Assembly: GCF_002975435.1 (NCBI RefSeq)
Contig: NZ_PCPT01000003.1
Span: 62,001 to 126,000, forward strand
Length of the DNA: 64,000 nt
Origin: Arthrobacter sp. MYb227
Lineage (GTDB): Bacteria > Actinomycetota > Actinomycetes > Actinomycetales > Micrococcaceae
Reading direction: 5' to 3'
Notes under the pieces: generated by a model
Told to the model about the DNA's origin: nothing
Databases searched by the model: none
The model's input: only the letters and a program-made list of their open reading frames with translations
Made by a program: the position numbers and the translations under genes
Shown here: piece by piece, positions 1-64,000 of the stretch
Layout of the letters: each line of letters starts with the position of its first letter
Position numbering within the stretch: position 1 is the first letter of the stretch

Positions 1-120
1 CACATGGGTTGCTCTTTGTGCTCACAGGGATCAGCCCAAGGGCCTAAAGAATCAACTGTGTGCGATGCTGCGCGTTGCGTTTCACATGCGTGGATTGCCA
101 TCGACGGGCGAACCCATGCT

Positions 121-558
121 TTAGAAGATCGGTTCGTGGACCTCGGCAGCGATTTTTTCCTGGCACGCGGAGATCGCACCGGCCTGCTCGGGCTGGTTGC
201 CACCGTCGAAGCGCGACTCGACCACCGTGTATTGATCCGGGTCCTTGTCGTCCCAGCCTTCCAACACCGCTGCTGCACTGCGTCCGGTGAGGATGACGGT
301 TTCAACGCCGGCCGCTTCGCTGCACGCGATGAACTTGTCTGCGTACTTCGTTTTGACAATGCCTTGCATGTCAATGGTTGCTGGTGGGAAGAAAGCCGTG
401 GCGGCTCCCACCCCGCCCAGGGCGCTCATGCCAACCAAGGCGGTTCCGAGTCCCAGACGCGTCATGTGTCGGCGTCGGTTGATTTTCTTTCCCAGTTCAC
501 GGCGCGCGGTGTCAACACTGCGCTCGATCGCCATCAGGTCCGGTGGTGCGATGTTCAT
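121..558 (-). CDS. Small membrane-anchored protein, likely partner of the adjacent ECF sigma factor
   Basis: This 145-residue protein has a basic N-terminal segment and then one hydrophobic stretch near residues 32-56. The C-terminal domain of about 85 residues should lie outside the membrane and contains two cysteines. I recognise no family. The ATG follows a strong AAAGGAGG ribosome site, and the gene overlaps the stop of the upstream sigma gene by ATGA, which implies translational coupling. In known ECF operons the coupled downstream membrane protein is often an anti-sigma factor. The usual zinc-binding anti-sigma motif (HxxxCxxC) is not visible here, so that role is inference. It could instead be a target of the sigma factor. 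Confidence 0.7.
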   Translation of the reverse strand: MNIAPPDLMAIERSVDTARRELGKKINRRRHMTRLGLGTALVGMSALGGVGAATAFFPPATIDMQGIVKTKYADKFIACSEAAGVETVILTGRSAAAVLEGWDDKDPDQYTVVESRFDGGNQPEQAGAISACQEKIAAEVHEPIF

Positions 559-1094
559 GATTCCTCCTTTAGTTTTGCTTCTCGTAGTCGTTCTCTCACG
601 CGTTGCATGCGTTTTCGCGCGGTGGGTGCGCTCACTCCGAGTTCGCGGGCCGCGACCTCATACGTTTTGCCCTGCACGATGCACGTTTCGACGAGCCACC
701 GGTCGCGAACGGACAGTGACGCCAGTTCCTTGTGCACCCAGCGGAGTTCATCGAGCCCCGATGGTGCGTCGACCGTCGAGTGCGTGTGTTCCACCCCGTC
801 GAGTGGAACCGTTTGGGACTTCCTGTGGCGACGGTTCGAGTTCAGCGCCATGAACCGGCACGTCGCCAGAAGCCAGGGCAACACCGAATCGTCCACGAGA
901 GTCAGGTGTTTGCGCCGCCGCCAAAGCGTAAGGAACGTATCCTGCACTGCATCCTCCACTTGGTCAGCAGTGTCAACGACTGCCCAGGCGTACTTGTAGA
1001 CGGCTTTTCCGTGTCTTCGCATCAGTTGGTCGAATGCGAATCTGTCTCCGGAACCAAGCGCCTGAAGCAGTTCGCCGTCATCGAGTTCATTCAT
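555..1094 (-). CDS. RNA polymerase sigma factor, ECF (sigma-70) family
   Basis: The 179-residue protein has the two-domain ECF layout. Sigma region 2 lies near residues 8-90 and includes the acidic VEDAVQDTFLTLW segment typical of region 2.2. A helix-turn-helix region 4 lies near residues 120-172, with KTYEVAARELGVSAPTARKR as the recognition unit. There is no region 1 or 3. A good ribosome site (GGAGG) sits 6 bases before the ATG. The product should bind core RNA polymerase and direct it to a small stress regulon. It is the first gene of a two-gene operon with the membrane protein at 121-558. The inducing signal cannot be read from the sequence. Confidence 0.92.
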   Translation of the reverse strand: MNELDDGELLQALGSGDRFAFDQLMRRHGKAVYKYAWAVVDTADQVEDAVQDTFLTLWRRRKHLTLVDDSVLPWLLATCRFMALNSNRRHRKSQTVPLDGVEHTHSTVDAPSGLDELRWVHKELASLSVRDRWLVETCIVQGKTYEVAARELGVSAPTARKRMQRVRERLREAKLKEES

Positions 1095-1235
1095 TTAGCA
1101 CCTCCATACCTACACAATGTCGAGTCTTCCCCATGTGTGACATCAACGCCGCGATCGGCCTGATTCGAAGCACCATGCATGCAAGGTATCTCCTTCATTT
1201 TTCAAGGGCGATTGCACTGGTTGTCCCAAGTCGTG

Positions 1236-1266
1236 TGCACTGAAATGGCGCGTCCGTACCTGGATT
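1236..1266 (+). repeat. Dispersed intergenic repeat, copy A (partial)
   Basis: This stretch begins TGCACTGAAATGGCGCG and matches the first 25 or so bases of the copies at 1370, 2784 and 3358. The match fades after CCGTA, so it looks truncated. It has the same orientation as the other three. Confidence 0.5.
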
Positions 1267-1369
1267 GCACGGCATAGCTTTGCCACCCAAATGGAGCCGA
1301 CATATGGCGAGGGGCATTTCGATACCGGTGTCATTTTCCTCTAAGGCGACTGCGCAGCCCAAAGTCCAA

Positions 1370-1411
1370 TGCGCTGCAATTACGCGTCCGCAGGAGGAAC
1401 CTTCATCGGAC
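1370..1411 (+). repeat. Dispersed intergenic repeat, copy B
   Basis: The copy begins TGCGCTGCAATTACGCG, followed by TCCGCAGGAGGAACCTTC and then CGGAC. It aligns with copies at 2784 and 3358 over about 42 bases, sharing the TCCGCA and GGAAC blocks. It lies about 100 bases before a GNAT gene. Confidence 0.6.
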
Positions 1412-1507
1412 GCTGTTTGCGGCATTGCTGTTCAGCACCGCCAGACAACGGATGTGTTTGACCGCTATTGCTACCCCTTTTTATACCCTGTCGTGTTCAA
1501 TGGGGAC

Positions 1508-1999
1508 ATGGAGATACGCCCGTGCACAGACGATGACCTCGCCATACTTTCCTCAAGATGGAAGGTCCTGGGAGGCGTTCACGAATCGCACCACTCCGGC
1601 CAGCTCGCCGGTGACACGACGTACCTGGTCGCCTGGAGGGACGGAGAGCCCCTGGGTTCGGGAGTCGTGCAATGGGGTGGATGCATAGGACCCAACGCGC
1701 GGGAGGCGTTCCCCCGGGCCGTGGAGATCAACCATTTGCAGGTCCGCGACGAGTATCGCAGCCAAGGGGTCGGGACCGCGTTGATCGCCGCAGCGGAGCA
1801 ACTAATCGGGCGAGAGGGAATGGCCCAGGCAGCGGTCGGCGTGGCCGATGACAACCCCCGTGCCGAACGCCTGTATCTGGGTCTGGGGTACCGCAGGACC
1901 GGGATTGTTGATGTCAGTGAATACTCATGGGTCTCGGACGATGGAACTGTCCAGCAGGCCAGTGAACGCGATCAACTGCTCGTCAAGGACCTAGCGTAA
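1508..1999 (+). CDS. GNAT family N-acetyltransferase
   Basis: This 163-residue protein has the single-domain GNAT fold. The acetyl-CoA binding segment is RSQGVGTALIAAAEQLI (Q/RxxGxG/A type), followed by the C-terminal ADDNPRAERLYLGLGYRR motif that ends most GNAT domains. The open frame runs further upstream, but the ATG at 1508 starts exactly where the family begins (MEIRPCTDDDLAIL) and has GGGG just before it. The substrate is unknown. It is the first of four GNAT genes within 3 kb, separated by repeat copies. Transfer of an acetyl group to a small amine is the general family role. Confidence 0.85.
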   Translation: MEIRPCTDDDLAILSSRWKVLGGVHESHHSGQLAGDTTYLVAWRDGEPLGSGVVQWGGCIGPNAREAFPRAVEINHLQVRDEYRSQGVGTALIAAAEQLIGREGMAQAAVGVADDNPRAERLYLGLGYRRTGIVDVSEYSWVSDDGTVQQASERDQLLVKDLA

Positions 2000-2251
2000 G
2001 GTACTGACCGGCATTGAGTAGGCACCCGATTTTTCGGGCGAGGCAACCCCGATAGCGGAACAGTCTACGGGACGCGTCTTAGTAGTGAGCTATCAGTTTT
2101 CGAGTGTGGTCTTCAAATCCAAACGTTTGAAACCAAATGCCATCGTGGACGGTTGGGCAACGCCATCAGCACATACTGAACTGGCCCGTGCATTCCTGTC
2201 ACAAACTCAGTACGTCCAACTATTTGGGGTTTGCATACGTAGTCTGGATTG

Positions 2252-2740
2252 ATGATTCCGCTTACCAATGTACGGCGTGCTCAGGTCCTCGACGCGGAGG
2301 GAATTGCTCATGTCCATGTTCAAGCATGGCGCGAAGCATACTCCCACCTTCTTCCTGCCCAGACGTTGGCCGGACTTCAGGAACAGGACCGAGTCATCCG
2401 CTGGCGAGATATCGTTGGCGGTGGCGAGACCAAAGTGTGGGTTGCCCTCGAAGATGAGGTTGTCGTCGGGTGGGCATCCACAAGTACCGGGCGAGACAAC
2501 GACGCGCCATGCCAGCTGGAGCTGGAAGGTATCTATGTCCTAGCGAGTCATCATGGCAGCGGAACTGGACAGGCTCTTTTCAACGCCAGTATAGGCAATC
2601 AGCAGGCGTACCTGTGGATGGCTGCCGACAATCCTCGTGCTCTTACTTTCTATCAACGAAATGGCTTCCAACGCGACGGAACCACAGAAATCAAGGACTT
2701 GGCCGGAACTCCAGTGCCAGTGATGAGACTCAGTCGGTAG
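2252..2740 (+). CDS. GNAT family N-acetyltransferase
   Basis: The 162-residue protein starts MIPLTNVRRAQ and carries VQAWREAYSHLLP near residue 30, typical of one GNAT subgroup. The acetyl-CoA loop is HHGSGTGQALF and the C-terminal motif is DNPRALTFYQRNGF. It clearly resembles the gene product at 4004: both have IYxLAS, then GxGxGQ, then DNPRAxxFYxRNGF. The two are likely diverged duplicates. The ATG at 2252 was preferred over the TTG just before it. Neither start has a strong ribosome site. The substrate is unknown. Confidence 0.85.
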   Translation: MIPLTNVRRAQVLDAEGIAHVHVQAWREAYSHLLPAQTLAGLQEQDRVIRWRDIVGGGETKVWVALEDEVVVGWASTSTGRDNDAPCQLELEGIYVLASHHGSGTGQALFNASIGNQQAYLWMAADNPRALTFYQRNGFQRDGTTEIKDLAGTPVPVMRLSR

Positions 2741-2783
2741 GCACCCTTTCTAGGAATTGACCGTACGGAACACCAGAGGTTTC

Positions 2784-2826
2784 TGCGCCGCGATTGCGTG
2801 TCCGCAAGTGGAACGCTGAGTGGGAC
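2784..2826 (+). repeat. Dispersed intergenic repeat, copy C
   Basis: The copy begins TGCGCCGCGATTGCGTG, continues TCCGCAAGTGGAACGCTG and ends GTGGGAC. It is in the same orientation as copies at 1370 and 3358 and lies between a GNAT gene and the small gene at 2983. Confidence 0.6.
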
Positions 2827-2982
2827 GGTTCGGATGATCCTCGGTGTGGCTTGGCCTTGCTGGTGTCGTGCGGCGCTTCGTGCCACCCAATGCTCCAGGC
2901 ATCCCGATATCCTTCAGAAGTATGCTGTTCCAAAGGGCGTGGCAGAAAGCCCCTATTCCTGAGTTGCTTGTGAGGAGCCCCG

Positions 2983-3300
2983 ATGCAGATCGAAGATCCC
3001 GTTTCCGAAGAAATCACCATAATCGTTCCCAGGCTGCGTGACGTGTCTGGCCGCGAGGCAATGGGCAAGCTCCATGCCTTCCTCCGGGCAGTTGACATTG
3101 ACTGCAAACTCGACGAATCCGGCACCGCGATCACCTACGCCCCCGAGTCTGACGGACTTGAAGAAGGAAGCCCCGAAAGTGAGTTCGTGGAAGGTCTGAT
3201 CCGCATCTTTGACGCCCGGCTGCGAGCCGTCCCCACGCCCGAGGAACGGCTCGCAGCCGAGAAGCTAATCAACGACGCCCTGAAAAACAATTCCCACTGA
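2983..3300 (+). CDS. Conserved-looking small acidic protein of unknown function
   Basis: This 105-residue soluble protein has no signal peptide or membrane segment. It is rich in acidic residues (an EEGSPESEFVEG stretch near residue 58) and predicted helical at the C terminus, which has a PTPEERLAAEKLINDAL helix. I do not recognise a family. Support for it being real is a strong GAGGAG ribosome site 6 bases before the ATG and balanced composition along its length. It stands alone between two repeat copies inside the GNAT gene group, with the next gene reading the other way. Confidence 0.7.
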   Translation: MQIEDPVSEEITIIVPRLRDVSGREAMGKLHAFLRAVDIDCKLDESGTAITYAPESDGLEEGSPESEFVEGLIRIFDARLRAVPTPEERLAAEKLINDALKNNSH

Positions 3301-3357
3301 ACCACGAAGCACCCCTGCCATTTCCGAAGACGGCCACGATGGGTGTCCAACGACCTC

Positions 3358-3400
3358 TGCACTGAGCTAGTGCGCCCGCAAGCCGAACCTTCTGCGGGAC
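3358..3400 (+). repeat. Dispersed intergenic repeat, copy D
   Basis: The copy begins TGCACTGAGCTAGTGCG, continues CCCGCAAGCCGAACCTTC and ends GCGGGAC. It closes the run of four similarly oriented copies and lies between the small gene at 2983 and the minus-strand GNAT gene. Confidence 0.6.
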
Positions 3401-3443
3401 CGCGCTCAAGTGTCCATGTACTCAAAACGGCCTCCCGTTCGAT

Positions 3444-3914
3444 TCAGAGGACGAGCTGTCGAGCCATTTGGTAGTTGACCATTTGTACTCCGCGGGTAAT
3501 TGGACGTCGCTCGGCAGTCACAACAAAACCATGTCGCTCGAAGAATGGACGCGCGGTGATGCTGGCGTGGGTCCACAGCTCGGAAACGCCGTCAGCGACA
3601 GCCTTTTCTTGTAGGTGCGAAAGGAGCGCACTTGCCACGCCTTGCCTGCCAAACCTTGGGGCCACGAACATCATGTCGATGTAGCCAGACTCGCTAACGT
3701 CCGAAAATCCTGCGATCTCGCCACCGATGGTGGCCACGACTGTGTTCAACGACAAACGCGCGGAATTCCATTGATTGGCATCGCGTTCTTGCGGCCGAGA
3801 CCAGGCCTCGATCTGGTCCGGCGCGTAGTGAATAGCAGCCGTTTCGGTAATCGCCGAAATGAAAACACTCAGGGTGGCCGGGGCATCGGATTCAGCGTAA
3901 GGACGGATCTGCAT
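3444..3914 (-). CDS. GNAT family N-acetyltransferase
   Basis: The 156-residue protein has an N-terminal MQIRPYAESDAPATLSVF strand-helix unit. An acetyl-CoA binding loop RFGRQGVASALLSHLQEKA lies near residue 100, and the C-terminal segment is ARPFFERHGFVVTAERRP. The order resembles the YafP-like acetyltransferases. The start was set at the ATG at 3914, where the GNAT domain begins. A TTG four codons upstream is possible. The gene reads against its three GNAT neighbours, so it is not in an operon with them. The substrate is unknown. Confidence 0.85.
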   Translation of the reverse strand: MQIRPYAESDAPATLSVFISAITETAAIHYAPDQIEAWSRPQERDANQWNSARLSLNTVVATIGGEIAGFSDVSESGYIDMMFVAPRFGRQGVASALLSHLQEKAVADGVSELWTHASITARPFFERHGFVVTAERRPITRGVQMVNYQMARQLVL

Positions 3915-4003
3915 CGTCCAATTCAACCACTCTGGCAGATGCCCGATGACCCACGTGGGAAGGGAAACCGGGATCTGAGAAGACCTAGCAGCATAATGGT
4001 TCC

Positions 4004-4492
4004 ATGACTACATATTCGATTCGAGCACCACGTGAAGATGAATGGGAAACTCTCGCAGACCTTCACCTCAGCACGTGGCAAGAAACCTATTCAGGAAAAT
4101 TCCCCGAAACGGAATGGGGTCCGAATGCTCGGATAGCGCGAATCGGTATGTGGAAAGCTATTTGTTCTGCACCACGGCCAGGAGACAGGTTTGCAGTTGC
4201 TGAGCGAGACGGACAACTGGTTGCTCTAGCCGGTGCTGGGGCTTCTCAGGACGACCCAGCACCTAGAGCAACCCAGCTCTGGTTCATCTACCTTCTCGCC
4301 AGCGAACAAGGCACGGGCGCTGGACAGGAATTGCTTGACAACGTTCTCGGAACGTCACCTTCCAGCTTGTGGGTGCTCGAAGACAACCCCAGAGCCATAT
4401 CGTTCTACAACCGAAATGGATTTCATTCAGACGGGTCAAGGAAGCCGACCGGTTTTGAATCAGCAGGGGACGAAATTCGGATGATTCGCTAG
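4004..4492 (+). CDS. GNAT family N-acetyltransferase
   Basis: This 162-residue protein has an N-terminal RAPREDEWETLADLHLSTW unit, an acetyl-CoA loop (EQGTGAGQELLDNVLG) and a terminal DNPRAISFYNRNGF motif. It is the closest relative in this window of the protein at 2252, so a local duplication is likely. The gene is 90 bases from the divergent GNAT start at 3914, which suggests a shared promoter region. Just downstream are inverted repeats resembling resolvase sites. The substrate is unknown. Confidence 0.87.
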   Translation: MTTYSIRAPREDEWETLADLHLSTWQETYSGKFPETEWGPNARIARIGMWKAICSAPRPGDRFAVAERDGQLVALAGAGASQDDPAPRATQLWFIYLLASEQGTGAGQELLDNVLGTSPSSLWVLEDNPRAISFYNRNGFHSDGSRKPTGFESAGDEIRMIR

Positions 4493-4533
4493 AATCTCAG
4501 CTTTTTACGGCTTGTCTTGATGGTAGTGAAAGA

Positions 4534-4562
4534 TGTCCCGTAAGCCGGTCCTCTAACGGGCA
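4534..4562. repeat. Imperfect inverted repeat resembling a resolvase subsite
   Basis: TGTCCCGTAA opens this 29-base stretch and an imperfect inverse (CTAACGGGCA) closes it. The arms match the perfect pair at 4606-4660. TGTC followed by a pyrimidine and then TA is the general half-site of Tn3-type serine resolvases. No recombinase gene is present. Confidence 0.4.
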
Positions 4563-4605
4563 AATCAATTGTTGACTTGCATCTTTGAAATCACGGAATT
4601 TTTGG

Positions 4606-4660
4606 TGTCCCGTATACCCCGCCCGAAAAAATGCCCGGTTAAGGTACCTTATACGGGACA
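4606..4660. repeat. Perfect 11-bp inverted repeat, resolvase-site-like
   Basis: The left arm TGTCCCGTATA (4606-4616) and right arm TATACGGGACA (4650-4660) are exact inverse copies 33 bases apart. Together with the similar pair 44 bases upstream they look like subsites of a res or recombination site. They could be the scar of a lost mobile element. This is inference from motif shape only. Confidence 0.5.
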
Positions 4661-4946
4661 GGATTTGAAGCTCAAAAAGACTTCTGCGATCACCTATCCC
4701 AACCGTCCATTTCTTGCCGCATAATTTCAGAGGCAGCTAGCTTCGTATCCGATGAGGCTGAGCCGGAAATGATGAGCGAGAGCTGGGGTGCTTGCCACAG
4801 ATCCGTCAGTTGAACGGGGCACTGCAGGCAAGAGAAGAAAAGGCTTTTGGAATGCTCAAGGGGGAGTACTCGGGTATGACTTGCGGCTGAAAACAATGCT
4901 GGCCCCGGATCAGAACGATCCGGAGCCCAACGTTATAAGTGATTTA

Positions 4947-5879
4947 TTAGAACGGGAACTTCGCAGTTGCTCGGTCCCAGACGTTGATCGCCGCTGCGGC
5001 CAGCATGGAGGCGCCCAGCATGTGCAGCAACACCAAGAGCACCGGGAGGCCGTTGAAATGCTGAACATAGCCAATGACGCCCTGCAGAATCACCACGCCA
5101 GCAAGCAACAGTAGCGGGGTGCGAAGCTTCATATCTGCTGTGCTGCGCATGGCCAAGAACAAAGCAATCAGCGTTGCCGCAACCAAAAGGTATACCGGGG
5201 CTACGTGGATGCGGGCCACGATGTAGGGATCAAACATGTGGCGTGGTGCCGAGGCATCACCCGCGTGTGGACCGGTGCCGGTAACTACGGTGCCCAGCAC
5301 GATGGCCAGAGCCGAGGTTAGCAGAATGGTCCAAGCCAAGAACCGCTGGGTATCACCCGCCGGTTTGCCTAAGGACGTCTCGCCACGGCGCAGAGCTCCG
5401 GTGCGATTGACCATTAACGTTGCGGCAAGAACCATCGCAGCCGAAACAATGAAGTGCAGTGAGACAACCCACGGGTTTAGATCCGTCAACACGGTGATTC
5501 CACCAATGACAGCCTGTGCAGGGATGCCCGCAAGAAGCGCAATTGAAAGGCTAAAAACGGTCTTATGCTCGGCGCGCATCTTCCAGATGGAAGCCAAGAA
5601 GGCAACGGCGATAATGATTAGTACAAAGGTCAGCAGTCGGTTGCCGAACTCAATCAGACCGTGAATGCCCATTTCCGGCACCGGGGTCATGGATCCCGGG
5701 ACGCAGTTGGGCCACTGGGAGCAGCCCAGGCCCGATTTGGTCAGGCGGACCGCGCCGCCGGTGACAATGATCCCGATCTGGGAGACCAACGAGGCGATGG
5801 CCAGTCGATGGACCGTGTTGTTGACCGTTGTAGGCAGTCGATCGGTCCAGCTGTTGGTCGTGGGGGAGTCGGTGCTCAT
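4947..5879 (-). CDS. ctaA: Haem A synthase (CtaA/COX15 family)
   Basis: The product oxidises haem O to haem A for cytochrome aa3 oxidase in the membrane. It has 310 residues and about eight hydrophobic segments. Four histidines sit in membrane helices, near H24 (HRLAIAS), HGLIEFGNR, SLHFIVSA, and the late HVAPVYLL and LHMLGAS segments. The CSQWPNC pair (C53, C59) in the first outer loop is the disulphide typical of this family. The open frame extends 86 codons upstream, but the ATG at 5879 has GGAG at the right distance and fits the family's length. It follows the ABC permease gene by 19 bases, so the two probably share a transcript. Confidence 0.93.
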   Translation of the reverse strand: MSTDSPTTNSWTDRLPTTVNNTVHRLAIASLVSQIGIIVTGGAVRLTKSGLGCSQWPNCVPGSMTPVPEMGIHGLIEFGNRLLTFVLIIIAVAFLASIWKMRAEHKTVFSLSIALLAGIPAQAVIGGITVLTDLNPWVVSLHFIVSAAMVLAATLMVNRTGALRRGETSLGKPAGDTQRFLAWTILLTSALAIVLGTVVTGTGPHAGDASAPRHMFDPYIVARIHVAPVYLLVAATLIALFLAMRSTADMKLRTPLLLLAGVVILQGVIGYVQHFNGLPVLLVLLHMLGASMLAAAAINVWDRATAKFPF

Positions 5880-5898
5880 GAGTGTGTGCTCCAGTTTT

Positions 5899-6672
5899 CT
5901 AGTTCCACTTGAACCAGCGTGTTGCGGCGAAACCGGCAATGAGTGTCCATGCCAGAAGAATGAGAATTCCGGTTCCCGACGCGGTTCCGGAGATGAGTGC
6001 TGCGCGCAGCGAATCACCGAGTGCCGCCGAGGGCAACACATTGATGATGGGTTGGATGAATGCCGGGACGCTAGTCGAAGGGAAGAGAATTCCGCCCACG
6101 CCGGCAAGTAATACCCAAGCAAGGTTTGTAATGGCAAGCGTTGCCTCGGGTCGCACCGTTCCGGCGATCAGCAGGCCCAATGCGGTGAATGCCGCGGCAC
6201 CCAAGATGAGGATCAGTATCGCCCAGGCGATGCCGCCCAGAGCCGGCTGCCAGCCCATGATGAATCCGACGCCACCAATGACAATAGTTTGCATGGAAAG
6301 TACTACAAGTACAGCCATGACCTTGCCATAAATGAGCCCGGTACGACCCACCGGGGTGGTTGAAAGATAACGCATGACGCCGTAACGGCGGTCAAAGCCC
6401 GTGGCGATACCCTGCCCGGTGAAAGCGGTGGAGACCACGCAGAGCGCTAAGACTCCGGGGACAGCGGCATCGATGGGGCGGGCCGCAACATTCTTGAGCA
6501 GATCGGTGAAGACCAAGCCAAAGAGCGCCATGAGCGGTAACACCACGGCGATCACTAGCTGCTCGCCATTGCGAATCATCGCGAGGGTCTCGTAGCGTCC
6601 CTGCAGCATGATGCGTTTGAAGGTGCTCACGGCGTTCGATGTGCCGGAGGCAGCTTGAGTATTAGTTGACAT
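5899..6672 (-). CDS. ABC-2 type transporter permease
   Basis: The 257-residue protein has about six membrane segments, with the ABC-2 permease pattern of a cytoplasmic N terminus, a first helix near residue 45 and closely packed C-terminal helices. The start overlaps the end of the ATPase gene by 11 bases, so the two proteins very likely form one exporter. The ATG at 6672 was chosen, and the ATG one codon before it is equally possible. The pair sits between sufR and ctaA. A role in haem or cytochrome assembly is possible, but the substrate is not shown by sequence. Confidence 0.88.
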   Translation of the reverse strand: MSTNTQAASGTSNAVSTFKRIMLQGRYETLAMIRNGEQLVIAVVLPLMALFGLVFTDLLKNVAARPIDAAVPGVLALCVVSTAFTGQGIATGFDRRYGVMRYLSTTPVGRTGLIYGKVMAVLVVLSMQTIVIGGVGFIMGWQPALGGIAWAILILILGAAAFTALGLLIAGTVRPEATLAITNLAWVLLAGVGGILFPSTSVPAFIQPIINVLPSAALGDSLRAALISGTASGTGILILLAWTLIAGFAATRWFKWN

Positions 6673-7618
6673 CATTTCCCTTGTCGGCAATTTCGAGGAA
6701 CACGTCTTCAAGGCTGCGTGGCTGCATGCTCAGGGATTGCGGCAGGATGCTTTCGCGAGCCCACCAGGCGGTGAGGCTTGCTAGATCGTTTGCCTCGCGC
6801 ACACCCTCGAGCCGGTATTGCCCCGGAGCGTGTTCAAGCAAAAGTAAATGACCGGCAAGTTCCGGTAACTCCAAGGCCGGATCCGCGGAAAAAGTTACGG
6901 CCTGCGCCGTCGATTCGTGCGTAGCGCGCGCGGTAAGTTCGGCAACGGTTCCCTGCGCCACGTTGATTCCATCATCGATGATGTACACATAGTCCGAGAG
7001 GCGCTGCGCATCTTCCATCAGGTGAGTTGTTAGCACGATGCATAATCCGGCATCACGCAGTTCGGTGATTAGATCGAAGACCACCTGACGGGATTGCGGG
7101 TCTAGTCCCGCGCTTGGCTCATCGAGGAAAATGACCTCGGGATTTCCTGCCAGGGCCGCGGCCAGCGCGACGCGTTGTTTTTGTCCGCCGGAGAGCCGGC
7201 GGATCGAAGTATTGGAAAATTCGTTGATTCCCAGCCGTTCGATCAGCGCGTTAATGTCGGCGGGGCGCTGGTAGAGCGAGGTGACATGACGCAGCAGGGG
7301 GATGGGGCGCAGCGACGGGGGCAATCCACCGTCTTGGAGCATGACCCCCACCCGGGAGCGCAACGCGGGGCTTGCCCCATAGGGGTCTTCGCCAAGCAGC
7401 GATATTTTGCCGCCATCGGGGCGCAACAGACCTTGGGCGCAGGCGAGCGTTGTTGACTTTCCCGCACCATTAGAGCCGAGCAGCGTGGTCACGGAACCGG
7501 GATTTGCCGTGAGGCTAATGCCGTTAAGTACACGCACCATGCGGCCATCTAGGGCGGGCACGGGGCCGAAATCTTTGAGCAAGCCCTCGATAACGAGGCT
7601 TGGAGACACATTGGACAC
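6662..7618 (-). CDS. ABC transporter ATP-binding protein (ABC-2 exporter)
   Basis: This 318-residue ATPase has Walker A GSNGAGKST, signature LSGGQKQRVALA and Walker B VIFLDEPSAGLD. A C-terminal extension of about 90 residues is typical of drug- and antibiotic-exporter ATPases. It starts with GTG at 7618. A second in-frame GTG three codons later is an alternative. It is cotranscribed with the permease at 5899 and then ctaA, and is divergent from sufR 154 bases away. It energises export of an unknown substrate. Confidence 0.9.
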   Translation of the reverse strand: MSNVSPSLVIEGLLKDFGPVPALDGRMVRVLNGISLTANPGSVTTLLGSNGAGKSTTLACAQGLLRPDGGKISLLGEDPYGASPALRSRVGVMLQDGGLPPSLRPIPLLRHVTSLYQRPADINALIERLGINEFSNTSIRRLSGGQKQRVALAAALAGNPEVIFLDEPSAGLDPQSRQVVFDLITELRDAGLCIVLTTHLMEDAQRLSDYVYIIDDGINVAQGTVAELTARATHESTAQAVTFSADPALELPELAGHLLLLEHAPGQYRLEGVREANDLASLTAWWARESILPQSLSMQPRSLEDVFLEIADKGNDVN

Positions 7619-7720
7619 TCAGTTATTCTAGGACACGTAGAAGTCACACGCGCCGCCGTTGTGGTGCAGCTCGCATTCCACGCATACTTCCGGGCTCACC
7701 AAGGGTTTGGCTGGCCGCGA

Positions 7721-7738
7721 AGTAAGTGATGCCTTACT
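7721..7738. promoter_or_regulatory. Inverted repeat upstream of sufR, possible SufR operator
   Basis: AGTAAG and CTTACT form a perfect 6-bp inverted repeat with a 6-bp spacer, 35 bases before the sufR start. SufR represses its own operon in actinobacteria, so an operator is expected here. This dyad is the clearest symmetric element in the interval. It does not match any SufR consensus I can recall with certainty. Confidence 0.35.
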
Positions 7739-7772
7739 GGACGCACCATCTTGATTAGGGCATGCTTATGTT

Positions 7773-8558
7773 GTGTATTCATCAAATAAGCCCGCGCCGG
7801 TCGTCGACTCGGCGCGCCCAGTTCCCGCGACAGGGGAGATTGAAGAACGCACCCGCGACCGCGTCCTCTATGCAGTTCTCGAGGACGGCCCGGTCAGTGC
7901 CGCCGAACTAGGCGAGCGCTTGGGTTTCACGCCTGCCGCAGTCCGCCGACACCTAGATGCCCTTTCCAAGGAGGGGCTCGTTGAAGTCAAACTCATTGCT
8001 AACCAGCGCACCGGCGCCGGCCGACCGTCGCGCCGCTACGTGCTTTCGCATCACGGCCAATCGGAGATGGGCAATGACTACCTGGATATCGCCACCGAAG
8101 CACTGAGCGAACTTGGTCGTGCAGCCGGGCCGGCGGCCATCGAGGCGTTTGCTGCCCGCCGCTTCGCGGCAATGGAACAACGCTACCGACCCATGCTTGC
8201 CGGTGTCGAAGGCCTCGAAGACCGCGCCGAAGTGCTCAGTGAAGCACTGAGTGCTGAGGGCTTTGTTGGTTCAACCCGTAAGGTCGGTGCAAACTCTCCG
8301 ACCGCGACCATGCTCAGCGTTCAGCTGTGCCAGGGGCACTGCCCCATTCAAGATTTGGCCAGAGAATTTCCAGTCTTTTGCGAGATGGAAACCCAGGCCT
8401 TTTCCCGCTTGCTGGGTGTCGATGTGCGAAGGCTCTCGACACTTGCCAGCGGCGGGCATGTATGTACGACTCACATCCCTGTGGGTCGGAACCAAACTCC
8501 TCAGCGTGCTGAGAAGAGAACTCGAATCAAGATCACGAAGCAGGAGAGGCCGCGATGA
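7773..8558 (+). CDS. sufR: SufR-type Fe-S sensing transcriptional regulator
   Basis: The 261-residue protein has an N-terminal winged helix ([20 protein letters not shown] near residues 40-60). Its C-terminal domain has clustered cysteines in [11 protein letters not shown] and VFCEMETQ, plus a later HVCTTH, matching the Fe-S ligands of SufR. With a bound cluster SufR represses the suf operon, and loss of the cluster derepresses it. It starts with GTG. Its stop overlaps the sufB start by ATGA, so it is the first gene of the operon and is autoregulated. Confidence 0.92.
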
Positions 8559-10015
8559 CGGATCAGATTGCACAGGAGTCCACTGACCCCGGCGTGATTA
8601 CCGAGATCCTGGAGAAGAACCCCGAACTCCACGGCATTGGTAATTACGAATATGGGTGGAGCGACAAGAACGACGCGGGTGCAAATGCACGACGCGGCGT
8701 CAACGAAGAAGTCGTTCGCAACATCTCGGAGCTCAAATCTGAGCCCCAGTGGATGTTGGATATGCGCCTCAAGGGCCTGAAGTACTTCGACCGCAAGCCC
8801 ATGCCGACCTGGGGTGCAGACCTCTCCGGCATCGACTTCGATAACATCAAGTACTTTGTACGTTCCACCGAAAAGCAGGCAACCAGCTGGGAAGACCTGC
8901 CAGAGGACATCAAGAACACGTACGACAAGCTCGGCATCCCCGAGGCGGAGAAGCAGCGCCTGGTTTCGGGTGTTGCGGCTCAGTATGAGTCCGAGGTTGT
9001 CTACCACCAGCTCCGCGAGGATCTGGAAAAGCAGGGTGTCATCTTCCTTGACACGGACACCGCGCTGAAGGAACACGAAGATATCTTCAAGGAGTACTTC
9101 GGCACCATCATCCCGGTCGGCGATAACAAGTTCGCCTCGCTGAATACGGCGACCTGGTCCGGTGGCTCGTTCGTGTACGTCCCCAAGGGCGTCCACGTGG
9201 AGATCCCGCTGCAGGCCTACTTCCGTATTAACACGGAAAATATGGGTCAGTTTGAGCGCACCCTCATCATCGCCGATGAGGATTCCTACGTGCACTACAT
9301 CGAGGGTTGCACCGCCCCGATCTACAGCTCGGACTCGCTGCACTCGGCAGTTGTGGAAATCATCGTGAAGAAGGGCGCTCGCGTCCGCTACACGACCATC
9401 CAGAACTGGTCGAACAACGTGTACAACCTTGTCACCAAGCGTGCCGTCTGTGAAGAAGGCGCCACCATGGAATGGGTCGATGGCAACATCGGTTCCAAGG
9501 TCACCATGAAGTACCCGGCCGTCTATCTGGTTGGCGAGCACGCCACGGGTGAAACCCTGTCGATCGCCTTCGCCGGCGAGGGACAGCACCAGGACACCGG
9601 ATCCAAGATGGTTCACATCGCACCGAACACCAACTCGAAGATCGTTTCGAAGTCGGTGGCTCGTAACGGTGGCCGTGCCGCTTACCGTGGCCTGGTTCAG
9701 GTTCGCGAAGGCGCCAAGGGTGCTAAGAACTCGGTCGAGTGTGACGCATTGCTGGTTGACCAGATTTCACGCTCGGATACTTACCCGTACATCGACGTCC
9801 GCGAGGATGACGTAACCATGGGCCACGAGGCAACCGTTTCACGCGTTTCCGAAGAGCAGCTCTTCTACCTGATGAGCCGCGGCATGACCGAGGAAGAAGC
9901 CATGGGTATGATCGTGCGCGGCTTCGTCGAGCCGATCGCCCGCGAACTTCCGATGGAATACGCCATGGAACTGAACCGCCTCATTGAACTGCAGATGGAA
10001 GGATCCGTCGGTTAA
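8555..10015 (+). CDS. sufB: Fe-S cluster assembly scaffold protein SufB
   Basis: This 486-residue protein is the scaffold subunit of the SufBCD complex, where [4Fe-4S] clusters are built. The family features seen are the N-terminal helical region, the beta-helix core with [16 protein letters not shown] (a conserved Cys segment), [11 protein letters not shown], and the C-terminal [20 protein letters not shown] end. Length is normal for SufB. It overlaps sufR by 4 bases and is 2 bases from sufD. It is cytoplasmic and essential in many actinobacteria, which lack an ISC system. Confidence 0.97.
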
Positions 10016-10017
10016 TC

Positions 10018-11295
10018 ATGACTGATACCGCAACTCACGTATCGGGCGAAAAGGCCCGTATCGGTGCACCAAGCATTGCTGGTTTCACCGAAGAGGGCGA
10101 AAACCTTTCGCCCATGAACGCAGCTGCATCTCCGATTGGCGGTGACGCCGTCAAGGCGCACAGCCATGGCGGCGGCGCAGGCGTCCCGGATTCTTCGCGT
10201 GCCGGTCGCTTGACCAGCTACAAGCTCGAAGACTTCGCACCGCTGACCGGCCGTGAAGAGGATTTCCGCTTCACCCCGCTCAAGCGCATGGGTGGCCTGC
10301 ACAAGAACGCTCTGACCGGCGCGGCTCCGGTGCTTGTCATGACCGGTGCCAAGGCTGTTGCCCTGGAAACCGTTGCCATGAGTGACGCTCGCGTCGGCTC
10401 GGCAGGTGTCCCGGAAGATCGCATTTCGGCAAACGCCTGGAATAGCGCGGCAGAGGCCAAGATCGTCACGATCCCGGCCGAATCCATCGGCGAACAGGTC
10501 ACCTTGACCTACACCGGTGACTCAACCGAGGCTGCTGCAGCACACCTGGTAGTCATCGCCGAGGAGAACTCCGAGTCCGTAGTGGTCATCGACCACGTCG
10601 GCACCGCAGTTCTTGCGCAGAACATTGAATTTGATGTTCGTGAAGGCGCCAAGTTGACTGTCATCTCGCTGCAGGCCTGGGAAGATACCGCAATTCACGC
10701 GGCATCCCACCTGGCCAAGGTCCGCAAGGACGGTCACTTCAAGCACATTGCCGTGACCTACGGTGGCGACCTAGTTCGCTTGACCCCGTCGGCACACTTT
10801 GCCGGTGAGGGTGGAGAGGTTGAGCTCTTCGGTCTGTACTTCGCCGATGCCGGCCAGCACCTCGAGCACCGCCTCTTCGTTGACCACGCAACCCCTCACT
10901 GCACCTCCAACGTGCTGTACAAGGGTGCATTGCAGGGCAAGGACGCACACACCGTGTGGGTTGGCGATGTGCTGATCCGCAAGGAAGCTCCGGGCACCAA
11001 CTCGTACGAGGCAAACCGCAACCTGGTCCTCACCGAAGGCGCCCGCGCCGACTCGGTGCCGAACCTGGAAATCGAAACCGGTCTGATCGACGGTGCGGGG
11101 CACGCATCAACCACCGGCCGTTTCGATGACGAGCACCTCTTCTACCTGATGAGCCGCGGTATCGATGAGAAGACCGCACGCCGCTTGGTGGTACGTGGCT
11201 TCCTGAACGAGATCGTTCAGCAGATCCGCGTTCCGGAAATCGAAGAGCGTCTCAACGAGACCATCGAGCGCGAGCTCGCCGCCACGGGCAACTAG
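10018..11295 (+). CDS. sufD: Fe-S cluster assembly protein SufD
   Basis: The 425-residue protein is the SufB paralogue of the SufBCD complex. It ends with the same fold signature as SufB ([20 protein letters not shown]). The AGQHLEHRLFVDHATPHCTSN segment carries the conserved histidine and cysteine used at the SufB-SufD interface. It lies 2 bases after sufB, so translation is coupled, and 72 bases before sufC. Some related genomes have a Rieske ferredoxin gene between sufD and sufC. Here there is only a short spacer. Confidence 0.96.
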   Translation: MTDTATHVSGEKARIGAPSIAGFTEEGENLSPMNAAASPIGGDAVKAHSHGGGAGVPDSSRAGRLTSYKLEDFAPLTGREEDFRFTPLKRMGGLHKNALTGAAPVLVMTGAKAVALETVAMSDARVGSAGVPEDRISANAWNSAAEAKIVTIPAESIGEQVTLTYTGDSTEAAAAHLVVIAEENSESVVVIDHVGTAVLAQNIEFDVREGAKLTVISLQAWEDTAIHAASHLAKVRKDGHFKHIAVTYGGDLVRLTPSAHFAGEGGEVELFGLYFADAGQHLEHRLFVDHATPHCTSNVLYKGALQGKDAHTVWVGDVLIRKEAPGTNSYEANRNLVLTEGARADSVPNLEIETGLIDGAGHASTTGRFDDEHLFYLMSRGIDEKTARRLVVRGFLNEIVQQIRVPEIEERLNETIERELAATGN

Positions 11296-11367
11296 TCCAC
11301 GCGCCTTACCCACAGTAAATTTTTAGCCGGTGAGAATCGGCATCAAAGAAAGAGAACGGACTTAAGT

Positions 11368-12126
11368 ATGTCTACTCTGGAAATCAAGGACCTGCACGTC
11401 TCGATCGAGACCGAGCAGGGCAACAAGGAAATCCTCAAGGGCGTTTCGCTGACCATCAAGACCGGTGAAACCCACGCAATCATGGGCCCCAACGGTTCGG
11501 GCAAGTCAACTCTCGCCTCGACCATTGCCGGTCACCCGCGCTACACCGTCACCTCCGGCACCATCACCCTTGACGGTGAAGATGTCTTGGAGATGAGCGT
11601 TGACGAGCGTGCACGCGCTGGCCTGTTCCTGGCCATGCAGTACCCGGTTGAGGTTCCCGGCGTGTCCATGACCAACTTCCTGCGTACCGCTAAGACCGCA
11701 ATCGACGGCGAAGCCCCGAAGCTGCGTACCTGGACCAAGGACGTCAAAACGGCCATGGAAGCACTCAAGATCGACGCCGAGTTCGCGTCACGTAACGTGA
11801 ACGAGGGCTTCTCCGGTGGTGAGAAGAAGCGCGTTGAGATCCTTCAGCTCGAACTCTTCAAGCCGAAGTTCGCTATTCTCGATGAGACCGACTCGGGTCT
11901 TGACGTTGATGCGCTCAAGGTTGTTTCCGAGGGCGTCAACCGCGCTCAGGAGCAGAACGAGATGGGCACCTTGCTCATCACCCACTACACCCGCATCCTG
12001 CGTTACATCAAGCCGGACTTCGTGCACGTCTTCGTCGACGGCAAGATCGCAGAGCAGGGTGGCGCAGAGCTTGCAGACCGCCTTGAAGAAGAGGGCTACG
12101 ACCGCTTCCTGAACGTTCCGGCCTAG
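11368..12126 (+). CDS. sufC: Fe-S cluster assembly ATPase SufC
   Basis: The 252-residue ABC-type ATPase has Walker A GPNGSGKST, signature FSGGEKKRVEI and Walker B FAILDETDSGLD. The ETDSGLD form is specific to SufC. It binds SufB and SufD and drives the conformational change needed for cluster assembly. It is not a transporter component. The gene ends 2 bases before sufT. Confidence 0.97.
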   Translation: MSTLEIKDLHVSIETEQGNKEILKGVSLTIKTGETHAIMGPNGSGKSTLASTIAGHPRYTVTSGTITLDGEDVLEMSVDERARAGLFLAMQYPVEVPGVSMTNFLRTAKTAIDGEAPKLRTWTKDVKTAMEALKIDAEFASRNVNEGFSGGEKKRVEILQLELFKPKFAILDETDSGLDVDALKVVSEGVNRAQEQNEMGTLLITHYTRILRYIKPDFVHVFVDGKIAEQGGAELADRLEEEGYDRFLNVPA

Positions 12127-12128
12127 TC

Positions 12129-12473
12129 ATGAGCGTATCCAACGAAACGGCCAACGGGTCGGCTCACACGGATCTTGAAGATGTCGAAGAGGCGCTCAAG
12201 GACGTCATCGACCCGGAGCTCGGGGTTAACATTGTTGACCTTGGCCTGCTCTACGGCCTGAAGTACGCCGAAGACGGTGCGTTGCTCATTGACATGACCT
12301 TGACCACCGCTGCCTGCCCGCTCACCGATGTTATCGAGGAGCAGGTTGGTGCGGCGCTGGAATCGGTTGTCGATGACTACCGCCTCAGCTGGGTCTGGAT
12401 GCCACCATGGGGGCCGGAGCGCATCACCGATGACGGTCGCGACCAGATGCGAGCCCTCGGGTTCAACATCTAA
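12129..12473 (+). CDS. sufT: SufT-like Fe-S maturation factor (MIP18/DUF59 family)
   Basis: This 114-residue protein has the DUF59 core: VIDPELGVNIVDLGLLYGL near residue 25, and the conserved cysteine segment TTAACPLTDVIEEQV near residue 60. The PPWGPERITDDGRDQMRALGF end is typical of actinobacterial SufT and PaaD-like proteins. It is last in the suf operon and helps deliver clusters to target proteins. No cysteine desulfurase (sufS) or sufU follows; the operon closes with a strong hairpin. Those genes must be elsewhere. Confidence 0.92.
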   Translation: MSVSNETANGSAHTDLEDVEEALKDVIDPELGVNIVDLGLLYGLKYAEDGALLIDMTLTTAACPLTDVIEEQVGAALESVVDDYRLSWVWMPPWGPERITDDGRDQMRALGFNI

Positions 12474-12497
12474 GTAGCCGCATCACGCAGTTTACAT

Positions 12498-12549
12498 AAC
12501 AGGCGAGGTACTTACACCCCTGATCGGGGGAGTAAGTACCTCGCCTGTT
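12498..12549. terminator. Strong hairpin terminator after the suf operon
   Basis: A perfect 18-bp stem (12498-12515 with 12532-12549) encloses a further CCCC/GGGG pair. It lies between the convergent suf operon and metallopeptidase gene and could act in both directions. Confidence 0.85.
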
Positions 12550-12596
12550 GTTGTGCTGCCCTCAGCGGGTTTCGCTGAAGATGCGGTTCACCGGGA

Positions 12597-13511
12597 CTAG
12601 CTATTTGGCTTGTCGAGGTTTTTTGCCGAGAGTGTGTCGCACTGATTGATGTCCCCGGTGCGGTAGCCCTCCAGGAACCATGCCTCACGCTGTGCAGAGG
12701 ACCCATGGGTCCAGCCCTCGGGGTTTACCCGCCCGGTTGCGGCCTTCTGAATTCGGTCGTCACCCACGGCCGCCGCGGCCGAAAGCGCTGAGCGCAGGTC
12801 CTTCTCAGTCAGTGGTTTCATAAATGTATTGCCCGCCGAATCTTTGGTCTGCGATGCATAAGCGGCCCACATGCCAGCAAAACAATCGGCCTGCAATTCC
12901 ACCCGTACCGATCCAGAATTTGCTCCGCTACCACCCTGCTGGGAGGCCGCGAGTGTACCGATGGTGTTCTGAATGTGGTGACCATACTCGTGGGCCACTA
13001 CGTACTCTTCTGCCAGTGCTCCACCATCGGCACCAAAATCGGTGCGGAGATCATTGAAGAAGCCTGTGTCAAAGTACGCGACTTGATCGCCAGGACAGTA
13101 GAACGGCCCCATCGCGCTGCTTGCCGCACCACAGGCGGTATTGACCTGGCCAGAGAAAATCTCGACCCCAGGTTTGCCGACCTTGACGTTGTATTTCGGT
13201 AGATACGAGAGCCAGAAACTATCAAGGGACTGGGTAGTGGCAAGAATGCGGCAGTCGGCGCGATTATTTGCATCCGCACCTGTTTTACATTCTTCAATAC
13301 TCGGACCACCCGCCTGTTCCTGGGTCTGATTGGTGGCAGGTGCTCCACCGATGCCAAGCCCGGAGAGCATATCGGGGTTGAACCCGAAAACCGCAGCGAG
13401 TAATAGGATCAAGATTCCGCCGCCACCTGCCGCAACCTTGCCACCCTTGGAACGGCCGCGTGAATCCTTGACGCGGTTTGAATCTAGCCGGGCATCATCG
13501 TTGAAACTCAT
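12597..13511 (-). CDS. Neutral zinc metallopeptidase (YpfJ family)
   Basis: The 304-residue protein has a basic, cytoplasmic N terminus, one membrane segment near residues 26-45 (GGGGILILLLAAVFGF), a Gln/Ala-rich linker, and an extracytoplasmic peptidase domain. VAHEYGHHIQN carries the HExxH zinc site. FAGMWAAYASQT and the late HGSSAQREAWFLEGYRTGD segment are conserved in the family. Four cysteines in the outer domain may pair. The gene stands alone, convergent with the suf operon. Its substrate is not known for this family. Confidence 0.92.
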   Translation of the reverse strand: MSFNDDARLDSNRVKDSRGRSKGGKVAAGGGGILILLLAAVFGFNPDMLSGLGIGGAPATNQTQEQAGGPSIEECKTGADANNRADCRILATTQSLDSFWLSYLPKYNVKVGKPGVEIFSGQVNTACGAASSAMGPFYCPGDQVAYFDTGFFNDLRTDFGADGGALAEEYVVAHEYGHHIQNTIGTLAASQQGGSGANSGSVRVELQADCFAGMWAAYASQTKDSAGNTFMKPLTEKDLRSALSAAAAVGDDRIQKAATGRVNPEGWTHGSSAQREAWFLEGYRTGDINQCDTLSAKNLDKPNS

Positions 13512-13590
13512 GATGCTTACAATACTGCCCGAAAGCTTAACAGGAAGAGGGAATCGCTACCCAATGCCCAAAGCTGCACTAAATATTGGT

Positions 13591-14220
13591 TCAGCTGTCG
13601 CGTTCCATGATTCCGCGTGCGGCAAGGGCATCTGCGGTGCGTTGGGCGTAGGCAACTGTATTGATGACAACCGGGGCCGCAAGCACCAGGGGATTGCGTG
13701 CAACTCCGCGGGCCTGGGCGGCGTCGGAAAGGCTTTGAACCGAGGTGGCGATGGCTGGGATGCTACGTAGCATCAGCGCAACCGCTAGGGCGATCGTTTC
13801 GGGTTTGCCGCCCAAGAGACGCACCGGGGTAGCAGCCTTTTCTAGGCCTTCAAGAAGCGCTGCCTGGGTGGAGGTGAGCAGGATCAGTCTGCCGCATTGG
13901 ATGGCACCGAACATGCCGCACACCAAGGCAATGGCAAAGGCAGGAGAGTTGATGATGCCCTGGTAGATCCCGAGGATGGCAAAGATCCACCACAGATGAC
14001 GTAGGGGGGCCGCCCAGGCGCGTAGGACCCGTGGGCCAGCAATGGCAAATAGTGCAAGGCTGAGCAGTAACGCACCAACACCAACAAATGGTGTACGCCA
14101 GATGAGAATCGAAGTGCTAACAACAAGCACCAGCAGATATTTTGCAAGTAAGGGCGCTCGATGCACCACACTGGTTCCGGGTTGATAATGTCCCAGGATC
14201 ATTAGCGGCGAGGTGCTCAT
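13591..14220 (-). CDS. bioN: Biotin ECF transporter T component BioN
   Basis: The 209-residue protein has five or six membrane segments and the two coupling motifs of energy-coupling-factor T components, AAQARGVARNP and ALAARGIM. These contact the ATPase. It overlaps bioM by ATGA and belongs to the three-gene set bioY-bioM-bioN. It couples ATP hydrolysis to the substrate protein BioY. It is last in the operon. Confidence 0.93.
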   Translation of the reverse strand: MSTSPLMILGHYQPGTSVVHRAPLLAKYLLVLVVSTSILIWRTPFVGVGALLLSLALFAIAGPRVLRAWAAPLRHLWWIFAILGIYQGIINSPAFAIALVCGMFGAIQCGRLILLTSTQAALLEGLEKAATPVRLLGGKPETIALAVALMLRSIPAIATSVQSLSDAAQARGVARNPLVLAAPVVINTVAYAQRTADALAARGIMERDS

Positions 14221-14930
14221 GCCCTGATCGCCCCACTACGTACTTGTGCTCGGTATTCATTAACAGCTAGTGCTGCCGGTCCATCAAAAATAACCTGCCC
14301 GTTGGCTACTAAGAGCCCACGTTCGGCCTGCGCGGCGAATTCCAGATCGTGAGTCGCGTAGATGACCTGCTGCGGCAGTGCGGCGATGGTGTGTTGCAGC
14401 AACTGATTATTAGCAAGATCTAAGAGTGTCGTTGGTTCATCGGCAACGAGAATATTCTGTCCCGCCGCTAGCACACTGCAGAGAGCCACTAGTTGGCGTT
14501 CGCCACCGGAAAGATCATAGATGCTACGCATTGCCAGGTGTTCAAGGTTCAGCTTGGCCAAGGCGCTCAGTGCGGCTAGGCGACGCTGGGTTCTATCTTT
14601 GATGCTTGCTTTAAGGGAAAGTTCAACGTCTTCCACAACTATCGGCATGACCAGCTGGGAGAGGGGATCGGTGAAGAGGAATCCAACATTTTGTCGTACG
14701 GCCTTGATCTTGGTCTTGGTGTCATCTCCGCGCACGCGTACACTGCCGTTGCTGGGTGCCACCAGCCCGTTGATCATGCGCAACAATGTTGATTTGCCCG
14801 AACCGTTGGCGCCGATGACTGCTATACGTGATTCGCTAAGTTCCAAGCTGGTTGGAGCAAGGACTACGTGTGCGGGAGCCTGCGGCTCATCGGCCTGAAC
14901 CGAGAATCCAGCATTATCAAAGTGAATCAC
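14217..14930 (-). CDS. bioM: Biotin ECF transporter ATP-binding protein BioM
   Basis: This 237-residue ATPase has Walker A GANGSGKST, Q-loop VGFLFTDPLSQLVMP, signature LSGGERQLVALC and Walker B ILVADEPTTLLDL. The Q-loop with its following hydrophobic segment is of the ECF type. Only one ATPase is present, as expected for dedicated BioMNY systems. It lies 39 bases after bioY and overlaps bioN. Confidence 0.94.
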   Translation of the reverse strand: MIHFDNAGFSVQADEPQAPAHVVLAPTSLELSESRIAVIGANGSGKSTLLRMINGLVAPSNGSVRVRGDDTKTKIKAVRQNVGFLFTDPLSQLVMPIVVEDVELSLKASIKDRTQRRLAALSALAKLNLEHLAMRSIYDLSGGERQLVALCSVLAAGQNILVADEPTTLLDLANNQLLQHTIAALPQQVIYATHDLEFAAQAERGLLVANGQVIFDGPAALAVNEYRAQVRSGAIRA

Positions 14931-14969
14931 TGTCGTAGTAGTCCTTGCTCGTTGAGATGAAGAGAGAGG

Positions 14970-15593
14970 TTAGGCGCCGAAGTTACGACGAGCCATATGT
15001 GGGAAGGCCTTGAAGACACTCACTGCAATGCTTGCAGCGATAAAGTTCTTCACTAGGTCACCTGGCCAGTAGGCCATATCCAAGATGAATGCTTTCTCCA
15101 GCGGAATTCCTGCGTTCAGAGACATTCCCAAGATACCCATGGGGTGTACTACTAGGATGGAGCCGCCCATGGCTGCCAGCCAGAGCCATACCAAGCGGTG
15201 TTTGGTGACCTTGCGCAGTACCAGGGTTGCTAGTGCGCCGGTGACAAGTGCGGCAATGGGGAAGGAAAGCAGGTAGCCGGCGCTGGGGGCTGCCAAGGAA
15301 CCGAGACCACCAGAGAATTTCGCAAAGATGGGGACGCCTGCAAGTCCAACGACAACGTAGAGCAATGCTGCCGAACCACCACGTGCCGAACCTAGGATCA
15401 GTGCGGTAAGAGCAACGCCAAGAGTCTGCAGGGTAATGGGGACGCCGAGTGCACCAACAGGTACCGCGGGAATAAGAGTGAGCACTGCAATGAGTGCCGC
15501 GAATACCGCGACAAGGGCTAAATCGCGGGCGCCAACTCGTTGGGTCTTGCGTACGGCGCCGGTAATTTGGCTGTTTTGCATGGTCTTAGTCAT
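14970..15593 (-). CDS. bioY: Biotin transporter substrate-specific component BioY
   Basis: The 207-residue protein has six membrane segments and the BioY signature of GVPITLQTLGVALTALILG followed by GGSAALLYVVVGLAGVPIF, and then the GYLLSFPIAA segment. It binds biotin in the membrane. The ATG at 15593 was chosen because the open frame's 32 upstream codons cover the promoter and operator region. Two BioQ-like boxes lie 69-103 bases upstream, so biotin-dependent repression is likely. Confidence 0.95.
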   Translation of the reverse strand: MTKTMQNSQITGAVRKTQRVGARDLALVAVFAALIAVLTLIPAVPVGALGVPITLQTLGVALTALILGSARGGSAALLYVVVGLAGVPIFAKFSGGLGSLAAPSAGYLLSFPIAALVTGALATLVLRKVTKHRLVWLWLAAMGGSILVVHPMGILGMSLNAGIPLEKAFILDMAYWPGDLVKNFIAASIAVSVFKAFPHMARRNFGA

Positions 15594-15661
15594 TGGAGGT
15601 TCCCTGTGTGATGATCGTCTGGTTTCAAGGCTACGCGTGATTGCGTATGAAACGAGAATAC

Positions 15662-15676
15662 TTGAACACCGTTCAA
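15662..15676 (-). promoter_or_regulatory. BioQ-like operator box 1 upstream of bioY
   Basis: TTGAACACCGTTCAA is a perfect palindrome around three central bases. It matches the TGAAC-N3-GTTAC-type box described for the TetR regulator BioQ of corynebacteria. It sits just upstream of a possible -10 (TATTCT on the minus strand). Confidence 0.65.
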
Positions 15677-15681
15677 AAGTC

Positions 15682-15696
15682 TTGATCACTGTTCAA
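15682..15696 (-). promoter_or_regulatory. BioQ-like operator box 2 upstream of bioY
   Basis: TTGATCACTGTTCAA is a near-copy of box 1 with its centre exactly 20 bases away, on the same DNA face. One half-site is imperfect. Confidence 0.6.
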
Positions 15697-15732
15697 GTCT
15701 TGTCATATCACCGGTAAGAGTATGGCGAGAAA

Positions 15733-16767
15733 TCAGCGTTTTGACTGGGCTGGAACCACAACTTTTTTGAGAATTAACAAGATCGCGGCACTGGCTGGGC
15801 AGGCGACCAGCGCGCCTAGGAGCCCGGCGAGCGTGCCGCCAACCATAGCACCAATGAGCACCATCGACCCCGGGATCTGTATTGCCTTTCCGACGATGCG
15901 TGGGGTTAGTACGTAGGCTTCAATCTGCATGTAGGCGACCATGACGATCCCGACGATCAGCCCAGAGGTAGGAGCGGCAATAAGCGCGATTGTCGTGACG
16001 ATGACTGTGCTGATGACCGAACCAACAAGCGGAATCATGGTGATCGGTAGTGCAAGAATCCCCAGGACCGCTGCGAAAGGTACGTTCATGATGGTCAACA
16101 GAATAAAAGTAAATAGAGCATTCATTGTTGCAAGAATCGACATGCCGCTAAGATAACTGCCGACTGAAGAGGCGATCTCTTCGGAAATTTCCGTTACTTT
16201 CTCACGTTTTGAAGCCGGAACTAGAAGGTAAAAGGACTGTTTCATCTGATCCAGTGAGATCACAAAATACATGGTCAGTACCGTGACAAATAGCGTTCCA
16301 ACAACGGTGTTTGCTACTCCGAGGCCAACTTTAAGTGCGCCGTTTCCGACGAAAAGCCAGGTCGAGGGATCGGCAATGGTTTTCTGAACCCATTCAAGGC
16401 CCGGGATGAGTGCGCCATCGAGTGTTGCATTAAGCGAGATGAACCATGCTTGTTCCTCGACTCGATCAAGGCTTGCCGGCAGCGAGATGAGAAGCTTGTG
16501 CCCCTCGGTGACCAGTAGCGGAATAACCAGACTGAAGACTAGGACCGCAAAAATCAGGAAACCGGCAAGTACGCAGAGCACGGCCTTGACTCGACTTAGT
16601 CCCCAGCGCTCAAGTTTGCGTACTAGGGGGTCAAGGCCGAGTGCGATGAAAAACGAGGCAAACACCAACGTGATGGCGTATGTGAGCGACATGATTGCTG
16701 CACCAAGTGCCAGCGCCGTCAGTGCTCCCAGCGTTGCGACAAAGCCACCGCGGAATGTGAGTTTCAT
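15733..16767 (-). CDS. AI-2E family transporter
   Basis: This 344-residue membrane protein shows the family layout. There are two N-terminal helices with the FASFFIALGLDPLVRKLERWG segment, a long middle helix pair, and a C-terminal block with LPITMIPLVGSVISTVIV and QIEAYVLTPRIVGKAIQIPG. The latter is strongly conserved in AI-2 exporter-like proteins. Members have varied roles, including Na+/H+ exchange and signal export, so the substrate is open. It stands alone and is divergent from soxR. Confidence 0.9.
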   Translation of the reverse strand: MKLTFRGGFVATLGALTALALGAAIMSLTYAITLVFASFFIALGLDPLVRKLERWGLSRVKAVLCVLAGFLIFAVLVFSLVIPLLVTEGHKLLISLPASLDRVEEQAWFISLNATLDGALIPGLEWVQKTIADPSTWLFVGNGALKVGLGVANTVVGTLFVTVLTMYFVISLDQMKQSFYLLVPASKREKVTEISEEIASSVGSYLSGMSILATMNALFTFILLTIMNVPFAAVLGILALPITMIPLVGSVISTVIVTTIALIAAPTSGLIVGIVMVAYMQIEAYVLTPRIVGKAIQIPGSMVLIGAMVGGTLAGLLGALVACPASAAILLILKKVVVPAQSKR

Positions 16768-16900
16768 GCGTGAAGTTACCTGTCGATCAGATGTGCAAGC
16801 ACCGAGTGGTTTCGTGCGCTTCTTGTGACTCTATGGCACATTCTTGTTTGTGTGTAAGTAGCCATGCACGCAAATCTGACTTGGGAATAGGCTTAGAGTC

Positions 16901-17365
16901 ATGGAAGAGAATATTTCCCAGGATCTAACCGTCGGCCAGCTAGCTGCTCGTTCGGGTGTCGCGGTTTCTGCCTTGCATTTTTATGAGCGCCAAGGGCTTA
17001 TTAGCTCGTGGAGGACCTCGGGGAATCAGCGCAGGTTTGATCGCAGTGTGCTGCGTCGAGTTGCCGTGATTCGTGCGGCCCACCGAGCCGGTGTTCCACT
17101 GAACGTCATTGGTGAGTTGTTTTCTACGCTGCCCGATGACGGTGCGCCTACTCAAGAGGATTGGCGGTCGCTCTCGCTTGCCTGGCGTGATGATCTGCAG
17201 GAGCGTATCCATCAGCTTCAATCGTTGCGTGACGGGCTCAGCGGCTGCATTGGTTGTGGCTGCCTGTCACTTGCCGAATGCGGATTTGTGAACCCGAATG
17301 ACATGCTGGCCGACTCGGAAGGTGGAGCTTTGATGTTTCGCGAAAAGAAGCACGATTTGACCTGA
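16901..17365 (+). CDS. soxR: Redox-sensing MerR-family regulator SoxR
   Basis: The 154-residue protein has an N-terminal MerR winged helix (TVGQLAARSGVAVSALHFYE, residues 10-29), a dimer helix, and the four cysteines C116, C119, C121 and C127 in the CIGCGCLSLAEC arrangement that holds the [2Fe-2S] cluster of SoxR. Redox-active compounds oxidise the cluster and turn on target promoters. Its own stop codon lies inside a SoxR-type promoter that drives the next gene, so the flavin reductase is an evident target. Confidence 0.96.
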   Translation: MEENISQDLTVGQLAARSGVAVSALHFYERQGLISSWRTSGNQRRFDRSVLRRVAVIRAAHRAGVPLNVIGELFSTLPDDGAPTQEDWRSLSLAWRDDLQERIHQLQSLRDGLSGCIGCGCLSLAECGFVNPNDMLADSEGGALMFREKKHDLT

Positions 17366-17387
17366 ACCAAGGTTGAGGTTCTAGCGT
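17357..17387 (+). promoter_or_regulatory. SoxR-type promoter with 19-bp spacer and dyad
   Basis: The -35 TTGACC (17357-17362) and -10 TAGCGT (17382-17387) are 19 bases apart, the long spacer characteristic of MerR-family targets. The spacer region holds the dyad ACCTGAACC-AA-GGTTGAGGT, 8 of 9 positions symmetric, like the SoxR box. The soxR stop codon falls within it. Confidence 0.8.
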
Positions 17388-17439
17388 GGAGGCATGAGCA
17401 CAGTGAGGAAGCTGCGCATCTCGAGAGGACAAACCCACA

Positions 17440-17958
17440 ATGCACACGCATTTGGCCCAACATAGAATGGCTGACCAGTTTCGCGCAGCCTTTGGTAATC
17501 ACCCAGCGGGTGTCGCGATAGTGACAGCTACCGGTGAATTTGGGCCCGCTGGAATCACCGCATCTTCGGTCATCTCTGTTGCAGCCGATCCGGCATTAGT
17601 TGCTTTTAGCGTTGCCGGTAGTCACGGCTCAGCCAGCGCAATTCTTGGCGCCAAGACGTTGCTGATTCATTTGCTCACGGCCGAGAACTCGGAATTGGCT
17701 ACACGTTTTGCCATGCGAGGCAATGAGCGCTTCTCGCAAATGCAGAACTGGGAATTCCTCGAGACGGGTGAGCCCCTGATTCATGGGTTAGGCACCGTCC
17801 TGAGATGCGAAATTCATTCAAAAGCCCCTGCTGGTCCTGCAACATTGGTCATAGCCTCGGTACTAGAAGTTATCGGCAGTCAGTCTTCGGCCGCACCATT
17901 GGTCTACCACCAACGCGGCTACCACAGCGTCGGTGAGCATTCACGCCTCACCGCTTAG
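17440..17958 (+). CDS. Flavin reductase family protein (SoxR target)
   Basis: This 172-residue protein is a single FMN-binding split-barrel domain. It has the early FGNHPAGVAIVTA segment, GITASSVISVAADPALVAFSV for flavin contact, and a late LVYHQRGYHSVG. Such proteins reduce FMN or FAD with NAD(P)H for partner monooxygenases, or act as flavin oxidoreductases. It sits directly behind a SoxR-type promoter and before sodA, which fits a response to redox-cycling compounds. No partner monooxygenase is nearby. Confidence 0.9.
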   Translation: MHTHLAQHRMADQFRAAFGNHPAGVAIVTATGEFGPAGITASSVISVAADPALVAFSVAGSHGSASAILGAKTLLIHLLTAENSELATRFAMRGNERFSQMQNWEFLETGEPLIHGLGTVLRCEIHSKAPAGPATLVIASVLEVIGSQSSAAPLVYHQRGYHSVGEHSRLTA

Positions 17959-18009
17959 CCGCTCCCGAACACGGAAGCGACGCAGTCAATCAACAATTGA
18001 GGAGTCATT

Positions 18010-18639
18010 TTGGCTATTTATACTTTGCCTGAGCTGCAGTACGATTACGCGGCGTTGGAGCCGAATATTTCGGCGCGGATTATGGAGTTGCATCACTCTA
18101 AGCACCATGCTGCGTATGTTGCTGGGGCGAATACTGCGTTGGAGCAGTTGGCCGAGGCTCGTGAGAAGGGCGAATTTGGGAACATCCCGAAGCTGTCCAA
18201 GGATTTGGCGTTCCACTTGGGTGGTCACACCAACCACTCGATTTTCTGGAACAACTTGTCTCCCGAGGGTGGGGATAAGCCGGAGGGTGAGTTGGCTGCG
18301 GCGATCGATGACGCGTTTGGTTCTTTTGATGCTTTCCGTGCGCACTTCACCGCTGCTGCGATGAGTTTGCAGGGTTCGGGTTGGGCTTTGCTTGGTTTTG
18401 AGGGCTTGGGTGGCCAGTTGGTCATCGAGCAGCTTTACGATCAGCAGGGTAATGTTCCGGTGGCGACGACTCCGTTGTTGATGCTTGATATGTGGGAGCA
18501 CGCGTTCTACTTGGATTATGTGAACGTGAAGGCCGATTATGTGAAGGCTTTTTGGAACATTGTGAACTGGGCCGATGTTTCGGCTCGTTTTGAGGCTGCT
18601 CGTGCCGGTGCAAAGACTTTGATCGTCCCAAGCAAGTAG
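18010..18639 (+). CDS. sodA: Superoxide dismutase, Mn/Fe family
   Basis: The 209-residue protein has the metal ligands of the Mn/Fe family in [13 protein letters not shown], the [10 protein letters not shown] segment and the [11 protein letters not shown] signature. It converts superoxide to oxygen and peroxide in the cytoplasm. It starts with TTG after a clear GAGGAG ribosome site; no ATG is near. Codon use is odd: about 17 of 22 leucines are TTG, while neighbours prefer CTC, CTG and CTT. The cause is unknown. A strong hairpin follows. Confidence 0.96.
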
Positions 18640-18689
18640 TCCCTCCCAAGACTATTAGCGCAACGTCAATAACAGGCGCAAAAGCATAA

Positions 18690-18743
18690 AGAAGCCGGGT
18701 GTCGTGAATCTTGAAAAAGAATTCATAACACCCGGATTCTTTG
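18690..18743. terminator. Bidirectional terminator between sodA and the TPM-like gene
   Basis: CCGGGTGT (18695-18702) pairs with ACACCCGG (18728-18735). The inner pairs extend the stem, with A-rich left and T-rich right flanks, so it can serve both convergent genes. Confidence 0.8.
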
Positions 18744-18756
18744 CGTACCGGTAAAA

Positions 18757-20202
18757 CTAGAAGCGGGAAGAAGACCCCGAACCGGAGAAGCTTCCGCCGC
18801 TGCTTCCATAGCCGGTACTACTACCCGAGGAACTAGGATTGCGCGATTCCTGTACTACCGAGCGACCGCTCTTGAAACCAGAGCTGAATCCAACGACACT
18901 CCAGAACTGGCTCGAAGGATAGACGGTTCCCACAATGCTGGATCCAGAGATAGCAGAGTCATCGCGAGATCTGGTAGTACGCATTTCCTTACGCATCATC
19001 GAGGCTTCCTGCTTGGACTTCGAATATCGATCGATGACAGTTTCCGAATGTGCTTCAAGCAGGTTAGTGAGATTCACCCGTGTGTCCCTAATCTTATCCA
19101 ATGCTGCTTCGGGGCTCAATGATCCTTCTTCCAGCTGGGCGGCCCATGATTCCATTGCTGGTTCGGCAGCGGAGGCGAAACTACTCAGTGTCAGCGCCGT
19201 TGAAGAATCGGCAACACCATGCTTAGAGCCAATAAGTGAAGAAATCCCCTTGATATCTTCCTTCAGCGGGGCCAACTGTCGATCCCAGGCTTTGGGCCAT
19301 CCCTCACCCATGTTCAACAACCTGCTTGTATCGGCAATGACGTCATCAAGGCCATCAAGTTGAACGGCTTCCTTGGCATACTCCTTGAGCAATTTGGAAT
19401 TTTCTTTACGTTGCATCTGCTTGGAAGTCAGTGCATTGGCGGTATCCGCAAGTTCGGCTAATTTATTGTATCGAGTCATGAATCCACGATATTTTTCATG
19501 GACCAAATGGCCGTAGCTCGACGAATCCGGAATGATGCGGGCATGAAGCTCTGTAACGTCAAGATCCATCGAAACATTAGAGTAGCTAGCATTGCCCTCG
19601 GCCAGCGAAGCCGCCGAACGCTTGGCATAATAGCGGCGGATATAAAGGTTCGCGCCCACGGTTACGGCCCCACCAATCCCAACGATTGAGGAAACTCCCC
19701 ACAAGAGTGGTGACTTATACCAGGGGCGGTTCATTAATTCGGAGGCACGTTTGACCCCTTCGATGGTTCCATCGGTCCACTGCGCATCCTTGAGTAGGTC
19801 TTTGGTTGCTTCCTGAATGTCTTCACGCTGGGCTAATGACACCTTGCGGTCTTCGCCCATATAGGTGCCTATCTGGCGGCCCACCGGATCCAGGGCAAGA
19901 ATGAAGAGTGAATCCGCCCATTTCTGTTTATCGTCGCTTAGCCATTCTGGGTGGTTTTCCTTGGCAAACCTGAGTACTTCCTCGTTGAAATTATCAGAGG
20001 ATTTACCTTCACGAGTGTAGATTGCCACCTTGGTGGGTTCATTGAAGCTGATCGCCTTGATGGCGGGAAGTAGGGTGTTCTGGTCCAACACCCCTGCGGT
20101 GTCTTCTACGACAACTTCCGTGGCACCGGCAGCGTGAGCCGGGGTGATGCCCATGAAGAGTGCAACGACTCCCAGCATGATGGCCGCCCAAAACTTGCGC
20201 AT
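18757..20202 (-). CDS. TPM-like membrane protein with Ser/Gly-rich tail
   Basis: This 481-residue protein begins with a signal peptide (cleavage likely after AHA near residue 24). An outer domain to about residue 150 resembles the TPM/phosphatase-like fold, with LFILALDPVGRQIGTYMGED. One membrane helix lies near residues 165-188, followed by a long helical cytoplasmic region. The last 30 residues are almost all Ser and Gly, as in other TPM proteins. I believe it belongs to a DUF5129-like actinobacterial group, but that is from memory. The function is unknown; TPM proteins are linked to membrane protein repair. Confidence 0.75.
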   Translation of the reverse strand: MRKFWAAIMLGVVALFMGITPAHAAGATEVVVEDTAGVLDQNTLLPAIKAISFNEPTKVAIYTREGKSSDNFNEEVLRFAKENHPEWLSDDKQKWADSLFILALDPVGRQIGTYMGEDRKVSLAQREDIQEATKDLLKDAQWTDGTIEGVKRASELMNRPWYKSPLLWGVSSIVGIGGAVTVGANLYIRRYYAKRSAASLAEGNASYSNVSMDLDVTELHARIIPDSSSYGHLVHEKYRGFMTRYNKLAELADTANALTSKQMQRKENSKLLKEYAKEAVQLDGLDDVIADTSRLLNMGEGWPKAWDRQLAPLKEDIKGISSLIGSKHGVADSSTALTLSSFASAAEPAMESWAAQLEEGSLSPEAALDKIRDTRVNLTNLLEAHSETVIDRYSKSKQEASMMRKEMRTTRSRDDSAISGSSIVGTVYPSSQFWSVVGFSSGFKSGRSVVQESRNPSSSGSSTGYGSSGGSFSGSGSSSRF

Positions 20203-20275
20203 TGATAATCCGTTCGATCGAGAAAGGGGGTTCTAACTAGTACCCTAGCCGAATCGTTCGAACGGAACGGGGAGG

Positions 20276-21046
20276 TTACCGTCCGGCCAATGCCAACAAG
20301 CTCTGCACAGATTCCAAGAGTGCCGGTGCCTGCTCAAGGACCAGGATGATTCCAAGTCCGATCATGATTACTCCGCTAAAGAGCGTGACAATGCGTGCTG
20401 CGGTGGGTCGTGAACGCAACAGCACTCTGGCGCCAATTGCTACCCCCGAGTAGATGAAAATCGAAAGTGTCATATGAGACAGGCCGAAGACCGCTGTCTG
20501 CATTGGGACCGAGAATGCAGCATCGTCGCGAACAAACTGGGGGATCAGAGCCAAGTAAAGCAGTAAGGCTTTAGGGTTGGTGCCGCTGGTGCCAAGCCCA
20601 CGGAAAAAATCGGGGCCCAAGAATCGTTGGGCGGGTTCACTGGCAGCCTGAAGCGTAATCTCACGCACCTTGGTTGTACCACCCGAAGCGGCCATCAAAG
20701 ATGTTTTGGAAGCCGCCGTTGCAGGTACCTCGTCGTCTTGACCCGCTGCCACGGTGAAACCGGCACCTTTCCAGCTGCGGGCGGTCGAAATTCCCAACCA
20801 CAATAGGTAAGCAGCTCCGGCCAACGTCAGCCATGACAGGAGCTGTGGTGAGCTAGCAATCAGTGCTGCCATGCCGGCAACCAGAAGAATTGTATGGAAG
20901 ATGTATCCGGTGCACAATCCAGTCACGGCGGAGACTACTCGGTATCGGCCTAGGCCGGCGGCAATCGCATATGCCCAGTCAGCACCCGGTGTCATGGCGA
21001 GTGAAAACGAGACGAATAGGAAGCCTAAGAATACCTGCGGATCCAT
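20276..21046 (-). CDS. LysE family translocator (amino-acid exporter)
   Basis: The 256-residue protein has six membrane segments and the family's N-terminal FVSFSLAMTPGADWAYAI motif. The later KALLLYLALIPQFV segment is also conserved. A loop of about 50 residues in the middle, near residues 95-145, is longer than usual and hydrophilic. It likely exports an amino acid or related compound. It is divergent from an Lrp/AsnC regulator gene 200 bases away, with a symmetric dyad between them. Confidence 0.9.
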   Translation of the reverse strand: MDPQVFLGFLFVSFSLAMTPGADWAYAIAAGLGRYRVVSAVTGLCTGYIFHTILLVAGMAALIASSPQLLSWLTLAGAAYLLWLGISTARSWKGAGFTVAAGQDDEVPATAASKTSLMAASGGTTKVREITLQAASEPAQRFLGPDFFRGLGTSGTNPKALLLYLALIPQFVRDDAAFSVPMQTAVFGLSHMTLSIFIYSGVAIGARVLLRSRPTAARIVTLFSGVIMIGLGIILVLEQAPALLESVQSLLALAGR

Positions 21047-21165
21047 GCTGATCCCCTTCTGATTGGAACTTAGCTAGAAGCCTAGACAAAAAGTCACGAA
21101 ATGTGCTTGCGTGTTTTTGCATAAACAGCATGGTTTACACGAGTTTATATCTATATCTCCAGCTT

Positions 21166-21186
21166 TTGCGCAAAATGTTTGTGCAA
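21166..21186. promoter_or_regulatory. Dyad between lysE-type and lrp-type genes, likely Lrp site
   Basis: TTGCGCAAA and TTTGTGCAA are inverted copies (8 of 9 positions) around ATG. The site lies between two divergent genes in an AT-rich stretch. Length and AT content suit an Lrp/AsnC operator. Confidence 0.55.
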
Positions 21187-21246
21187 TGATGAATTTTGCT
21201 ATCGAAATCTCTCGTCTCGAAGATAGTTCTGCATAGGATGTGAATC

Positions 21247-21696
21247 GTGATTGATGCAATTGACCGAGCCATGCTGCGCCGGATTCAAGAAGATGGTCGG
21301 ATTACCGCAACGGCTCTGGCCGGTGAGGTGGGCTTGACGGTGGCTCCCTGCCACCGAAGACTCAAAGACCTCGAAACTCAGGGTGTGATTCGTGGTTACA
21401 GTGCCGACGTTGACCCGGCGAAGGTTGGGCTCGGGTTTGAAGCCTTAGTTTTTGTCACCCTCAAGGATCGTCAGAATATGAAGGCCTTTGAGGCAGAGCT
21501 ACAGGGAGTCGCCGCGGTCGTTGAGGCTCAACGGCTCTTTGGTGAGCCTGACTTCCTGCTCCGAGTTATGGCAGCAGATCTGACCGCGTACCAGCTTCTA
21601 TACGACGATGTGCTGGTGGGCCTTCCAGGAGTTGAAAAGCTCACCAGCACCATCGTGATGAAGAATCTGAAATCAGGGTTGCGGTTACCGCTCTAA
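21247..21696 (+). CDS. Lrp/AsnC family transcriptional regulator
   Basis: This 149-residue regulator has an N-terminal helix-turn-helix (DAIDRAMLRRIQEDGRITAT, then LAGEVGLTVAPCHRRLKDLE) and a C-terminal RAM ligand-binding domain from about residue 65 on. It starts with GTG. The divergent LysE exporter gene is the obvious target, with the regulator sensing the exported amino acid. That pairing is inference from arrangement and the dyad between them. Confidence 0.93.
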   Translation: MIDAIDRAMLRRIQEDGRITATALAGEVGLTVAPCHRRLKDLETQGVIRGYSADVDPAKVGLGFEALVFVTLKDRQNMKAFEAELQGVAAVVEAQRLFGEPDFLLRVMAADLTAYQLLYDDVLVGLPGVEKLTSTIVMKNLKSGLRLPL

Positions 21697-21715
21697 GGGC
21701 GCTATTCCTTGATCT

Positions 21716-24076
21716 CTAAGGTTTATTCGATACCGAGTAGTTCCCCTGTGCACACGCTGTGAAGATCCATCCCCCTGGGGTCTTTGTCAGCTTTGTGCCG
21801 GTAAGCCCGGTAACTTGTGGGTTCGGCTGATTTTCACCAGGGAACCAGACGCGTAACCCGCAGGAATTTGCTGGACTGTGTCCGGCAAGTTCTAGTGAGG
21901 CGGTCTCGGCCTTCAACGAGGTGATGATTCCCGGGGTAGCTTGCGGGTATGCACGGCTAAGGATTTTGAGCAATCCAGCCTTTGGCGGTAGATCGGCCCC
22001 GTCAATGCAGTCCTGCATCATCAAGGCGTTGCCGTATGGCCCAATGCCGTTTTGCGGATCGCCACAGGCTTGCTTCCACACCCAGTACGCGCTGCCAAGC
22101 CGATGCTCATCTTCAGCGTTTGCGTAGCGCCTCAGGCGTGAAAGCGACTCTTCATCCTCACCGCCTTGTGAATCTGCAGCTCCCCAATACCCATATTCAC
22201 CAGACCACAGCGGAGCCGCGTATTCGGCAGCATTTCGTTGGGCAAGAATGAACTGGCGTTCAAGACTCACAAGTGCGGGGATCCCCAGATCCCGGTCCAT
22301 GGTGATGGACTCGGCATACAAGTGCGGGGAGTAGACAATGTTTGAATCTTTGGTGAAGCCAGGGGTTGGACCGGAATCAAAGCCGAGTCCAGACCAAAAA
22401 ATGCTTGGTTCGATAAAGATGATCTGCTGTGCACCTACGGCGCGGATTTCATCGATGGCCTTCGCGTAAAACTTTCCCAGGAGGTGCGAGGTGGTCACCG
22501 GAGCGGTTTCACCGAACCCTGGCTCGTTGAGTAGATCAAAGCCGGCAACCATTGGTTCATCACGGAATTGGGAGGCTAGCTTGCCCCATGTTGAGGCCAA
22601 GGCGCTTTGCACCCCATCGGTGTCAAAGTAGAAGTTTTGGAAGGCCCTATTTCCTGCGGGAGAAATATCGCGTCCGGTGAATTGGCAGCGCGGAGCCTGA
22701 TCGGTATGTGTGGCCCATGTTGGTGCGCCGTCATATCCCCACATGAGCTCGGTGCCGGGCCGGCAACTGGTTCCTGGTTCGCTGGGACCATTCCACCAAC
22801 CGTCTTGGTGCATGTCTAAGACCGTGTAGATTCCGTACTTTTTGGCCAAATCCACTGCCTGAGTGATTTTCTGCAGATACTCAGGGTTCAGGGTGCCACG
22901 TGTTGGTTCGAGTGCTGACCATGAAATGTTGAGTCGTGAGACGTTGAAGCCTTGAGCGGCCATCCCGGCAAAATCCGTCTCCGTGAGTGGGCGAGTGGCC
23001 GGCACATCGGCCTTCGGTTGGTAGAAATCTACAAGCTGATTCACATTCGCACCACGTAGGAGAACCTGGTTGCCTTCGCCGTCGGAAATGTGCGAATTGG
23101 TGGCACGAAGGATCCCTGCCGAAGGAATGTTCTTTTTGCCTTGGGCAGCAACGCTTAGCCCAGGGGCGAACAATGATGCACCTATGGCAAGCGCCGCGAT
23201 ACTTGCCACAGCAACTTGCGGAGCCCGAGCCCAAATTGAAGCATGTGAGCGCGGTGCAGCGTCAACAAGGAGGACGAATATTCCCACGATCCAGCCAGTA
23301 GAGGCACCAAAGGCCATTCCATCGGCGACCGTTATATAGGAAACCATCAGCGGCCAGATGTCTCCACCTGGACCACGATCGACAAAGAACCCCACGATAG
23401 CTTGCACTACGCCAAAGGCTCCACCGGCTACCAGAACCCCAAGCCATCCACCAAGCACTCCTGGAACTCTTGCGCGCATCCAGCCGATGCACCAAGTTCC
23501 GAGTGCCCACATCAACAGCATGGAGACCAGCACCGAAACTATTCCGGTGTCGGGCCGCGGTGTTGGCATCACGGGCGCATATACCGCTCCGGTCCACCAG
23601 AGACCGGAAAGGATTGGTGCCAAGGAGGCAAAAAGTAGTGCAGCTAGCCAAGAGCGCTTTACCGGATTGAGAGTGGGTTTGGATTTGCCGCCCAACCAGC
23701 GCGTGATGGCTGCGACAAACAGGGCCGCGGGTATTGCCTTGGCTGTGGCAAATCCGGCCGACCAGCCCGCTTGCAGAACGTTTCCCGTCATGCTCAGTGC
23801 CATCGCGGCCTGTGCAATCAGTACCGCAAGGGTCAATCCCGCGCTCAACGTCCAAAAGCGGTCTCCGGCGCGACGAGCTATCCACCACGTCAGTCCCAAG
23901 AGGACTGGCAAGAACACGATGTAGGGGGTGAAGCTCCAGAAGCCAGTGGCAAGGGCCGGAACGGCTCCGGAGAAGCCCACCAGGGCGAGAAGTCCCGTGG
24001 GGTCGGCTACTGCTTGAAGCGCAACCAAGATGAACATGGTGGCGAAGGCAACAGTTGGACGACGAGCCGATTTCAT
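21716..24076 (-). CDS. GH5-family glycosidase fused to an N-terminal multi-pass membrane domain
   Basis: The 786-residue protein has about nine membrane segments in its first 310 residues. A catalytic domain of glycoside hydrolase family 5 follows from near residue 325. The acid/base is E518 in FDLLNEPGFG and the nucleophile is E627 in LWSGEYG. VLDMHQDGWW (near 420) and YDGAPTWA (near 448) resemble endoglycoceramidases, so the substrate may be a glycolipid. A beta-sandwich of about 80 residues ends it. The ATG at 24076 has GGAG upstream; the 22 upstream codons look untranslated. The gene is monocistronic. Confidence 0.85.
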   Translation of the reverse strand: MKSARRPTVAFATMFILVALQAVADPTGLLALVGFSGAVPALATGFWSFTPYIVFLPVLLGLTWWIARRAGDRFWTLSAGLTLAVLIAQAAMALSMTGNVLQAGWSAGFATAKAIPAALFVAAITRWLGGKSKPTLNPVKRSWLAALLFASLAPILSGLWWTGAVYAPVMPTPRPDTGIVSVLVSMLLMWALGTWCIGWMRARVPGVLGGWLGVLVAGGAFGVVQAIVGFFVDRGPGGDIWPLMVSYITVADGMAFGASTGWIVGIFVLLVDAAPRSHASIWARAPQVAVASIAALAIGASLFAPGLSVAAQGKKNIPSAGILRATNSHISDGEGNQVLLRGANVNQLVDFYQPKADVPATRPLTETDFAGMAAQGFNVSRLNISWSALEPTRGTLNPEYLQKITQAVDLAKKYGIYTVLDMHQDGWWNGPSEPGTSCRPGTELMWGYDGAPTWATHTDQAPRCQFTGRDISPAGNRAFQNFYFDTDGVQSALASTWGKLASQFRDEPMVAGFDLLNEPGFGETAPVTTSHLLGKFYAKAIDEIRAVGAQQIIFIEPSIFWSGLGFDSGPTPGFTKDSNIVYSPHLYAESITMDRDLGIPALVSLERQFILAQRNAAEYAAPLWSGEYGYWGAADSQGGEDEESLSRLRRYANAEDEHRLGSAYWVWKQACGDPQNGIGPYGNALMMQDCIDGADLPPKAGLLKILSRAYPQATPGIITSLKAETASLELAGHSPANSCGLRVWFPGENQPNPQVTGLTGTKLTKTPGGWIFTACAQGNYSVSNKP

Positions 24077-24314
24077 TGATACTCCGATGGGACGTGTCCA
24101 TTGAGAACTGAGGTAGTTCTGTATAGCTTCGTGCACACACAAGAACGAGTCAATGGCGAACAGTCTTCGGTCTTGACGAAGCTAAACCTAGCAACACGAT
24201 GATTGGGCACGTACAGAGGTGGCTCGGCCGGCAGACAAATGGGGATACTTCGCGGGAGGAGTAGTGACTCGGCGACCGCTCGGTAGCCTGGGGAAACCTG
24301 AGCCATAAAAAGAT

Positions 24315-24348
24315 GATGCCGCCACACGCTGGTGCGTGTGGCGGCATC
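24315..24348 (-). terminator. Terminator of the tRNA-Arg transcript
   Basis: A perfect 15-bp stem with a TGGT loop is followed on the minus strand by ATCTTTTT, a standard intrinsic terminator 15 bases after the tRNA 3' end. Confidence 0.85.
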
Positions 24349-24362
24349 AAAAATGGACTGCG

Positions 24363-24438
24363 TGGTGCCCCCGGCGCGATTCGAACGCGCGACCGACAGA
24401 TTAGAAGGCTGTTGCTCTATCCACTGAGCTACGGAGGC
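24363..24438 (-). tRNA. tRNA-Arg (anticodon TCT)
   Basis: The cloverleaf is complete. The 7-bp acceptor stem has one G-T pair, the D loop contains AGTGGAT, the anticodon loop carries TCT, the T arm has GTTCGAAT, and CCA is encoded. It reads AGA codons. Confidence 0.95.
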
Positions 24439-24634
24439 GGGCAAAAGAATCATAGCTCAATGCGGCGCTGAGCTCATATTTGACAATCGCGAAAAGTTGC
24501 ACTTAGACACGGCCGGGTAGCTCTGGGTGCCATGCCGGAGCCTCTCGTATGATGGAAGCTACCGGCCAAAAGGATTGATGCATCAGCGTTTCTATTGAAG
24601 GTTTGGTTTACGCCCACAGGCACAAAGGAGCACC

Positions 24635-25894
24635 TTGCCCACGCCGCAATCCGCAGCACAAAAGTTCCCCACCAGTAAAAGCAATATTGCTTGGAGAAAC
24701 TCCATTTTTGGGATCTTCTTCCTGTGTGGATACGCGTTTGCCACATGGGTGGCACGGCTTCCGGCCGTGCGCGAACAGCTCAATATTTCAACGGCCGATG
24801 TTGGAACACTCCTTTTGTCCCTCGCGGTAGGCTCTATTGGTGGACTTGCCTGCGCCCCAAACATCCTTTCCAAACTGGGAGTTCGCAAGGGGATCACGAT
24901 TGGGCTGATCTCCATGGGCATGGGGCTTGGCGCCTTGGGCATGGTAACCGACTGGCTGGGCAGTGTCCCGGGGGCCATCGCGGTGCTGATCTTCTACGGA
25001 TTCGTGTTTAGCGCCACAGACGTGATGATGAACGTCGATGGTGCGGCGGTGGAACACAGAATTGGTAAGACATTGCTGCCGTTGATGCATGCCTTCTTTA
25101 GTTTTGGGACCATTGTCGGGGCTATCACCGGATCGGCTGCAGCACGCGCAGATTTCGGAGTTGTCTTCAACTTCATGGCGGTAGGCGCCCTAGTGATCGT
25201 CCTCGGACTCTATTTTGTGCGAAATGTCAGCGAACTTGAAGCACCAGCAGAATCGGTGCACCAGGAAACCAAGCCGACACAGTCATGGTTCGGGCGCGTG
25301 GCAAGCGTGTTCCGCGACGGACACCTCATGCTCATTGGACTCATGGTCGCCGGGCTCGCTTTCGCCGAAGGATCTGCTAATGACTGGCTCACCATTGCCT
25401 CGGTGGATGATCACAACTTCACCGAGGCTGGGGGTGCCCTAGTCTTTGGCGCGTTCGTCACCGCAATGACCGCCGGTCGCATCTTCGGTGGCCCGGTCAT
25501 TGATAAGTTCGGTCACCAACGGGCCTTGGTCTTCATGGGTATTTTGGGGCTAGCCGGGATTGCGCTATTCATCTTGACGACGGCAACGTGGGCAGTCTTT
25601 GTCGGTGCATTGCTCTGGGGTCTTGGTGGTTCACTCGGTTTCCCAGTGGGTATGTCGGTTGCCGCGGCACATCCCACCGACGGACCGCGCCGAGTGGGCA
25701 TCGTTGCTATCTTCGGCTACTCTTCAATGCTGATTGGGCCTCCGGTCCTTGGCTACCTGGGTGAACACTTTGGGGTACTGAACGCATTCATCCTGGTTGC
25801 CGTGGTCCTTTTCGCTACGCTGCTGATCACGCCGCGGGCCACCAACCCACGCAGAATTCACAACACACTTACCGACGCCCAACGCGTCGAATAG
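24635..25894 (+). CDS. MFS transporter, FucP/YbjJ-like
   Basis: This 419-residue protein has 12 membrane segments. The first helix is followed by the ATWVARLPAVREQLNIS loop that marks the YbjJ-like MFS group. FSATDVMMNVDGAAVEH and the second-half GRIFGGPVIDKFG motif also fit. It starts with TTG after AAAGGAG, the best ribosome site in the area. The substrate is unknown; relatives carry sugars or act as drug exporters. It is followed after 132 bases by the broken UvrA-like gene. Confidence 0.9.
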   Translation: MPTPQSAAQKFPTSKSNIAWRNSIFGIFFLCGYAFATWVARLPAVREQLNISTADVGTLLLSLAVGSIGGLACAPNILSKLGVRKGITIGLISMGMGLGALGMVTDWLGSVPGAIAVLIFYGFVFSATDVMMNVDGAAVEHRIGKTLLPLMHAFFSFGTIVGAITGSAAARADFGVVFNFMAVGALVIVLGLYFVRNVSELEAPAESVHQETKPTQSWFGRVASVFRDGHLMLIGLMVAGLAFAEGSANDWLTIASVDDHNFTEAGGALVFGAFVTAMTAGRIFGGPVIDKFGHQRALVFMGILGLAGIALFILTTATWAVFVGALLWGLGGSLGFPVGMSVAAAHPTDGPRRVGIVAIFGYSSMLIGPPVLGYLGEHFGVLNAFILVAVVLFATLLITPRATNPRRIHNTLTDAQRVE

Positions 25895-26026
25895 CCCTTC
25901 GCGGGCACAAAACCTTCCAGGGGGGAGCGGATGCGCCCGAGCAGTATTCAAGAAGCGCATCCCCACCCGGCAGTCCTAGACTTGGCGATGAACAAACGCG
26001 CTAACAAGCATCACGATGGAGAAATC

Positions 26027-28415
26027 ATGAGCATAAATACCAGCGAAAACTCCTCACAAGGAAACACCCATGCAGCCGATAGTCACGAACTAATCCGGGT
26101 CAAGGGCGCGCGCGTCAATAACCTCAAAGACATCAGCGTATCGATCCCGAAACGACGACTCACCGTCTTCACAGGCGTCTCCGGCTCGGGAAAGAGCTCA
26201 CTGGTCTTTGGCACCATTGCCGCCGAATCCCAGCGCATGATCAATGAAACCTACTCCGCCTTCGTCCAGGGCTTCATGCCATCCCTCGCGCGTCCCGACG
26301 TAGATGTACTTGAGGGCCTGACCACAGCAATCCTCGTGGATCAGGAGCGGCTCGGGGCTCCCACGTTCAACCGTGGGAACCGTTACCGATGCCAATGCCA
26401 TGCTACGCATCGTCTTCTCCCGCTTGGCCCAACCCCATATTGGATCGCCACAGGCCTACTCCTTCAACGTTCCCTCGGTCTCCGGCGCCGGGGCCGTCAC
26501 CATTGAGAAGAGCGGCAAGAAGATCAAGGAACGCCGCAGCTTCCAGGTCACCGGTGGTATGTGCCCCGAATGTGAGGGCCGCGGCAAGGTCAACGACTTT
26601 GACCTGACTGCTCTTTTCGATGCTGACAAGTCCCTGTCCGAGGGTGCGCTAAAGATTCCGGGTTACTCAATGGACGGCTGGTACGGACGCATCTTTGCCG
26701 GATCCGGCTTCTTCAATATGGACAAGAAGCTCGGCGACTTCAGCGATACCGAACTCGATGATCTGTTGCGTCGAGAAGCAACAAAGATCAAGGTGGACGG
26801 CATTAACGTCACCTATGAGGGTGTCATTTTAAAGATGCAAAAGTCGTTCCTCACCAAGGACGTCGATGCCATGCAGCCACATGTGCGCGCCTTCGTCGAA
26901 CGTGCCGTGACCTTCACTAACTGCCCTGCCTGTTCTGGTACGCGTCTTGCCGAGCACGCACGGAACTCAACGATCGATGGGGTGAGCATCGCCGATGCGT
27001 GTGCCATGCAAATCAGCGACCTAGCGCTGTGGGTACGCGGGCTCAAGGAGCCTTCGGTTGCCCCACTGCTTGAGGCATTGGGGGACACCCTAGACTCATT
27101 CGTGGAGATCGGTCTTGGTTATCTGTCGCTGGAACGTCCCTCGGGCACACTGTCCGGTGGTGAGGCTCAACGCACCAAGATGATCCGCCACCTAGGTTCC
27201 TCGCTGACCGATGTCACCTACGTGTTTGATGAGCCAACCATCGGGCTACACCCACACGATATTGCCCGGATGAACAAACTACTGCTTGCCCTGCGCGATA
27301 AGGGCAACACGGTTCTTGTCGTTGAGCATAAGCCCGAAGCCATTGCGATTGCCGATCACATCATTGATTTGGGTCCGCGCGCAGGTTCTCAGGGCGGCCA
27401 AATCATGTTCGAGGGCAGCGTAGAAGGCTTACGCGCTAGCGACACGCTCACCGGTAAGCACCTCGATGACCGGGCAACCCTCAAGCAGAGCACCCGCCAC
27501 CACACCGGTGCACTAGAAATCCGTGGGGCCACCATGAACAATCTGAAGAATGTCGATGTCGATGTTCCTCTGGGTGTGCTCACGGTGCTCACCGGCGTTG
27601 CAGGATCGGGCAAAAGCTCGCTGATCCATGGCTCCCTCTCTGGTCGCGAAGACGTGGTGAGCATCGATCAGGGCGCTATCAAGGGATCCAGGCGTTCAAA
27701 CCCGGCAACCTATACCGGAATGCTCGAACCCATCCGTAAGGCCTTCGCCAAGGCCAACGGCGTCAAACCAGCGCTCTTTAGTGCCAACTCCGAAGGCGCC
27801 TGCCCCACCTGCAATGGTGCCGGTGTCATCTACACCGATCTTGGCATGATGGCTGGGGTGGCCAACCCCTGTGAAGAATGCGAAGGCAAACGCTTCGATT
27901 CTCTGGTGCTTGAATACAAGCTCAACGGTAAGGACATCTCCGAGGTGCTGGGCTTCTCTGTCGCCGAAGCCGTCAAATTCTTTGCGGCGGGTGAGTCAAA
28001 GATTCCCGCAGCACACAAGATCTTGGTCAGGCTCGCCGAGGTGGGATTGGGTTATCTGACCATCGGCCAACCATTAACAACGCTTTCCGGTGGCGAACGC
28101 CAGCGCCTCAAGCTCGCAAGCCACATGGGGCAAGACGGCGGAATCTATGTGCTCGACGAGCCAACCACAGGTCTTCACCTCGCCGATGTGCAGCAATTGC
28201 TTGGGCTGCTGGACAAGCTTGTCGAATCGGGCAAATCTGTCATCATCATCGAACACCACCAGGCAGTGATGGCCCACGCCGACTGGATCATTGATCTTGG
28301 CCCGGGTGCTGGTCACGATGGCGGCAACATCGTCTTTGAGGGAACTCCCGCGCAACTCGTTGCCCAGCGCAAAACCCTCACAGCAGAGCACCTAGCCGCC
28401 TACATCGGTGCTTAA
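26027..28415 (+). pseudogene. UvrA-like ABC ATPase, frameshifted near codon 111
   Basis: Read across one frame change, this is a UvrA paralogue of about 796 residues, shorter than the roughly 950 of true UvrA. Walker A sites are GVSGSGKSS and GVAGSGKSS, signatures LSGGEAQRTKM and LSGGERQRLKLA, and zinc pairs CPEC, CPAC, CPTC and CEEC. The frame breaks after the codons for DQERLGA at 26359. Inserting two bases there restores the family sequence ANPRSTVGTVTDANAMLR. The downstream frame has no good start or ribosome site. Such proteins are linked to DNA repair or drug tolerance. It is either a recent mutation or a sequence error. Confidence 0.85.
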
Positions 28416-28445
28416 CCTCCACCACAAAAATCCGTTAAAGGTCCG

Positions 28446-28485
28446 AAAAGGGACAGCCAGGATTTATTCCCGGCTGCCCCTTTGA
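28446..28485. terminator. Bidirectional terminator between convergent genes
   Basis: The stem pairs AAAGGG-CAGCC-GG with CC-GGCTG-CCCTTT, with small bulges around an ATTTATT loop. It lies between the UvrA-like gene and the aldo/keto reductase gene. Confidence 0.7.
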
Positions 28486-28499
28486 CGGTTAATACGCTA

Positions 28500-29351
28500 T
28501 TAGTGACCAAACTCCATGGGGGAGACCGGCGCACCAGCGGTCCCGGCCAGCGTGTCGATGGCTGTGATTTCCGCGGGCGAAAGATTGAAAGAGAACACAT
28601 CAAGGTTCTGCGCCATCCGGGTGGGATCAGCACTCTTAGGGATCGGCACCACGTTGCGTTCAACATGCCAACGCAAAACCGCCTGCGCCGGGGACACCTT
28701 ATGGGCACTCGCCGCCGCGAGTACCGGCTCGGCTTCCAAGAGATTGTGCTTCCCACGGCCCAACGGCCCCCATGCCTGAGTAACGATCCCGTGCTGCGCA
28801 TGAAATTCGAGTGCTGGCTCATTGATCCAATACGGGGAGAACTGAATCTGATTCACATCCGGCACCACACCCGTGGCATCAATTAGTTCCTGCAGCTGAG
28901 CAGGGGTGAAGTTCGAAGTGCCAATGGCACGCACACGCCCAGCCTTGAGCAGCTTCACCAATCCTTCCCACGCCTGCACGTAACGGCCCTGCGCCGGATT
29001 CGGCCAGTGAATCAGGAACATATCCAAATACTCGACTCCCAACCTTGCACAGGCATTGGCCCAAGCATCACGCACACCGGTGACCGAATGCCACTGCACA
29101 TTGAACTTTGAGGTGATGAAAAGCTCTTCGCGGGGGACCGGCTGCGGTAGCGAGCCAATGCCCTCACCGATGCCCGTCTCGTTTTGGTAATTCTCCGCGG
29201 TATCGATGAGCCGGTACCCGCACTCGATTCCGTGAGACACCGCCGCACCGGCCTGAATATCATCAAGCGGCCAGGTGCCAAGGCCTATCGAAGGGATAAA
29301 TGCACCATTGTTGAGTTCACGTAAGGGGACCGAAGCATGGTTATCTGACAT
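28500..29351 (-). CDS. Aldo/keto reductase
   Basis: The 283-residue NADPH-dependent oxidoreductase has the catalytic tetrad D50 and Y55 (GYRLIDTAENYQNE), K82 (FITSKFN) and H115 (FLIHWP). The late VPIPKSADPTRMAQN segment binds the 2'-phosphate of NADPH. Length is standard for AKR5-like bacterial enzymes such as 2,5-diketo-gluconate reductases. It stands alone. The substrate cannot be assigned. Confidence 0.93.
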   Translation of the reverse strand: MSDNHASVPLRELNNGAFIPSIGLGTWPLDDIQAGAAVSHGIECGYRLIDTAENYQNETGIGEGIGSLPQPVPREELFITSKFNVQWHSVTGVRDAWANACARLGVEYLDMFLIHWPNPAQGRYVQAWEGLVKLLKAGRVRAIGTSNFTPAQLQELIDATGVVPDVNQIQFSPYWINEPALEFHAQHGIVTQAWGPLGRGKHNLLEAEPVLAAASAHKVSPAQAVLRWHVERNVVPIPKSADPTRMAQNLDVFSFNLSPAEITAIDTLAGTAGAPVSPMEFGH

Positions 29352-29499
29352 TTGCCCATGCTATGGCACTTGCTCACACACCGGTAGAGGGTGAAGCTCA
29401 CCAAAACATCCTCATAAAGAATGACTGACATGGGCAAGGCAACATGACAAGGTTGAAGACCCCCCAGCGCCAGGCAAGCCGAAAGACAACCAGCCTCCC

Positions 29500-30429
29500 A
29501 TGAGTCGCAACCTTCGACATATCCTCTACTTCGTGCTCATCAGCTATTCACTAGCCTGGGCGGTAGCCCTACCGCTGTGGCTTGGTAATGGGCTATTTGA
29601 CGAAAACTTCAGGTTGCTCGCCGCCATCATGATGTTCACCCCGGGCCTTGCAGCACTGATCATGGTGCTAGCGATCGAACGCGGCCCCCAAAAATTCACC
29701 AGACTCGGTCTCTGGCCACTGAAACCAGCCAAACGCTTCATCCTGTTCATGGTCCTAGGACTCCTGATACCCGTCGCACTGATCATGCAGGCACTCCTCG
29801 TTGGAACGATGCTCGGGCTCTACCCGGGAGACTTCACAGAATTCTCCGGGTACAAATTTGCCCTTGAATACCAGTTGGCGCTCGCCGGTGAAACCGAACT
29901 TCCCTACCCCATCGGGGTCTTGGTGGCCTTGCAATTTGTCAATGTGCTCATTGGCGCGCTGATCAATCTCATCCCGGCGCTGGGCGAAGAACTAGGCTGG
30001 CGCGGCTGGTTGCTGCCCAAACTTATGGCTTATGGTCCACTTCCGGCAATCCTGATCTCCGGGGTGCTGTGGGGGTTATGGCATGCTCCGCTGATCCTGC
30101 TGGGCTACAACTATCCGCTGGCCCCGGGCTGGCTTGGCATGATCATGATGACCGGCATGTGCATCAGCGTTGGTGCAATCTTTGGTTGGCTACGCCTGCG
30201 TTCGGACTCCGTCTGGCCCGCCGCATTGGCCCACGCCACGTTCAATGCAGCGGCAGGACTCATGCTGGTGTTTTTGATGCGTGGAAAAAACATCGACACC
30301 ATCAACGCAACAATTCTGGGCTGGTCCGGCTGGATCCTCCCGCTGATCTTCGTGGTAGTCATCGTTGTCAGCAAGAAATTTAGGGCACAACAGTTATCCA
30401 CATCCCCAACACAGCACCCGACCAGCTAG
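29500..30429 (+). CDS. CPBP family intramembrane metalloprotease
   Basis: This 309-residue membrane protein has about eight helices and the three CPBP (Rce1-like) motifs: EELGWRGWLLPKL near residue 165, SGVLWGLWHAPL near residue 188, and LAHATFNAAAG near residue 245. Glutamate and histidines form the metal site. Such proteins cleave within the membrane; some act in bacteriocin immunity. It starts 24 bases into the interval after an AT-poor leader without a clear ribosome site. Confidence 0.9.
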   Translation: MSRNLRHILYFVLISYSLAWAVALPLWLGNGLFDENFRLLAAIMMFTPGLAALIMVLAIERGPQKFTRLGLWPLKPAKRFILFMVLGLLIPVALIMQALLVGTMLGLYPGDFTEFSGYKFALEYQLALAGETELPYPIGVLVALQFVNVLIGALINLIPALGEELGWRGWLLPKLMAYGPLPAILISGVLWGLWHAPLILLGYNYPLAPGWLGMIMMTGMCISVGAIFGWLRLRSDSVWPAALAHATFNAAAGLMLVFLMRGKNIDTINATILGWSGWILPLIFVVVIVVSKKFRAQQLSTSPTQHPTS

Positions 30430-30501
30430 TCACACAGCGCTCACACTGGGCAGATGCAGCAAGGCAATCTTGCTGCAACAGCACAGCCTTTGGAGGGCAT
30501 C

Positions 30502-31005
30502 ATGACCGACCATGTGACGATCCGCGGTGTTGTGGGCACCGAGCCGCGCACCAGCAACGGAAATTCGGGCACCACCATCGCTAAATTCCGGCTGGTCAGT
30601 AATGAGCGACGGCAGGACCCAGACTCCGGGCAGTGGATCGATGTGCACTCAAACTGGTACACCGTCTCCTGCTTCCGCGCCATGGCTTCCAATATGTTGG
30701 ACAGCATCCGTATGGGGGACCATGTGGTGGTCTATGGCAAGGTGCAGTTGCGCGAATTTGATCGTAACGATGGAACCCGCGGCTTTAGCGCAGATATCGA
30801 GGCACTTGCCATGGGTCATGACCTGCGCTTTGGGGTCAGCAGCTTTGAACGGATGCGCCGGGCGGACAGTGAGGAAATACATCGCAAGAACGAGCATCAC
30901 CATTCCCGGGCTGCAACTACCAAGGGCACAGAAGACTTCCCGGTCACCGGCTGGCCCGAAGAACGCGAGGAATCCGGTACGGAAACCGAGAGCAACGCAG
31001 CTTAG
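30502..31005 (+). CDS. ssb: Single-stranded DNA-binding protein, variant without acidic tip
   Basis: The 167-residue protein has an N-terminal OB fold (VTIRGVVGTEPRTSN, then FRLVSNERRQDPDSGQWIDV and WYTVSCFRAMASNM). The linker is about 55 residues and rich in His, Glu and Thr. It ends ESGTETESNAA, so the DDDIPF-type tip that recruits repair proteins is absent. It is therefore likely a second, accessory SSB of the kind used in competence or stress, not the replication SSB. The ATG at 30502 follows TGGAGGG, so an upstream in-frame ATG was rejected. Confidence 0.9.
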   Translation: MTDHVTIRGVVGTEPRTSNGNSGTTIAKFRLVSNERRQDPDSGQWIDVHSNWYTVSCFRAMASNMLDSIRMGDHVVVYGKVQLREFDRNDGTRGFSADIEALAMGHDLRFGVSSFERMRRADSEEIHRKNEHHHSRAATTKGTEDFPVTGWPEEREESGTETESNAA

Positions 31006-31153
31006 ACCCAGGGTTGTTGCGCGGTGCCCGGAGACACAAATCGGCTCCCGGGCACCGGCATGTTGGCATTGTGCCCAAGAACATGGAAGAACGGTACGAA
31101 ACTCGCTGCCGGAAATTGTGAGGAACTTGGACCTAGGCACTAGCCTTGAGGAC

Positions 31154-32836
31154 ATGGCGGAATTCATTTACACGATGACCAAGGCTCGCAAGGCCGTTGG
31201 CGACAAAGTCATTCTCGACGATGTCAGCATGTCGTTCTACCCGGGTGCCAAAATTGGCGTGGTAGGACCGAACGGTGCTGGTAAATCGACGATCCTTAAG
31301 ATTATGGCGGGGCTTGATACCCCGTCCAACGGTGAGGCACGCCTCTCCGAAGGTTACAGCGTGGGAATCCTCTTGCAGGAGCCACCACTTAACGAAGAAA
31401 AGACGGTTCTGGGCAACGTCCAGGAAGGCGTCGGCGAGATCTACTCAAAGATCGTTCGCTACAACGAAATCTCCGAGGAGATGGCACAGGACGGTGCCGA
31501 CTTCGACACCTTGCTCGAAGAAATGGGCAAGTTGCAGGAAGCCATTGACGCTGCCGACGCTTGGGACATTGACTCCCAGCTCGAGCAGGCAATGGACGCG
31601 CTGCAGTGCCCACCGGGCGACTCTTCTGTCACCAACCTTTCCGGTGGTGAACGTCGTCGTGTTGCATTGTGCAAGCTTCTGCTGCAGAAGCCTGACCTGT
31701 TGCTCCTCGATGAGCCTACTAACCACCTTGACGCCGAGTCGGTACTCTGGCTCGAGCAGCACCTGCAGGCATACCACGGTGCAGTTCTTGCGGTAACTCA
31801 CGATAGGTACTTCCTGGACCACGTGGCCCAGTGGATTGCCGAAGTCGACCGCGGACGTTTGATCCCGTACGAAGGTAACTACTCCACCTACCTTGAGAAG
31901 AAGCGCGAGCGCCTCGAAGTTCAGGGTAAGAAGGACCAAAAGCTTGCCAAGCGCCTGAGCGAAGAACTCGAATGGGTTCGCTCCAACGCCAAGGGCCGTC
32001 AAACCAAGTCGAAGGCTCGTCTGGCACGCTACGAGGAAATGGCCTCGGAGGCCGAGCGCACCCGCAAGCTGGACTTCGAAGAAATCCAGATCCCCGCGGG
32101 CCCGCGTCTGGGCTCCTTGGTCATCGAGGCCAAGGACCTGAGGAAGGGCTACGGCGATCGCGTACTGATCGACAACCTGTCCTTCACCCTGCCGCGTAAC
32201 GGCATCGTTGGCGTCATCGGGCCCAACGGTGTTGGTAAGTCGACGCTGTTCAAGACCATCGTTGGTCTTGAGCCGATCGATGGTGGCGAGCTGAAGGTCG
32301 GCGAGACCGTCAAGATTGCCTACGTTGACCAGAACCGTGGCGGCATCGACCCGGAGAAGTCCTTGTGGGAGGTTGTCTCCGAAGGCAACGACTACATGCA
32401 CGTCGGCCAGGTTGAAGTTCCTTCGCGTGCCTACGTTTCGGCGTTCGGCTTCAAGGGTCCGGATCAGCAGAAGAAGGCAGGTGTGCTCTCCGGTGGTGAG
32501 CGCAACCGCCTGAATCTGGCGTTGACTCTCAAATTGGGCGGCAACTTGTTGCTCCTCGATGAGCCCACTAACGACCTCGACGTCGAAACCCTTGGCTCAC
32601 TGGAAAACGCACTTCTGGAATTCCCGGGCTGCGCCGTGGTCGTATCTCACGACCGTTGGTTCCTTGACCGCGTGGCCACCCACATCCTTGCCTACGAGGG
32701 CACCAATGAGGATCCGGCCAACTGGTACTGGTTCGAGGGTAACTTCGAATCCTACGAGGCCAACAAGGTTGAGCGTCTGGGCCCGGAGGCTGCAAAGCCG
32801 CACCGCGTCACCCACCGTCGTCTGACACGCGACTAA
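31154..32836 (+). CDS. ettA: Energy-dependent translational throttle protein EttA (ABC-F)
   Basis: The 560-residue protein has two ABC domains: Walker A GPNGAGKST and GPNGVGKST, signatures LSGGERRRVALC and LSGGERNRLNLA, and Walker B ends DEPTNHLD and DEPTNDLD. The arm and linker regions are of EttA type. EttA binds the ribosomal E site and gates elongation by ATP/ADP level. The ATG at 31154 begins the family sequence MAEFIYTMTKARK. The open frame upstream is a shadow of ssb. A strong terminator follows. Confidence 0.96.
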   Translation: MAEFIYTMTKARKAVGDKVILDDVSMSFYPGAKIGVVGPNGAGKSTILKIMAGLDTPSNGEARLSEGYSVGILLQEPPLNEEKTVLGNVQEGVGEIYSKIVRYNEISEEMAQDGADFDTLLEEMGKLQEAIDAADAWDIDSQLEQAMDALQCPPGDSSVTNLSGGERRRVALCKLLLQKPDLLLLDEPTNHLDAESVLWLEQHLQAYHGAVLAVTHDRYFLDHVAQWIAEVDRGRLIPYEGNYSTYLEKKRERLEVQGKKDQKLAKRLSEELEWVRSNAKGRQTKSKARLARYEEMASEAERTRKLDFEEIQIPAGPRLGSLVIEAKDLRKGYGDRVLIDNLSFTLPRNGIVGVIGPNGVGKSTLFKTIVGLEPIDGGELKVGETVKIAYVDQNRGGIDPEKSLWEVVSEGNDYMHVGQVEVPSRAYVSAFGFKGPDQQKKAGVLSGGERNRLNLALTLKLGGNLLLLDEPTNDLDVETLGSLENALLEFPGCAVVVSHDRWFLDRVATHILAYEGTNEDPANWYWFEGNFESYEANKVERLGPEAAKPHRVTHRRLTRD

Positions 32837-32861
32837 TCCTTGAATTAGTCCCGCAGTAAAG

Positions 32862-32910
32862 CAAAGAGCCCGTGGTCAACTAGATTTTCTCGTTGATCAC
32901 GGGCTCTTTG
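32862..32910. terminator. Terminator after ettA
   Basis: A 19-bp stem (32862-32880 with 32892-32910, one wobble pair) lies between convergent ettA and tesB, with T-rich flanks both ways. Confidence 0.85.
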
Positions 32911-32933
32911 GGTTTGTTGGGGCTGCGGACTAC

Positions 32934-33818
32934 TTAGCCCTGGTCGGGAATGCGTAGCATGCCTTCTTGTGCCACCGAGGCAACAAGCTGCCCGGCACGG
33001 TTAAAGATCTGTCCGGTGCCTAGGCCGCGAGCACCGGAGGCGCTGGGAGATTCTTGGACATAGAGCAGCCACTCATCGACCCGGAACGGACGATGCCACC
33101 ACATGGCATGATCCAGGCTTGCCACCGACATGCCGCGGGTGATCCAGGTCAGCCCGTGGGCGCGCAGAATCGGTTCAAGCAATGTGTAGTCACTTGCGTA
33201 GGCGAGCGCGGCACGATGCAAGGCATCATCATCGGGCATCGGCGCGGTGGTTTTCATCCACACCGCATTGACCGGGCGACGGTCTTCCGAAGGTTGGAAG
33301 TACAACGGCTCACCGACATAACGAATATCAAAAGGACGATTGAATGCGAACTCCTGGGCCACCGGATGGTCGATCTCACCAATGACATCCGCCGTGGTCG
33401 GCAGCGTCTCCGGATCTGGAATACCTTCGGGCATTGATACCTGGTGGTCAACTCCCTCCGAGGGCTCCTGGAAAGATGCAATCATCGACAGAATTGGCAC
33501 ACCATTTTGGTAGGCATGCACGCGGCGGGCGGAGAATGAACGCCCATCACGCAATCGCTGCACACCAAAGGTAATGGGTAAGGAAGCATCTCCGGCCCGC
33601 AGGAAGTAGCCATGCATCGAGTGGATGGGCCGTTCGCCCTCAAGGGTGCGGTAGGCAGCGATGACCGACTGACCCAACACCTGTCCACCAAAGACCCGAT
33701 CGCGGGCCTGCGGAGGGGTGTGGCCGACGAAAATATCCTCGTCGGTACGTGCTTCGGTGCCTCCCTCAAGGGATAACAACTCCAGCAGCATCTTGGTGGT
33801 TGTGTGATTGGTGCTCAC
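32934..33818 (-). CDS. tesB: Acyl-CoA thioesterase II (TesB family)
   Basis: The 294-residue protein has the double hot-dog fold of TesB. The first half is RDRVFGGQVLGQSVIAAYRT and SMHGYFLRAGDASLPITF. The second half is SLDHAMWWHRPFRVDEWLLY with a catalytic Asp, plus GRGLGTGQIFNRAGQLVAS. It hydrolyses medium- and long-chain acyl-CoA to free acid. The GTG at 33818 has AAGGAG at proper distance. An ATG six codons before would put that ribosome site inside the coding region. Confidence 0.94.
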   Translation of the reverse strand: MSTNHTTTKMLLELLSLEGGTEARTDEDIFVGHTPPQARDRVFGGQVLGQSVIAAYRTLEGERPIHSMHGYFLRAGDASLPITFGVQRLRDGRSFSARRVHAYQNGVPILSMIASFQEPSEGVDHQVSMPEGIPDPETLPTTADVIGEIDHPVAQEFAFNRPFDIRYVGEPLYFQPSEDRRPVNAVWMKTTAPMPDDDALHRAALAYASDYTLLEPILRAHGLTWITRGMSVASLDHAMWWHRPFRVDEWLLYVQESPSASGARGLGTGQIFNRAGQLVASVAQEGMLRIPDQG

Positions 33819-34124
33819 GAGCGGCTCCTTGTACAAATAATGATCTGGTTAGACACTATCGCCCTTGAGCCAGGGAATGGTGATCCCTGGGGCTAAACAC
33901 AGCTCAAAGGTGAATAACCTGACCATGTTTGCTCCACAAAAGCGCTTCCACGGCGTGTTTTATGCAGGAGAGGGTCCAAGCAAAAGTCCTCTGATCGCTT
34001 GGTTAAAACCAAAACGGTGCTGGTCCAAACCCAGTGCGCGTCATGAGCAGTAATAACTCAAACGTGAACATTCACACCCACCGGTGAGATTCAATAGCAG
34101 GGCACTACATGAAATGATTGACTC
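33819..34124. other. Intergenic stretch with a short hairpin
   Basis: No gene is evident. A perfect inverted repeat CCAGGGA-N7-TCCCTGG lies at 33870-33890. This interval must also hold the promoters of the divergent tesB and the gene at 34125. Confidence 0.45.
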
Positions 34125-34796
34125 ATGCCCAGTGAAACAGTTGTTTTGACAGATCAGGAAACCCTCGCCGACCTTGGCACCTTCTTTGCCCGTGCCCGAT
34201 CCATCGATGATGGCGCAATCATGGTGCAGGGTGCCGGCAGCGCGCTGGCACTCTATGTTCCGGTGCTTTACCCTGAAAATCTTGGTGACCCGGTTCCCAC
34301 AATCTTGGGTATGCGTGCCATCGCGTTAGAAACTCCCGCCAAGGTTGCCGGAATTTACCCGCTCTCGGCGCTGACGGATCGTCTGGCGCGCATGGATGGC
34401 ACAGCGCTTGAGCTGATCATGCCTCCGGCGGAGGTTAGCGCTTCTTGGGCGGGCCGCTCGGTGCCCCGCGGCGGCTGGGAGTTACTTGCAACAATTGACG
34501 ATGACGCCTTGATCTCTCGGGCCAACGATGGGATGAGCGCGGTGGCTCAAGCCCTGCCGGAGAATGCCGGAAAACCAGTACTTGCAACCGTACGATCACG
34601 CATTTGGTCCACCCCGATGAGCGGGATTGCACCGCAGCTGAACGTTCAGATGCCGCTGGGCATCGCCTTTGGTGCCCAAACCCTAGGCTTCTTGCGCCCG
34701 GGCGCTACCTCAACGCTCTTTGGCTCTGGCCCGTGGCTACGCCTGAGCAGCACCGGTGGACACATTTTGGCCCGACAGGGTGGCATCCTGGGCTAA
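34125..34796 (+). CDS. Conserved-looking protein of unknown function
   Basis: The 223-residue soluble protein has no signal peptide or membrane helix. It begins with a helical TDQETLADLGTFFARARS segment, and later has alternating strands and helices with GAGSALALYVPVLYP and GIAFGAQTLGFLRPG. I do not recognise a family with confidence. Codon use matches its neighbours and the composition is even, so it is very likely real. It is convergent with the globin gene and closed by a perfect hairpin. Confidence 0.78.
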   Translation: MPSETVVLTDQETLADLGTFFARARSIDDGAIMVQGAGSALALYVPVLYPENLGDPVPTILGMRAIALETPAKVAGIYPLSALTDRLARMDGTALELIMPPAEVSASWAGRSVPRGGWELLATIDDDALISRANDGMSAVAQALPENAGKPVLATVRSRIWSTPMSGIAPQLNVQMPLGIAFGAQTLGFLRPGATSTLFGSGPWLRLSSTGGHILARQGGILG

Positions 34797-34810
34797 CGTT
34801 CCCACAGATG

Positions 34811-34857
34811 ATTGAAGCCCGAAGCGCCCAGTTCTCTGGTCGGCTTCGGGCTTCAAT
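34811..34857. terminator. Bidirectional terminator
   Basis: A perfect 15-bp stem (34811-34825 with 34843-34857) with a 17-base loop lies between the convergent genes at 34125 and 34888. Confidence 0.85.
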
Positions 34858-34887
34858 GCTTAATGCATGGCTCTATTGTTTGGGTAC

Positions 34888-35460
34888 TTACACGCTTGGT
34901 GGAGTATCCGAAGCGTTAATGAGCGAGTGTGCTGCGCGGTCAAAATAATCCCACAGCGTGGTTTCCAGCATGGGTGCCAATTCAAGTGAATCGACAGCGA
35001 CGCGCATGTGCTTGAGCCACACATCGCGGTTATGTGAATTGATGACGTATGGATGGTGGCGCATGCGCAAGCGCGGGTGTCCACGGCGCTCCGAATAGGT
35101 TTTGGGACCGCCCCAATACTGTTCCAGGAAAAGCTGCAAGCGCATGGCTGCCGGACGTAGATCCTGTTCCGGGTACATGGCACGGAACTCTAGGTCTTTG
35201 GCGACCGACTCGTAGAAGTTGTTTGCCAGCTTGGCGAAGGTTTCGCGCCCGCCGATCTGCGCATAAAAAGTGCCTTCGTAATCAGCTGGATTGTGATCAT
35301 CGTTGGGGGAGAGCTTGCCTTCGGGAAGCGTGCTGCTCAGCGAAGCACCCACCGGTCTGAGTTCTCCCACTGGTTCGCCAAAGCGTGAGCTGCTGGGCAA
35401 CAATACTGGCTTAGGCATCTGGCTTGCTTCCGGCTGGTTCTCGTTCACGATCTTGCTCAA
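34888..35460 (-). CDS. glbO: Group II truncated haemoglobin (trHbO)
   Basis: The globin domain begins near residue 62 (GTFYAQIGGRETFAKLANNFY). It has the MYPEQDLRPA turn, LFLEQYWGGPKTYSERRGHPRLRMRHHPY with the proximal His, and a final WDYFDRAAHSLIN helix. The Trp in the last helix and YWGGP are trHbO marks. At 190 residues it carries a Pro-rich N-terminal extension of about 60 residues with no recognised domain. An internal methionine start is possible. A role in oxygen or nitric oxide handling is expected. Confidence 0.93.
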   Translation of the reverse strand: MSKIVNENQPEASQMPKPVLLPSSSRFGEPVGELRPVGASLSSTLPEGKLSPNDDHNPADYEGTFYAQIGGRETFAKLANNFYESVAKDLEFRAMYPEQDLRPAAMRLQLFLEQYWGGPKTYSERRGHPRLRMRHHPYVINSHNRDVWLKHMRVAVDSLELAPMLETTLWDYFDRAAHSLINASDTPPSV

Positions 35461-35779
35461 GGTCCTTTCAATGACCGGGATCTTCCGGTATTACTACGTC
35501 GATTATGCCCGAATCCGGACCAGACGGCCTAACCTTTCGCGAAGGGCGTCGCCGTGCTGCCGGAAAGTCATCAAGAGCAATCATAAATTCTTGCATATGG
35601 CAGGCAACTTTGCCGCATACCGGCACCGAGCCGTTTGGCCACGTTGGCCGAGCGGGGCCGACCCCCCCCGGCCAGAGATGGGACTGTCTTCTTGGCCTGG
35701 CTTGATGGTCGGCGCGCTGGGCTACCCTGTATGGTGTGCGATCAAATCAAACACGCTGTGTCGAATCTCACAAAAACCC
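35461..35779. other. Gene-free stretch before the catabolic operon
   Basis: I see no gene here. It holds the promoter region of the globin gene on the left and a run of eight C near 35665. The promoter of the FAD oxidase operon begins at its right edge. Confidence 0.45.
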
Positions 35780-35808
35780 TTGACGACCCGCTGTGGTCAG
35801 GTTAGTGT
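35780..35808 (+). promoter_or_regulatory. Promoter of the catabolic enzyme operon
   Basis: TTGACG (35780-35785) and TAGTGT (35803-35808) are 17 bases apart. The geometry and the following operator match the promoter at 41398. Confidence 0.65.
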
Positions 35809-35810
35809 TC

Positions 35811-35835
35811 ATACTTGTATACAGATATGGATACA
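35811..35835 (+). promoter_or_regulatory. 25-bp operator, copy 1 (probable GntR site)
   Basis: The site reads ATACTTGTATACA, then GATATG, then GATACA, and matches the site at 41431-41455 at 23 of 25 positions. It contains the palindrome TGTATACA and a partial inverse, GGATACA. It starts 2 bases after the -10, so binding would block transcription start. The GntR gene at 40659 is the likely owner. Confidence 0.75.
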
Positions 35836-35886
35836 CGCTTGAACATAAGCTCAAAGCGTTGGTGAAAGACCAATCGAGGAGTGTCG

Positions 35887-37371
35887 ATGGGAAATCTAGA
35901 CGTCGGGAACAGGGTCAGCGGCTCAACGTTTCTGCAGGGCCATGTCCAGCGCGAACTGGAAATGGCAATCGGTTCCAAATTCGTCTCACTGGAGCCACGA
36001 GAATTACAGGAGCAGGCGTCTGACTGGTCATGGATGTCGAAGTATCTGCAGTACAAAAACCTAGGAGTCCCGGCGGCAGACTTCATTGTTCGACCGGCCA
36101 ACACGTCCGAAGTCCAAGCGATCATGCGACTGGCTGCCGACTACAAGATTCCCGTGGTGCCACGCGGCGGTGGGACCGGTACCCAAGGTGGAACCTTTGC
36201 CCCCTACGGTGGAATCGCCATGGATTTAACCCGACTCGATGAAATTATCGACATTGACGAGACCAGCCTCGTAGCGACGGTCGGAGCGGGTATCGACGGG
36301 CCAACCTTGGAAAGCGCACTGAACGCCAAGGGTCTCACCTTGTCTCACTACCCAGGTTCCTATCATCTGGGTGCAACTATTGGCGGCTTCGTCGCAGCAC
36401 GTGGAAGCGGCGTTGTCAGTACCAAGTACGGTAAAGCCGAAGACCAGGTCCTACAGGTAGAAGTAGTCATGCCATCGGGCGAGGTGGTGACCACCATGCC
36501 AGTTCCCAGCCACGCGGCAGGCTCAGATCTACTCCAAACCTTTGTTGGTTCCGAGGGCACACTCGGTGTCATCACCCAGGTAGCAATGCGAGTAGACCGC
36601 ATCCCGGAAAACTACGGATTCCTTTCCTTTAGCTTCCCCGACATCTTCGCCGGGATCGAGGCGGGCCGGCTGATCATGACAAATCGACTGCGCCCCTCGG
36701 TAATCCGACTCTACGATGAGGCAGATTCACAAAAGCTTAAGGACTGGGTCGGCACACCCTTCACCGGCACCCTCATGGTCGTGATGTGCGATGGAAACCA
36801 GGAACTCATTGACTACGAAATGCGTTCCATCACCAAACTTGTGGAATCTGCCGGCGGCACCTCCCTAGGCCCAGACGTTGGACGGATCTGGTGGGAAGGC
36901 AAATATGAGCCCTACGCCAAGGGCAAATTGCCGCAGCCACCATTACTTTATGGAACCTTCGACACTGTTGGACGATTCGAGGCTCTGTCAAGGATTTACT
37001 CCGCTAAGAAACACGCGATTGAAACCGAATTCGCCGAATATGGTGCACGTTACACCGCACACCTCTCGCACTGGTACGACTGGGGAGCGATGATTTACGA
37101 CCGCTTCTACGTCGATAATCCGCCGGCGGATCCGGAAGAGGCAATGGCGTTGCATGACCGTCTCTGGGATGTAGGAGTGCGCGCCGGCATCGAAGCCGGA
37201 GGCATTCTCAATGATCATCACGGTGTTGGCATGAAATTGGGACGTTTCATGCGCCTACAACACGGCACCGGATTTGACCTCATGAAGTCGTTGAAAGAGG
37301 CCTGGGATCCAGACGGAATTATGAACCCGGGCAAACTTGGATTTGGTCCACCCAGCAATTCTCAGTGGTAG
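35887..37371 (+). CDS. FAD-linked oxidase/dehydrogenase (VAO/PCMH family)
   Basis: The 494-residue flavoprotein has a PCMH-type FAD domain to about residue 220 (PRGGGTGTQGGTFAPYGG, YPGSYHLGATIGG, GSEGTLGVIT). The C-terminal substrate domain includes the NDHHGVG segment and a closing WDPDGIMNPGKLGF. This resembles glycolate/D-lactate dehydrogenases and alkylglycerone-phosphate synthases, so a 2-hydroxy acid or alcohol is a reasonable substrate. The ATG at 35887 has GAGGA 6 bases before; the GTG two codons earlier leaves no room. It is first in the enzyme operon. Confidence 0.9.
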   Translation: MGNLDVGNRVSGSTFLQGHVQRELEMAIGSKFVSLEPRELQEQASDWSWMSKYLQYKNLGVPAADFIVRPANTSEVQAIMRLAADYKIPVVPRGGGTGTQGGTFAPYGGIAMDLTRLDEIIDIDETSLVATVGAGIDGPTLESALNAKGLTLSHYPGSYHLGATIGGFVAARGSGVVSTKYGKAEDQVLQVEVVMPSGEVVTTMPVPSHAAGSDLLQTFVGSEGTLGVITQVAMRVDRIPENYGFLSFSFPDIFAGIEAGRLIMTNRLRPSVIRLYDEADSQKLKDWVGTPFTGTLMVVMCDGNQELIDYEMRSITKLVESAGGTSLGPDVGRIWWEGKYEPYAKGKLPQPPLLYGTFDTVGRFEALSRIYSAKKHAIETEFAEYGARYTAHLSHWYDWGAMIYDRFYVDNPPADPEEAMALHDRLWDVGVRAGIEAGGILNDHHGVGMKLGRFMRLQHGTGFDLMKSLKEAWDPDGIMNPGKLGFGPPSNSQW

Positions 37372-37456
37372 CGCACACCAGCAAAGTTTTACACGCACGT
37401 TGTTTTAGCTTGAAGTCCGAGATTCACCTGATGCAGGAAATTCAAAGGAGAAAGCA

Positions 37457-38353
37457 ATGCACCTGTCGATGCACAATTGGATGCGATCCGAGCCGATCGA
37501 AACCACGATTGCTCGCCTAGCCAAGTACGGCTATAAGAGCATCGAGATCAGCGGAGAACCGGAACAATATGACACCAAACATGTCAAGAGCCTGCTCGGC
37601 CACTACGGCCTAGACTGCTGGGGCGCGGTCACCTTGATGGTTGACAAACGCAACATGCAATCAGACAACGAAGCAATGCGTGCTTCATCCGTGCAGTACG
37701 TCAAGGACTGCATCAACATGGTCGCCGAACTTGACGGTAAAATTCTCACGCTTGTTCCAGGCACTGTTGGCAAGATTACCCCGGATTCGACTCCGGAAAA
37801 TGAGTGGAAATGGCTCGTTGAGGGAGTCAGCGAAATTTACGAAGTCGCCGAAGCCAAAGGCGTGCGGGTGGGTATCGAACCACTAAACCGCTTCGAGTCC
37901 TACCTGATCACCCGCGCCGAGCAGGCATTAGCGCTCTGCGCGGAGGTCGGACCCAACCTTGGCGTGGTACTTGACGCCTTCCACATCAATATCGAGGAAG
38001 AAAACCCGATGGACGCCATCCGCCTGGTGGGCGACAAACTTGTCGACTTCCACGTGGCCGACAACAACCGGATGCCGGCCGGATATGGAACCTACAACTG
38101 GAGCGAGGTTGTCTCAACCCTGCAGGAGATCGGTTATGAAGGCGCACTGACCGCCGAGTTCGTCGCTCCGGTGGACAGGACTCCAGCAAATAAGTACCCC
38201 AACGCACTAGAAACTAATTTCGAGGGTCTGGATATCGACCCGGAACAGCTCAAGTTCATCATCGACCATGGTTCCTCGGTGCTCACCGAGGAGTACTACG
38301 ACTGGCTGGTGAAGGTAAACGCGGAGACACTTCTTCCACTGATCGGCAACTAA
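37457..38353 (+). CDS. Sugar isomerase/epimerase, xylose-isomerase-like TIM barrel
   Basis: The 298-residue protein has the AP-endonuclease-2/xylose-isomerase fold with metal ligands in GIEPLNRFE (Glu), VVLDAFHINIEE (Asp and His), VDFHVADNNR (His) and ALTAEF (Glu). Family members are epimerases (tagatose or psicose 3-epimerase), hydroxypyruvate isomerases or dehydratases, so the exact reaction is open. AGGAG precedes the ATG. It is second in the operon, 85 bases after the oxidase. Confidence 0.9.
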   Translation: MHLSMHNWMRSEPIETTIARLAKYGYKSIEISGEPEQYDTKHVKSLLGHYGLDCWGAVTLMVDKRNMQSDNEAMRASSVQYVKDCINMVAELDGKILTLVPGTVGKITPDSTPENEWKWLVEGVSEIYEVAEAKGVRVGIEPLNRFESYLITRAEQALALCAEVGPNLGVVLDAFHINIEEENPMDAIRLVGDKLVDFHVADNNRMPAGYGTYNWSEVVSTLQEIGYEGALTAEFVAPVDRTPANKYPNALETNFEGLDIDPEQLKFIIDHGSSVLTEEYYDWLVKVNAETLLPLIGN

Positions 38354-38405
38354 GGCACTCCCCGGAGCATTCGGGGTCGGCAACAAGGGGAAAGAGACAA
38401 GGTGT

Positions 38406-39650
38406 ATGAGTAAGACGGTTGTCATCGTGGCAACGCTCGATACCAAGGGTGTCGAGATCGCCTATCTGCGTGATGCGCTGCAGCGGCTAGGGATCGATAC
38501 CCTTGTAGTCGACTCCGGGGTTTTGGGGGAGCCGGTCGGTATCGTTCCAGACTTCAGCCATGAACAGCTGTGTCAACGGTCCGGAATCACGCTTCACGAG
38601 CTTCAAAATGCTGGCAGTCGAGGCAAAGCCGTCGCGATCATGCGCCGCCTAGTCAGCGAGCTGGTTGTGGATCTCTTCGCGGAGGGCCGGATATCCGGTG
38701 GCATCAGCGTCGGGGGAGTTGGCTCCATCATGGGCGCGGCGGCCATTCAGCAGCTGCCGCTCGGGGTCCCCAAGATCGTTGTCGCACCAACCGCCTCGGG
38801 TCATCACGAGTTCGGACCCTATGTTGGAACCAAAGATGTGATGGTAGTGCACTCCGTGGTCGACATTCTGGGACTCAACGAGATTTCAAAGACAATTTTC
38901 GACAACGTTGCCGCGGCAATGTACGGATTACTGGCCAAAGGGCATCCATTAGATCGCCCCGCACCTGGTGCCCGCTACGTCGCCACCACCATGCTGGGGA
39001 ACACCACCACCGCGGTGGGCGCCATGAAAGACCGGCTGTCGGAAGCGGGGTACGAAACCGTCGTCTTCCATTCCAATGGAGTCGGTGGTCCGGCCATGGA
39101 AGAACTGGCCGCCAGCGGTCAATTTGTCGGGGTCATCGACTACACCACCAATGAAATCGCCGACCCACTCACCGGTGGCATCCATGATGGTGGCCCCCAC
39201 CGGCTACGCACCGTGGGACTGCATGGAATCCCACAAATAGTGCTACCCGGTTGCATGGACTTTTCCGTCTTTGCCGCAGGAAACGTCCCGCGACTCCTAG
39301 GGAATCGGCCGGTATATGACCACAATCCAGAGTACACACTGGTGCGCACCCCACTGGAGGAAATGCACCAACTAGGCGAGATCTTTGCACGGCGACTCAA
39401 CGAATCAACCGGCCCCATTCGTGTGCTCATCCCCACCAGGGGGCTCTCAATTCCTTCAACACCCGATGGGCCCTTCTGGGATCCGGAAGCCGATGCGGCA
39501 TTCCTCACCGCGGTGCGCCGCGTGCTACGCCCGGATATTCCCTTGGAAACCATCGATCTACACATCAACGATCCGGAACTTGGCAGATACGTTGCCGAAC
39601 TATTCCTGCAAGTAATGACCACCGCACAAGCCCAGGAGATATGCACATGA
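38406..39650 (+). CDS. Tm-1-like ATP-binding domain protein (UPF0261)
   Basis: The 414-residue protein spans the whole UPF0261 family. It has an N-terminal VVIVATLDTKGVEIAYLRD strand-helix, a glycine-rich ISVGGVGSIMGAAAIQQLP, and TKDVMVVHSVVDILGLNEIS. The C-terminal half has TMLGNTTTAVGAMKDRL and GCMDFSVFAAG. The plant relative Tm-1 binds ATP and inhibits a viral helicase, while the bacterial role is not established. Here it overlaps the creatininase-family gene by ATGA, which ties it to catabolism. The phosphoenolpyruvate-hydrolase-like partner often seen with this family is absent. Confidence 0.9.
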   Translation: MSKTVVIVATLDTKGVEIAYLRDALQRLGIDTLVVDSGVLGEPVGIVPDFSHEQLCQRSGITLHELQNAGSRGKAVAIMRRLVSELVVDLFAEGRISGGISVGGVGSIMGAAAIQQLPLGVPKIVVAPTASGHHEFGPYVGTKDVMVVHSVVDILGLNEISKTIFDNVAAAMYGLLAKGHPLDRPAPGARYVATTMLGNTTTAVGAMKDRLSEAGYETVVFHSNGVGGPAMEELAASGQFVGVIDYTTNEIADPLTGGIHDGGPHRLRTVGLHGIPQIVLPGCMDFSVFAAGNVPRLLGNRPVYDHNPEYTLVRTPLEEMHQLGEIFARRLNESTGPIRVLIPTRGLSIPSTPDGPFWDPEADAAFLTAVRRVLRPDIPLETIDLHINDPELGRYVAELFLQVMTTAQAQEICT

Positions 39651-40579
39651 CCAGCAAACCAGCAGCCGACCGTCCCGAGCGCGTGATCAACCGCCTCACC
39701 GAGGGTGATGAGGAGTTCCGGGAAAAGTTCGTTTCCTGGAACCTCGCGCACTTGTCCTATGTGGATATTCGGGAGTACCTCAAGACCAAGGACACGGTGC
39801 TGGTACCCATCGCTAGCACCGAACAACACGGACCGCACCTACCGCTCTACACAGATACGATTACCGCGGTGGAAATTTCCGAACGAATCTCCGAGTCGAT
39901 TGGGGTGCTGCACACACCGCCGATCTGGACCGGATACTCACCTCAGCACATGTATGGCCCCGGTGAGGGCCGCGGTACCATCACGGTGCGTTCCAGTACC
40001 CTACTGGCACTCATGAATGACATCGCACGCTCACTGATCCACCACGGCTTCAACCGGATCATCTTCATCAATGGTCATGGGTCAAATATCAAGGTAGTAG
40101 ACCCGGTATTGCGCAAGCTACGCTACGAAACCGGTGCGCTCATCTCCTTCGTCAAGCCCTATATGGAACGCTACGAAGGAATTTTAGCCGGATTGATGGA
40201 GAATCCTCCGGAGGAAACCCCCGGCTGGCACTCCTCGGAACTTGAAACATCACAGGATCTGGCCTGGAATCCAGATCTGGTGCGTATGGAACGGGCCGTT
40301 GACACCCGGGCTCACACCCCGGAGTTCCTGCCCGGTGCCTTTAGCAAGGACGACGGCATGCCGGACACCGAATTTGAGGGTTACCAGTACTTCAGCTTCC
40401 CCATGGATCATCATGAGTTCGTGGACAACGGTATTATTGGCAACCCGATGCGGGCCACCGCGGAAAAGGGCCATGAGGCATTCCGTCGGCTCAGCGAGCA
40501 CGTGGCGCGCGGCGTCATGGAACTGGAAAAGGTGCCGGTGACTGTGCATACTCGTGAGTTCATCGACCGCGTGATGTAA
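39647..40579 (+). CDS. Creatininase family amidohydrolase
   Basis: The 310-residue protein has the family's metal sites: ASTEQHGPHLPLYTDTI (Glu, His, Asp), FINGHGSNIKV, and later GWHSSELETS (His, Glu). The family includes creatininase, mycofactocin MftE and formamide hydrolases, all acting on C-N bonds, often in rings. The N terminus has an extra 35 or so residues. The ATG at 39647 overlaps the previous stop and has AGGAG 8 bases before. It is last in the enzyme operon. Confidence 0.92.
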   Translation: MTSKPAADRPERVINRLTEGDEEFREKFVSWNLAHLSYVDIREYLKTKDTVLVPIASTEQHGPHLPLYTDTITAVEISERISESIGVLHTPPIWTGYSPQHMYGPGEGRGTITVRSSTLLALMNDIARSLIHHGFNRIIFINGHGSNIKVVDPVLRKLRYETGALISFVKPYMERYEGILAGLMENPPEETPGWHSSELETSQDLAWNPDLVRMERAVDTRAHTPEFLPGAFSKDDGMPDTEFEGYQYFSFPMDHHEFVDNGIIGNPMRATAEKGHEAFRRLSEHVARGVMELEKVPVTVHTREFIDRVM

Positions 40580-40658
40580 AAGGCGTAAGGGGGGCGCCAA
40601 CGGTGAGCCATCGCAGTCGGTAACATTAGTAAACAAGCTCGAGAGAAGGAAGTTAGCC

Positions 40659-41321
40659 ATGGCTGAGACTGGAACACGCGTTGATGACGCGTACACATTC
40701 CTACTTGCTGAAATTACCGGCTTTCGGCTCCGCTCCGGTGCGCCGCTTTCCGAGAACCGAATTGCTGCACAAATCGGAATCTCTCGAACACCGGTTCGAG
40801 AAGCCCTGCAGCGTTTAGAGAAGGAGGGGCTGGTGAAGCGCGGCGATAATGCGCGCTTCACCGTCTCCCAGCTCACGCGCTCCGAGGTCAACGATTCCTG
40901 CGACTTGCTTGAGGTTCTCGATACCTACATCTGCCGCAAGGCCGGTGAGAAGCTCACCGAACAAAGCGCGGCGCTGTTGACGGCTTCGGTCGACACCATG
41001 ACTCAGGCAGCCATTTCTGAGGATCGGGCATCTTGGGCGGAGGCCGACGCGGCATTCCACCGGCTGATCAATGAGATTGCTGGCAACGTTCTGGTGGCGG
41101 ATACCGTGAAGGAAACTCGCCGGCGCATCCAGCGTTTTTGGTTACGTGCGGCAAGTGCCCAGCATCGTCTGGAGGAATGCTCAAACGAGCATCAGGTGCT
41201 GGCCAGGGCCATGATCGAAAAGGACTACGCAGCCATTGAACCGGCGGTCAAGGTCCATATCGGGCACATGCGTGGTCGGATGCTGGACATGATCGACGCG
41301 GCAGAAGCGCTGCTCGGCTAA
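40659..41321 (+). CDS. GntR family regulator, FCD (FadR-like) subgroup
   Basis: This 220-residue repressor has an N-terminal winged helix (IAAQIGISRTPVREALQRLE near residues 33-52) and an all-helical FCD effector domain. The latter includes WAEADAAFHRLINEIAGN and late histidines that usually bind a metal and a carboxylate. It lies between the enzyme and transporter operons. Each of those begins with the same 25-bp site, so it likely represses both. No copy of the site lies before its own start. Confidence 0.93.
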   Translation: MAETGTRVDDAYTFLLAEITGFRLRSGAPLSENRIAAQIGISRTPVREALQRLEKEGLVKRGDNARFTVSQLTRSEVNDSCDLLEVLDTYICRKAGEKLTEQSAALLTASVDTMTQAAISEDRASWAEADAAFHRLINEIAGNVLVADTVKETRRRIQRFWLRAASAQHRLEECSNEHQVLARAMIEKDYAAIEPAVKVHIGHMRGRMLDMIDAAEALLG

Positions 41322-41397
41322 ATATTCTCAGGGTGCGCTTGCTCACCTAGTTTCACTCTGCACCACATCATCCCCTTCGATGGTGCGGTGAAATCCA

Positions 41398-41426
41398 TTG
41401 ACACCCATGTTTGGTGACCATATGGT
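41398..41426 (+). promoter_or_regulatory. Promoter of the ABC importer operon
   Basis: TTGACA (41398-41403) and TATGGT (41421-41426) are 17 bases apart, a near-consensus promoter. The operator follows 4 bases later. Confidence 0.7.
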
Positions 41427-41430
41427 GTCA

Positions 41431-41455
41431 ATACTTGTATACACATAAGGATACA
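41431..41455 (+). promoter_or_regulatory. 25-bp operator, copy 2 (probable GntR site)
   Basis: The site reads ATACTTGTATACA, then CATAAG, then GATACA. It differs from the site at 35811 at only two positions and sits at nearly the same distance from the -10. Confidence 0.75.
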
Positions 41456-41508
41456 AACATGTGTCCAAGCATGAATTTCAATATTCGAAGCGATGTAAGG
41501 CAGGTGAA

Positions 41509-42372
41509 ATGACTCAGTTCCTCTTGATCACGTTCAACGGTTTAACACTGGGCGCCGTCTATTTTCTTGTGGCATCCGGACTAACTTTGATCTTTGGTCT
41601 GATGCGAGTCATCACGATGGCTCATGGAACCAGCTACCTGCTGGGCGGATACATCGGATACGTGGTGGTCCGCGAAACCGGGAACTGGATCCTTGGCGCA
41701 CTGGCTGCATCGGTGGGCGTAGGGTTGCTCGGGCTACTTATTCACCAGCTGCTGATCCGCAAATTCCAAGATGATGACATGCGCGTTGCTCTCATTACCC
41801 TCGGTCTCTCGCTGATCGGTACCGACCTCATGCTCGCCGCGTTCGGTGGCACCGCAACCCAGGTAGCAATCCCCAAGGCGCTACAGATCGGCGTGGAGCT
41901 ACCATTGCTTGGCACCTACCCACTGATCAGAATCCTGCTACTTCTCATCGCCATTGGCGTCGGTTTTGGGCTGTGGTTCTTCGTGAACAAAACGCGCTAC
42001 GGCGCTGTTGTCAGAGCCGGCGTCGATGACAGCCAAATGACCGCGGCCACCGGTATCAACATCAAGGTCGTCTTCGCCGCGATCTTCGCGTTCGGCTCGG
42101 CGTTGGCCGGCTTTGCCGGTGTTGCCGGCGGCTCACTCTTCCCACTCATGCCGGGACAAGACGGTACCTACCTGCTCTTCTCGCTCGTGGTGGTGATCGC
42201 CGGTGGCATGGGATCAATCGCTGGTGCAGCAATAGGTGCAGGGCTCGTTGGTCTCGTCTCCCAATTTTCGCTTGTCTATTTTCCAACCTACGCATTGGTC
42301 TTCACCTTCGCCCTCATGGTGATCGTGCTGGCGGTTCGCCCGCAGGGCCTCATGGGGAAGGCAACCGTATGA
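41509..42372 (+). CDS. livH: Branched-chain-type ABC transporter permease (LivH family)
   Basis: The 287-residue membrane protein has about eight helices and the LivH hallmarks: NGLTLGAVYFLVASGLTLIFG at the start, GLMRVITMAHG, and the cytoplasmic EAA-like RAGVDDSQMTAATGIN loop near residue 180. The ATG at 41509 begins the family sequence; the 16 upstream in-frame codons are leader. It overlaps the LivM gene by ATGA. Given the neighbouring enzymes, the cargo is probably not a branched-chain amino acid. Confidence 0.93.
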   Translation: MTQFLLITFNGLTLGAVYFLVASGLTLIFGLMRVITMAHGTSYLLGGYIGYVVVRETGNWILGALAASVGVGLLGLLIHQLLIRKFQDDDMRVALITLGLSLIGTDLMLAAFGGTATQVAIPKALQIGVELPLLGTYPLIRILLLLIAIGVGFGLWFFVNKTRYGAVVRAGVDDSQMTAATGINIKVVFAAIFAFGSALAGFAGVAGGSLFPLMPGQDGTYLLFSLVVVIAGGMGSIAGAAIGAGLVGLVSQFSLVYFPTYALVFTFALMVIVLAVRPQGLMGKATV

Positions 42373-43463
42373 GTACCGACCAAACCACGAGTATGCGGCG
42401 CAAGCCACGCCTGGGCGCTGTGCTCTGGCTGGCATTCCTCATCTTCGCCTTCGCCTTCCCCTACCTCGTGGATCGACCAAAATTCTGGATCCCAAATATT
42501 GGTATCAAGAGCATCTGGCTTGGCGTCGTTGCCATGTCACTGGTGTTCCTGAATCGATACGTTGGCCTGCTATCGCTAGCCCAGATGACCATCGCGGGCA
42601 TCTCCGCTTATGGGGCCGGATTCGTAATCGTCAAGATGGATGGGCCCATCATGATGGCGATCCCTATCGGCCTGTTGGTTGGAACCCTCGCCGGATTCCT
42701 CATTGCGTTAGTTGCCGTTCGTACCAAGGCAATCTACTTCCTAATGATCACCTTGGCCATCGGTCAAGTGGTTTACTCCTTCGCGTCGCAATCCATCGAG
42801 GTGACAAACGCCCGCCGCGGACTAGCGCCGATCAAGCGCGAAGACGTAGGATTCATGCACTTCACCGAATTACATATTTTCTATTATGTGGCGCTGATTG
42901 TCGCAATTGGCTGCTATGTTCTCTGCCGTTATATCGCAGCTACGTCCTTCGGGTTGGCTCTGCAGGGAATCAAAGATTCTCCCGAGCGTATGAGCGCACT
43001 GGGCTACAACGTAAACCGTTACCGTATAGCCGCGATGACCTTTAGCTCATTCATCGCATCGGTAGGCGGCATCATTATGGTCTTCGACCGGGCCCAAGTC
43101 GATCCGGATGTGGTCGCGCTCCCGGCGACTCTGGACATCTTGATCGTGGCGGTAGTCGGCGGTATCGGGTCGCTCTCCGGAGTCTTCTTCGGAGCACTGG
43201 TGCTGACCCTGCTCGATAACTTCTCCCAAAATCTCACCGAGCGCTATATGACACTCACGGGATTGGTATTCATCGCCGTGCTGCTATTCGCCCCGGCAGG
43301 ACTAGCCGGAATCGGAAAACAGCTCAGCGCATTATTCGCCAGACTCAAAGGTCCGACGATTCAGGACGCCGCGGAAGCGGATCCTCCACAAACATCACCG
43401 GCAGCGACTGCGGAGGATGCCCAGGAAACACAAGATGAACTCTCGAAAGGAAGTCAGCGATGA
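42369..43463 (+). CDS. livM: Branched-chain-type ABC transporter permease (LivM family)
   Basis: This 364-residue permease has nine or so helices, with the LivM-type RYVGLLSLAQMTIAGISAYGAG segment. The LALQGIKDSPERMSALGYNVNRYRI loop contacts the ATPases. The hydrophilic C-terminal tail of about 40 residues is rich in Ala, Glu and Thr. Overlaps of 4 bases at both ends show tight coupling with livH and the binding-protein gene. Confidence 0.93.
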   Translation: MSTDQTTSMRRKPRLGAVLWLAFLIFAFAFPYLVDRPKFWIPNIGIKSIWLGVVAMSLVFLNRYVGLLSLAQMTIAGISAYGAGFVIVKMDGPIMMAIPIGLLVGTLAGFLIALVAVRTKAIYFLMITLAIGQVVYSFASQSIEVTNARRGLAPIKREDVGFMHFTELHIFYYVALIVAIGCYVLCRYIAATSFGLALQGIKDSPERMSALGYNVNRYRIAAMTFSSFIASVGGIIMVFDRAQVDPDVVALPATLDILIVAVVGGIGSLSGVFFGALVLTLLDNFSQNLTERYMTLTGLVFIAVLLFAPAGLAGIGKQLSALFARLKGPTIQDAAEADPPQTSPAATAEDAQETQDELSKGSQR

Positions 43464-44749
43464 AGCTGAATAAGGGAAAGAATCGAATTGCCGCACTTGC
43501 CATGGGTTTCAGCCTGGCACTTGTTGCAACGGGTTGTGCGCCTGCTGGTAGTGGGGAAGCAGCCCCCGGCAGTAGCTCCGCAGGAGCTGCCTCAAGCGAC
43601 ACCATCAAGATCGGCGTACTTTCAACCTCCGAAGGCAACCTAGCCTTCGGCATGGATGAAGCCAAGGCAGCCATCGGAGTCGCGATGGAAGCTCGCGGTG
43701 GCACAGTTGAGGGTGGCACCATAGCTGGTAAGAAAGTGGAACTAATCTACGAAGGCACCGACGGCACCAGCGCTTCGGCCCAGACCAAGGCCAAGAAACT
43801 CGTCGAAAATGAAGGAGTAGATATCGTCTTTGGCCCGGCCTCCGGCGATGAAGGCGAAACCGTTGTCCAATATGCACTCACCGAACCCGACGTCACCTTC
43901 GTCAATGGTGCGGCCAGCCCGGTGGGCATGACCTTGCAGAACGCCGAAAATTTCTTCCGCTTTATGGGCGATTCGGCGATGTGGATGGGTGGCCTAGGAG
44001 ACCATGCCTTCAAGGAAAAGGGCTACAAAAAAGTTTATTCAATTGCCGAAGATTACTCCTTCCCCTATGACAACGCGGGTGGTTTCTTCAGTGAATTCTG
44101 TGCGGCCGGTGGAGAAGTAACTGGTAACTCGTGGGTACCTGTGGGAACCACGGATTACGCAACCATCATCTCCAAGATCCCGGCAGATACCGATGCGGTT
44201 TACGTCGGACTGGGTGGTGCCGATGCCGCTAGCTTCTTGTCACAGGCAGTCACCGCCGGGGTCGAAAAGCCGCTGATCGGCGGTTCCATCACCGTTGATA
44301 CCACGGCGCTTTCCGGAGACGCGAATATTTCCGACGCCGCAGTTGGAACCATCACCGGAGGACCAGTCCCTGGCGCAGATTACGACAATCCAGTATGGAA
44401 GACGTTCTCCGAGGCCTACGCCAAGCAACCCAAAGCGTTCCCAAGCCCATCGATCTTCGGCATTCTCTACTACAACGCCTTTGAATCCCTGTTGTTGGGT
44501 ATCGAAGAAACCAAGGGCGAACTCGGTGAGAAGCATGCGGACCTGCGCGCTTCACTGAGCAACCTGAAATGGGATACCCCCACCGGACCGATTTCCATGG
44601 ATAAGAATCGCCAAGCAATTGTCGATAATTTCCTGATCGAGGTCGTAGACGACAGCAGCGGTGAGCTCACCCAGAAGAACCTGAGCAAATCTTCCAACGT
44701 CACCCAAGGCACCACGGTGTACGACCGCTTCGACGGCTGCCCAAACTAA
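43460..44749 (+). CDS. ABC transporter substrate-binding lipoprotein (Peripla_BP_6 type)
   Basis: The 429-residue protein has a lipoprotein signal ending at C26 (LVATGC), a Ser/Ala-rich linker, and a two-lobed binding fold. It begins KIGVLSTSEGNLAFGMDE and has VDIVFGPASGDEGETVVQYA and SIAEDYSFPYDNAGGF. It is of the amide/branched-chain amino-acid binding group. It selects the substrate for the importer. The ligand cannot be read from sequence, but amides, ureas and carboxylates are all known in this group. Confidence 0.92.
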   Translation: MKLNKGKNRIAALAMGFSLALVATGCAPAGSGEAAPGSSSAGAASSDTIKIGVLSTSEGNLAFGMDEAKAAIGVAMEARGGTVEGGTIAGKKVELIYEGTDGTSASAQTKAKKLVENEGVDIVFGPASGDEGETVVQYALTEPDVTFVNGAASPVGMTLQNAENFFRFMGDSAMWMGGLGDHAFKEKGYKKVYSIAEDYSFPYDNAGGFFSEFCAAGGEVTGNSWVPVGTTDYATIISKIPADTDAVYVGLGGADAASFLSQAVTAGVEKPLIGGSITVDTTALSGDANISDAAVGTITGGPVPGADYDNPVWKTFSEAYAKQPKAFPSPSIFGILYYNAFESLLLGIEETKGELGEKHADLRASLSNLKWDTPTGPISMDKNRQAIVDNFLIEVVDDSSGELTQKNLSKSSNVTQGTTVYDRFDGCPN

Positions 44750-44771
44750 GCACGAGAAAGGACTAACGATC

Positions 44772-45554
44772 ATGCGTCAATCGTCATTAGCTCTGAATGT
44801 CACGGGACTATCCAAAAGTTTCGGGGGGCTCCATGCCATGAAAAGTATGGATCTACAGATTCAGGACGGTGAGCGAATCAGCATGATCGGCACCAACGGC
44901 GCGGGCAAGTCCACATTCTTCAATCTTTTGGCAGGAGTATTTCCGGCAACAACCGGACGCATCGAACTCTTTGGAGAAGACGTTACAACTCTCTCCACTG
45001 CCAAACGAGCGAAGAAAGGACTTGCCCGCACCTTCCAAACATCGAGCCTTTTCGAACAACTCACCGCCGCCGAAAATGTCTTTATTGCCCTAGGCGGCGT
45101 TGAATTCAACGGTGCGTCACTGCGGCTGGCTCTTCCCAGTTCCAAAAACATCTTGGTTGAGAACCGCTGGAGTCGAGTCGAACGATTACTTGAACGGGTT
45201 GCGCTGGGTGATCAAGGCTCAACCATGGTGGCAAATCTTTCCCACGGTGAGCAACGACAACTTGAGCTCGCCATGGCCCTAGCTCTACAACCAAAACTCT
45301 TGATGCTCGATGAGCCAGCTGCGGGATTCTCCCCGGCCGAGCGCGCCCACTTGGTCAAAATACTTCGCGAGCTCCCACAAGAAATCACGTTGTTGCTGAT
45401 CGAACATGACATGGATATTGCCCTGGCCACCGCCAACAGGGTGGTCGTCATGCACGACGGGGAAAAAATCTTAGAAGGCTCACCACAAGAAGTAAGATCT
45501 TCGGCACGCGTACGTGAAATCTATTTGGGAGGATCCCTTGACGATGTCGCCTAA
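44772..45554 (+). CDS. livG: ABC transporter ATP-binding protein (LivG family)
   Basis: The 260-residue ATPase has Walker A GTNGAGKST, signature LSHGEQRQLELAMA and Walker B LLMLDEPAAGFSP. LSHGEQ and DEPAAGxxP are LivG marks. The ATG follows GAAAGGAC. Its end overlaps the LivF gene by 11 bases. Confidence 0.94.
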   Translation: MRQSSLALNVTGLSKSFGGLHAMKSMDLQIQDGERISMIGTNGAGKSTFFNLLAGVFPATTGRIELFGEDVTTLSTAKRAKKGLARTFQTSSLFEQLTAAENVFIALGGVEFNGASLRLALPSSKNILVENRWSRVERLLERVALGDQGSTMVANLSHGEQRQLELAMALALQPKLLMLDEPAAGFSPAERAHLVKILRELPQEITLLLIEHDMDIALATANRVVVMHDGEKILEGSPQEVRSSARVREIYLGGSLDDVA

Positions 45555-46248
45555 CCCACTATTTGAGGTCAAAGACCTCAACGTTTCATACGGGCGCGTA
45601 CACGTATTACAGGATGTAAATCTCGCCATGGGTATTGAACCCTTGGGACTTGTCGGGCGCAACGGCATGGGTAAGACGACGCTAGTGAACGCGATCGCCG
45701 GAATGGTTCCAGCGCAATCTGGAACCATTGAATTTGAGGGAGGAAACATTGCCAATAAGGAACCGCACCAGGTGTGCCGTGCCGGGATTGGGTACGTACC
45801 GCAAGGTCGGAGAATCTTCCCATCGCTGACGGTAGATGAGCACTTCACCATGATCAAAACCAAACGAGATGCGCGCTGGAAAAAACAGGATATATATGAC
45901 CTATTCCCACGTCTGGCGGAACGTAAGAAGAATGGTGGTGGGGCCCTATCCGGTGGCGAACAACAGATGCTGGCCATCGGACGCGCGTTATTGACTAATC
46001 CACGGCTGATTGTCATGGACGAACCTTCTGAGGGGCTGGCGCCAGCGATTGTTGATCATTTGGCCAACGTTTTTCGCACGCTCGTCTCCGAGGGGCAGGC
46101 AGTGCTCTTGGTGGAGCAAAACCTAAGATTCGCTACGGAGCTCTGTGACCGGATTTTGGTGATGGTCAACGGACAGATTGCTGTCGACATGACCTCGGAT
46201 GAATTGGTGTCAAGCCCAGAAACTCAATCCAAATATCTCGGGTTGTAA
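45544..46248 (+). CDS. livF: ABC transporter ATP-binding protein (LivF family)
   Basis: This 234-residue ATPase has Walker A GRNGMGKTT, the family's GIGYVPQGRRIFPSLTVDEH, signature LSGGEQQMLAIGRAL and Walker B LIVMDEPSEGLAP. The ATG at 45544 was chosen, and a TTG two codons earlier has better spacing to GGGAGG. It closes the importer operon. Confidence 0.94.
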   Translation: MSPNPLFEVKDLNVSYGRVHVLQDVNLAMGIEPLGLVGRNGMGKTTLVNAIAGMVPAQSGTIEFEGGNIANKEPHQVCRAGIGYVPQGRRIFPSLTVDEHFTMIKTKRDARWKKQDIYDLFPRLAERKKNGGGALSGGEQQMLAIGRALLTNPRLIVMDEPSEGLAPAIVDHLANVFRTLVSEGQAVLLVEQNLRFATELCDRILVMVNGQIAVDMTSDELVSSPETQSKYLGL

Positions 46249-46297
46249 GAACACTGGGGGAAATGATGATCTCCCGATTATGTGCCGTGACGGTTTC

Positions 46298-46972
46298 CTA
46301 GAGCAGCCGTTTGATTGCTTCACGGTAGGACAGATTGCTCATATTTTCCCTATATCTGTTTACCCATTCAAGCACCCAGAGTGGGTCGGTCTTGCCATAC
46401 TGGCGCAACGACCATCCAAGGGCCTTGCGAATAAAGAACTCTTGGTCACCAAGGTTGGCTTCCAGTGCATAGTTCAGAAGCTCTGTATTAGTTTTAGCCC
46501 CAGCATGTAGCTGCGCAATCATTGACATACGACGTTTCCACATGAACTCGTCGGTAGCCCACGCACGCAATAGCGGTTCCATGATTTCCGGGTGGGCCAG
46601 TAATAGTTCACCAAAACGACGTGCGCATCCATCAACAATGTCCCACCACGCTCCCTCAAGAATCATCCGCTCATAGAGTGGCAAAAATTCCAGGCGTCCT
46701 TTGACCAGCCGATGGGCGCACAATTCTCCGGCCGCATACCAATGCTCGCGGTGTGTGGCAGCGGAGAACAACTCGGTGGCAGCATCCAGACGAGCCTGTG
46801 CGCTATTGAGCTCAAGTTCGGTGGCCAATTCCTTGGTCACCTTGCGAACCTGTGGGGCGCGGACCCCCAAGAACGGCTGCGTGGTTTTCATGTAGGCCTG
46901 TTGGACTTCGGCGCGGCCCGGCTCAACATACGGCAAGAGAGCTTCTGTAAGTGCCTCAACGATGCTAGTCAT
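46298..46972 (-). CDS. DNA alkylation repair protein (AlkD-like)
   Basis: The 224-residue all-helical protein is built of HEAT-like repeats. It carries the family motifs FLGVRAPQVRKV near residue 34, HREHWYAAGEL near 75, and AWWDIVDGCARRFG near 110, whose Asp and Trp lie in the active cleft of AlkD. FMWKRRMSMIAQL and FFIRKALGWSLRQYGK also fit. It removes alkylated bases such as 3- and 7-alkylpurines without base flipping. It stands alone, ending against the importer operon. Confidence 0.92.
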   Translation of the reverse strand: MTSIVEALTEALLPYVEPGRAEVQQAYMKTTQPFLGVRAPQVRKVTKELATELELNSAQARLDAATELFSAATHREHWYAAGELCAHRLVKGRLEFLPLYERMILEGAWWDIVDGCARRFGELLLAHPEIMEPLLRAWATDEFMWKRRMSMIAQLHAGAKTNTELLNYALEANLGDQEFFIRKALGWSLRQYGKTDPLWVLEWVNRYRENMSNLSYREAIKRLL

Positions 46973-47018
46973 GGTCTTGAACTACGCTCCGGTCTTGTGG
47001 CAGCAAAACTCCACACAA

Positions 47019-47495
47019 CTATGGTGCAACGGGGGCATGATGGACCGGGAAATTCACACTACGAGCAATAAAGCACACAGAGTTAGCCTCTCCATGAAGC
47101 GAATCGGCTAGCGCACGTTGCGATTCATCGGCAAGTTTCACCCGCGGATGCAATGTAGCTTCCAAGAATTCTCCACTGCCATCACGATTCAAACGCAGGG
47201 TTCCGCTGGCCTGATCGGTGTAACCGGTCACCACAACCGAATGCTTCACGGCAATATGTAGGTATGAAAGCATATGGCACTGGCTGAGCGCAGCAAGCAA
47301 TAACTGCTCTGGGTTCCACCGATCGCGATCTCCATGGAAAGTTGGGTCGGCGGTGCCCGGCAGATCGGGTAAACCCTGGGCGGAGATGACATGGTCGCGG
47401 CCGTAGCCACGGTAGCTTGTGGTGCCCTCACCACGGTTACCGGTCCAGTTGATGGAAATGCTGTAGTTATGCAATGCCAAGTTCATGCTAACCAT
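47019..47495 (-). CDS. OsmC family protein
   Basis: This 158-residue protein has the OsmC fold with the two redox cysteines, in LAALSQCHMLSYLHIAV near residue 75 and SVCFIARSVNFPV near the end. It resembles the broader OsmC/YhfA group, many of which reduce organic hydroperoxides with help from dithiols. The first or the fourth codon (both ATG) may be the start; neither has a strong ribosome site. Confidence 0.9.
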   Translation of the reverse strand: MVSMNLALHNYSISINWTGNRGEGTTSYRGYGRDHVISAQGLPDLPGTADPTFHGDRDRWNPEQLLLAALSQCHMLSYLHIAVKHSVVVTGYTDQASGTLRLNRDGSGEFLEATLHPRVKLADESQRALADSLHGEANSVCFIARSVNFPVHHAPVAP

Positions 47496-47602
47496 TGTCT
47501 TTCAAATTCTGGCTCGATGCCGCATCCACCACGGCTCGGCAAGTTTTGGGAGTCACAAAGCTGTGACTCCCATGTTGTATATTCCTCAAGATCGTGAAAG
47601 CC

Positions 47603-47645
47603 GTAGGGGCGTGCGTCGGTGAAACACCGATACACACGCCCCTAC
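47603..47645 (-). terminator. Terminator after pepN
   Basis: An 11-bp perfect stem (47603-47613 with 47635-47645) is extended inward by a CGGTG/CACCG pair. It lies 24 bases past the pepN stop on the minus strand. Confidence 0.75.
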
Positions 47646-47668
47646 ATGGGTCAGTGAACTATGCAGAT

Positions 47669-50212
47669 TTAGCGATCCGCGGCCTGGGCCGCGAGGGAAC
47701 GGACAACACCATCGCGTGCCTCGACAATCAACCGACGCAACGCCCGGGACTCTTCGCCCACACCAGCAAGGAACGTATCGGTGGTATCCAAAGTCTCCTG
47801 GCTGATCTGTGCCGCAGGGTAGAGACCCACGATGATTTGCTGGGCAATTTCATAGCTCTTGGTTTCCCACGCGGCAAGCGCAGCCTCAAAGTAGGCTGGC
47901 ACGTAGTCGGCGATCAGTGCAGCATCGTGAACCCGGTTGAAGCCCGCGATTGCCGCGCGCTGTTCAAGGTTTGAAAGCTCTCCGGCCTGAATTGCCGCCC
48001 ACGCCGCGGCCTTGGCCTCGATGGTGGGCATTGCTGCCTTGGCGCTGTGTGCGGCCAGCGAACCATTGGCTGTATTGTCGTGTGCCAATTCGTCGTCAAT
48101 ATCCGCAACGCTTGCGCTGCCTCCCGCGGCCAGCGAAGAGAGCAGATCCCACCGCAGATCCGCATCAACCTGCAGACCAGCAAGGACCAACGAACCATCC
48201 AAGAGCGTTGAAACAATCTCCAGCTGCTCGGTCGTGTGGGCACGCGCGGCAAACGCCTTAACAAATTGCAGCTGTGCATCACTTCCCGCCATAGCGTCTT
48301 GGGCCAGGGTCCACAGGCTATTGGCTGCTGAAGTTCCAGCGGCGCTGGCAGCTGCAGGATCAACATAGAAATCTAGCGTGGTGTTCAACTGGCGCAGCAG
48401 CACCATGATCACCGAAGAATCTTTTTCATGACCAATATTGTTGAGCACCAGATCGACGTAGGCGCGCGCCGGAGTTTCGGCATCACGCACCGCGTCCCAA
48501 GCAGCACCCCAGACCAGGGTGCGCGGCAGCGACCCATCGAAGTCTTTGAGATGCTCGGTGGCGGTGGCCAAGGAAACCTCATCGAGGCGAATTTTTGCGT
48601 AGGCAAGGTCATCGTCATTGACCAACACCAGAGCGGGGCGCTTGAGACCCAGTAGCGCGGGAACCGAGGTAGAAGCGCCAGCAATATCGAGTTCTTCACG
48701 ATGCACCCGAACCAAGGCACCGGTGGCATCGAGATCGTAGAAGCCCACTGCAAGGCGGTGCGGGCGGATGGTTGGGTAGGCATCGATCGCGGACTGGGTG
48801 ATCTCAAAACTTGTGATGAGCCCGGCATCGTCGGTGCTGATCTGCGCGCGAAGCGTATTGACTCCGGCGGTTTCCAACCAGAGCCTTGTCCATTCGCTCA
48901 AATCTCGACCTGAGGCCGTTTCAAGTTCACGCATCAGATCGGGCAGCTCGGTGTTACCCCAGGCGTGCTTCTCAAAGTAGCTGCGCACCCCGGCCATGAA
49001 TTCTTTTTGACCCACCCAAGCCACCAGTTGACGCAGCACCGAGGCACCCTTGGCGTAGGTGATGCCATCGAAGTTCACCTGAACGTCTTCAAGGTCATTG
49101 ATTTCCGCGACGATGGGGTGGGTGGAGGGCAGCTGGTCCTGGCGGTAGGCCCAGGTCTTCTCAAGGATATTGAATGTGGTCCAGGAGGAGGTGAATTCGG
49201 TGTTCTGTGCCGCGGCAAGCGTTGACATGAACTCGGCGAAGGACTCGTTGAGCCACAGATCATTCCACCAACGCATGGTGACAAGATCACCGAACCACAT
49301 GTGAGCAAGTTCGTGCAGGATGGTGATGGCACGACGCTCCACCATGGCCTCGGTGGGCCGCGAGCGGAAGACATAGGACTCTAGGAAGGTGACCGCTCCC
49401 GCGTTTTCCATGGCCCCGGCGTTGAATTCGGGAACAAAGAGCTGGTCGTACTTTTCAAACGGGTACGGGGTGCCAAATTGAGCTTCAAAGAACTCGAAGC
49501 CCTGGCGGGTGAGGGTGAAGATATTTTCGGCATCGAGGTGTTCCATCAGCGAGGCGCGGGCAAAGACGCCTAGCGGGATGATCCGTCCGTCGCTGCTGGT
49601 TAGTTCCGAGCGAACACTCTTGTATGGGCCGGCGATCAGCGCGGTGATGTACGAGGACATCCGTGCGGTGGGGGCAAAGCTCCAAGTCTTGGCACCCTCA
49701 TGTGCGGCAACCGGCTCGGGGGTGGGGGAATTGGAGATGATGTCCCAGTGCGCCGGGGCGGTCACCGAAAAGGTGAAGGCAGCCTTTAGATCGGGCTGCT
49801 CGAAGACGGCGAACATGCGTCGGGAATCTGGCACCTCAAATTGTGAGTAGAGGTAGACCTCTTGATCTACCGGGTCCACAAAACGGTGCAGGCCCTCGCC
49901 GGTGTTCATGTAGAGGGCATCGGCGTCGATGACCAGGATGTTCTCGGCCGCCAGGTTTGGCAGTTCGATGCGCACACCATCTGATACCTCGGCCGGGTCA
50001 AGCTCCACACCGTTGAGGTTTACCGAGTGCACGGCCGAGGTCACCGCATCGATGAAGGTGCTGGAGCCGGCGGTGGCATTGAAGCGTACGGTGGTCTTGG
50101 ATCCAAAGACCGTGTCCGAACCGGTCAGATTCAGCTCAACCGTGTAGGAATCGACAGCAAGTATTTCGGCACGAGCCTGTGCTTCTGAGCGCGTGAGATT
50201 TAGTCCTGGCAT
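47669..50212 (-). CDS. pepN: Aminopeptidase N (M1 zinc metallopeptidase)
   Basis: The 847-residue enzyme has the GAMEN exopeptidase motif and the zinc site HELAHMWFGDLVT with its distal Glu in LNESFAEFMS. The C-terminal half is the ERAP1-like helical domain. The length and motifs match the actinobacterial PepN of about 850 residues. It removes N-terminal residues from peptides in the cytoplasm. It is monocistronic. Confidence 0.97.
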   Translation of the reverse strand: MPGLNLTRSEAQARAEILAVDSYTVELNLTGSDTVFGSKTTVRFNATAGSSTFIDAVTSAVHSVNLNGVELDPAEVSDGVRIELPNLAAENILVIDADALYMNTGEGLHRFVDPVDQEVYLYSQFEVPDSRRMFAVFEQPDLKAAFTFSVTAPAHWDIISNSPTPEPVAAHEGAKTWSFAPTARMSSYITALIAGPYKSVRSELTSSDGRIIPLGVFARASLMEHLDAENIFTLTRQGFEFFEAQFGTPYPFEKYDQLFVPEFNAGAMENAGAVTFLESYVFRSRPTEAMVERRAITILHELAHMWFGDLVTMRWWNDLWLNESFAEFMSTLAAAQNTEFTSSWTTFNILEKTWAYRQDQLPSTHPIVAEINDLEDVQVNFDGITYAKGASVLRQLVAWVGQKEFMAGVRSYFEKHAWGNTELPDLMRELETASGRDLSEWTRLWLETAGVNTLRAQISTDDAGLITSFEITQSAIDAYPTIRPHRLAVGFYDLDATGALVRVHREELDIAGASTSVPALLGLKRPALVLVNDDDLAYAKIRLDEVSLATATEHLKDFDGSLPRTLVWGAAWDAVRDAETPARAYVDLVLNNIGHEKDSSVIMVLLRQLNTTLDFYVDPAAASAAGTSAANSLWTLAQDAMAGSDAQLQFVKAFAARAHTTEQLEIVSTLLDGSLVLAGLQVDADLRWDLLSSLAAGGSASVADIDDELAHDNTANGSLAAHSAKAAMPTIEAKAAAWAAIQAGELSNLEQRAAIAGFNRVHDAALIADYVPAYFEAALAAWETKSYEIAQQIIVGLYPAAQISQETLDTTDTFLAGVGEESRALRRLIVEARDGVVRSLAAQAADR

Positions 50213-50361
50213 GATCGCTAAGGGACCTTTCGATGTGGGGCAGAAAACTGTGAGATGTTGCTATGCCTGCATGAGTATGAAACAAACCTTGAACATTGTG
50301 TCCATTCTCTCACCCGCACCACAAGATGCCGCAAGTGCAAAACACTGATTGGATAGGAAAC

Positions 50362-51183
50362 ATGTCATTAAATGTGGTGCTGCTTGGATACGGCGCAATT
50401 GGAAAGTCCCTGCATCAAATGCTTGAGGCTCATCCGGGGAGGATCAACGTCCTGGGCGTGGTGGGCCGGAATTCAGCTAGTGACGACCATGTTTTGGCGC
50501 AAACACGCCAAACCTCAACTGGTCTGTCGGTACTAGGTCTGAACCAAGCGCTCGAAGGCGCCGACATTATTGCCGAATGCGCTTCCCCCGCAGCGGTCAC
50601 CGAACTGGGGCCACGCATCATTACCTCCGGAACCGACCTGCTGGTAGCCTCGCTTGGCGCCTTGGTCGATGAGCAAGTGCGATCCAACATTATGGATGCC
50701 GGGCCGGGGCGCGCCTACCTATCCACCGGGGCCATCGGTGGGCTGGATCTGATTCGTGCTGCGGGGGATACCATCAAGGCCATTACCCTGCGTACCAGCA
50801 AACACCCCTACGGACTCCTACACCCCGGGCTCGATGAAGCAACGCGAGATTCAATCACCGAGGTGGTGGAGCTGGGGGACTCGCGCATCGTGTTTGAGGG
50901 AACCGTTGCCGATGCCGTCACGCTATTTCCCTCAAATATTAATGTCGCAGCGGCCCTGGGGTTGGCGGCAGGAAACTTTGATCTGGTGCGCGTGAGAATC
51001 GTCGCGGACCCGAGCGCCGAACTGACTAGGCACACCATCGCGGTGCGCGGCAGCGGTGGATCCTATGATTTTGATATTCAGAACATCCCAGATCCACACA
51101 ACCCCGCGACGAGCGTGTTAACCGCCAGGTCAATGGCCTCTGGATTGCTGCGTCTGGCCGGGGTCGGACCACATTTTATCTAG
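50362..51183 (+). CDS. Aspartate dehydrogenase-like NAD(P)-binding protein
   Basis: The 273-residue protein has an N-terminal Rossmann fold (VVLLGYGAIGKSLHQML) and the DUF108 C-terminal domain with LRTSKHPYGLLHPG, FPSNINVAAALGLAAG and IPDPHNPATSVLTARSMASG. These match L-aspartate dehydrogenases, which convert aspartate to iminoaspartate, sometimes for NAD synthesis. No nad genes are nearby, so another amino or keto acid is possible. The ATG at 50362 follows GGATAGGA. Confidence 0.87.
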   Translation: MSLNVVLLGYGAIGKSLHQMLEAHPGRINVLGVVGRNSASDDHVLAQTRQTSTGLSVLGLNQALEGADIIAECASPAAVTELGPRIITSGTDLLVASLGALVDEQVRSNIMDAGPGRAYLSTGAIGGLDLIRAAGDTIKAITLRTSKHPYGLLHPGLDEATRDSITEVVELGDSRIVFEGTVADAVTLFPSNINVAAALGLAAGNFDLVRVRIVADPSAELTRHTIAVRGSGGSYDFDIQNIPDPHNPATSVLTARSMASGLLRLAGVGPHFI

Positions 51184-51265
51184 TCAAATCATCTTTGGGT
51201 CCCGTCTTGGCTAGGCTTAGGGATAAGAAGCAAAATTCCAAAGCCCAAGGAGCGTTCGGCAGCCC

Positions 51266-52303
51266 ATGCCAAGAACTAATCAGAAGCAAACTAACCGGAT
51301 ATTCTGGCCGTTGAGCCTTGGCACGCTAGGTGTGGCCCTGCTGGTACAGGTTTTTTCCATGGCGTCGCTCAAGGATCGGCTACCCGATCCACTGGCCACC
51401 CACTGGAATGGTTCCGGGATTGCCGATGGCACAGGGAGCTTCACCGGGTTCCTCTTGTTGAGCATGGGCACATTGATCTTCCTGGGGTTGATCGTCCCGC
51501 TGAGTTCACTGAGCACTCCGAAAAAATCGGCCGGCTCGGGTCAGCCCTGGCTAGCCGGGATTGGCAATGGACTACTTGTCGCAACCACCGGATTGTTCCT
51601 TTCCGGAATCATAGGACAGCTCGATGCGCCGCAGGCTCTGGGGACCAGCATGAATAATCAGGTGCTGATCATCGGGATCATCTCAGGCGTGCTGTGGGGA
51701 TTGCTCAGTGCTTTCCTCGTACGAAAGGCCTTCACCAGCACCACAAATGAAGAACTTCCGGTGGCGGAAGAATCGACACGAAACACCAGCACTCCTTCTA
51801 CCTACGTACCGCTTCCCGGCACCCGCATTTCGTCGTCAATCAACAGCCCGTTGTGGCTCTCCCTGATTCTATTGGTAACCGTCATCGGTGCCATCTATCT
51901 CATGGTTTCCACCGACATGTCAGACCCAACCATCTGGTTCATGGCAGCGCCAGGGCTCTTGCTACTAATTGCCGTCAGCGTGCTGCTAATGTCCGGCAAG
52001 GTCGTAACAGATGATGAGGGAATTCGGGTCTACGGAGGCGGGATCTTCAAGCTCCTGCATGTGCGACCCAACAAAATCAAAAAGGCAGAGGCTCGCGAAA
52101 TCCGTCCCATGGAATACGGCGGCTGGGGGCTACGGATCTCCGGCGCCGGCATTGCCTTCATTACCGGCACCGGCCCCGGTGTCTTGGTCACCCAAACACA
52201 GGGCGCGGATCGTATTTACTCGGTGGCCACCATGGATGACGCTCAAGGCATGGCGGCAATTCTGAATCGACTCGCGGCCCAGAACACCGCTGCCGGCTCC
52301 TAA
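51266..52303 (+). CDS. DUF1648-type membrane protein
   Basis: The 345-residue protein begins with a membrane helix and then the DUF1648 signature LPDPLATHWNGSGIADG. At least five further helices follow, then a C-terminal soluble domain of about 100 residues with GIRVYGGGIFKLLHVRPNKI. Related to growth-inhibitor-immunity proteins such as SdpI, but the function here is unknown. It is 83 bases after the previous gene in the same direction. Confidence 0.8.
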   Translation: MPRTNQKQTNRIFWPLSLGTLGVALLVQVFSMASLKDRLPDPLATHWNGSGIADGTGSFTGFLLLSMGTLIFLGLIVPLSSLSTPKKSAGSGQPWLAGIGNGLLVATTGLFLSGIIGQLDAPQALGTSMNNQVLIIGIISGVLWGLLSAFLVRKAFTSTTNEELPVAEESTRNTSTPSTYVPLPGTRISSSINSPLWLSLILLVTVIGAIYLMVSTDMSDPTIWFMAAPGLLLLIAVSVLLMSGKVVTDDEGIRVYGGGIFKLLHVRPNKIKKAEAREIRPMEYGGWGLRISGAGIAFITGTGPGVLVTQTQGADRIYSVATMDDAQGMAAILNRLAAQNTAAGS

Positions 52304-52434
52304 GCACCTCCTGCGCACAAGCCACTCGCACGCTCAAGCTGGGTTTAGCCGGGTCATCAACTTAGCCCGGGACTAAACCAGCGGATAAGCTGGGGAAGAT
52401 TCTTCCCCTTTTCAAGCGCCAAAGGATATTTCAC

Positions 52435-52908
52435 ATGCGCGTTCACATTGCCACCGACCACGCGGGCCTCGAGCTCAGCGCCCACCTCATCGAGCACCTC
52501 ACCGCCAAGGGCTTTGAGATGATCGACCACGGGCCTACAGCCTACGACGCCGAGGACGACTACCCATCGTTCTGCATCAATGCAGCCCTTGCGGTGGTAG
52601 CAGATCAGGCACAGGGGCTGGATTCACTGGGCATCGTGCTCGGTGGCTCGGGCAACGGCGAACAGATCGCTGCCAACAAGGTGGCAGGCATCCGTGCCGC
52701 GCTTGCCTGGAACCTTGATACCGCACGCCTGGCCCGCGAACATAACAATGCAAACGTTGTAGCAGTTGGCGGCCGCCAGCACTCGCTGGAAGAAGCCACC
52801 GAGATCATCGAAGCGTTCTTGGCAGAGCCGTTCTCCAACGTTGAGCGCCACATTCGCCGCATCGGCAAAATTGCCACCTACGAGACCACCGGCGAGGTAG
52901 TGGCCTAA
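52435..52908 (+). CDS. rpiB: Ribose-5-phosphate isomerase B
   Basis: This 157-residue enzyme interconverts ribose 5-phosphate and ribulose 5-phosphate. It has the N-terminal ATDHAGLELSAHL site, GIVLGGSGNGEQIAANKVAGIRA (in actinobacterial RpiB a Glu replaces the catalytic Cys of other groups; here SGNGEQ), and the REHNNANVVAVGGRQH motif. The length is typical of actinobacteria. It is 17 bases before the DNA glycosylase gene. Confidence 0.96.
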   Translation: MRVHIATDHAGLELSAHLIEHLTAKGFEMIDHGPTAYDAEDDYPSFCINAALAVVADQAQGLDSLGIVLGGSGNGEQIAANKVAGIRAALAWNLDTARLAREHNNANVVAVGGRQHSLEEATEIIEAFLAEPFSNVERHIRRIGKIATYETTGEVVA

Positions 52909-52925
52909 CTTTAGGCTTTAGCACC

Positions 52926-53894
52926 ATGCCCGAAGGACACTCGGTACATCGACTTGCCCGCCAATTTGACGACGTCTTTGGCGGGCAAGTCCTTGCCATT
53001 TCATCACCCCAGGGACGCTTCTCCGATGCCGCCAAGCTCATTGATGGTCAGAAGCTTCTCTCGTCGCACGCCCACGGCAAACAACTGTTCTTGGGTTTCG
53101 AGAATGATTTGATCCTGCGCATTCACTTAGGCCTCTATGGGGCCTGGAGTTTCGGGGGAGACGAACACTTCTCCGGTGCTTCCTCGATTGGTGCCCCGCG
53201 CCGTGTCGGCGAGGTTGAACAGGGGCCGGACGCGGATCAAGGCTCCTACGATGGGCCGCCCGAACCCGTCGGCCAGGTTCGTGCCCGGCTGGTCTCGGCG
53301 CACGGTTGGGCCGACTTGCGTGGCCCGAGCGCCTGCGAGGTCATCACCGAGGAACAAGCGCTCATAGCGCGCGCCAAACTTGGCCCAGATCCACTGGTGG
53401 GGGCCGCCGGTGAATTCAATCTTGCTAAGGGCCGTGGCACCGCAGAAGATGTTGCAGCGGACGCACTTGGTGCCAAGAAGGAATTCATCGCCCGGTTGGC
53501 CAAGAAAAAAACACCCATTGGCACGGCACTCATGGACCAGTCTTTGCTCGCTGGAGTCGGAAATATTTATCGCGCAGAAACGCTTTTCCGCTGCCAAATT
53601 GACCCGTTCATGCCCTGCAACGAGTTATCCAAACCGCGTGCCGCGGCGCTCTGGGATGACATCGTTTCCATCATGAACGATGGGGTGCGTGATGGAAAAA
53701 TCATCACCACACGCATCGAAGATCGCAACGCCGCTGGTCCACTGTGGCCGGAAAACGCCTACTACACCTATCAGCGTCAGCACCAGCAATGCCGCATTTG
53801 CGATTCGGGGATTGCGCTGATGGAAGTTGCCGCACGCAAACTCTATTGGTGCCCAGGATGCCAGCCCAAGGCCCGCAAACGCGCGACGCGATAG
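52926..53894 (+). CDS. Fpg/Nei family DNA glycosylase (Nei-type)
   Basis: The 322-residue enzyme starts MPEGHSVHRLARQ. Pro2 and Glu3 are the catalytic residues, and MPEGH is the Nei2-type form. The helix-two-turn-helix lies near LMDQSLLAGVGNIYRAE. A C-terminal zinc finger has Cys in CRICDSG and YWCPGC. It excises oxidised bases and cuts the resulting abasic site. The middle loop around residue 95 is longer than in Fpg. It probably shares a transcript with rpiB. Confidence 0.93.
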   Translation: MPEGHSVHRLARQFDDVFGGQVLAISSPQGRFSDAAKLIDGQKLLSSHAHGKQLFLGFENDLILRIHLGLYGAWSFGGDEHFSGASSIGAPRRVGEVEQGPDADQGSYDGPPEPVGQVRARLVSAHGWADLRGPSACEVITEEQALIARAKLGPDPLVGAAGEFNLAKGRGTAEDVAADALGAKKEFIARLAKKKTPIGTALMDQSLLAGVGNIYRAETLFRCQIDPFMPCNELSKPRAAALWDDIVSIMNDGVRDGKIITTRIEDRNAAGPLWPENAYYTYQRQHQQCRICDSGIALMEVAARKLYWCPGCQPKARKRATR

Positions 53895-53933
53895 GCAGGG
53901 GCCCCGGGGGCTGGTCTTCCACACCGTAGCCAG

Positions 53934-55412
53934 CTAAATCTTGGCAGATACACTCGCACGCTTGGGGCTTGTCGAAACTCTCGAGAGTTTGCCGGCTCGC
54001 GGGATAAACAGCGCCAGGATAATTGCCACCAGCGCAGAAGCGATAGCCAGTATGAAGCTCATCTGGAATCCGGCCATGGTGGGCACCGGAACTTTGCCCA
54101 CCATGATGCTCATGCTCGCCAGCACCACGCCGGTCACTGCCGCGGATACCGCGGTGCCCACCGAACGCATGAGCGCATTCAGCCCATTGGCAGCACCGGT
54201 TTCGCGTTGGTCCACGGCGCCCATGATCAGCGCCGGCATTGCGGCATAGGCTAGTCCGATGCCGCCGCAGATCACCATTGAAGCCAACGCAAGATGCCAC
54301 ATCTGCGAGTTCAAAACCAAGGCCAGTACATAGCCGGCGCCAATGACCGCCGTGCCGGTGATCAAGGTGATCTTGGGGCCGCTGCGTGCCGAAAGCCGGG
54401 CCGAGACCGGCGAAATAGCCATCATCATTAGCCCGCCGGGGGTCAGCACCAATCCTGCCTGCAGCATGCTTAGCCCCATTCCGTAACCGGTGCTGGCCGG
54501 TGCCATAAGCAATTGCGGGAAGGCAAGGTTCATGGCATACATCGAAAAGCCCACGGCAATTGAGGCAAAGTTTGTAAATAGTACCGATGGTCGGGCAGAA
54601 ATGCGAAGGTCCACCAGGGGAGAAGCGGTGCGCCGTTCGTGGAAACCCCAGAGCAGCAGCAGCACCAGTGCCGCGGCGAAGCAAGAGAGGGTTAACACGC
54701 TTCCCCACCCCCATGTGGATCCCTTGGATATCGGCAGTAGTAGTGCCACCAGGCCCGCGGCAAGCCCCAAGGCCCCCAAGAAATCAAACCGTGCCGGGGT
54801 ACGCAACGTCGAACGGGGGAGCAGGAACAACACGGCGGCAAAAGAGATTGCTCCAAGACCCGCGGCGCCCCAAAAGAGCGTGTGCCAGTCGGCAAATTGA
54901 GCAACCGCCGCCGATGCTGGCAGCCCGATCGCGCCTCCCACACCCATGGTGGCGCTCATTGTCGCAACCGCCGAACCCATCTTTTCGCGAGGCAGCTCAT
55001 CGCGCAGGATCCCAATGCCCAGCGGGATCGCTCCCATGGCTAGCCCCTGCAGACCGCGACCCACCACCATCGGCAGCAACGAATCGCTCAACGCGCAGAT
55101 GATCGATCCACCCGTGAGGATGAGTAAGGAGAGGAGCAATACCAAGCGTTTGCCAAGCATGTCGCCAAGCCGCCCGGCAATCGGGGTGATAATCGCTCCG
55201 GCCAACAAAGTGACTGTGATGACCCAAGAAGCGTCGGCCGCACTGGTATTGAGCATGGCGGGCAGGTTGGGAATCAGCGGGACAACAATTGTCTGCATGA
55301 GTGAGACGACAATGCCCACGAAGGCTAAGACCCAGATAATGAGTGATCCGCCGCGCGCATTGCCGTTCTTCGCCGTGTTTTCGGTGCTGGAGACTGTTTT
55401 TAACCGAGTAAT
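53934..55412 (-). CDS. MFS drug-exporter-like transporter (DHA2 group) with probable ATT start
   Basis: A DHA2-type protein of about 492 residues and 14 helices, with AGRLGDMLGKRLVLL (motif A) and GRGLQGLAMG in the first half. The first helix requires residues upstream of the only standard start (GTG at 55319), which would cut it in half. In frame above this GTG there is no ATG, GTG or TTG before a stop. An ATT at 55412 has AGGAG 7 bases before and gives MTRLKTVSSTENTAKN as N terminus. It is divergent from a MarR regulator that probably controls it. It likely exports a toxic compound. Confidence 0.8.
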   Translation of the reverse strand: MTRLKTVSSTENTAKNGNARGGSLIIWVLAFVGIVVSLMQTIVVPLIPNLPAMLNTSAADASWVITVTLLAGAIITPIAGRLGDMLGKRLVLLLSLLILTGGSIICALSDSLLPMVVGRGLQGLAMGAIPLGIGILRDELPREKMGSAVATMSATMGVGGAIGLPASAAVAQFADWHTLFWGAAGLGAISFAAVLFLLPRSTLRTPARFDFLGALGLAAGLVALLLPISKGSTWGWGSVLTLSCFAAALVLLLLWGFHERRTASPLVDLRISARPSVLFTNFASIAVGFSMYAMNLAFPQLLMAPASTGYGMGLSMLQAGLVLTPGGLMMMAISPVSARLSARSGPKITLITGTAVIGAGYVLALVLNSQMWHLALASMVICGGIGLAYAAMPALIMGAVDQRETGAANGLNALMRSVGTAVSAAVTGVVLASMSIMVGKVPVPTMAGFQMSFILAIASALVAIILALFIPRAGKLSRVSTSPKRASVSAKI

Positions 55413-55531
55413 AGTGGTGCTCCTAGAACGTCTGATGGAGAGGGTTTATGCCGATGCTATGGGAGCCTGTATTGCCGCAAGCGATGTCTGCGGGTACGGC
55501 ATCGGCGCACCGATGCATCCGAAGCGAAGGC

Positions 55532-55548
55532 TTATGTATCATACACAA
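55532..55548. promoter_or_regulatory. Palindrome between MFS and MarR genes, likely MarR operator
   Basis: TGTATCATACA is a perfect 5-1-5 palindrome, extended by TT and AA outside one mismatch. It overlaps a possible -10 of the MFS promoter on the minus strand. Confidence 0.55.
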
Positions 55549-55628
55549 GGAATCGATGTCATGCTCAGCGATACCATTTAGTCACTGCCCCACCTTCGCC
55601 ATCCACACATCACTAAAGGCATCACCTC

Positions 55629-56078
55629 ATGACACTGACCCACCTGCAATATGAGCTCATGCTCTTTTCCCGCAACTACCTCAAACCGCATCACAGTAAA
55701 GAGCAGGTCTTAGATCGCTCGGCCTACGTCTTGCTCTCGAGGCTCGAATTCGCGGAACCCCTGACCCTGAAAGAAGTTTCCGAAGCGTTGGGATTGGACG
55801 CCTCGACGATCCATCGACAAAGTTCCGCGCTACTCAAGGCTGCGCACCTAGAGCACGTGGCACCGGGGCAGGGTCAAGTGGCAAGACGCGTACGCCCGAC
55901 CGTAGCGGGTCTGGCCGCGCTGGCCGAGACCCGACGCATCTTCGAGCAGGGGCTGGAGAGCGTTGTGGGCAACTGGCCTGAGCCTAAGCAGGAGCAGTTC
56001 GAATCCCTGCTGCGGGATTTCAATGAGCAAGTGGAAGCACTTGAGGGTAAGCGTTGGCCGCGTCCGTACGGTACCTAA
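55629..56078 (+). CDS. MarR family transcriptional regulator
   Basis: This 149-residue protein has the MarR winged helix (LTLKEVSEALGLDASTIHRQSSALLKAAHLE, residues 42-72) flanked by dimerisation helices. The wing segment is GQVARRVRPTVAGLAAL. It is divergent from the MFS exporter gene, the classical arrangement in which the regulator represses a pump until a ligand binds. Confidence 0.92.
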   Translation: MTLTHLQYELMLFSRNYLKPHHSKEQVLDRSAYVLLSRLEFAEPLTLKEVSEALGLDASTIHRQSSALLKAAHLEHVAPGQGQVARRVRPTVAGLAALAETRRIFEQGLESVVGNWPEPKQEQFESLLRDFNEQVEALEGKRWPRPYGT

Positions 56079-56231
56079 AAAACTTTTTGGTACACCGTGC
56101 ACTCGGCGTGCCAAAAGCAGCAAAAACTTCCGTGTTGACAAGGATCGCGGTAAGTTTGGGGCTCGATTTGCATGGAGCGGAAATGTGGTGCTATTGTTTT
56201 ATCCGTTGCCACCGACAAGGTGAAACAACGC

Positions 56232-56305
56232 GGGGATGTAGCTTAATGGTAAAGCCTCAGTCTTCCAAACTGATTACGCGGGTTCGATTCCCGTCATCCC
56301 CTCCA
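56232..56305 (+). tRNA. tRNA-Gly (anticodon TCC)
   Basis: Acceptor GGGGATG pairs with CATCCCC. The D arm, anticodon arm (loop CTTCCAA), T arm with GTTCGATT, and an encoded CCA are all present. Confidence 0.93.
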
Positions 56306-56317
56306 TATTGAGAGAGT

Positions 56318-56350
56318 GGCTCTAGTTTCCCAGGAAACAAGAGTCGCTTT
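56318..56350 (+). terminator. Terminator after tRNA-Gly
   Basis: A 13-bp stem with one mismatch (56318-56330 with 56333-56345) is followed by GCTTTTCTTG, 12 bases past the tRNA. Confidence 0.75.
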
Positions 56351-56606
56351 TCTTGTTTCTGTAGCATTCCTTGTACCGACTAAGTGCGGCTTAGAACTGA
56401 TCGGCTTTCGCGGTATCACCCCGAGCCGTGCTCAGAAAAGTGTCAACCTCCCCAGTTATTGCCTAATAACAGGACTTGATATCAAATCCGCAGGCCATGC
56501 GGGCCGCTATATATGGCAGTCATCGCATGAGGCCGGAATGTAGCCAACCGTGTTCGAGTCCAACTGCCTGTTCCCAAGTGATCACACAAGACCTAGTCTT
56601 TGATCC
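56351..56606. other. Gene-free stretch between tRNA-Gly and the lysoplasmalogenase-like gene
   Basis: I see no gene. A stretch near 56467-56576 faintly resembles a decayed tRNA 3' half, but it does not fold properly. Confidence 0.4.
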
Positions 56607-57334
56607 ATGCCCATAGAATCTCCCGTTCAGGTCACTGGCCATCCGCGGATCAAGTGGTGGGCATTTGTCCCCTTCGCCTTCCTGACGTTCGTACATCTCT
56701 ATGCACTGGCTGTAGGAATCTCAAAACTTGCCGATAACACCCAATCCTTTTTGATGGTTGTGCTGCTCTTTGGCTTCCTGCTGGCTATACCCCCCCGGGT
56801 GCGTGGCTCGCTAGAGTACTTGGCTCCCTAGCCTTGCTGGGCTCGGCGCTGGGAGGTAACTCAGATCTTGGGGGAGCACAGTTCATCCGGGGGCTCGGTG
56901 CCTTCGCCGTTGCTCACCTTGCCTACCTTGCATTCTTCGTGTGGGCACTGAAACTTCAGGCACGCAGTATCCGAGTCTGGGCACTTGCCTATCTGCCATT
57001 ACTGGGGCTGATCTTGTTCCTGGTTCTGCCGCACGCCGGTTCCATGCAGATTCCGGTCATCATCTACGCGGTTTTGATTTTATTGACTGCAGCGGTGGGT
57101 ACCGCCGGAAATAGGGCCGTAGCCTTCGGAGCCGCTCTGTTCGTAATTTCCGATGCGATCTTGTCGCTCACCCTCTTCATTCCCAATTTCAACTTCTGGC
57201 AAAGTGATCTGGGCATCATGTTTTGCTACACGATCGGGCAGGGATTGATCATTTGTGGTGCAACAGCCCTGTTGTGGCAACACGAAAAGAGAACTTCACG
57301 TGGTCGCCCGAAAGAAAAAACAACCAAAAACTAA
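56607..57334 (+). pseudogene. Lysoplasmalogenase-family (YhhN/TMEM86) gene split at a run of seven C
   Basis: Two frames together make one YhhN-type membrane protein of about 242 residues with eight helices. The first frame ends LLFGFLLAIPP and then runs into a stop at 56831. The second frame is open through the same place and gives PPGAWLARVLGSLALLGSALGG, continuing FIRGLGAFAVAHLAYLAFF and AAVGTAGNRAVAFGAALFVISDAIL, family signatures. One extra C in the run at 56790-56796 would join them. It may be a sequence error, a mutation or a phase-variable switch. Family enzymes cleave vinyl-ether lysolipids. Confidence 0.8.
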
Positions 57335-57616
57335 GAATTTGCACCAATTTCTAGTAACGCTCATCACAAAACGCAGGTCAGAAACGGTTTTTTAGTTGTG
57401 TTTTGACCCAAAAACAGCCCAAAACACCCCTTTTTGACCCTTTTGTGCGATGGAAACCGCGAGATTCCGCGGAATTTACCGAAAGTTGTCCCTGAATTTG
57501 TTTCTGGGCCAAAGTTCGATATGTTTATTCCGCGCCGCCAACGAAAGCAAAACTTCTGGTTGGTGGGCCGATTAGTAGAAACAAGTATGTTCCACATATA
57601 CTATTTCTGCACTAAT

Positions 57617-57691
57617 CGGGGTGTAGCTCAGCTTGGCTAGAGCGCGCGCTTTGGGAGCGTGAGGTCGCAGGTTCGAATCCTGTCACCCCGA
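57617..57691 (+). tRNA. tRNA-Pro (anticodon TGG)
   Basis: The acceptor CGGGGTG pairs with CACCCCG. The anticodon loop TTTGGGA carries TGG, and the T arm has GTTCGAAT. The 3' CCA is not encoded (the tRNA ends at A57691). Confidence 0.95.
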
Positions 57692-57700
57692 CTCTGTACC

Positions 57701-57735
57701 TTCAACCCCGTAACGGAATCCGTTACGGGGTTGAA
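57701..57735 (+). terminator. Terminator after tRNA-Pro
   Basis: A perfect 17-bp palindrome around one central base starts 10 bases after the tRNA end. There is no long T run, so it may be a processing or attenuation hairpin in front of tig. Confidence 0.65.
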
Positions 57736-57776
57736 GTCCAGTTAGACCAAACATCACACACCAGGAGTACAACGCT

Positions 57777-59141
57777 GTGAAGAGCGCCGTCGAAACCCTC
57801 AACCCTACTCGGGTCAAGCTCACTGTCGAAGTTCCTTATGAGGAACTACAGCCACGCATTGATGAGGCCTACAAGACCATCGCCAAGCAGATCCAGGTTC
57901 CCGGCTTCCGCGCCGGTAAGGTTCCGTCACGCATGATCGATCAGCGCGTCGGCCGTGGCTATGTCCTGGAGACTGCCATCAACGAAGGCATGAACACTTA
58001 CTACCAGCAGGCAGTGACCGAGAACGAAATCGTTCCGCTCTCCCGCCCAGAGGTAGAAATCACCGAAACTCCGTCCGCTGAGGTTGTTGGCGAAGGCCAG
58101 CTCACCTTCCAGGTAGAGATCGACATCCGCCCGAGCATCGAGCTTCCGGAATACAAGGGCCTCGAAGTTACCGTCGACGCCGTTGAAGCTTCCGAGGAAG
58201 ACATCGAAAAGGCACTTGAGGATTTGCGCGGCCGTTTCGGTACGCTCAAGACCATCGAGCGCCCGGCAGTCAACGATGACTTCATCACCCTTGATTTGAC
58301 CGCTTCGGTCGACGGCGAAGAAGTTGACTCGGCAACCGGTCTTTCCTACCAGGTCGGCGCCGGCACCATGCTCGAGGGCATGGACGAGGCAGTCACCGGC
58401 CTTTCCGCAGGCGAGGATGCAACCTTCGAGACCAAGTTGGCCGGCGGCGAGCACGCAGGTGCCGACGCACAGGTCAAGGTCACCGTTACCGCTGTCAAGG
58501 AGCGCGAGCTTCCGGAAGCTAACGACGACTTTGCTCAGCTTGCTTCGGAATTCGACACCATGGCTGAACTGCGCGAGTCCCTCGCCAAGGATGCAGCCGA
58601 GTCCAAGGTCATGGAGCAGGGCGTAGCAGCTCGCGACATCGTTCTTGACAAGCTCATGGCACTGGTTGAGGTTCCGGTTCCGGAATCCGTCATCACCGAA
58701 CAGGTTGAGCAGCACTTCGAACAGGGTGCACACAACGAGGGTGAAGAGCACGACACCGAAGAGCACCGCACGGAGGTTCGCGAGAACACCGAAAAGGCCT
58801 TCAAGAACGAGATCGTGCTTGACGCTGTTGCCGAAGCAGAGAAGATTGGCGTTGCCCAGTCCGAGCTGATCGACTATATCGTACAGACCGCTGGTCAGTA
58901 CGGTATGGACCCGAACCAGTTCGCTCAGATGCTCGATGGCGCCGGCCAGGTTCCAATGCTGGTTGGCGAAGTTCGCCGCCGCAAGGCACTTGCCAAGGTT
59001 CTTGAGCTCGCAGTTGTGACCGACTCCAACGGCAACGCCGTTGATCTGTCTTCCTTCGTGAAGGCCGAAGACGAAGAATCCGCATCCTCGGCTTCGTCGG
59101 CATCTTCAGCTTCCTCCGCCTCATCGGCATCAGCAGAGTAA
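57777..59141 (+). CDS. tig: Trigger factor (ribosome-associated chaperone)
   Basis: The 454-residue protein has the ribosome-binding domain with its [12 protein letters not shown] signature (residues 43-54), an FKBP-type peptidyl-prolyl isomerase domain near 150-245, and the helical C-terminal chaperone domain. It ends with a low-complexity tail of Ser-Ser-Ala repeats over the last 20 residues, beyond the normal end of the fold. It starts with GTG after CCAGGAG. It folds nascent chains at the ribosome exit. A strong hairpin follows before the clp genes. Confidence 0.97.
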
Positions 59142-59175
59142 TTTCTGCACCCTCCGCGTCAGCGGTAAGAATTAA

Positions 59176-59215
59176 CAACTTGCGGGGTCACCTTGATTGG
59201 TGGCCCCGCAAGTTG
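59176..59215 (+). terminator. Terminator after tig
   Basis: A 17-bp stem with one wobble pair (59176-59192 with 59199-59215) is followed by TTGTTTAA. Confidence 0.85.
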
Positions 59216-59283
59216 TTTAACAGCGCAACAATTAGAGAAAAATAGCCAGTCTTTAAGCCCTCGGCGATGGCAAAGCTACTACC

Positions 59284-59301
59284 CATGCGCCGACAGCGAA
59301 C
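59284..59301 (+). promoter_or_regulatory. ClgR-like activator site upstream of clpP1
   Basis: CGCCGACAGCGAAC at 59288-59301 fits the core of the ClgR binding pattern reported for corynebacteria (CGCYNANRGCGWWS). It lies 113 bases before clpP1. The outer left positions do not fit. Confidence 0.5.
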
Positions 59302-59413
59302 AGTTGCCTTTAGGCTCCCACATCGGCAAGTCAAGGCAGTAATGTTCAAAGAAGTAAAGCGCCAGCGGTCCGAGCAAACATCGGGCCACGGCATCACGGA
59401 GAGGTATCAGAAC

Positions 59414-60034
59414 ATGTCCAGTGACTCCCGCACTCCCACGATGGCTTCGGTAGATCCGGCCGCACGTGAGGATTACATTTACAATCGTCTCCTGAAGGAG
59501 CGGATCATCTGGCTCGGCTCGGAAGTCCGAGACGACAATGCGAACGCCATTTGCTCGCAGCTGCTCCTACTCTCCGCGGAAGACCCGGAGAAGGACATCT
59601 ACCTATACATTAACTCCCCGGGTGGATCGATCACCGCCGGCATGGCCATCTATGACACCATGCAGTACATCCCCAACGATGTAGTCACGGTGGCAACGGG
59701 CCTTGCGGCCTCGATGGGGCAGTTCCTGCTCTCCTCCGGCACCCCGGGCAAGCGTTATGCAACCCCGAACGCCCGTATCCTGATGCACCAGCCATCCGGT
59801 GGTATCGGCGGCACCGCTTCCGATATCCGCATCCAAGCGGAACTGATCCTTCACATGAAGAAGGTCATGAGCGAACTGACCGCTACCCAGACCGGTCAGA
59901 GCGTCGAGACCATCTTGAAGGATAACGAGCGCGATAAGTGGTTTACGGCCACCGACGGCCTCGCATACGGCTTCTTCGACCACATCGCTCAGTCCGCCGG
60001 CATCGTCTCCGGTGGCGGCGGAGTCACCAAGTAA
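59414..60034 (+). CDS. clpP1: ATP-dependent Clp protease proteolytic subunit ClpP1
   Basis: The 206-residue serine protease subunit has S100 in [11 protein letters not shown] and H125 in [10 protein letters not shown], and forms a tetradecamer with ClpP2. [20 protein letters not shown] is the family's oxyanion and handle region. The ATG at 59414 was preferred to upstream in-frame codons, which look untranslated. An internal ATG nine codons in is possible. It is first of the clpP1-clpP2 operon. Confidence 0.95.
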
Positions 60035-60078
60035 CGCGACGGAATCTTACAGACCTAACTGATTTTCCAGGAGAAACG

Positions 60079-60738
60079 ATGAATTTCACCCCGCACGCCA
60101 CGACCGGCGAAATGCCTTCGGCACGCTACATCCTTCCGCAGTTTGAGGAGCGTACCCCGTACGGCTTCAAGCGTCAGGACCCGTACGCGAAGCTCTTCGA
60201 AGACCGCATCATTTTCCTTGGTGCCCAGGTTGACGATGCCTCGGCCGACGATGTCATGGCACAGCTGCTGGTTCTCGAGTCCATGGACCCGGAGCGCGAC
60301 ATCACCTTGTACATCAACTCACCCGGTGGCTCCTTCACCGCGATGACCGCGATCTACGACACCATGCAGTTCGTCCGCCCAGAAGTACAGACAGTATGCC
60401 TGGGCCAGGCGGCGTCCGCTGCAGCGGTCCTACTTGCCGGCGGTGCACCGGGTAAGCGCCTTGCACTTCCCAACGCACGCATCCTGATTCACCAGCCAGC
60501 AATGGGTGGCGGAGAGCGCGGCACTGCCTCGGATCTACAGATTCAGGCAGAAGAAGTCATGCGCATGCGTGCTTGGCTGGAGGACACACTTGCCGGGCAC
60601 AGCAACAAGACGCCGGAAGAAGTCGGCAACGACATCGAACGTGACCTGTACATGACGGCAGCAGAGGCCAAGACCTATGGCCTGATCGATGAGGTCTTGA
60701 CCCCACGTAAGATCAAGCCACAGGCTATTTCTCAGTAA
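60079..60738 (+). CDS. clpP2: ATP-dependent Clp protease proteolytic subunit ClpP2
   Basis: This 219-residue ClpP has S113 in [13 protein letters not shown] and H138 in [11 protein letters not shown]. Its N-terminal 30 or so residues are probably a propeptide, as in other actinobacteria. CAGGAGAA precedes the ATG at 60079, 44 bases after clpP1. The two different ClpPs act together, with ClpX or ClpC feeding substrates. Confidence 0.96.
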
Positions 60739-60910
60739 TTTTTGCAACTACTGCGCAGTGCTAACGGGCGGTTCGCGGTGTGTGAGATTCGCACCACGGG
60801 CCGCCCGTTCGCCCATTCTGACGCACCTTAGACTTAGAGTTAATACAGTTCAGCATTTCCGGTCATCTCGGACCGGTCCGACCGGTACCAGAAAAAGGGG
60901 ACCAACCACT

Positions 60911-62203
60911 ATGGCACGCATGGGTGAAGGCTCGGATCTGCTCAAGTGCTCCTTCTGCGGGAAGAGCCAGAAGCAGGTTCGCAAGCTAATCGCGGGGCAC
61001 GGTGTTTACATTTGCACCGAGTGCATTGAGCTCTGCAACGAGATCATCGAAGAAGAGCTTGCCGAGGTCGAAGAAAACACGGACTTTGAGTTGCCCAAGC
61101 CGCGGGAAATCTTCGAGTCCCTGCAGGAATACGTCATCGGGCAAGAAGGCGCCAAACGATCCCTCGCCGTGGCCGTCTACAACCATTACAAGCGCATTCA
61201 GGGTGGCGCGGCTTCCAAACCCGTCACGGCACTTTCCGATGCCAGCTCGCTGGATGAGGTTGAGGTTGCTAAATCCAACATTCTGCTGATCGGTCCCACC
61301 GGTTGCGGTAAGACCTACCTGGCCCAAACCCTAGCCCGCCGACTCAATGTTCCCTTCGCGGTTGCCGATGCCACGGCATTGACCGAGGCCGGCTACGTCG
61401 GCGAAGATGTCGAAAACATCCTGCTCAAGCTCATTCAGGCAGCTGATTACGATGTGAAGAAGGCCGAACAGGGCATCATTTACATTGACGAGATCGACAA
61501 GATCTCCCGCAAGAGCGAAAATCCCTCTATCACCCGTGACGTCTCGGGCGAAGGCGTGCAGCAGGCGCTCCTGAAAATTCTGGAGGGCACCGTTGCCGCG
61601 GTTCCGCCACAAGGCGGACGGAAGCACCCTCACCAGGAATTCATCCAGCTGGACACCACGAATGTGTTATTCATTGTTGCCGGTGCTTTTGCCGGGCTCG
61701 AGGAAATCATCTCTTCACGTGCAGGGCGTAAGGGCATTGGTTTTGGTGCTCCGCTTTCGGCGCTCAAATCTGAGGAGGCATCGTACTCCGATGTACGTCC
61801 CGAGGATCTGCTGAAATTTGGGCTGATTCCCGAGTTTATTGGTCGACTGCCGGTGATTAGCACGGTTGAAAAGCTTGATCGTGAGGCGTTGATTAAGATC
61901 CTCTCTGAACCCAAAAATGCGTTGGTCAAGCAGTACCAGAAAATGTTCCGCATGGATGGTGTCGAATTGAACTTCGAGACCGGCGCCTTGGAAGCAATTG
62001 CCGACCTTGCGTTGGCTCGCGCCACAGGTGCGCGTGGATTGCGCGCAATTCTTGAAGAAACTCTCAGTGCCACAATGTTTGATCTGCCCAGCCGTGATGA
62101 CATTGCGGAGGTAGTTATCACCTCCGATGTGGTGCTCAACGGTGCAGAACCCACGATGATTTCCGAGCAGGTTGCCACCAAGCGTGGGAAGCGGAGCGCG
62201 TAG
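60911..62203 (+). CDS. clpX: Clp protease ATP-binding subunit ClpX
   Basis: The 430-residue unfoldase has the C4 zinc domain (KCSFCGKSQ, then ICTECIELC, residues 12-45) and Walker A GPTGCGKT. The pore loop is GYVGEDVE, Walker B is IIYIDEIDK, and the IGF loop RKGIGFGAP docks on ClpP. The ATG at 60911 begins the family sequence; the 51 upstream codons are leader. It has its own spacer of 170 bases after clpP2 and may have its own promoter. Confidence 0.97.
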
Positions 62204-62274
62204 TAACTTATTGCCATGCAACCCGGTGAACCTCACGAACCCAGAATCTGCCTATCCGTCAAGGAATCGTACTA

Positions 62275-62901
62275 GTGGTGTCAGCAACGGAAGTCCCGGA
62301 TTCGACGCAAGTTGATTTTTGGTTTGATCCGCTATGCCCCTTCGCCTGGGCCACCTCTCGGTGGATGATCGAGGTGGCAAAGGTTCGCGAGGTGCAGATC
62401 GTCTGGAATGTCATGTCGCTGGCGGTGCTGAATACGGGCCGAGGAGGAAAGCACGGTAGCCCCGATTCCACCTCATGGCATCCGGTGCGAGTGCTTATTG
62501 CAGCGGCACAAGCTCACGGAGCTGGCGTCATTGACGAGCTATACACGGCGATGGGCGAGATCCTGCACCACGAGAAGATCAAAGACTATTCGCTTGTCAT
62601 TTCCCAAGCCCTTGAACGAGCTGGACTGCCGGCCGAACTAGCCGCAGCTGCCACGAGCACCGAATTCGATGCCGCGCTGCGTGCCAGCCATGAACCGGGA
62701 ATGACCCAGGTGGGCCAGGATGTTGGTACCCCCATTGTGGCCATCGAAGGTAGTGCATTCTTTGGCCCGGTCATTACCCGGGTGCCCACGGGTGAAGATG
62801 CAGGAAAACTTTTCGATGCGGCTCTCGCACTGGCCTCTTACCCGTATTTCTTCGAACTCAAGCGTAGCCGCAATGAACGCCCACGCTTCGAGCCCAACTA
62901 G
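62275..62901 (+). CDS. DsbA-fold protein, mycothiol-dependent nitroreductase-like
   Basis: The 208-residue protein has a thioredoxin-like fold with a helical insert. It starts VDFWFDPLCPFAWATSRWM, with WNVMSLAVLN next, as in Mycobacterium Rv2466c and its relatives. The active site here is CPFA, so only the first Cys is kept, which suggests a monothiol mechanism with mycothiol. The late VGTPIVAIEGSAFFGPVI segment contains the cis-Pro. It starts with GTG (two GTG codons in a row). It is 71 bases after clpX. Confidence 0.85.
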   Translation: MVSATEVPDSTQVDFWFDPLCPFAWATSRWMIEVAKVREVQIVWNVMSLAVLNTGRGGKHGSPDSTSWHPVRVLIAAAQAHGAGVIDELYTAMGEILHHEKIKDYSLVISQALERAGLPAELAAAATSTEFDAALRASHEPGMTQVGQDVGTPIVAIEGSAFFGPVITRVPTGEDAGKLFDAALALASYPYFFELKRSRNERPRFEPN

Positions 62902-63415
62902 TACCTCTGCCCGGGGGCAAGTCTGCTCGAAATTGATGGTCACCTTGATGTTGGTGGCGTCGGGGGATAGACAGGCAAAGATGGCAGCTAAAAATAGCTC
63001 AAATACCTGTCAAGAGGCACAGCCTCTAATGTTTATGGACAGGGATCGGTGTCGAACACAAACTTCGCTGCCGACCCTTGCCGTTGCTTCATAAGATGCG
63101 TATAACAATAGATACGCAACATTGACCGGAAATGCTGCCGAACAAAAACCGAAGCCCCAGTGACGTGCACGAGGATTCTCTTCGCACACGGTTGTAACAG
63201 CGATACAACACGACCTGTCGAGCCGAGGAGTTTGTCCGGTTCTCGAATCATCGCTGAGAGAGAACCTGCCGAGTCGAAGCCCCTGCGACATAAGTGTTTG
63301 TACGCCGAAGGGGCTTCCCCTCTGCCCGCAAGTAGGCCCGCTGAAATTTTCAGTAGACGACGGGACCTGCCCAAGGCAAGAGACCTAAGGGAAGACTCCT
63401 ACCGGATGAAATGAT
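62902..63415. other. Gene-free stretch with an inverted repeat
   Basis: Minus-strand open frames near 63033-63374 lack ribosome sites and known motifs, so I do not call a gene. TGCGTAT (63097-63103) and ATACGCA (63112-63118) form a perfect 7-bp inverted repeat with an 8-base loop, which could be an operator or a small hairpin. Confidence 0.45.
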
Positions 63416-63459
63416 GAGGTCGGTGATCATCCCCATGAAGGGAAAAGATCACCGACCTC
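63416..63459 (-). terminator. Terminator after valS
   Basis: A perfect 13-bp stem (63416-63428 with 63447-63459) lies 36 bases past the valS stop. Confidence 0.8.
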
Positions 63460-63494
63460 GTTGTTTAACGCTTCAGCGCTAGGCGTTCAGCTAC

Positions 63495-64000
63495 TTAGGC
63501 CTGAACGGCGTCCTCGGCCGGAGCCAAGAGAACATCACTCACGCTTAGTTCACCCTCACCAATTTCTAGCGTCAGATCCTTGGCATTACCGGCTGCTAAC
63601 AGGTCACCCAGACCGCGGCGCAGCAACTCAAGGGTTGCTTCCGGGGCGGTGATGACACCCGAGAGCACCTCGGTGCGCTGCTTGACCTTGGCCTCGGACT
63701 TGGCCTTGCGGATACCCGAAAGTGCCTCGCCGACCAGCGGCAGCACCGAGGTATCTGCACCTTCTGCGGCATCGGCAAGGTGAGCCGAACCCGGCCACGG
63801 CGCGGTGTGCACCGAACCGGCACGCCACCAACCCCAAACCTCTTCGGTGGCAAACGGCAGGAACGGTGCGAAAAGACGCAACACAGCATCAAGTGTTGTG
63901 GCAAGCGTTGCATGAACCGAAGCCTGCTCGGATTCTCCGCGCGCGCCGTAGGCCCGGTCCTTGATGAGCTCCACGTAGTCATCGGTGAATGACCAGAAGA
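63495..64000 (-). CDS. valS: Valyl-tRNA synthetase, C-terminal part (cut by the window edge)
   Basis: About 168 residues of the anticodon-binding domain are seen. It reads FWSFTDDYVELIKDRAYG at the window edge, then RLFAPFLPFATEEVWGWW and GSVHTAPWP, the typical ValS order. KQRTEVLSGVITAP and an Asp/Glu-rich end follow. The long C-terminal coiled coil of many bacterial ValS is missing, as in other actinobacteria of this type. The gene continues beyond 64000. Confidence 0.9.
   Translation of the reverse strand, partial: FWSFTDDYVELIKDRAYGARGESEQASVHATLATTLDAVLRLFAPFLPFATEEVWGWWRAGSVHTAPWPGSAHLADAAEGADTSVLPLVGEALSGIRKAKSEAKVKQRTEVLSGVITAPEATLELLRRGLGDLLAAGNAKDLTLEIGEGELSVSDVLLAPAEDAVQA

Follow-up and report, generated by a model that had tools for sequence, protein, structure and literature searches.

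The locus raises the question of why a UPF0261 (Tm-1-like) protein should be encoded beside a creatininase-family hydrolase and an importer, and what compound such a set of genes would consume. UPF0261 proteins are present in many bacteria, haloarchaea and plants, and to our knowledge almost none has a tested function. A term search of a limited set of papers found no publication joining UPF0261 or Tm-1-like proteins with creatininase-family or inositol-hydrolase terms. In the window, the whole 64,000-nucleotide stretch analysed from Arthrobacter sp. MYb227, ten plus-strand genes at 35887-46248 encode a complete importer of the Liv type together with a GntR regulator and four enzymes. The FAD oxidase, TIM barrel, Tm-1-like protein, creatininase-family hydrolase and Liv importer listed in the initial annotation are all present, and in a profile search of the window proteins every named protein passes its Pfam cut-off. 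The enzymes are an FAD-linked oxidase/dehydrogenase (35887-37371; FAD_binding_4 and FAD-oxidase_C), a TIM-barrel epimerase (37457-38353; AP_endonuc_2), the UPF0261 protein (38406-39650; N and C domains) and the hydrolase (39641-40579; Creatininase). For the first of these the start at 35887 is the better choice, with GAGGAG five bases upstream. The regulator (40659-41321; GntR and FCD) is followed by the BPD_transp_2 permeases LivH (41461-42372, with ATG 41509 the likelier start) and LivM (42369-43463), a Peripla_BP_6 substrate-binding lipoprotein (43460-44749), and two ABC_tran ATPases, LivG-like (44772-45554) and LivF-like (45514-46248) by Pfam and NCBI models. The importer subunits miss the NCBI cut-offs for LivH, LivM, LivG, LivF and Urt. 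The UPF0261 and hydrolase genes overlap by 10 bp (39641-39650), in keeping with the coupling claimed earlier; the same overlap is 4 bp in L005, L006, L008-L010 and L018.

The module is a real insertion, acquired horizontally as a single block. The globin and AlkD-like genes are directly adjacent in all ten congeners fetched (of 14), which confirms the insertion proposed in the initial annotation. In a comparison with congener locus L066, where the site is empty, homology on the left stops near 35452 and resumes on the right near 46302, delimiting an inserted segment at 35453-46301. The earlier placement between globin and pepN holds on the globin side; on the right, the first gene is an AlkD-like one for DNA-alkylation repair, followed by a gene that we read as OsmC-like and then by pepN. 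Base composition is uninformative as a sign of foreign DNA (55.6 versus 57.1 and 56.8 percent). No integrase is encoded among the ten genes of the module, no direct repeat pairing both junctions was found, and the nearest tRNA genes are 11 kb away on the left side and 9.9 kb away on the right.

A 22-bp operator, CTTGTATACA-N5-GGATACA, precedes both operons on the plus strand, at 35814-35835 upstream of the enzyme operon and at 41434-41455 upstream of livH. The pattern has two matches in the window and none in 100 shuffles. Across eight module genomes 17 sites were found, all at the module; two congeners have none, and a reversed-pattern control gave none. Since the pattern was built from module sites, its informative part is the absence elsewhere. 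The common site supports the earlier guess that the UPF0261 and hydrolase genes are co-regulated with the importer. A promoter-like element, TTGACG-N17-TAGTGT (35780-35808, plus strand), can be read upstream of the enzyme operon; its -10 is weak and the promoter scan did not pick it up. The scan did report TTGACA-N17-TATGGT (10/12) upstream of the transporter operon (41398-41426, plus strand), a kind of match not above chance (4 found, 6.5 expected). The GntR protein is the candidate repressor; it would bind the 22-bp site at both promoters and release it when substrate or product is present. No operator was found ahead of the gene for the oxidase in L011-L013, L018-L020 and L055, or ahead of livH in L017-L019, so conservation of the enzymes does not extend to their regulation.

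The four-enzyme core, in the same order, is present in all 18 further loci with enough sequence, spanning Actinomycetota, Chloroflexota and Deinococcota. Beyond the window's order, the survey covered 301 sampled genomes from the phylum of L012 and a pattern scan aimed at close relatives. UPF0261 is tied to a creatininase-family gene in each of the 18 other full loci and in a second module type. Unlinked enzymes, which the initial annotation would have taken as a refutation, were seen in no full locus of the window's UPF0261 clade. These results support its view of a single, horizontally inserted catabolic module that carries an importer and a regulator of its own. The second module type (type B), found on Thermus plasmids and, within the window's order, in two genomes, keeps the UPF0261 protein and a hydrolase of the same clade as the window's. 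Unlike the window's type (type A), it combines these with a class II aldolase and a zinc dehydrogenase. The aldolase matches families acting on sugar phosphates with scores below their cut-offs. The Thermus loci carry a tricarboxylate-type transporter. Eight loci have two further genes between the regulator and livH, divergent from livH and under an operator common to both directions: one for a Gfo/Idh protein resembling levoglucosan dehydrogenase, the other for a TIM-barrel relative of 2-hydroxy-3-keto-glucal hydratase. An essential role for this pair was rejected for the window, because the island lacks both genes; homologues in the window's genome (74 and 54 percent, on another contig) lack the operator in the 200 bp preceding them. 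Genes resembling xylA and xylB were also seen near some loci.

Family assignment of the hydrolase against creatininase and IolN relied on curated score cut-offs. The NCBI models rank creatininase first (TIGR04448, 130.6 of 235 bits) and IolN, the 3-dehydro-scyllo-inosose hydrolase, second (NF041098, 108.9 of 245), with MftE also scoring (TIGR03964, 100.6 of 172); all three cut-offs are missed. The best solved relative is creatininase, at 79 bits. Residues E61, H63, D72 and H146 correspond to creatininase E34, H36, D45 and H120, which we take to be metal ligands, and do not vary among 17 aligned sequences, out of 27 matches. Of the creatininase residues E122 and W154, which we presume to be important, the former is replaced by S148, invariant in the same 17 sequences, and the latter by Y178; W174 and H178 have identical counterparts in W196 and H197. 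Identity to the window's copy is 62 to 93 percent across the three phyla and 46 to 50 percent in type B. The module marks a separate creatininase-family clade lacking an assigned reaction. In the TIM barrel, E141, D173, H176, H199, R205 and E234 align with solved epimerases, are invariant in 12 aligned sequences (of 22 matches), and are presumably the metal and catalytic residues of a ketose 3-epimerase. Its scores against IolO (NF041099, 135 bits) and psicose epimerase (NF051856, 133) are nearly tied, and both miss the cut-off of 300.

For the flavoenzyme, the best PDB match is the alkyl-DHAP synthase 2uuu (166 bits). R276, Y406, H446 and H447 of the flavoenzyme, counted from the GTG at 35881, are equivalent to R419, Y578, H616 and H617, which we take to be active-site residues of alkyl-DHAP synthase, and are invariant in 12 aligned sequences (of 21 matches). 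The FAD of alkyl-DHAP synthase is not known to act as a net oxidant, which counts against an oxidase role. The cut-off for GlcD glycolate oxidase is missed (TIGR00387, 175 of 568 bits), and HHG is found instead of EHG, presumably the GlcD motif; a distant paralogue in L018 has EHG. An Fe-S protein gene lies directly 3' of the flavoenzyme gene in L011, L012, L020 and L055, all four of the non-actinobacterial loci with the flavoenzyme.

The UPF0261 protein matches PF06792 and PF23189 at 154 and 231 bits, against a cut-off of 27. Its AF2 model (pLDDT 88.7) has Tm-1 and 9mpy as top structure matches, with TM values of 0.66-0.77 to Tm-1 structures over the full domain. The entry 9mpy is Saro_1862, a UPF0261 protein solved with acetovanillone. 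Columns invariant across 24 aligned UPF0261 proteins (of 42 matches) are identical in 9mpy at 40 of 57 positions, compared with 93 of 334 for the other columns. Acetovanillone catabolism in the same species, Novosphingobium aromaticivorans, is described as beginning with a single-component kinase, MarK (PMC13101465). We infer that MarK and Saro_1862 are one protein. Because 9mpy binds acetovanillone and MarK starts its catabolism, the window's UPF0261 protein may, by analogy, be a kinase for the imported compound, and the earlier statement that the family has no settled role is probably out of date. A PEP-hydrolase-like partner for this protein was considered and rejected, as the window's genome has no PF09370 match; such a match is present in 11 of the 22 genomes searched.

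Judging by the enzymes encoded nearby, polyhydroxylated acids or ketones are the likely kind of compound, and importers of the Liv and tricarboxylate types fit an acid better than a neutral cyclitol. Our tentative reading, given slightly less than an even chance, is that the module is a horizontally acquired, locally controlled regulon importing and degrading a small, polyhydroxylated carboxylate, either a sugar or cyclitol acid or a precursor of such an acid. In the putative order of steps, the Liv importer would take up the compound, and the flavoenzyme would turn a secondary hydroxyl into a ketone, with an Fe-S protein or quinone as electron acceptor. The creatininase-family enzyme could then use its metal centre to hydrolyse the ketone-activated bond, by opening of a ring, lactone or beta-diketone, and the TIM barrel would epimerise the carbon adjoining the ketone. 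With ATP, the UPF0261 protein would give a phosphorylated product ready for aldol cleavage, the aldolase being supposedly a host enzyme here (the second module type encodes one). Several points count against this reading: Liv-type importers are uncommon for sugars, MarK acts on phenol-type ketones and not sugars, the type A core has no known aldolase, and the window's island lacks the Gfo/Idh and TIM-barrel pair.

Among the alternatives, a variant of the Thermotoga inositol pathway, whose intermediates are described in PMC5931981, appears unlikely. The FAD enzyme would replace IolM, the hydrolase would take the part of IolN, with a diketo-inositol-like ring as its substrate, and the TIM barrel that of IolO; an IolO-like enzyme is reported elsewhere to act on 5-keto-L-gluconate (PMC12632266). 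IolO is indeed the best NCBI model of the TIM barrel, IolN the second for the hydrolase (109 bits, behind creatininase at 131), and the Thermus zinc dehydrogenase scores 225 bits against IolM. However, these scores reach at most half of the curated cut-offs (IolN 109 of 245, IolO 135 of 300, IolM 225 of 450). The Thermus dehydrogenase is closer to L-threonine 3-dehydrogenase (245 bits, also below cut-off), the Thermus hydrolase is matched best by MftE (111 of 172 bits), then creatininase and then IolN, and both importer types speak for an acid. Quite improbable is the catabolism of an aromatic ketone or aromatic glycoside, in which UPF0261 would phosphorylate a phenolic group in the manner of MarK and the FAD enzyme would be a member of the vanillyl-alcohol-oxidase superfamily. 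It would accommodate the acetovanillone in 9mpy and the binding protein, which in a PDB comparison is most like 4ey3 and 4eyg, R. palustris proteins that bind aromatic acids. Thermomicrobium L026 also combines a UPF0261 protein, a Liv importer and parts of a PPDK-type kinase, but its UPF0261 protein is of another clade (42 percent) and has the PEP-hydrolase partner that the window's genome lacks. No carboxylase, CoA ligase or ring-cleavage enzyme is encoded among the ten genes, and the TIM-barrel site is that of a polyol-ketone epimerase.

The import of a cyclic amide and its opening by a creatininase-like amidohydrolase, as proposed in the initial annotation, is now very improbable. Creatininase remains the best NCBI model and solved relative of the hydrolase (131 and 79 bits), and a RidA-like gene near one type B locus and an aminotransferase-like gene near L055, both noted by eye, would fit nitrogen chemistry; nevertheless the creatininase cut-off is missed (131 of 235), E122 and W154 are not kept, and sugar-type enzymes make up most of the neighbours scanned, which are a part of all neighbours. 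It is also decidedly unlikely that the flavoenzyme, rather than oxidising, cleaves or swaps an ether or ester beside a ketone as alkyl-DHAP synthase does, in which case the pathway would free an alcohol or an acid from a compound with a keto group. The 2uuu match and the four invariant active-site equivalents favour such chemistry, while the Fe-S partner encoded in all four non-actinobacterial loci with the flavoenzyme, and the zinc dehydrogenase that stands in for the flavoenzyme in type B, argue for the redox role of the sugar-acid reading.

A wider possibility, which we regard as doubtful, is that hydrolase and UPF0261 make up a catabolic unit of general use in bacteria, one to "hydrolyse and phosphorylate". 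The hydrolase would open an oxidised ring or lactone and UPF0261 would be the dedicated kinase of the product, with the oxidant (FAD/Fe-S or NAD/zinc), importer and aldolase interchangeable. If so, the Tm-1 virus-resistance domain would ancestrally be a small-molecule kinase. The module offers a compact, single-copy and self-regulated setting in which the role of UPF0261 can be tested.

We have compared the module with the closest known systems. The Thermotoga maritima inositol operon (IolG, IolM, IolN, IolO) likewise joins a dehydrogenase, a creatininase-family hydrolase and a ketose-3-epimerase-like TIM barrel. In contrast, type A has an FAD enzyme and not a zinc dehydrogenase, adds UPF0261 and uses another importer, and its hydrolase and TIM barrel miss the IolN and IolO cut-offs. 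The acetovanillone system would share UPF0261 as a single-component catabolic kinase if MarK is Saro_1862; identity is about one third, and the module has sugar-type partners and no carboxylase or CoA enzymes. In the acid-sugar pathways with a DUF1537 kinase, presumably comprising OtnI, OtnK and OtnC, a TIM-barrel isomerase, a dedicated kinase and a class II aldolase are combined as in type B; the module differs in its kinase family, which would be that of UPF0261, and in having a creatininase-family hydrolase as well. The pairs of UPF0261 with a PEP-hydrolase-like (TBST) protein, fused in plant Tm-1, have the same UPF0261 fold, but the partner in the module is a creatininase-family enzyme and the window's genome is without PF09370. 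Finally, levoglucosan and 3-keto-glycoside pathways are echoed by the levoglucosan-dehydrogenase-like Gfo/Idh protein (345 of 650 bits, below the levoglucosan dehydrogenase cut-off) and the keto-glucal-hydratase-like TIM barrel that relatives of the module carry under the same operator, a pair missing from the window's island.

The ten-gene module at 35887-46248 on the forward strand encodes, by its Pfam matches, an FAD-linked oxidase, a TIM-barrel epimerase, a UPF0261 (Tm-1-like) protein, a creatininase-family hydrolase and a GntR regulator with an FCD domain, together with an importer made up of two Liv-type permeases, a substrate-binding lipoprotein and two ABC ATPases. All ten proteins score above a Pfam cut-off. 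Among the NCBI rows shown, no protein reaches an equivalog cut-off; for the two ABC ATPases these rows were the 25 best out of about 190 families. The UPF0261 protein passes an NCBI subfamily model titled 'hypothetical protein'.

The first four genes form a core that is conserved as a unit. A scan of the genome collection with the window's UPF0261 protein as query returned 22 loci, 18 at 56-74 percent identity and four at 39-41 percent; the module is absent from these four distant loci. Leaving out L014 (L-numbers denote compared loci in other genomes or plasmids), whose contig starts at UPF0261, the order FAD oxidase, TIM barrel, UPF0261, hydrolase was found in all 17 remaining loci of the closer group, and the identical order in L055, from the phylum of L012, brings the total to 18 of 18. 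The hydrolase is the best conserved core member (73-93 percent identity in the 18 scan loci, 62 percent in L055), its gene running into masked bases in L020. In L017 to L019 the module is accompanied by a different, divergent Liv system, with LutB-like genes downstream. In two Chloroflexota loci (L012:11300-11900 and L014:1400-2574), antitoxin or toxin-antitoxin-like genes separate UPF0261 from the hydrolase gene; their translations, judged by eye, read as HigA-like and as Phd- and VapC-like.

A second module type was found on Thermus plasmids, where the hydrolase is 50 percent identical to that of the window (other plasmid matches listed, ≤35 percent) and is accompanied by UPF0261, a class II aldolase, a zinc alcohol dehydrogenase and a TIM barrel; a GntR regulator and a tripartite tricarboxylate transporter are encoded there as well. 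On one Thermus plasmid a shortened UPF0261 adjoins a transposase. The hydrolase clade (E up to 1e-60) occurs in 3 of 297 sampled genomes of the window's order, namely the window's own and two second-type genomes in which the hydrolase is joined by UPF0261, a class II aldolase, a zinc dehydrogenase and a different type of ABC transporter. It also occurs in 3 of 301 genomes from the phylum of L012, L012's own counted, the third (L056) being a 3.6-kb contig with UPF0261 and the hydrolase only. Comparison of both module types thus leaves hydrolase and UPF0261 as the constant pair, with varying oxidant and importer. At L053, a second-type locus, a RidA-like gene (5929-6465, by eye) lies upstream and a malate synthase gene (14306-15895) downstream; the malate synthase gene would be consistent with glyoxylate as an end product, or its presence may be coincidence.

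A repeat search of the window revealed a 31-nt near-repeat, with one copy ahead of the oxidase gene and the other ahead of livH, containing the 22-bp operator-like sites at 35814-35835 and 41434-41455. The window has two matches to the core of this repeat, CTTGTATACA-N5-GGATACA, and 100 shuffles gave no match. Under a less strict criterion (either TGTATAC or GTATACA, at most 200 bp away), 11 of the 18 loci whose upstream sequence is available have related sites ahead of the oxidase gene, the weaker variants in L016, L017 and L021 included; they are absent in L011, L012, L013, L018 to L020 and L055, and L015, with its upstream sequence cut off, was excluded. Before livH they were found in 12 of 15 loci and are absent in L017 to L019. 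Across ten genomes, TTGTATACA-N6-GATACA gave 17 sites in eight module genomes, all within module loci, and none in two congeners lacking the module; the reversed control pattern gave none in the ten. The pattern was derived from these same module sites, so the informative point is its absence elsewhere in the genomes searched. The livH operator sits just 3' of a promoter-like pair, TTGACA-N17-TATGGT, and a position just downstream of a promoter is a usual one for a repressor. The module looks like one closed regulon, with the GntR protein as the putative binder of the operator. In eight loci two further genes share the livH operator, one for a Gfo/Idh dehydrogenase resembling levoglucosan dehydrogenase and one for another TIM barrel, resembling 2-hydroxy-3-keto-glucal hydratase; this pair is absent from the window's island.

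The module in the window is an insertion. UPF0261 is single-copy in this genome, is found in none of the 14 other members of the genus and, at family level, occurs in 2 of 295 genomes, the window's own counted, the other copy being 41 percent identical. The right-hand neighbour gene is present in all 15 genomes of the genus. In the ten of 14 congeners fetched at this place, the globin and AlkD-like genes directly adjoin, with the same genes on either side, and the extra segment in the window is about 10.8 kb; its base composition is not distinct from the surroundings. In a tree built from the concatenated core proteins the window stands beside Agreia (support 100/100; 83 percent identity) within Microbacteriaceae sequences. 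PepN of the window's genome is 80-84 percent identical to that of three congeners, 64 percent to that of Agreia and 59-62 percent to those of the six other Microbacteriaceae module genomes queried. Since the core proteins group with Agreia and the host PepN, one marker gene, does not follow, the comparison fits a transfer from the Agreia/Microbacteriaceae direction.

The AF2 model of the window's UPF0261 (pLDDT 88.7) matches Tm-1 and PDB 9mpy, titled 'Saro_1862, a UPF0261 domain protein from Novosphingobium aromaticivorans with bound acetovanillone'. 9mpy is identical at 40 of 57 columns invariant across 24 UPF0261 proteins, versus 93 of 334 other columns. According to a passage in a 2026 paper (PMC13101465, citing Hall et al. 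2025), acetovanillone catabolism in N. aromaticivorans begins with MarK, a single-component kinase. We infer that MarK is probably Saro_1862 and, because of this identification, that UPF0261 proteins may be small-molecule kinases. Of seven annotated plasmid loci examined for UPF0261, six (L026 to L031) have a PEP-hydrolase-like gene adjoining it; the seventh, a Thermus plasmid locus, has none beside it. Such a gene is absent from the window's genome, so that partner is dispensable here. At L055:2144-4260 a second UPF0261 with a PEP-hydrolase-like partner adjoins the module on one contig, where both kinds coexist. On the Thermomicrobium roseum plasmid (L026:4131-18161), UPF0261 and its PEP-hydrolase partner are found alongside a Liv importer, parts of a PPDK-type kinase and a putative cyclase, and a xanthine-dehydrogenase gene lies beyond; this cluster is maybe an aromatic ketone pathway.

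In alignments of the other enzymes, the ketose 3-epimerase metal and catalytic residues are intact in the TIM barrel. The hydrolase retains creatininase's four metal ligands and lacks its E122 and W154. For the flavoenzyme the best alignment is with alkyl-DHAP synthase, whose active-site residues it retains; it has HHG where GlcD-type enzymes have EHG. An Fe-S protein gene lies directly 3' of the flavoenzyme gene in L011, L012, L020 and L055, the four non-actinobacterial loci having it; this partner gene, and the dehydrogenase found instead of the flavoenzyme in the second type, speak for oxidation.

The module is most simply explained as a portable pathway that handles a polyhydroxylated acid, its candidate steps being oxidation, hydrolysis, epimerisation and phosphorylation. 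A cyclitol pathway modelled on Thermotoga IolM, IolN and IolO would suit the kinds of enzyme present; however, every score is at half of the cut-off or below. Near the module, an aminotransferase-like gene was noted by eye at L055:962-2152, from a genome of the phylum Chloroflexota, and xylose isomerase-like genes in L009, L012, L016 and L011/L059 (two phyla), with xylulokinase-like genes in some. At L006:249-3330 and in L021 the module is flanked by KduD-like dehydrogenase, FMN lactate-dehydrogenase-like and 2,4-didehydro-3-deoxy-L-rhamnonate-hydrolase-like genes, which recall non-phosphorylating deoxysugar-acid pathways.
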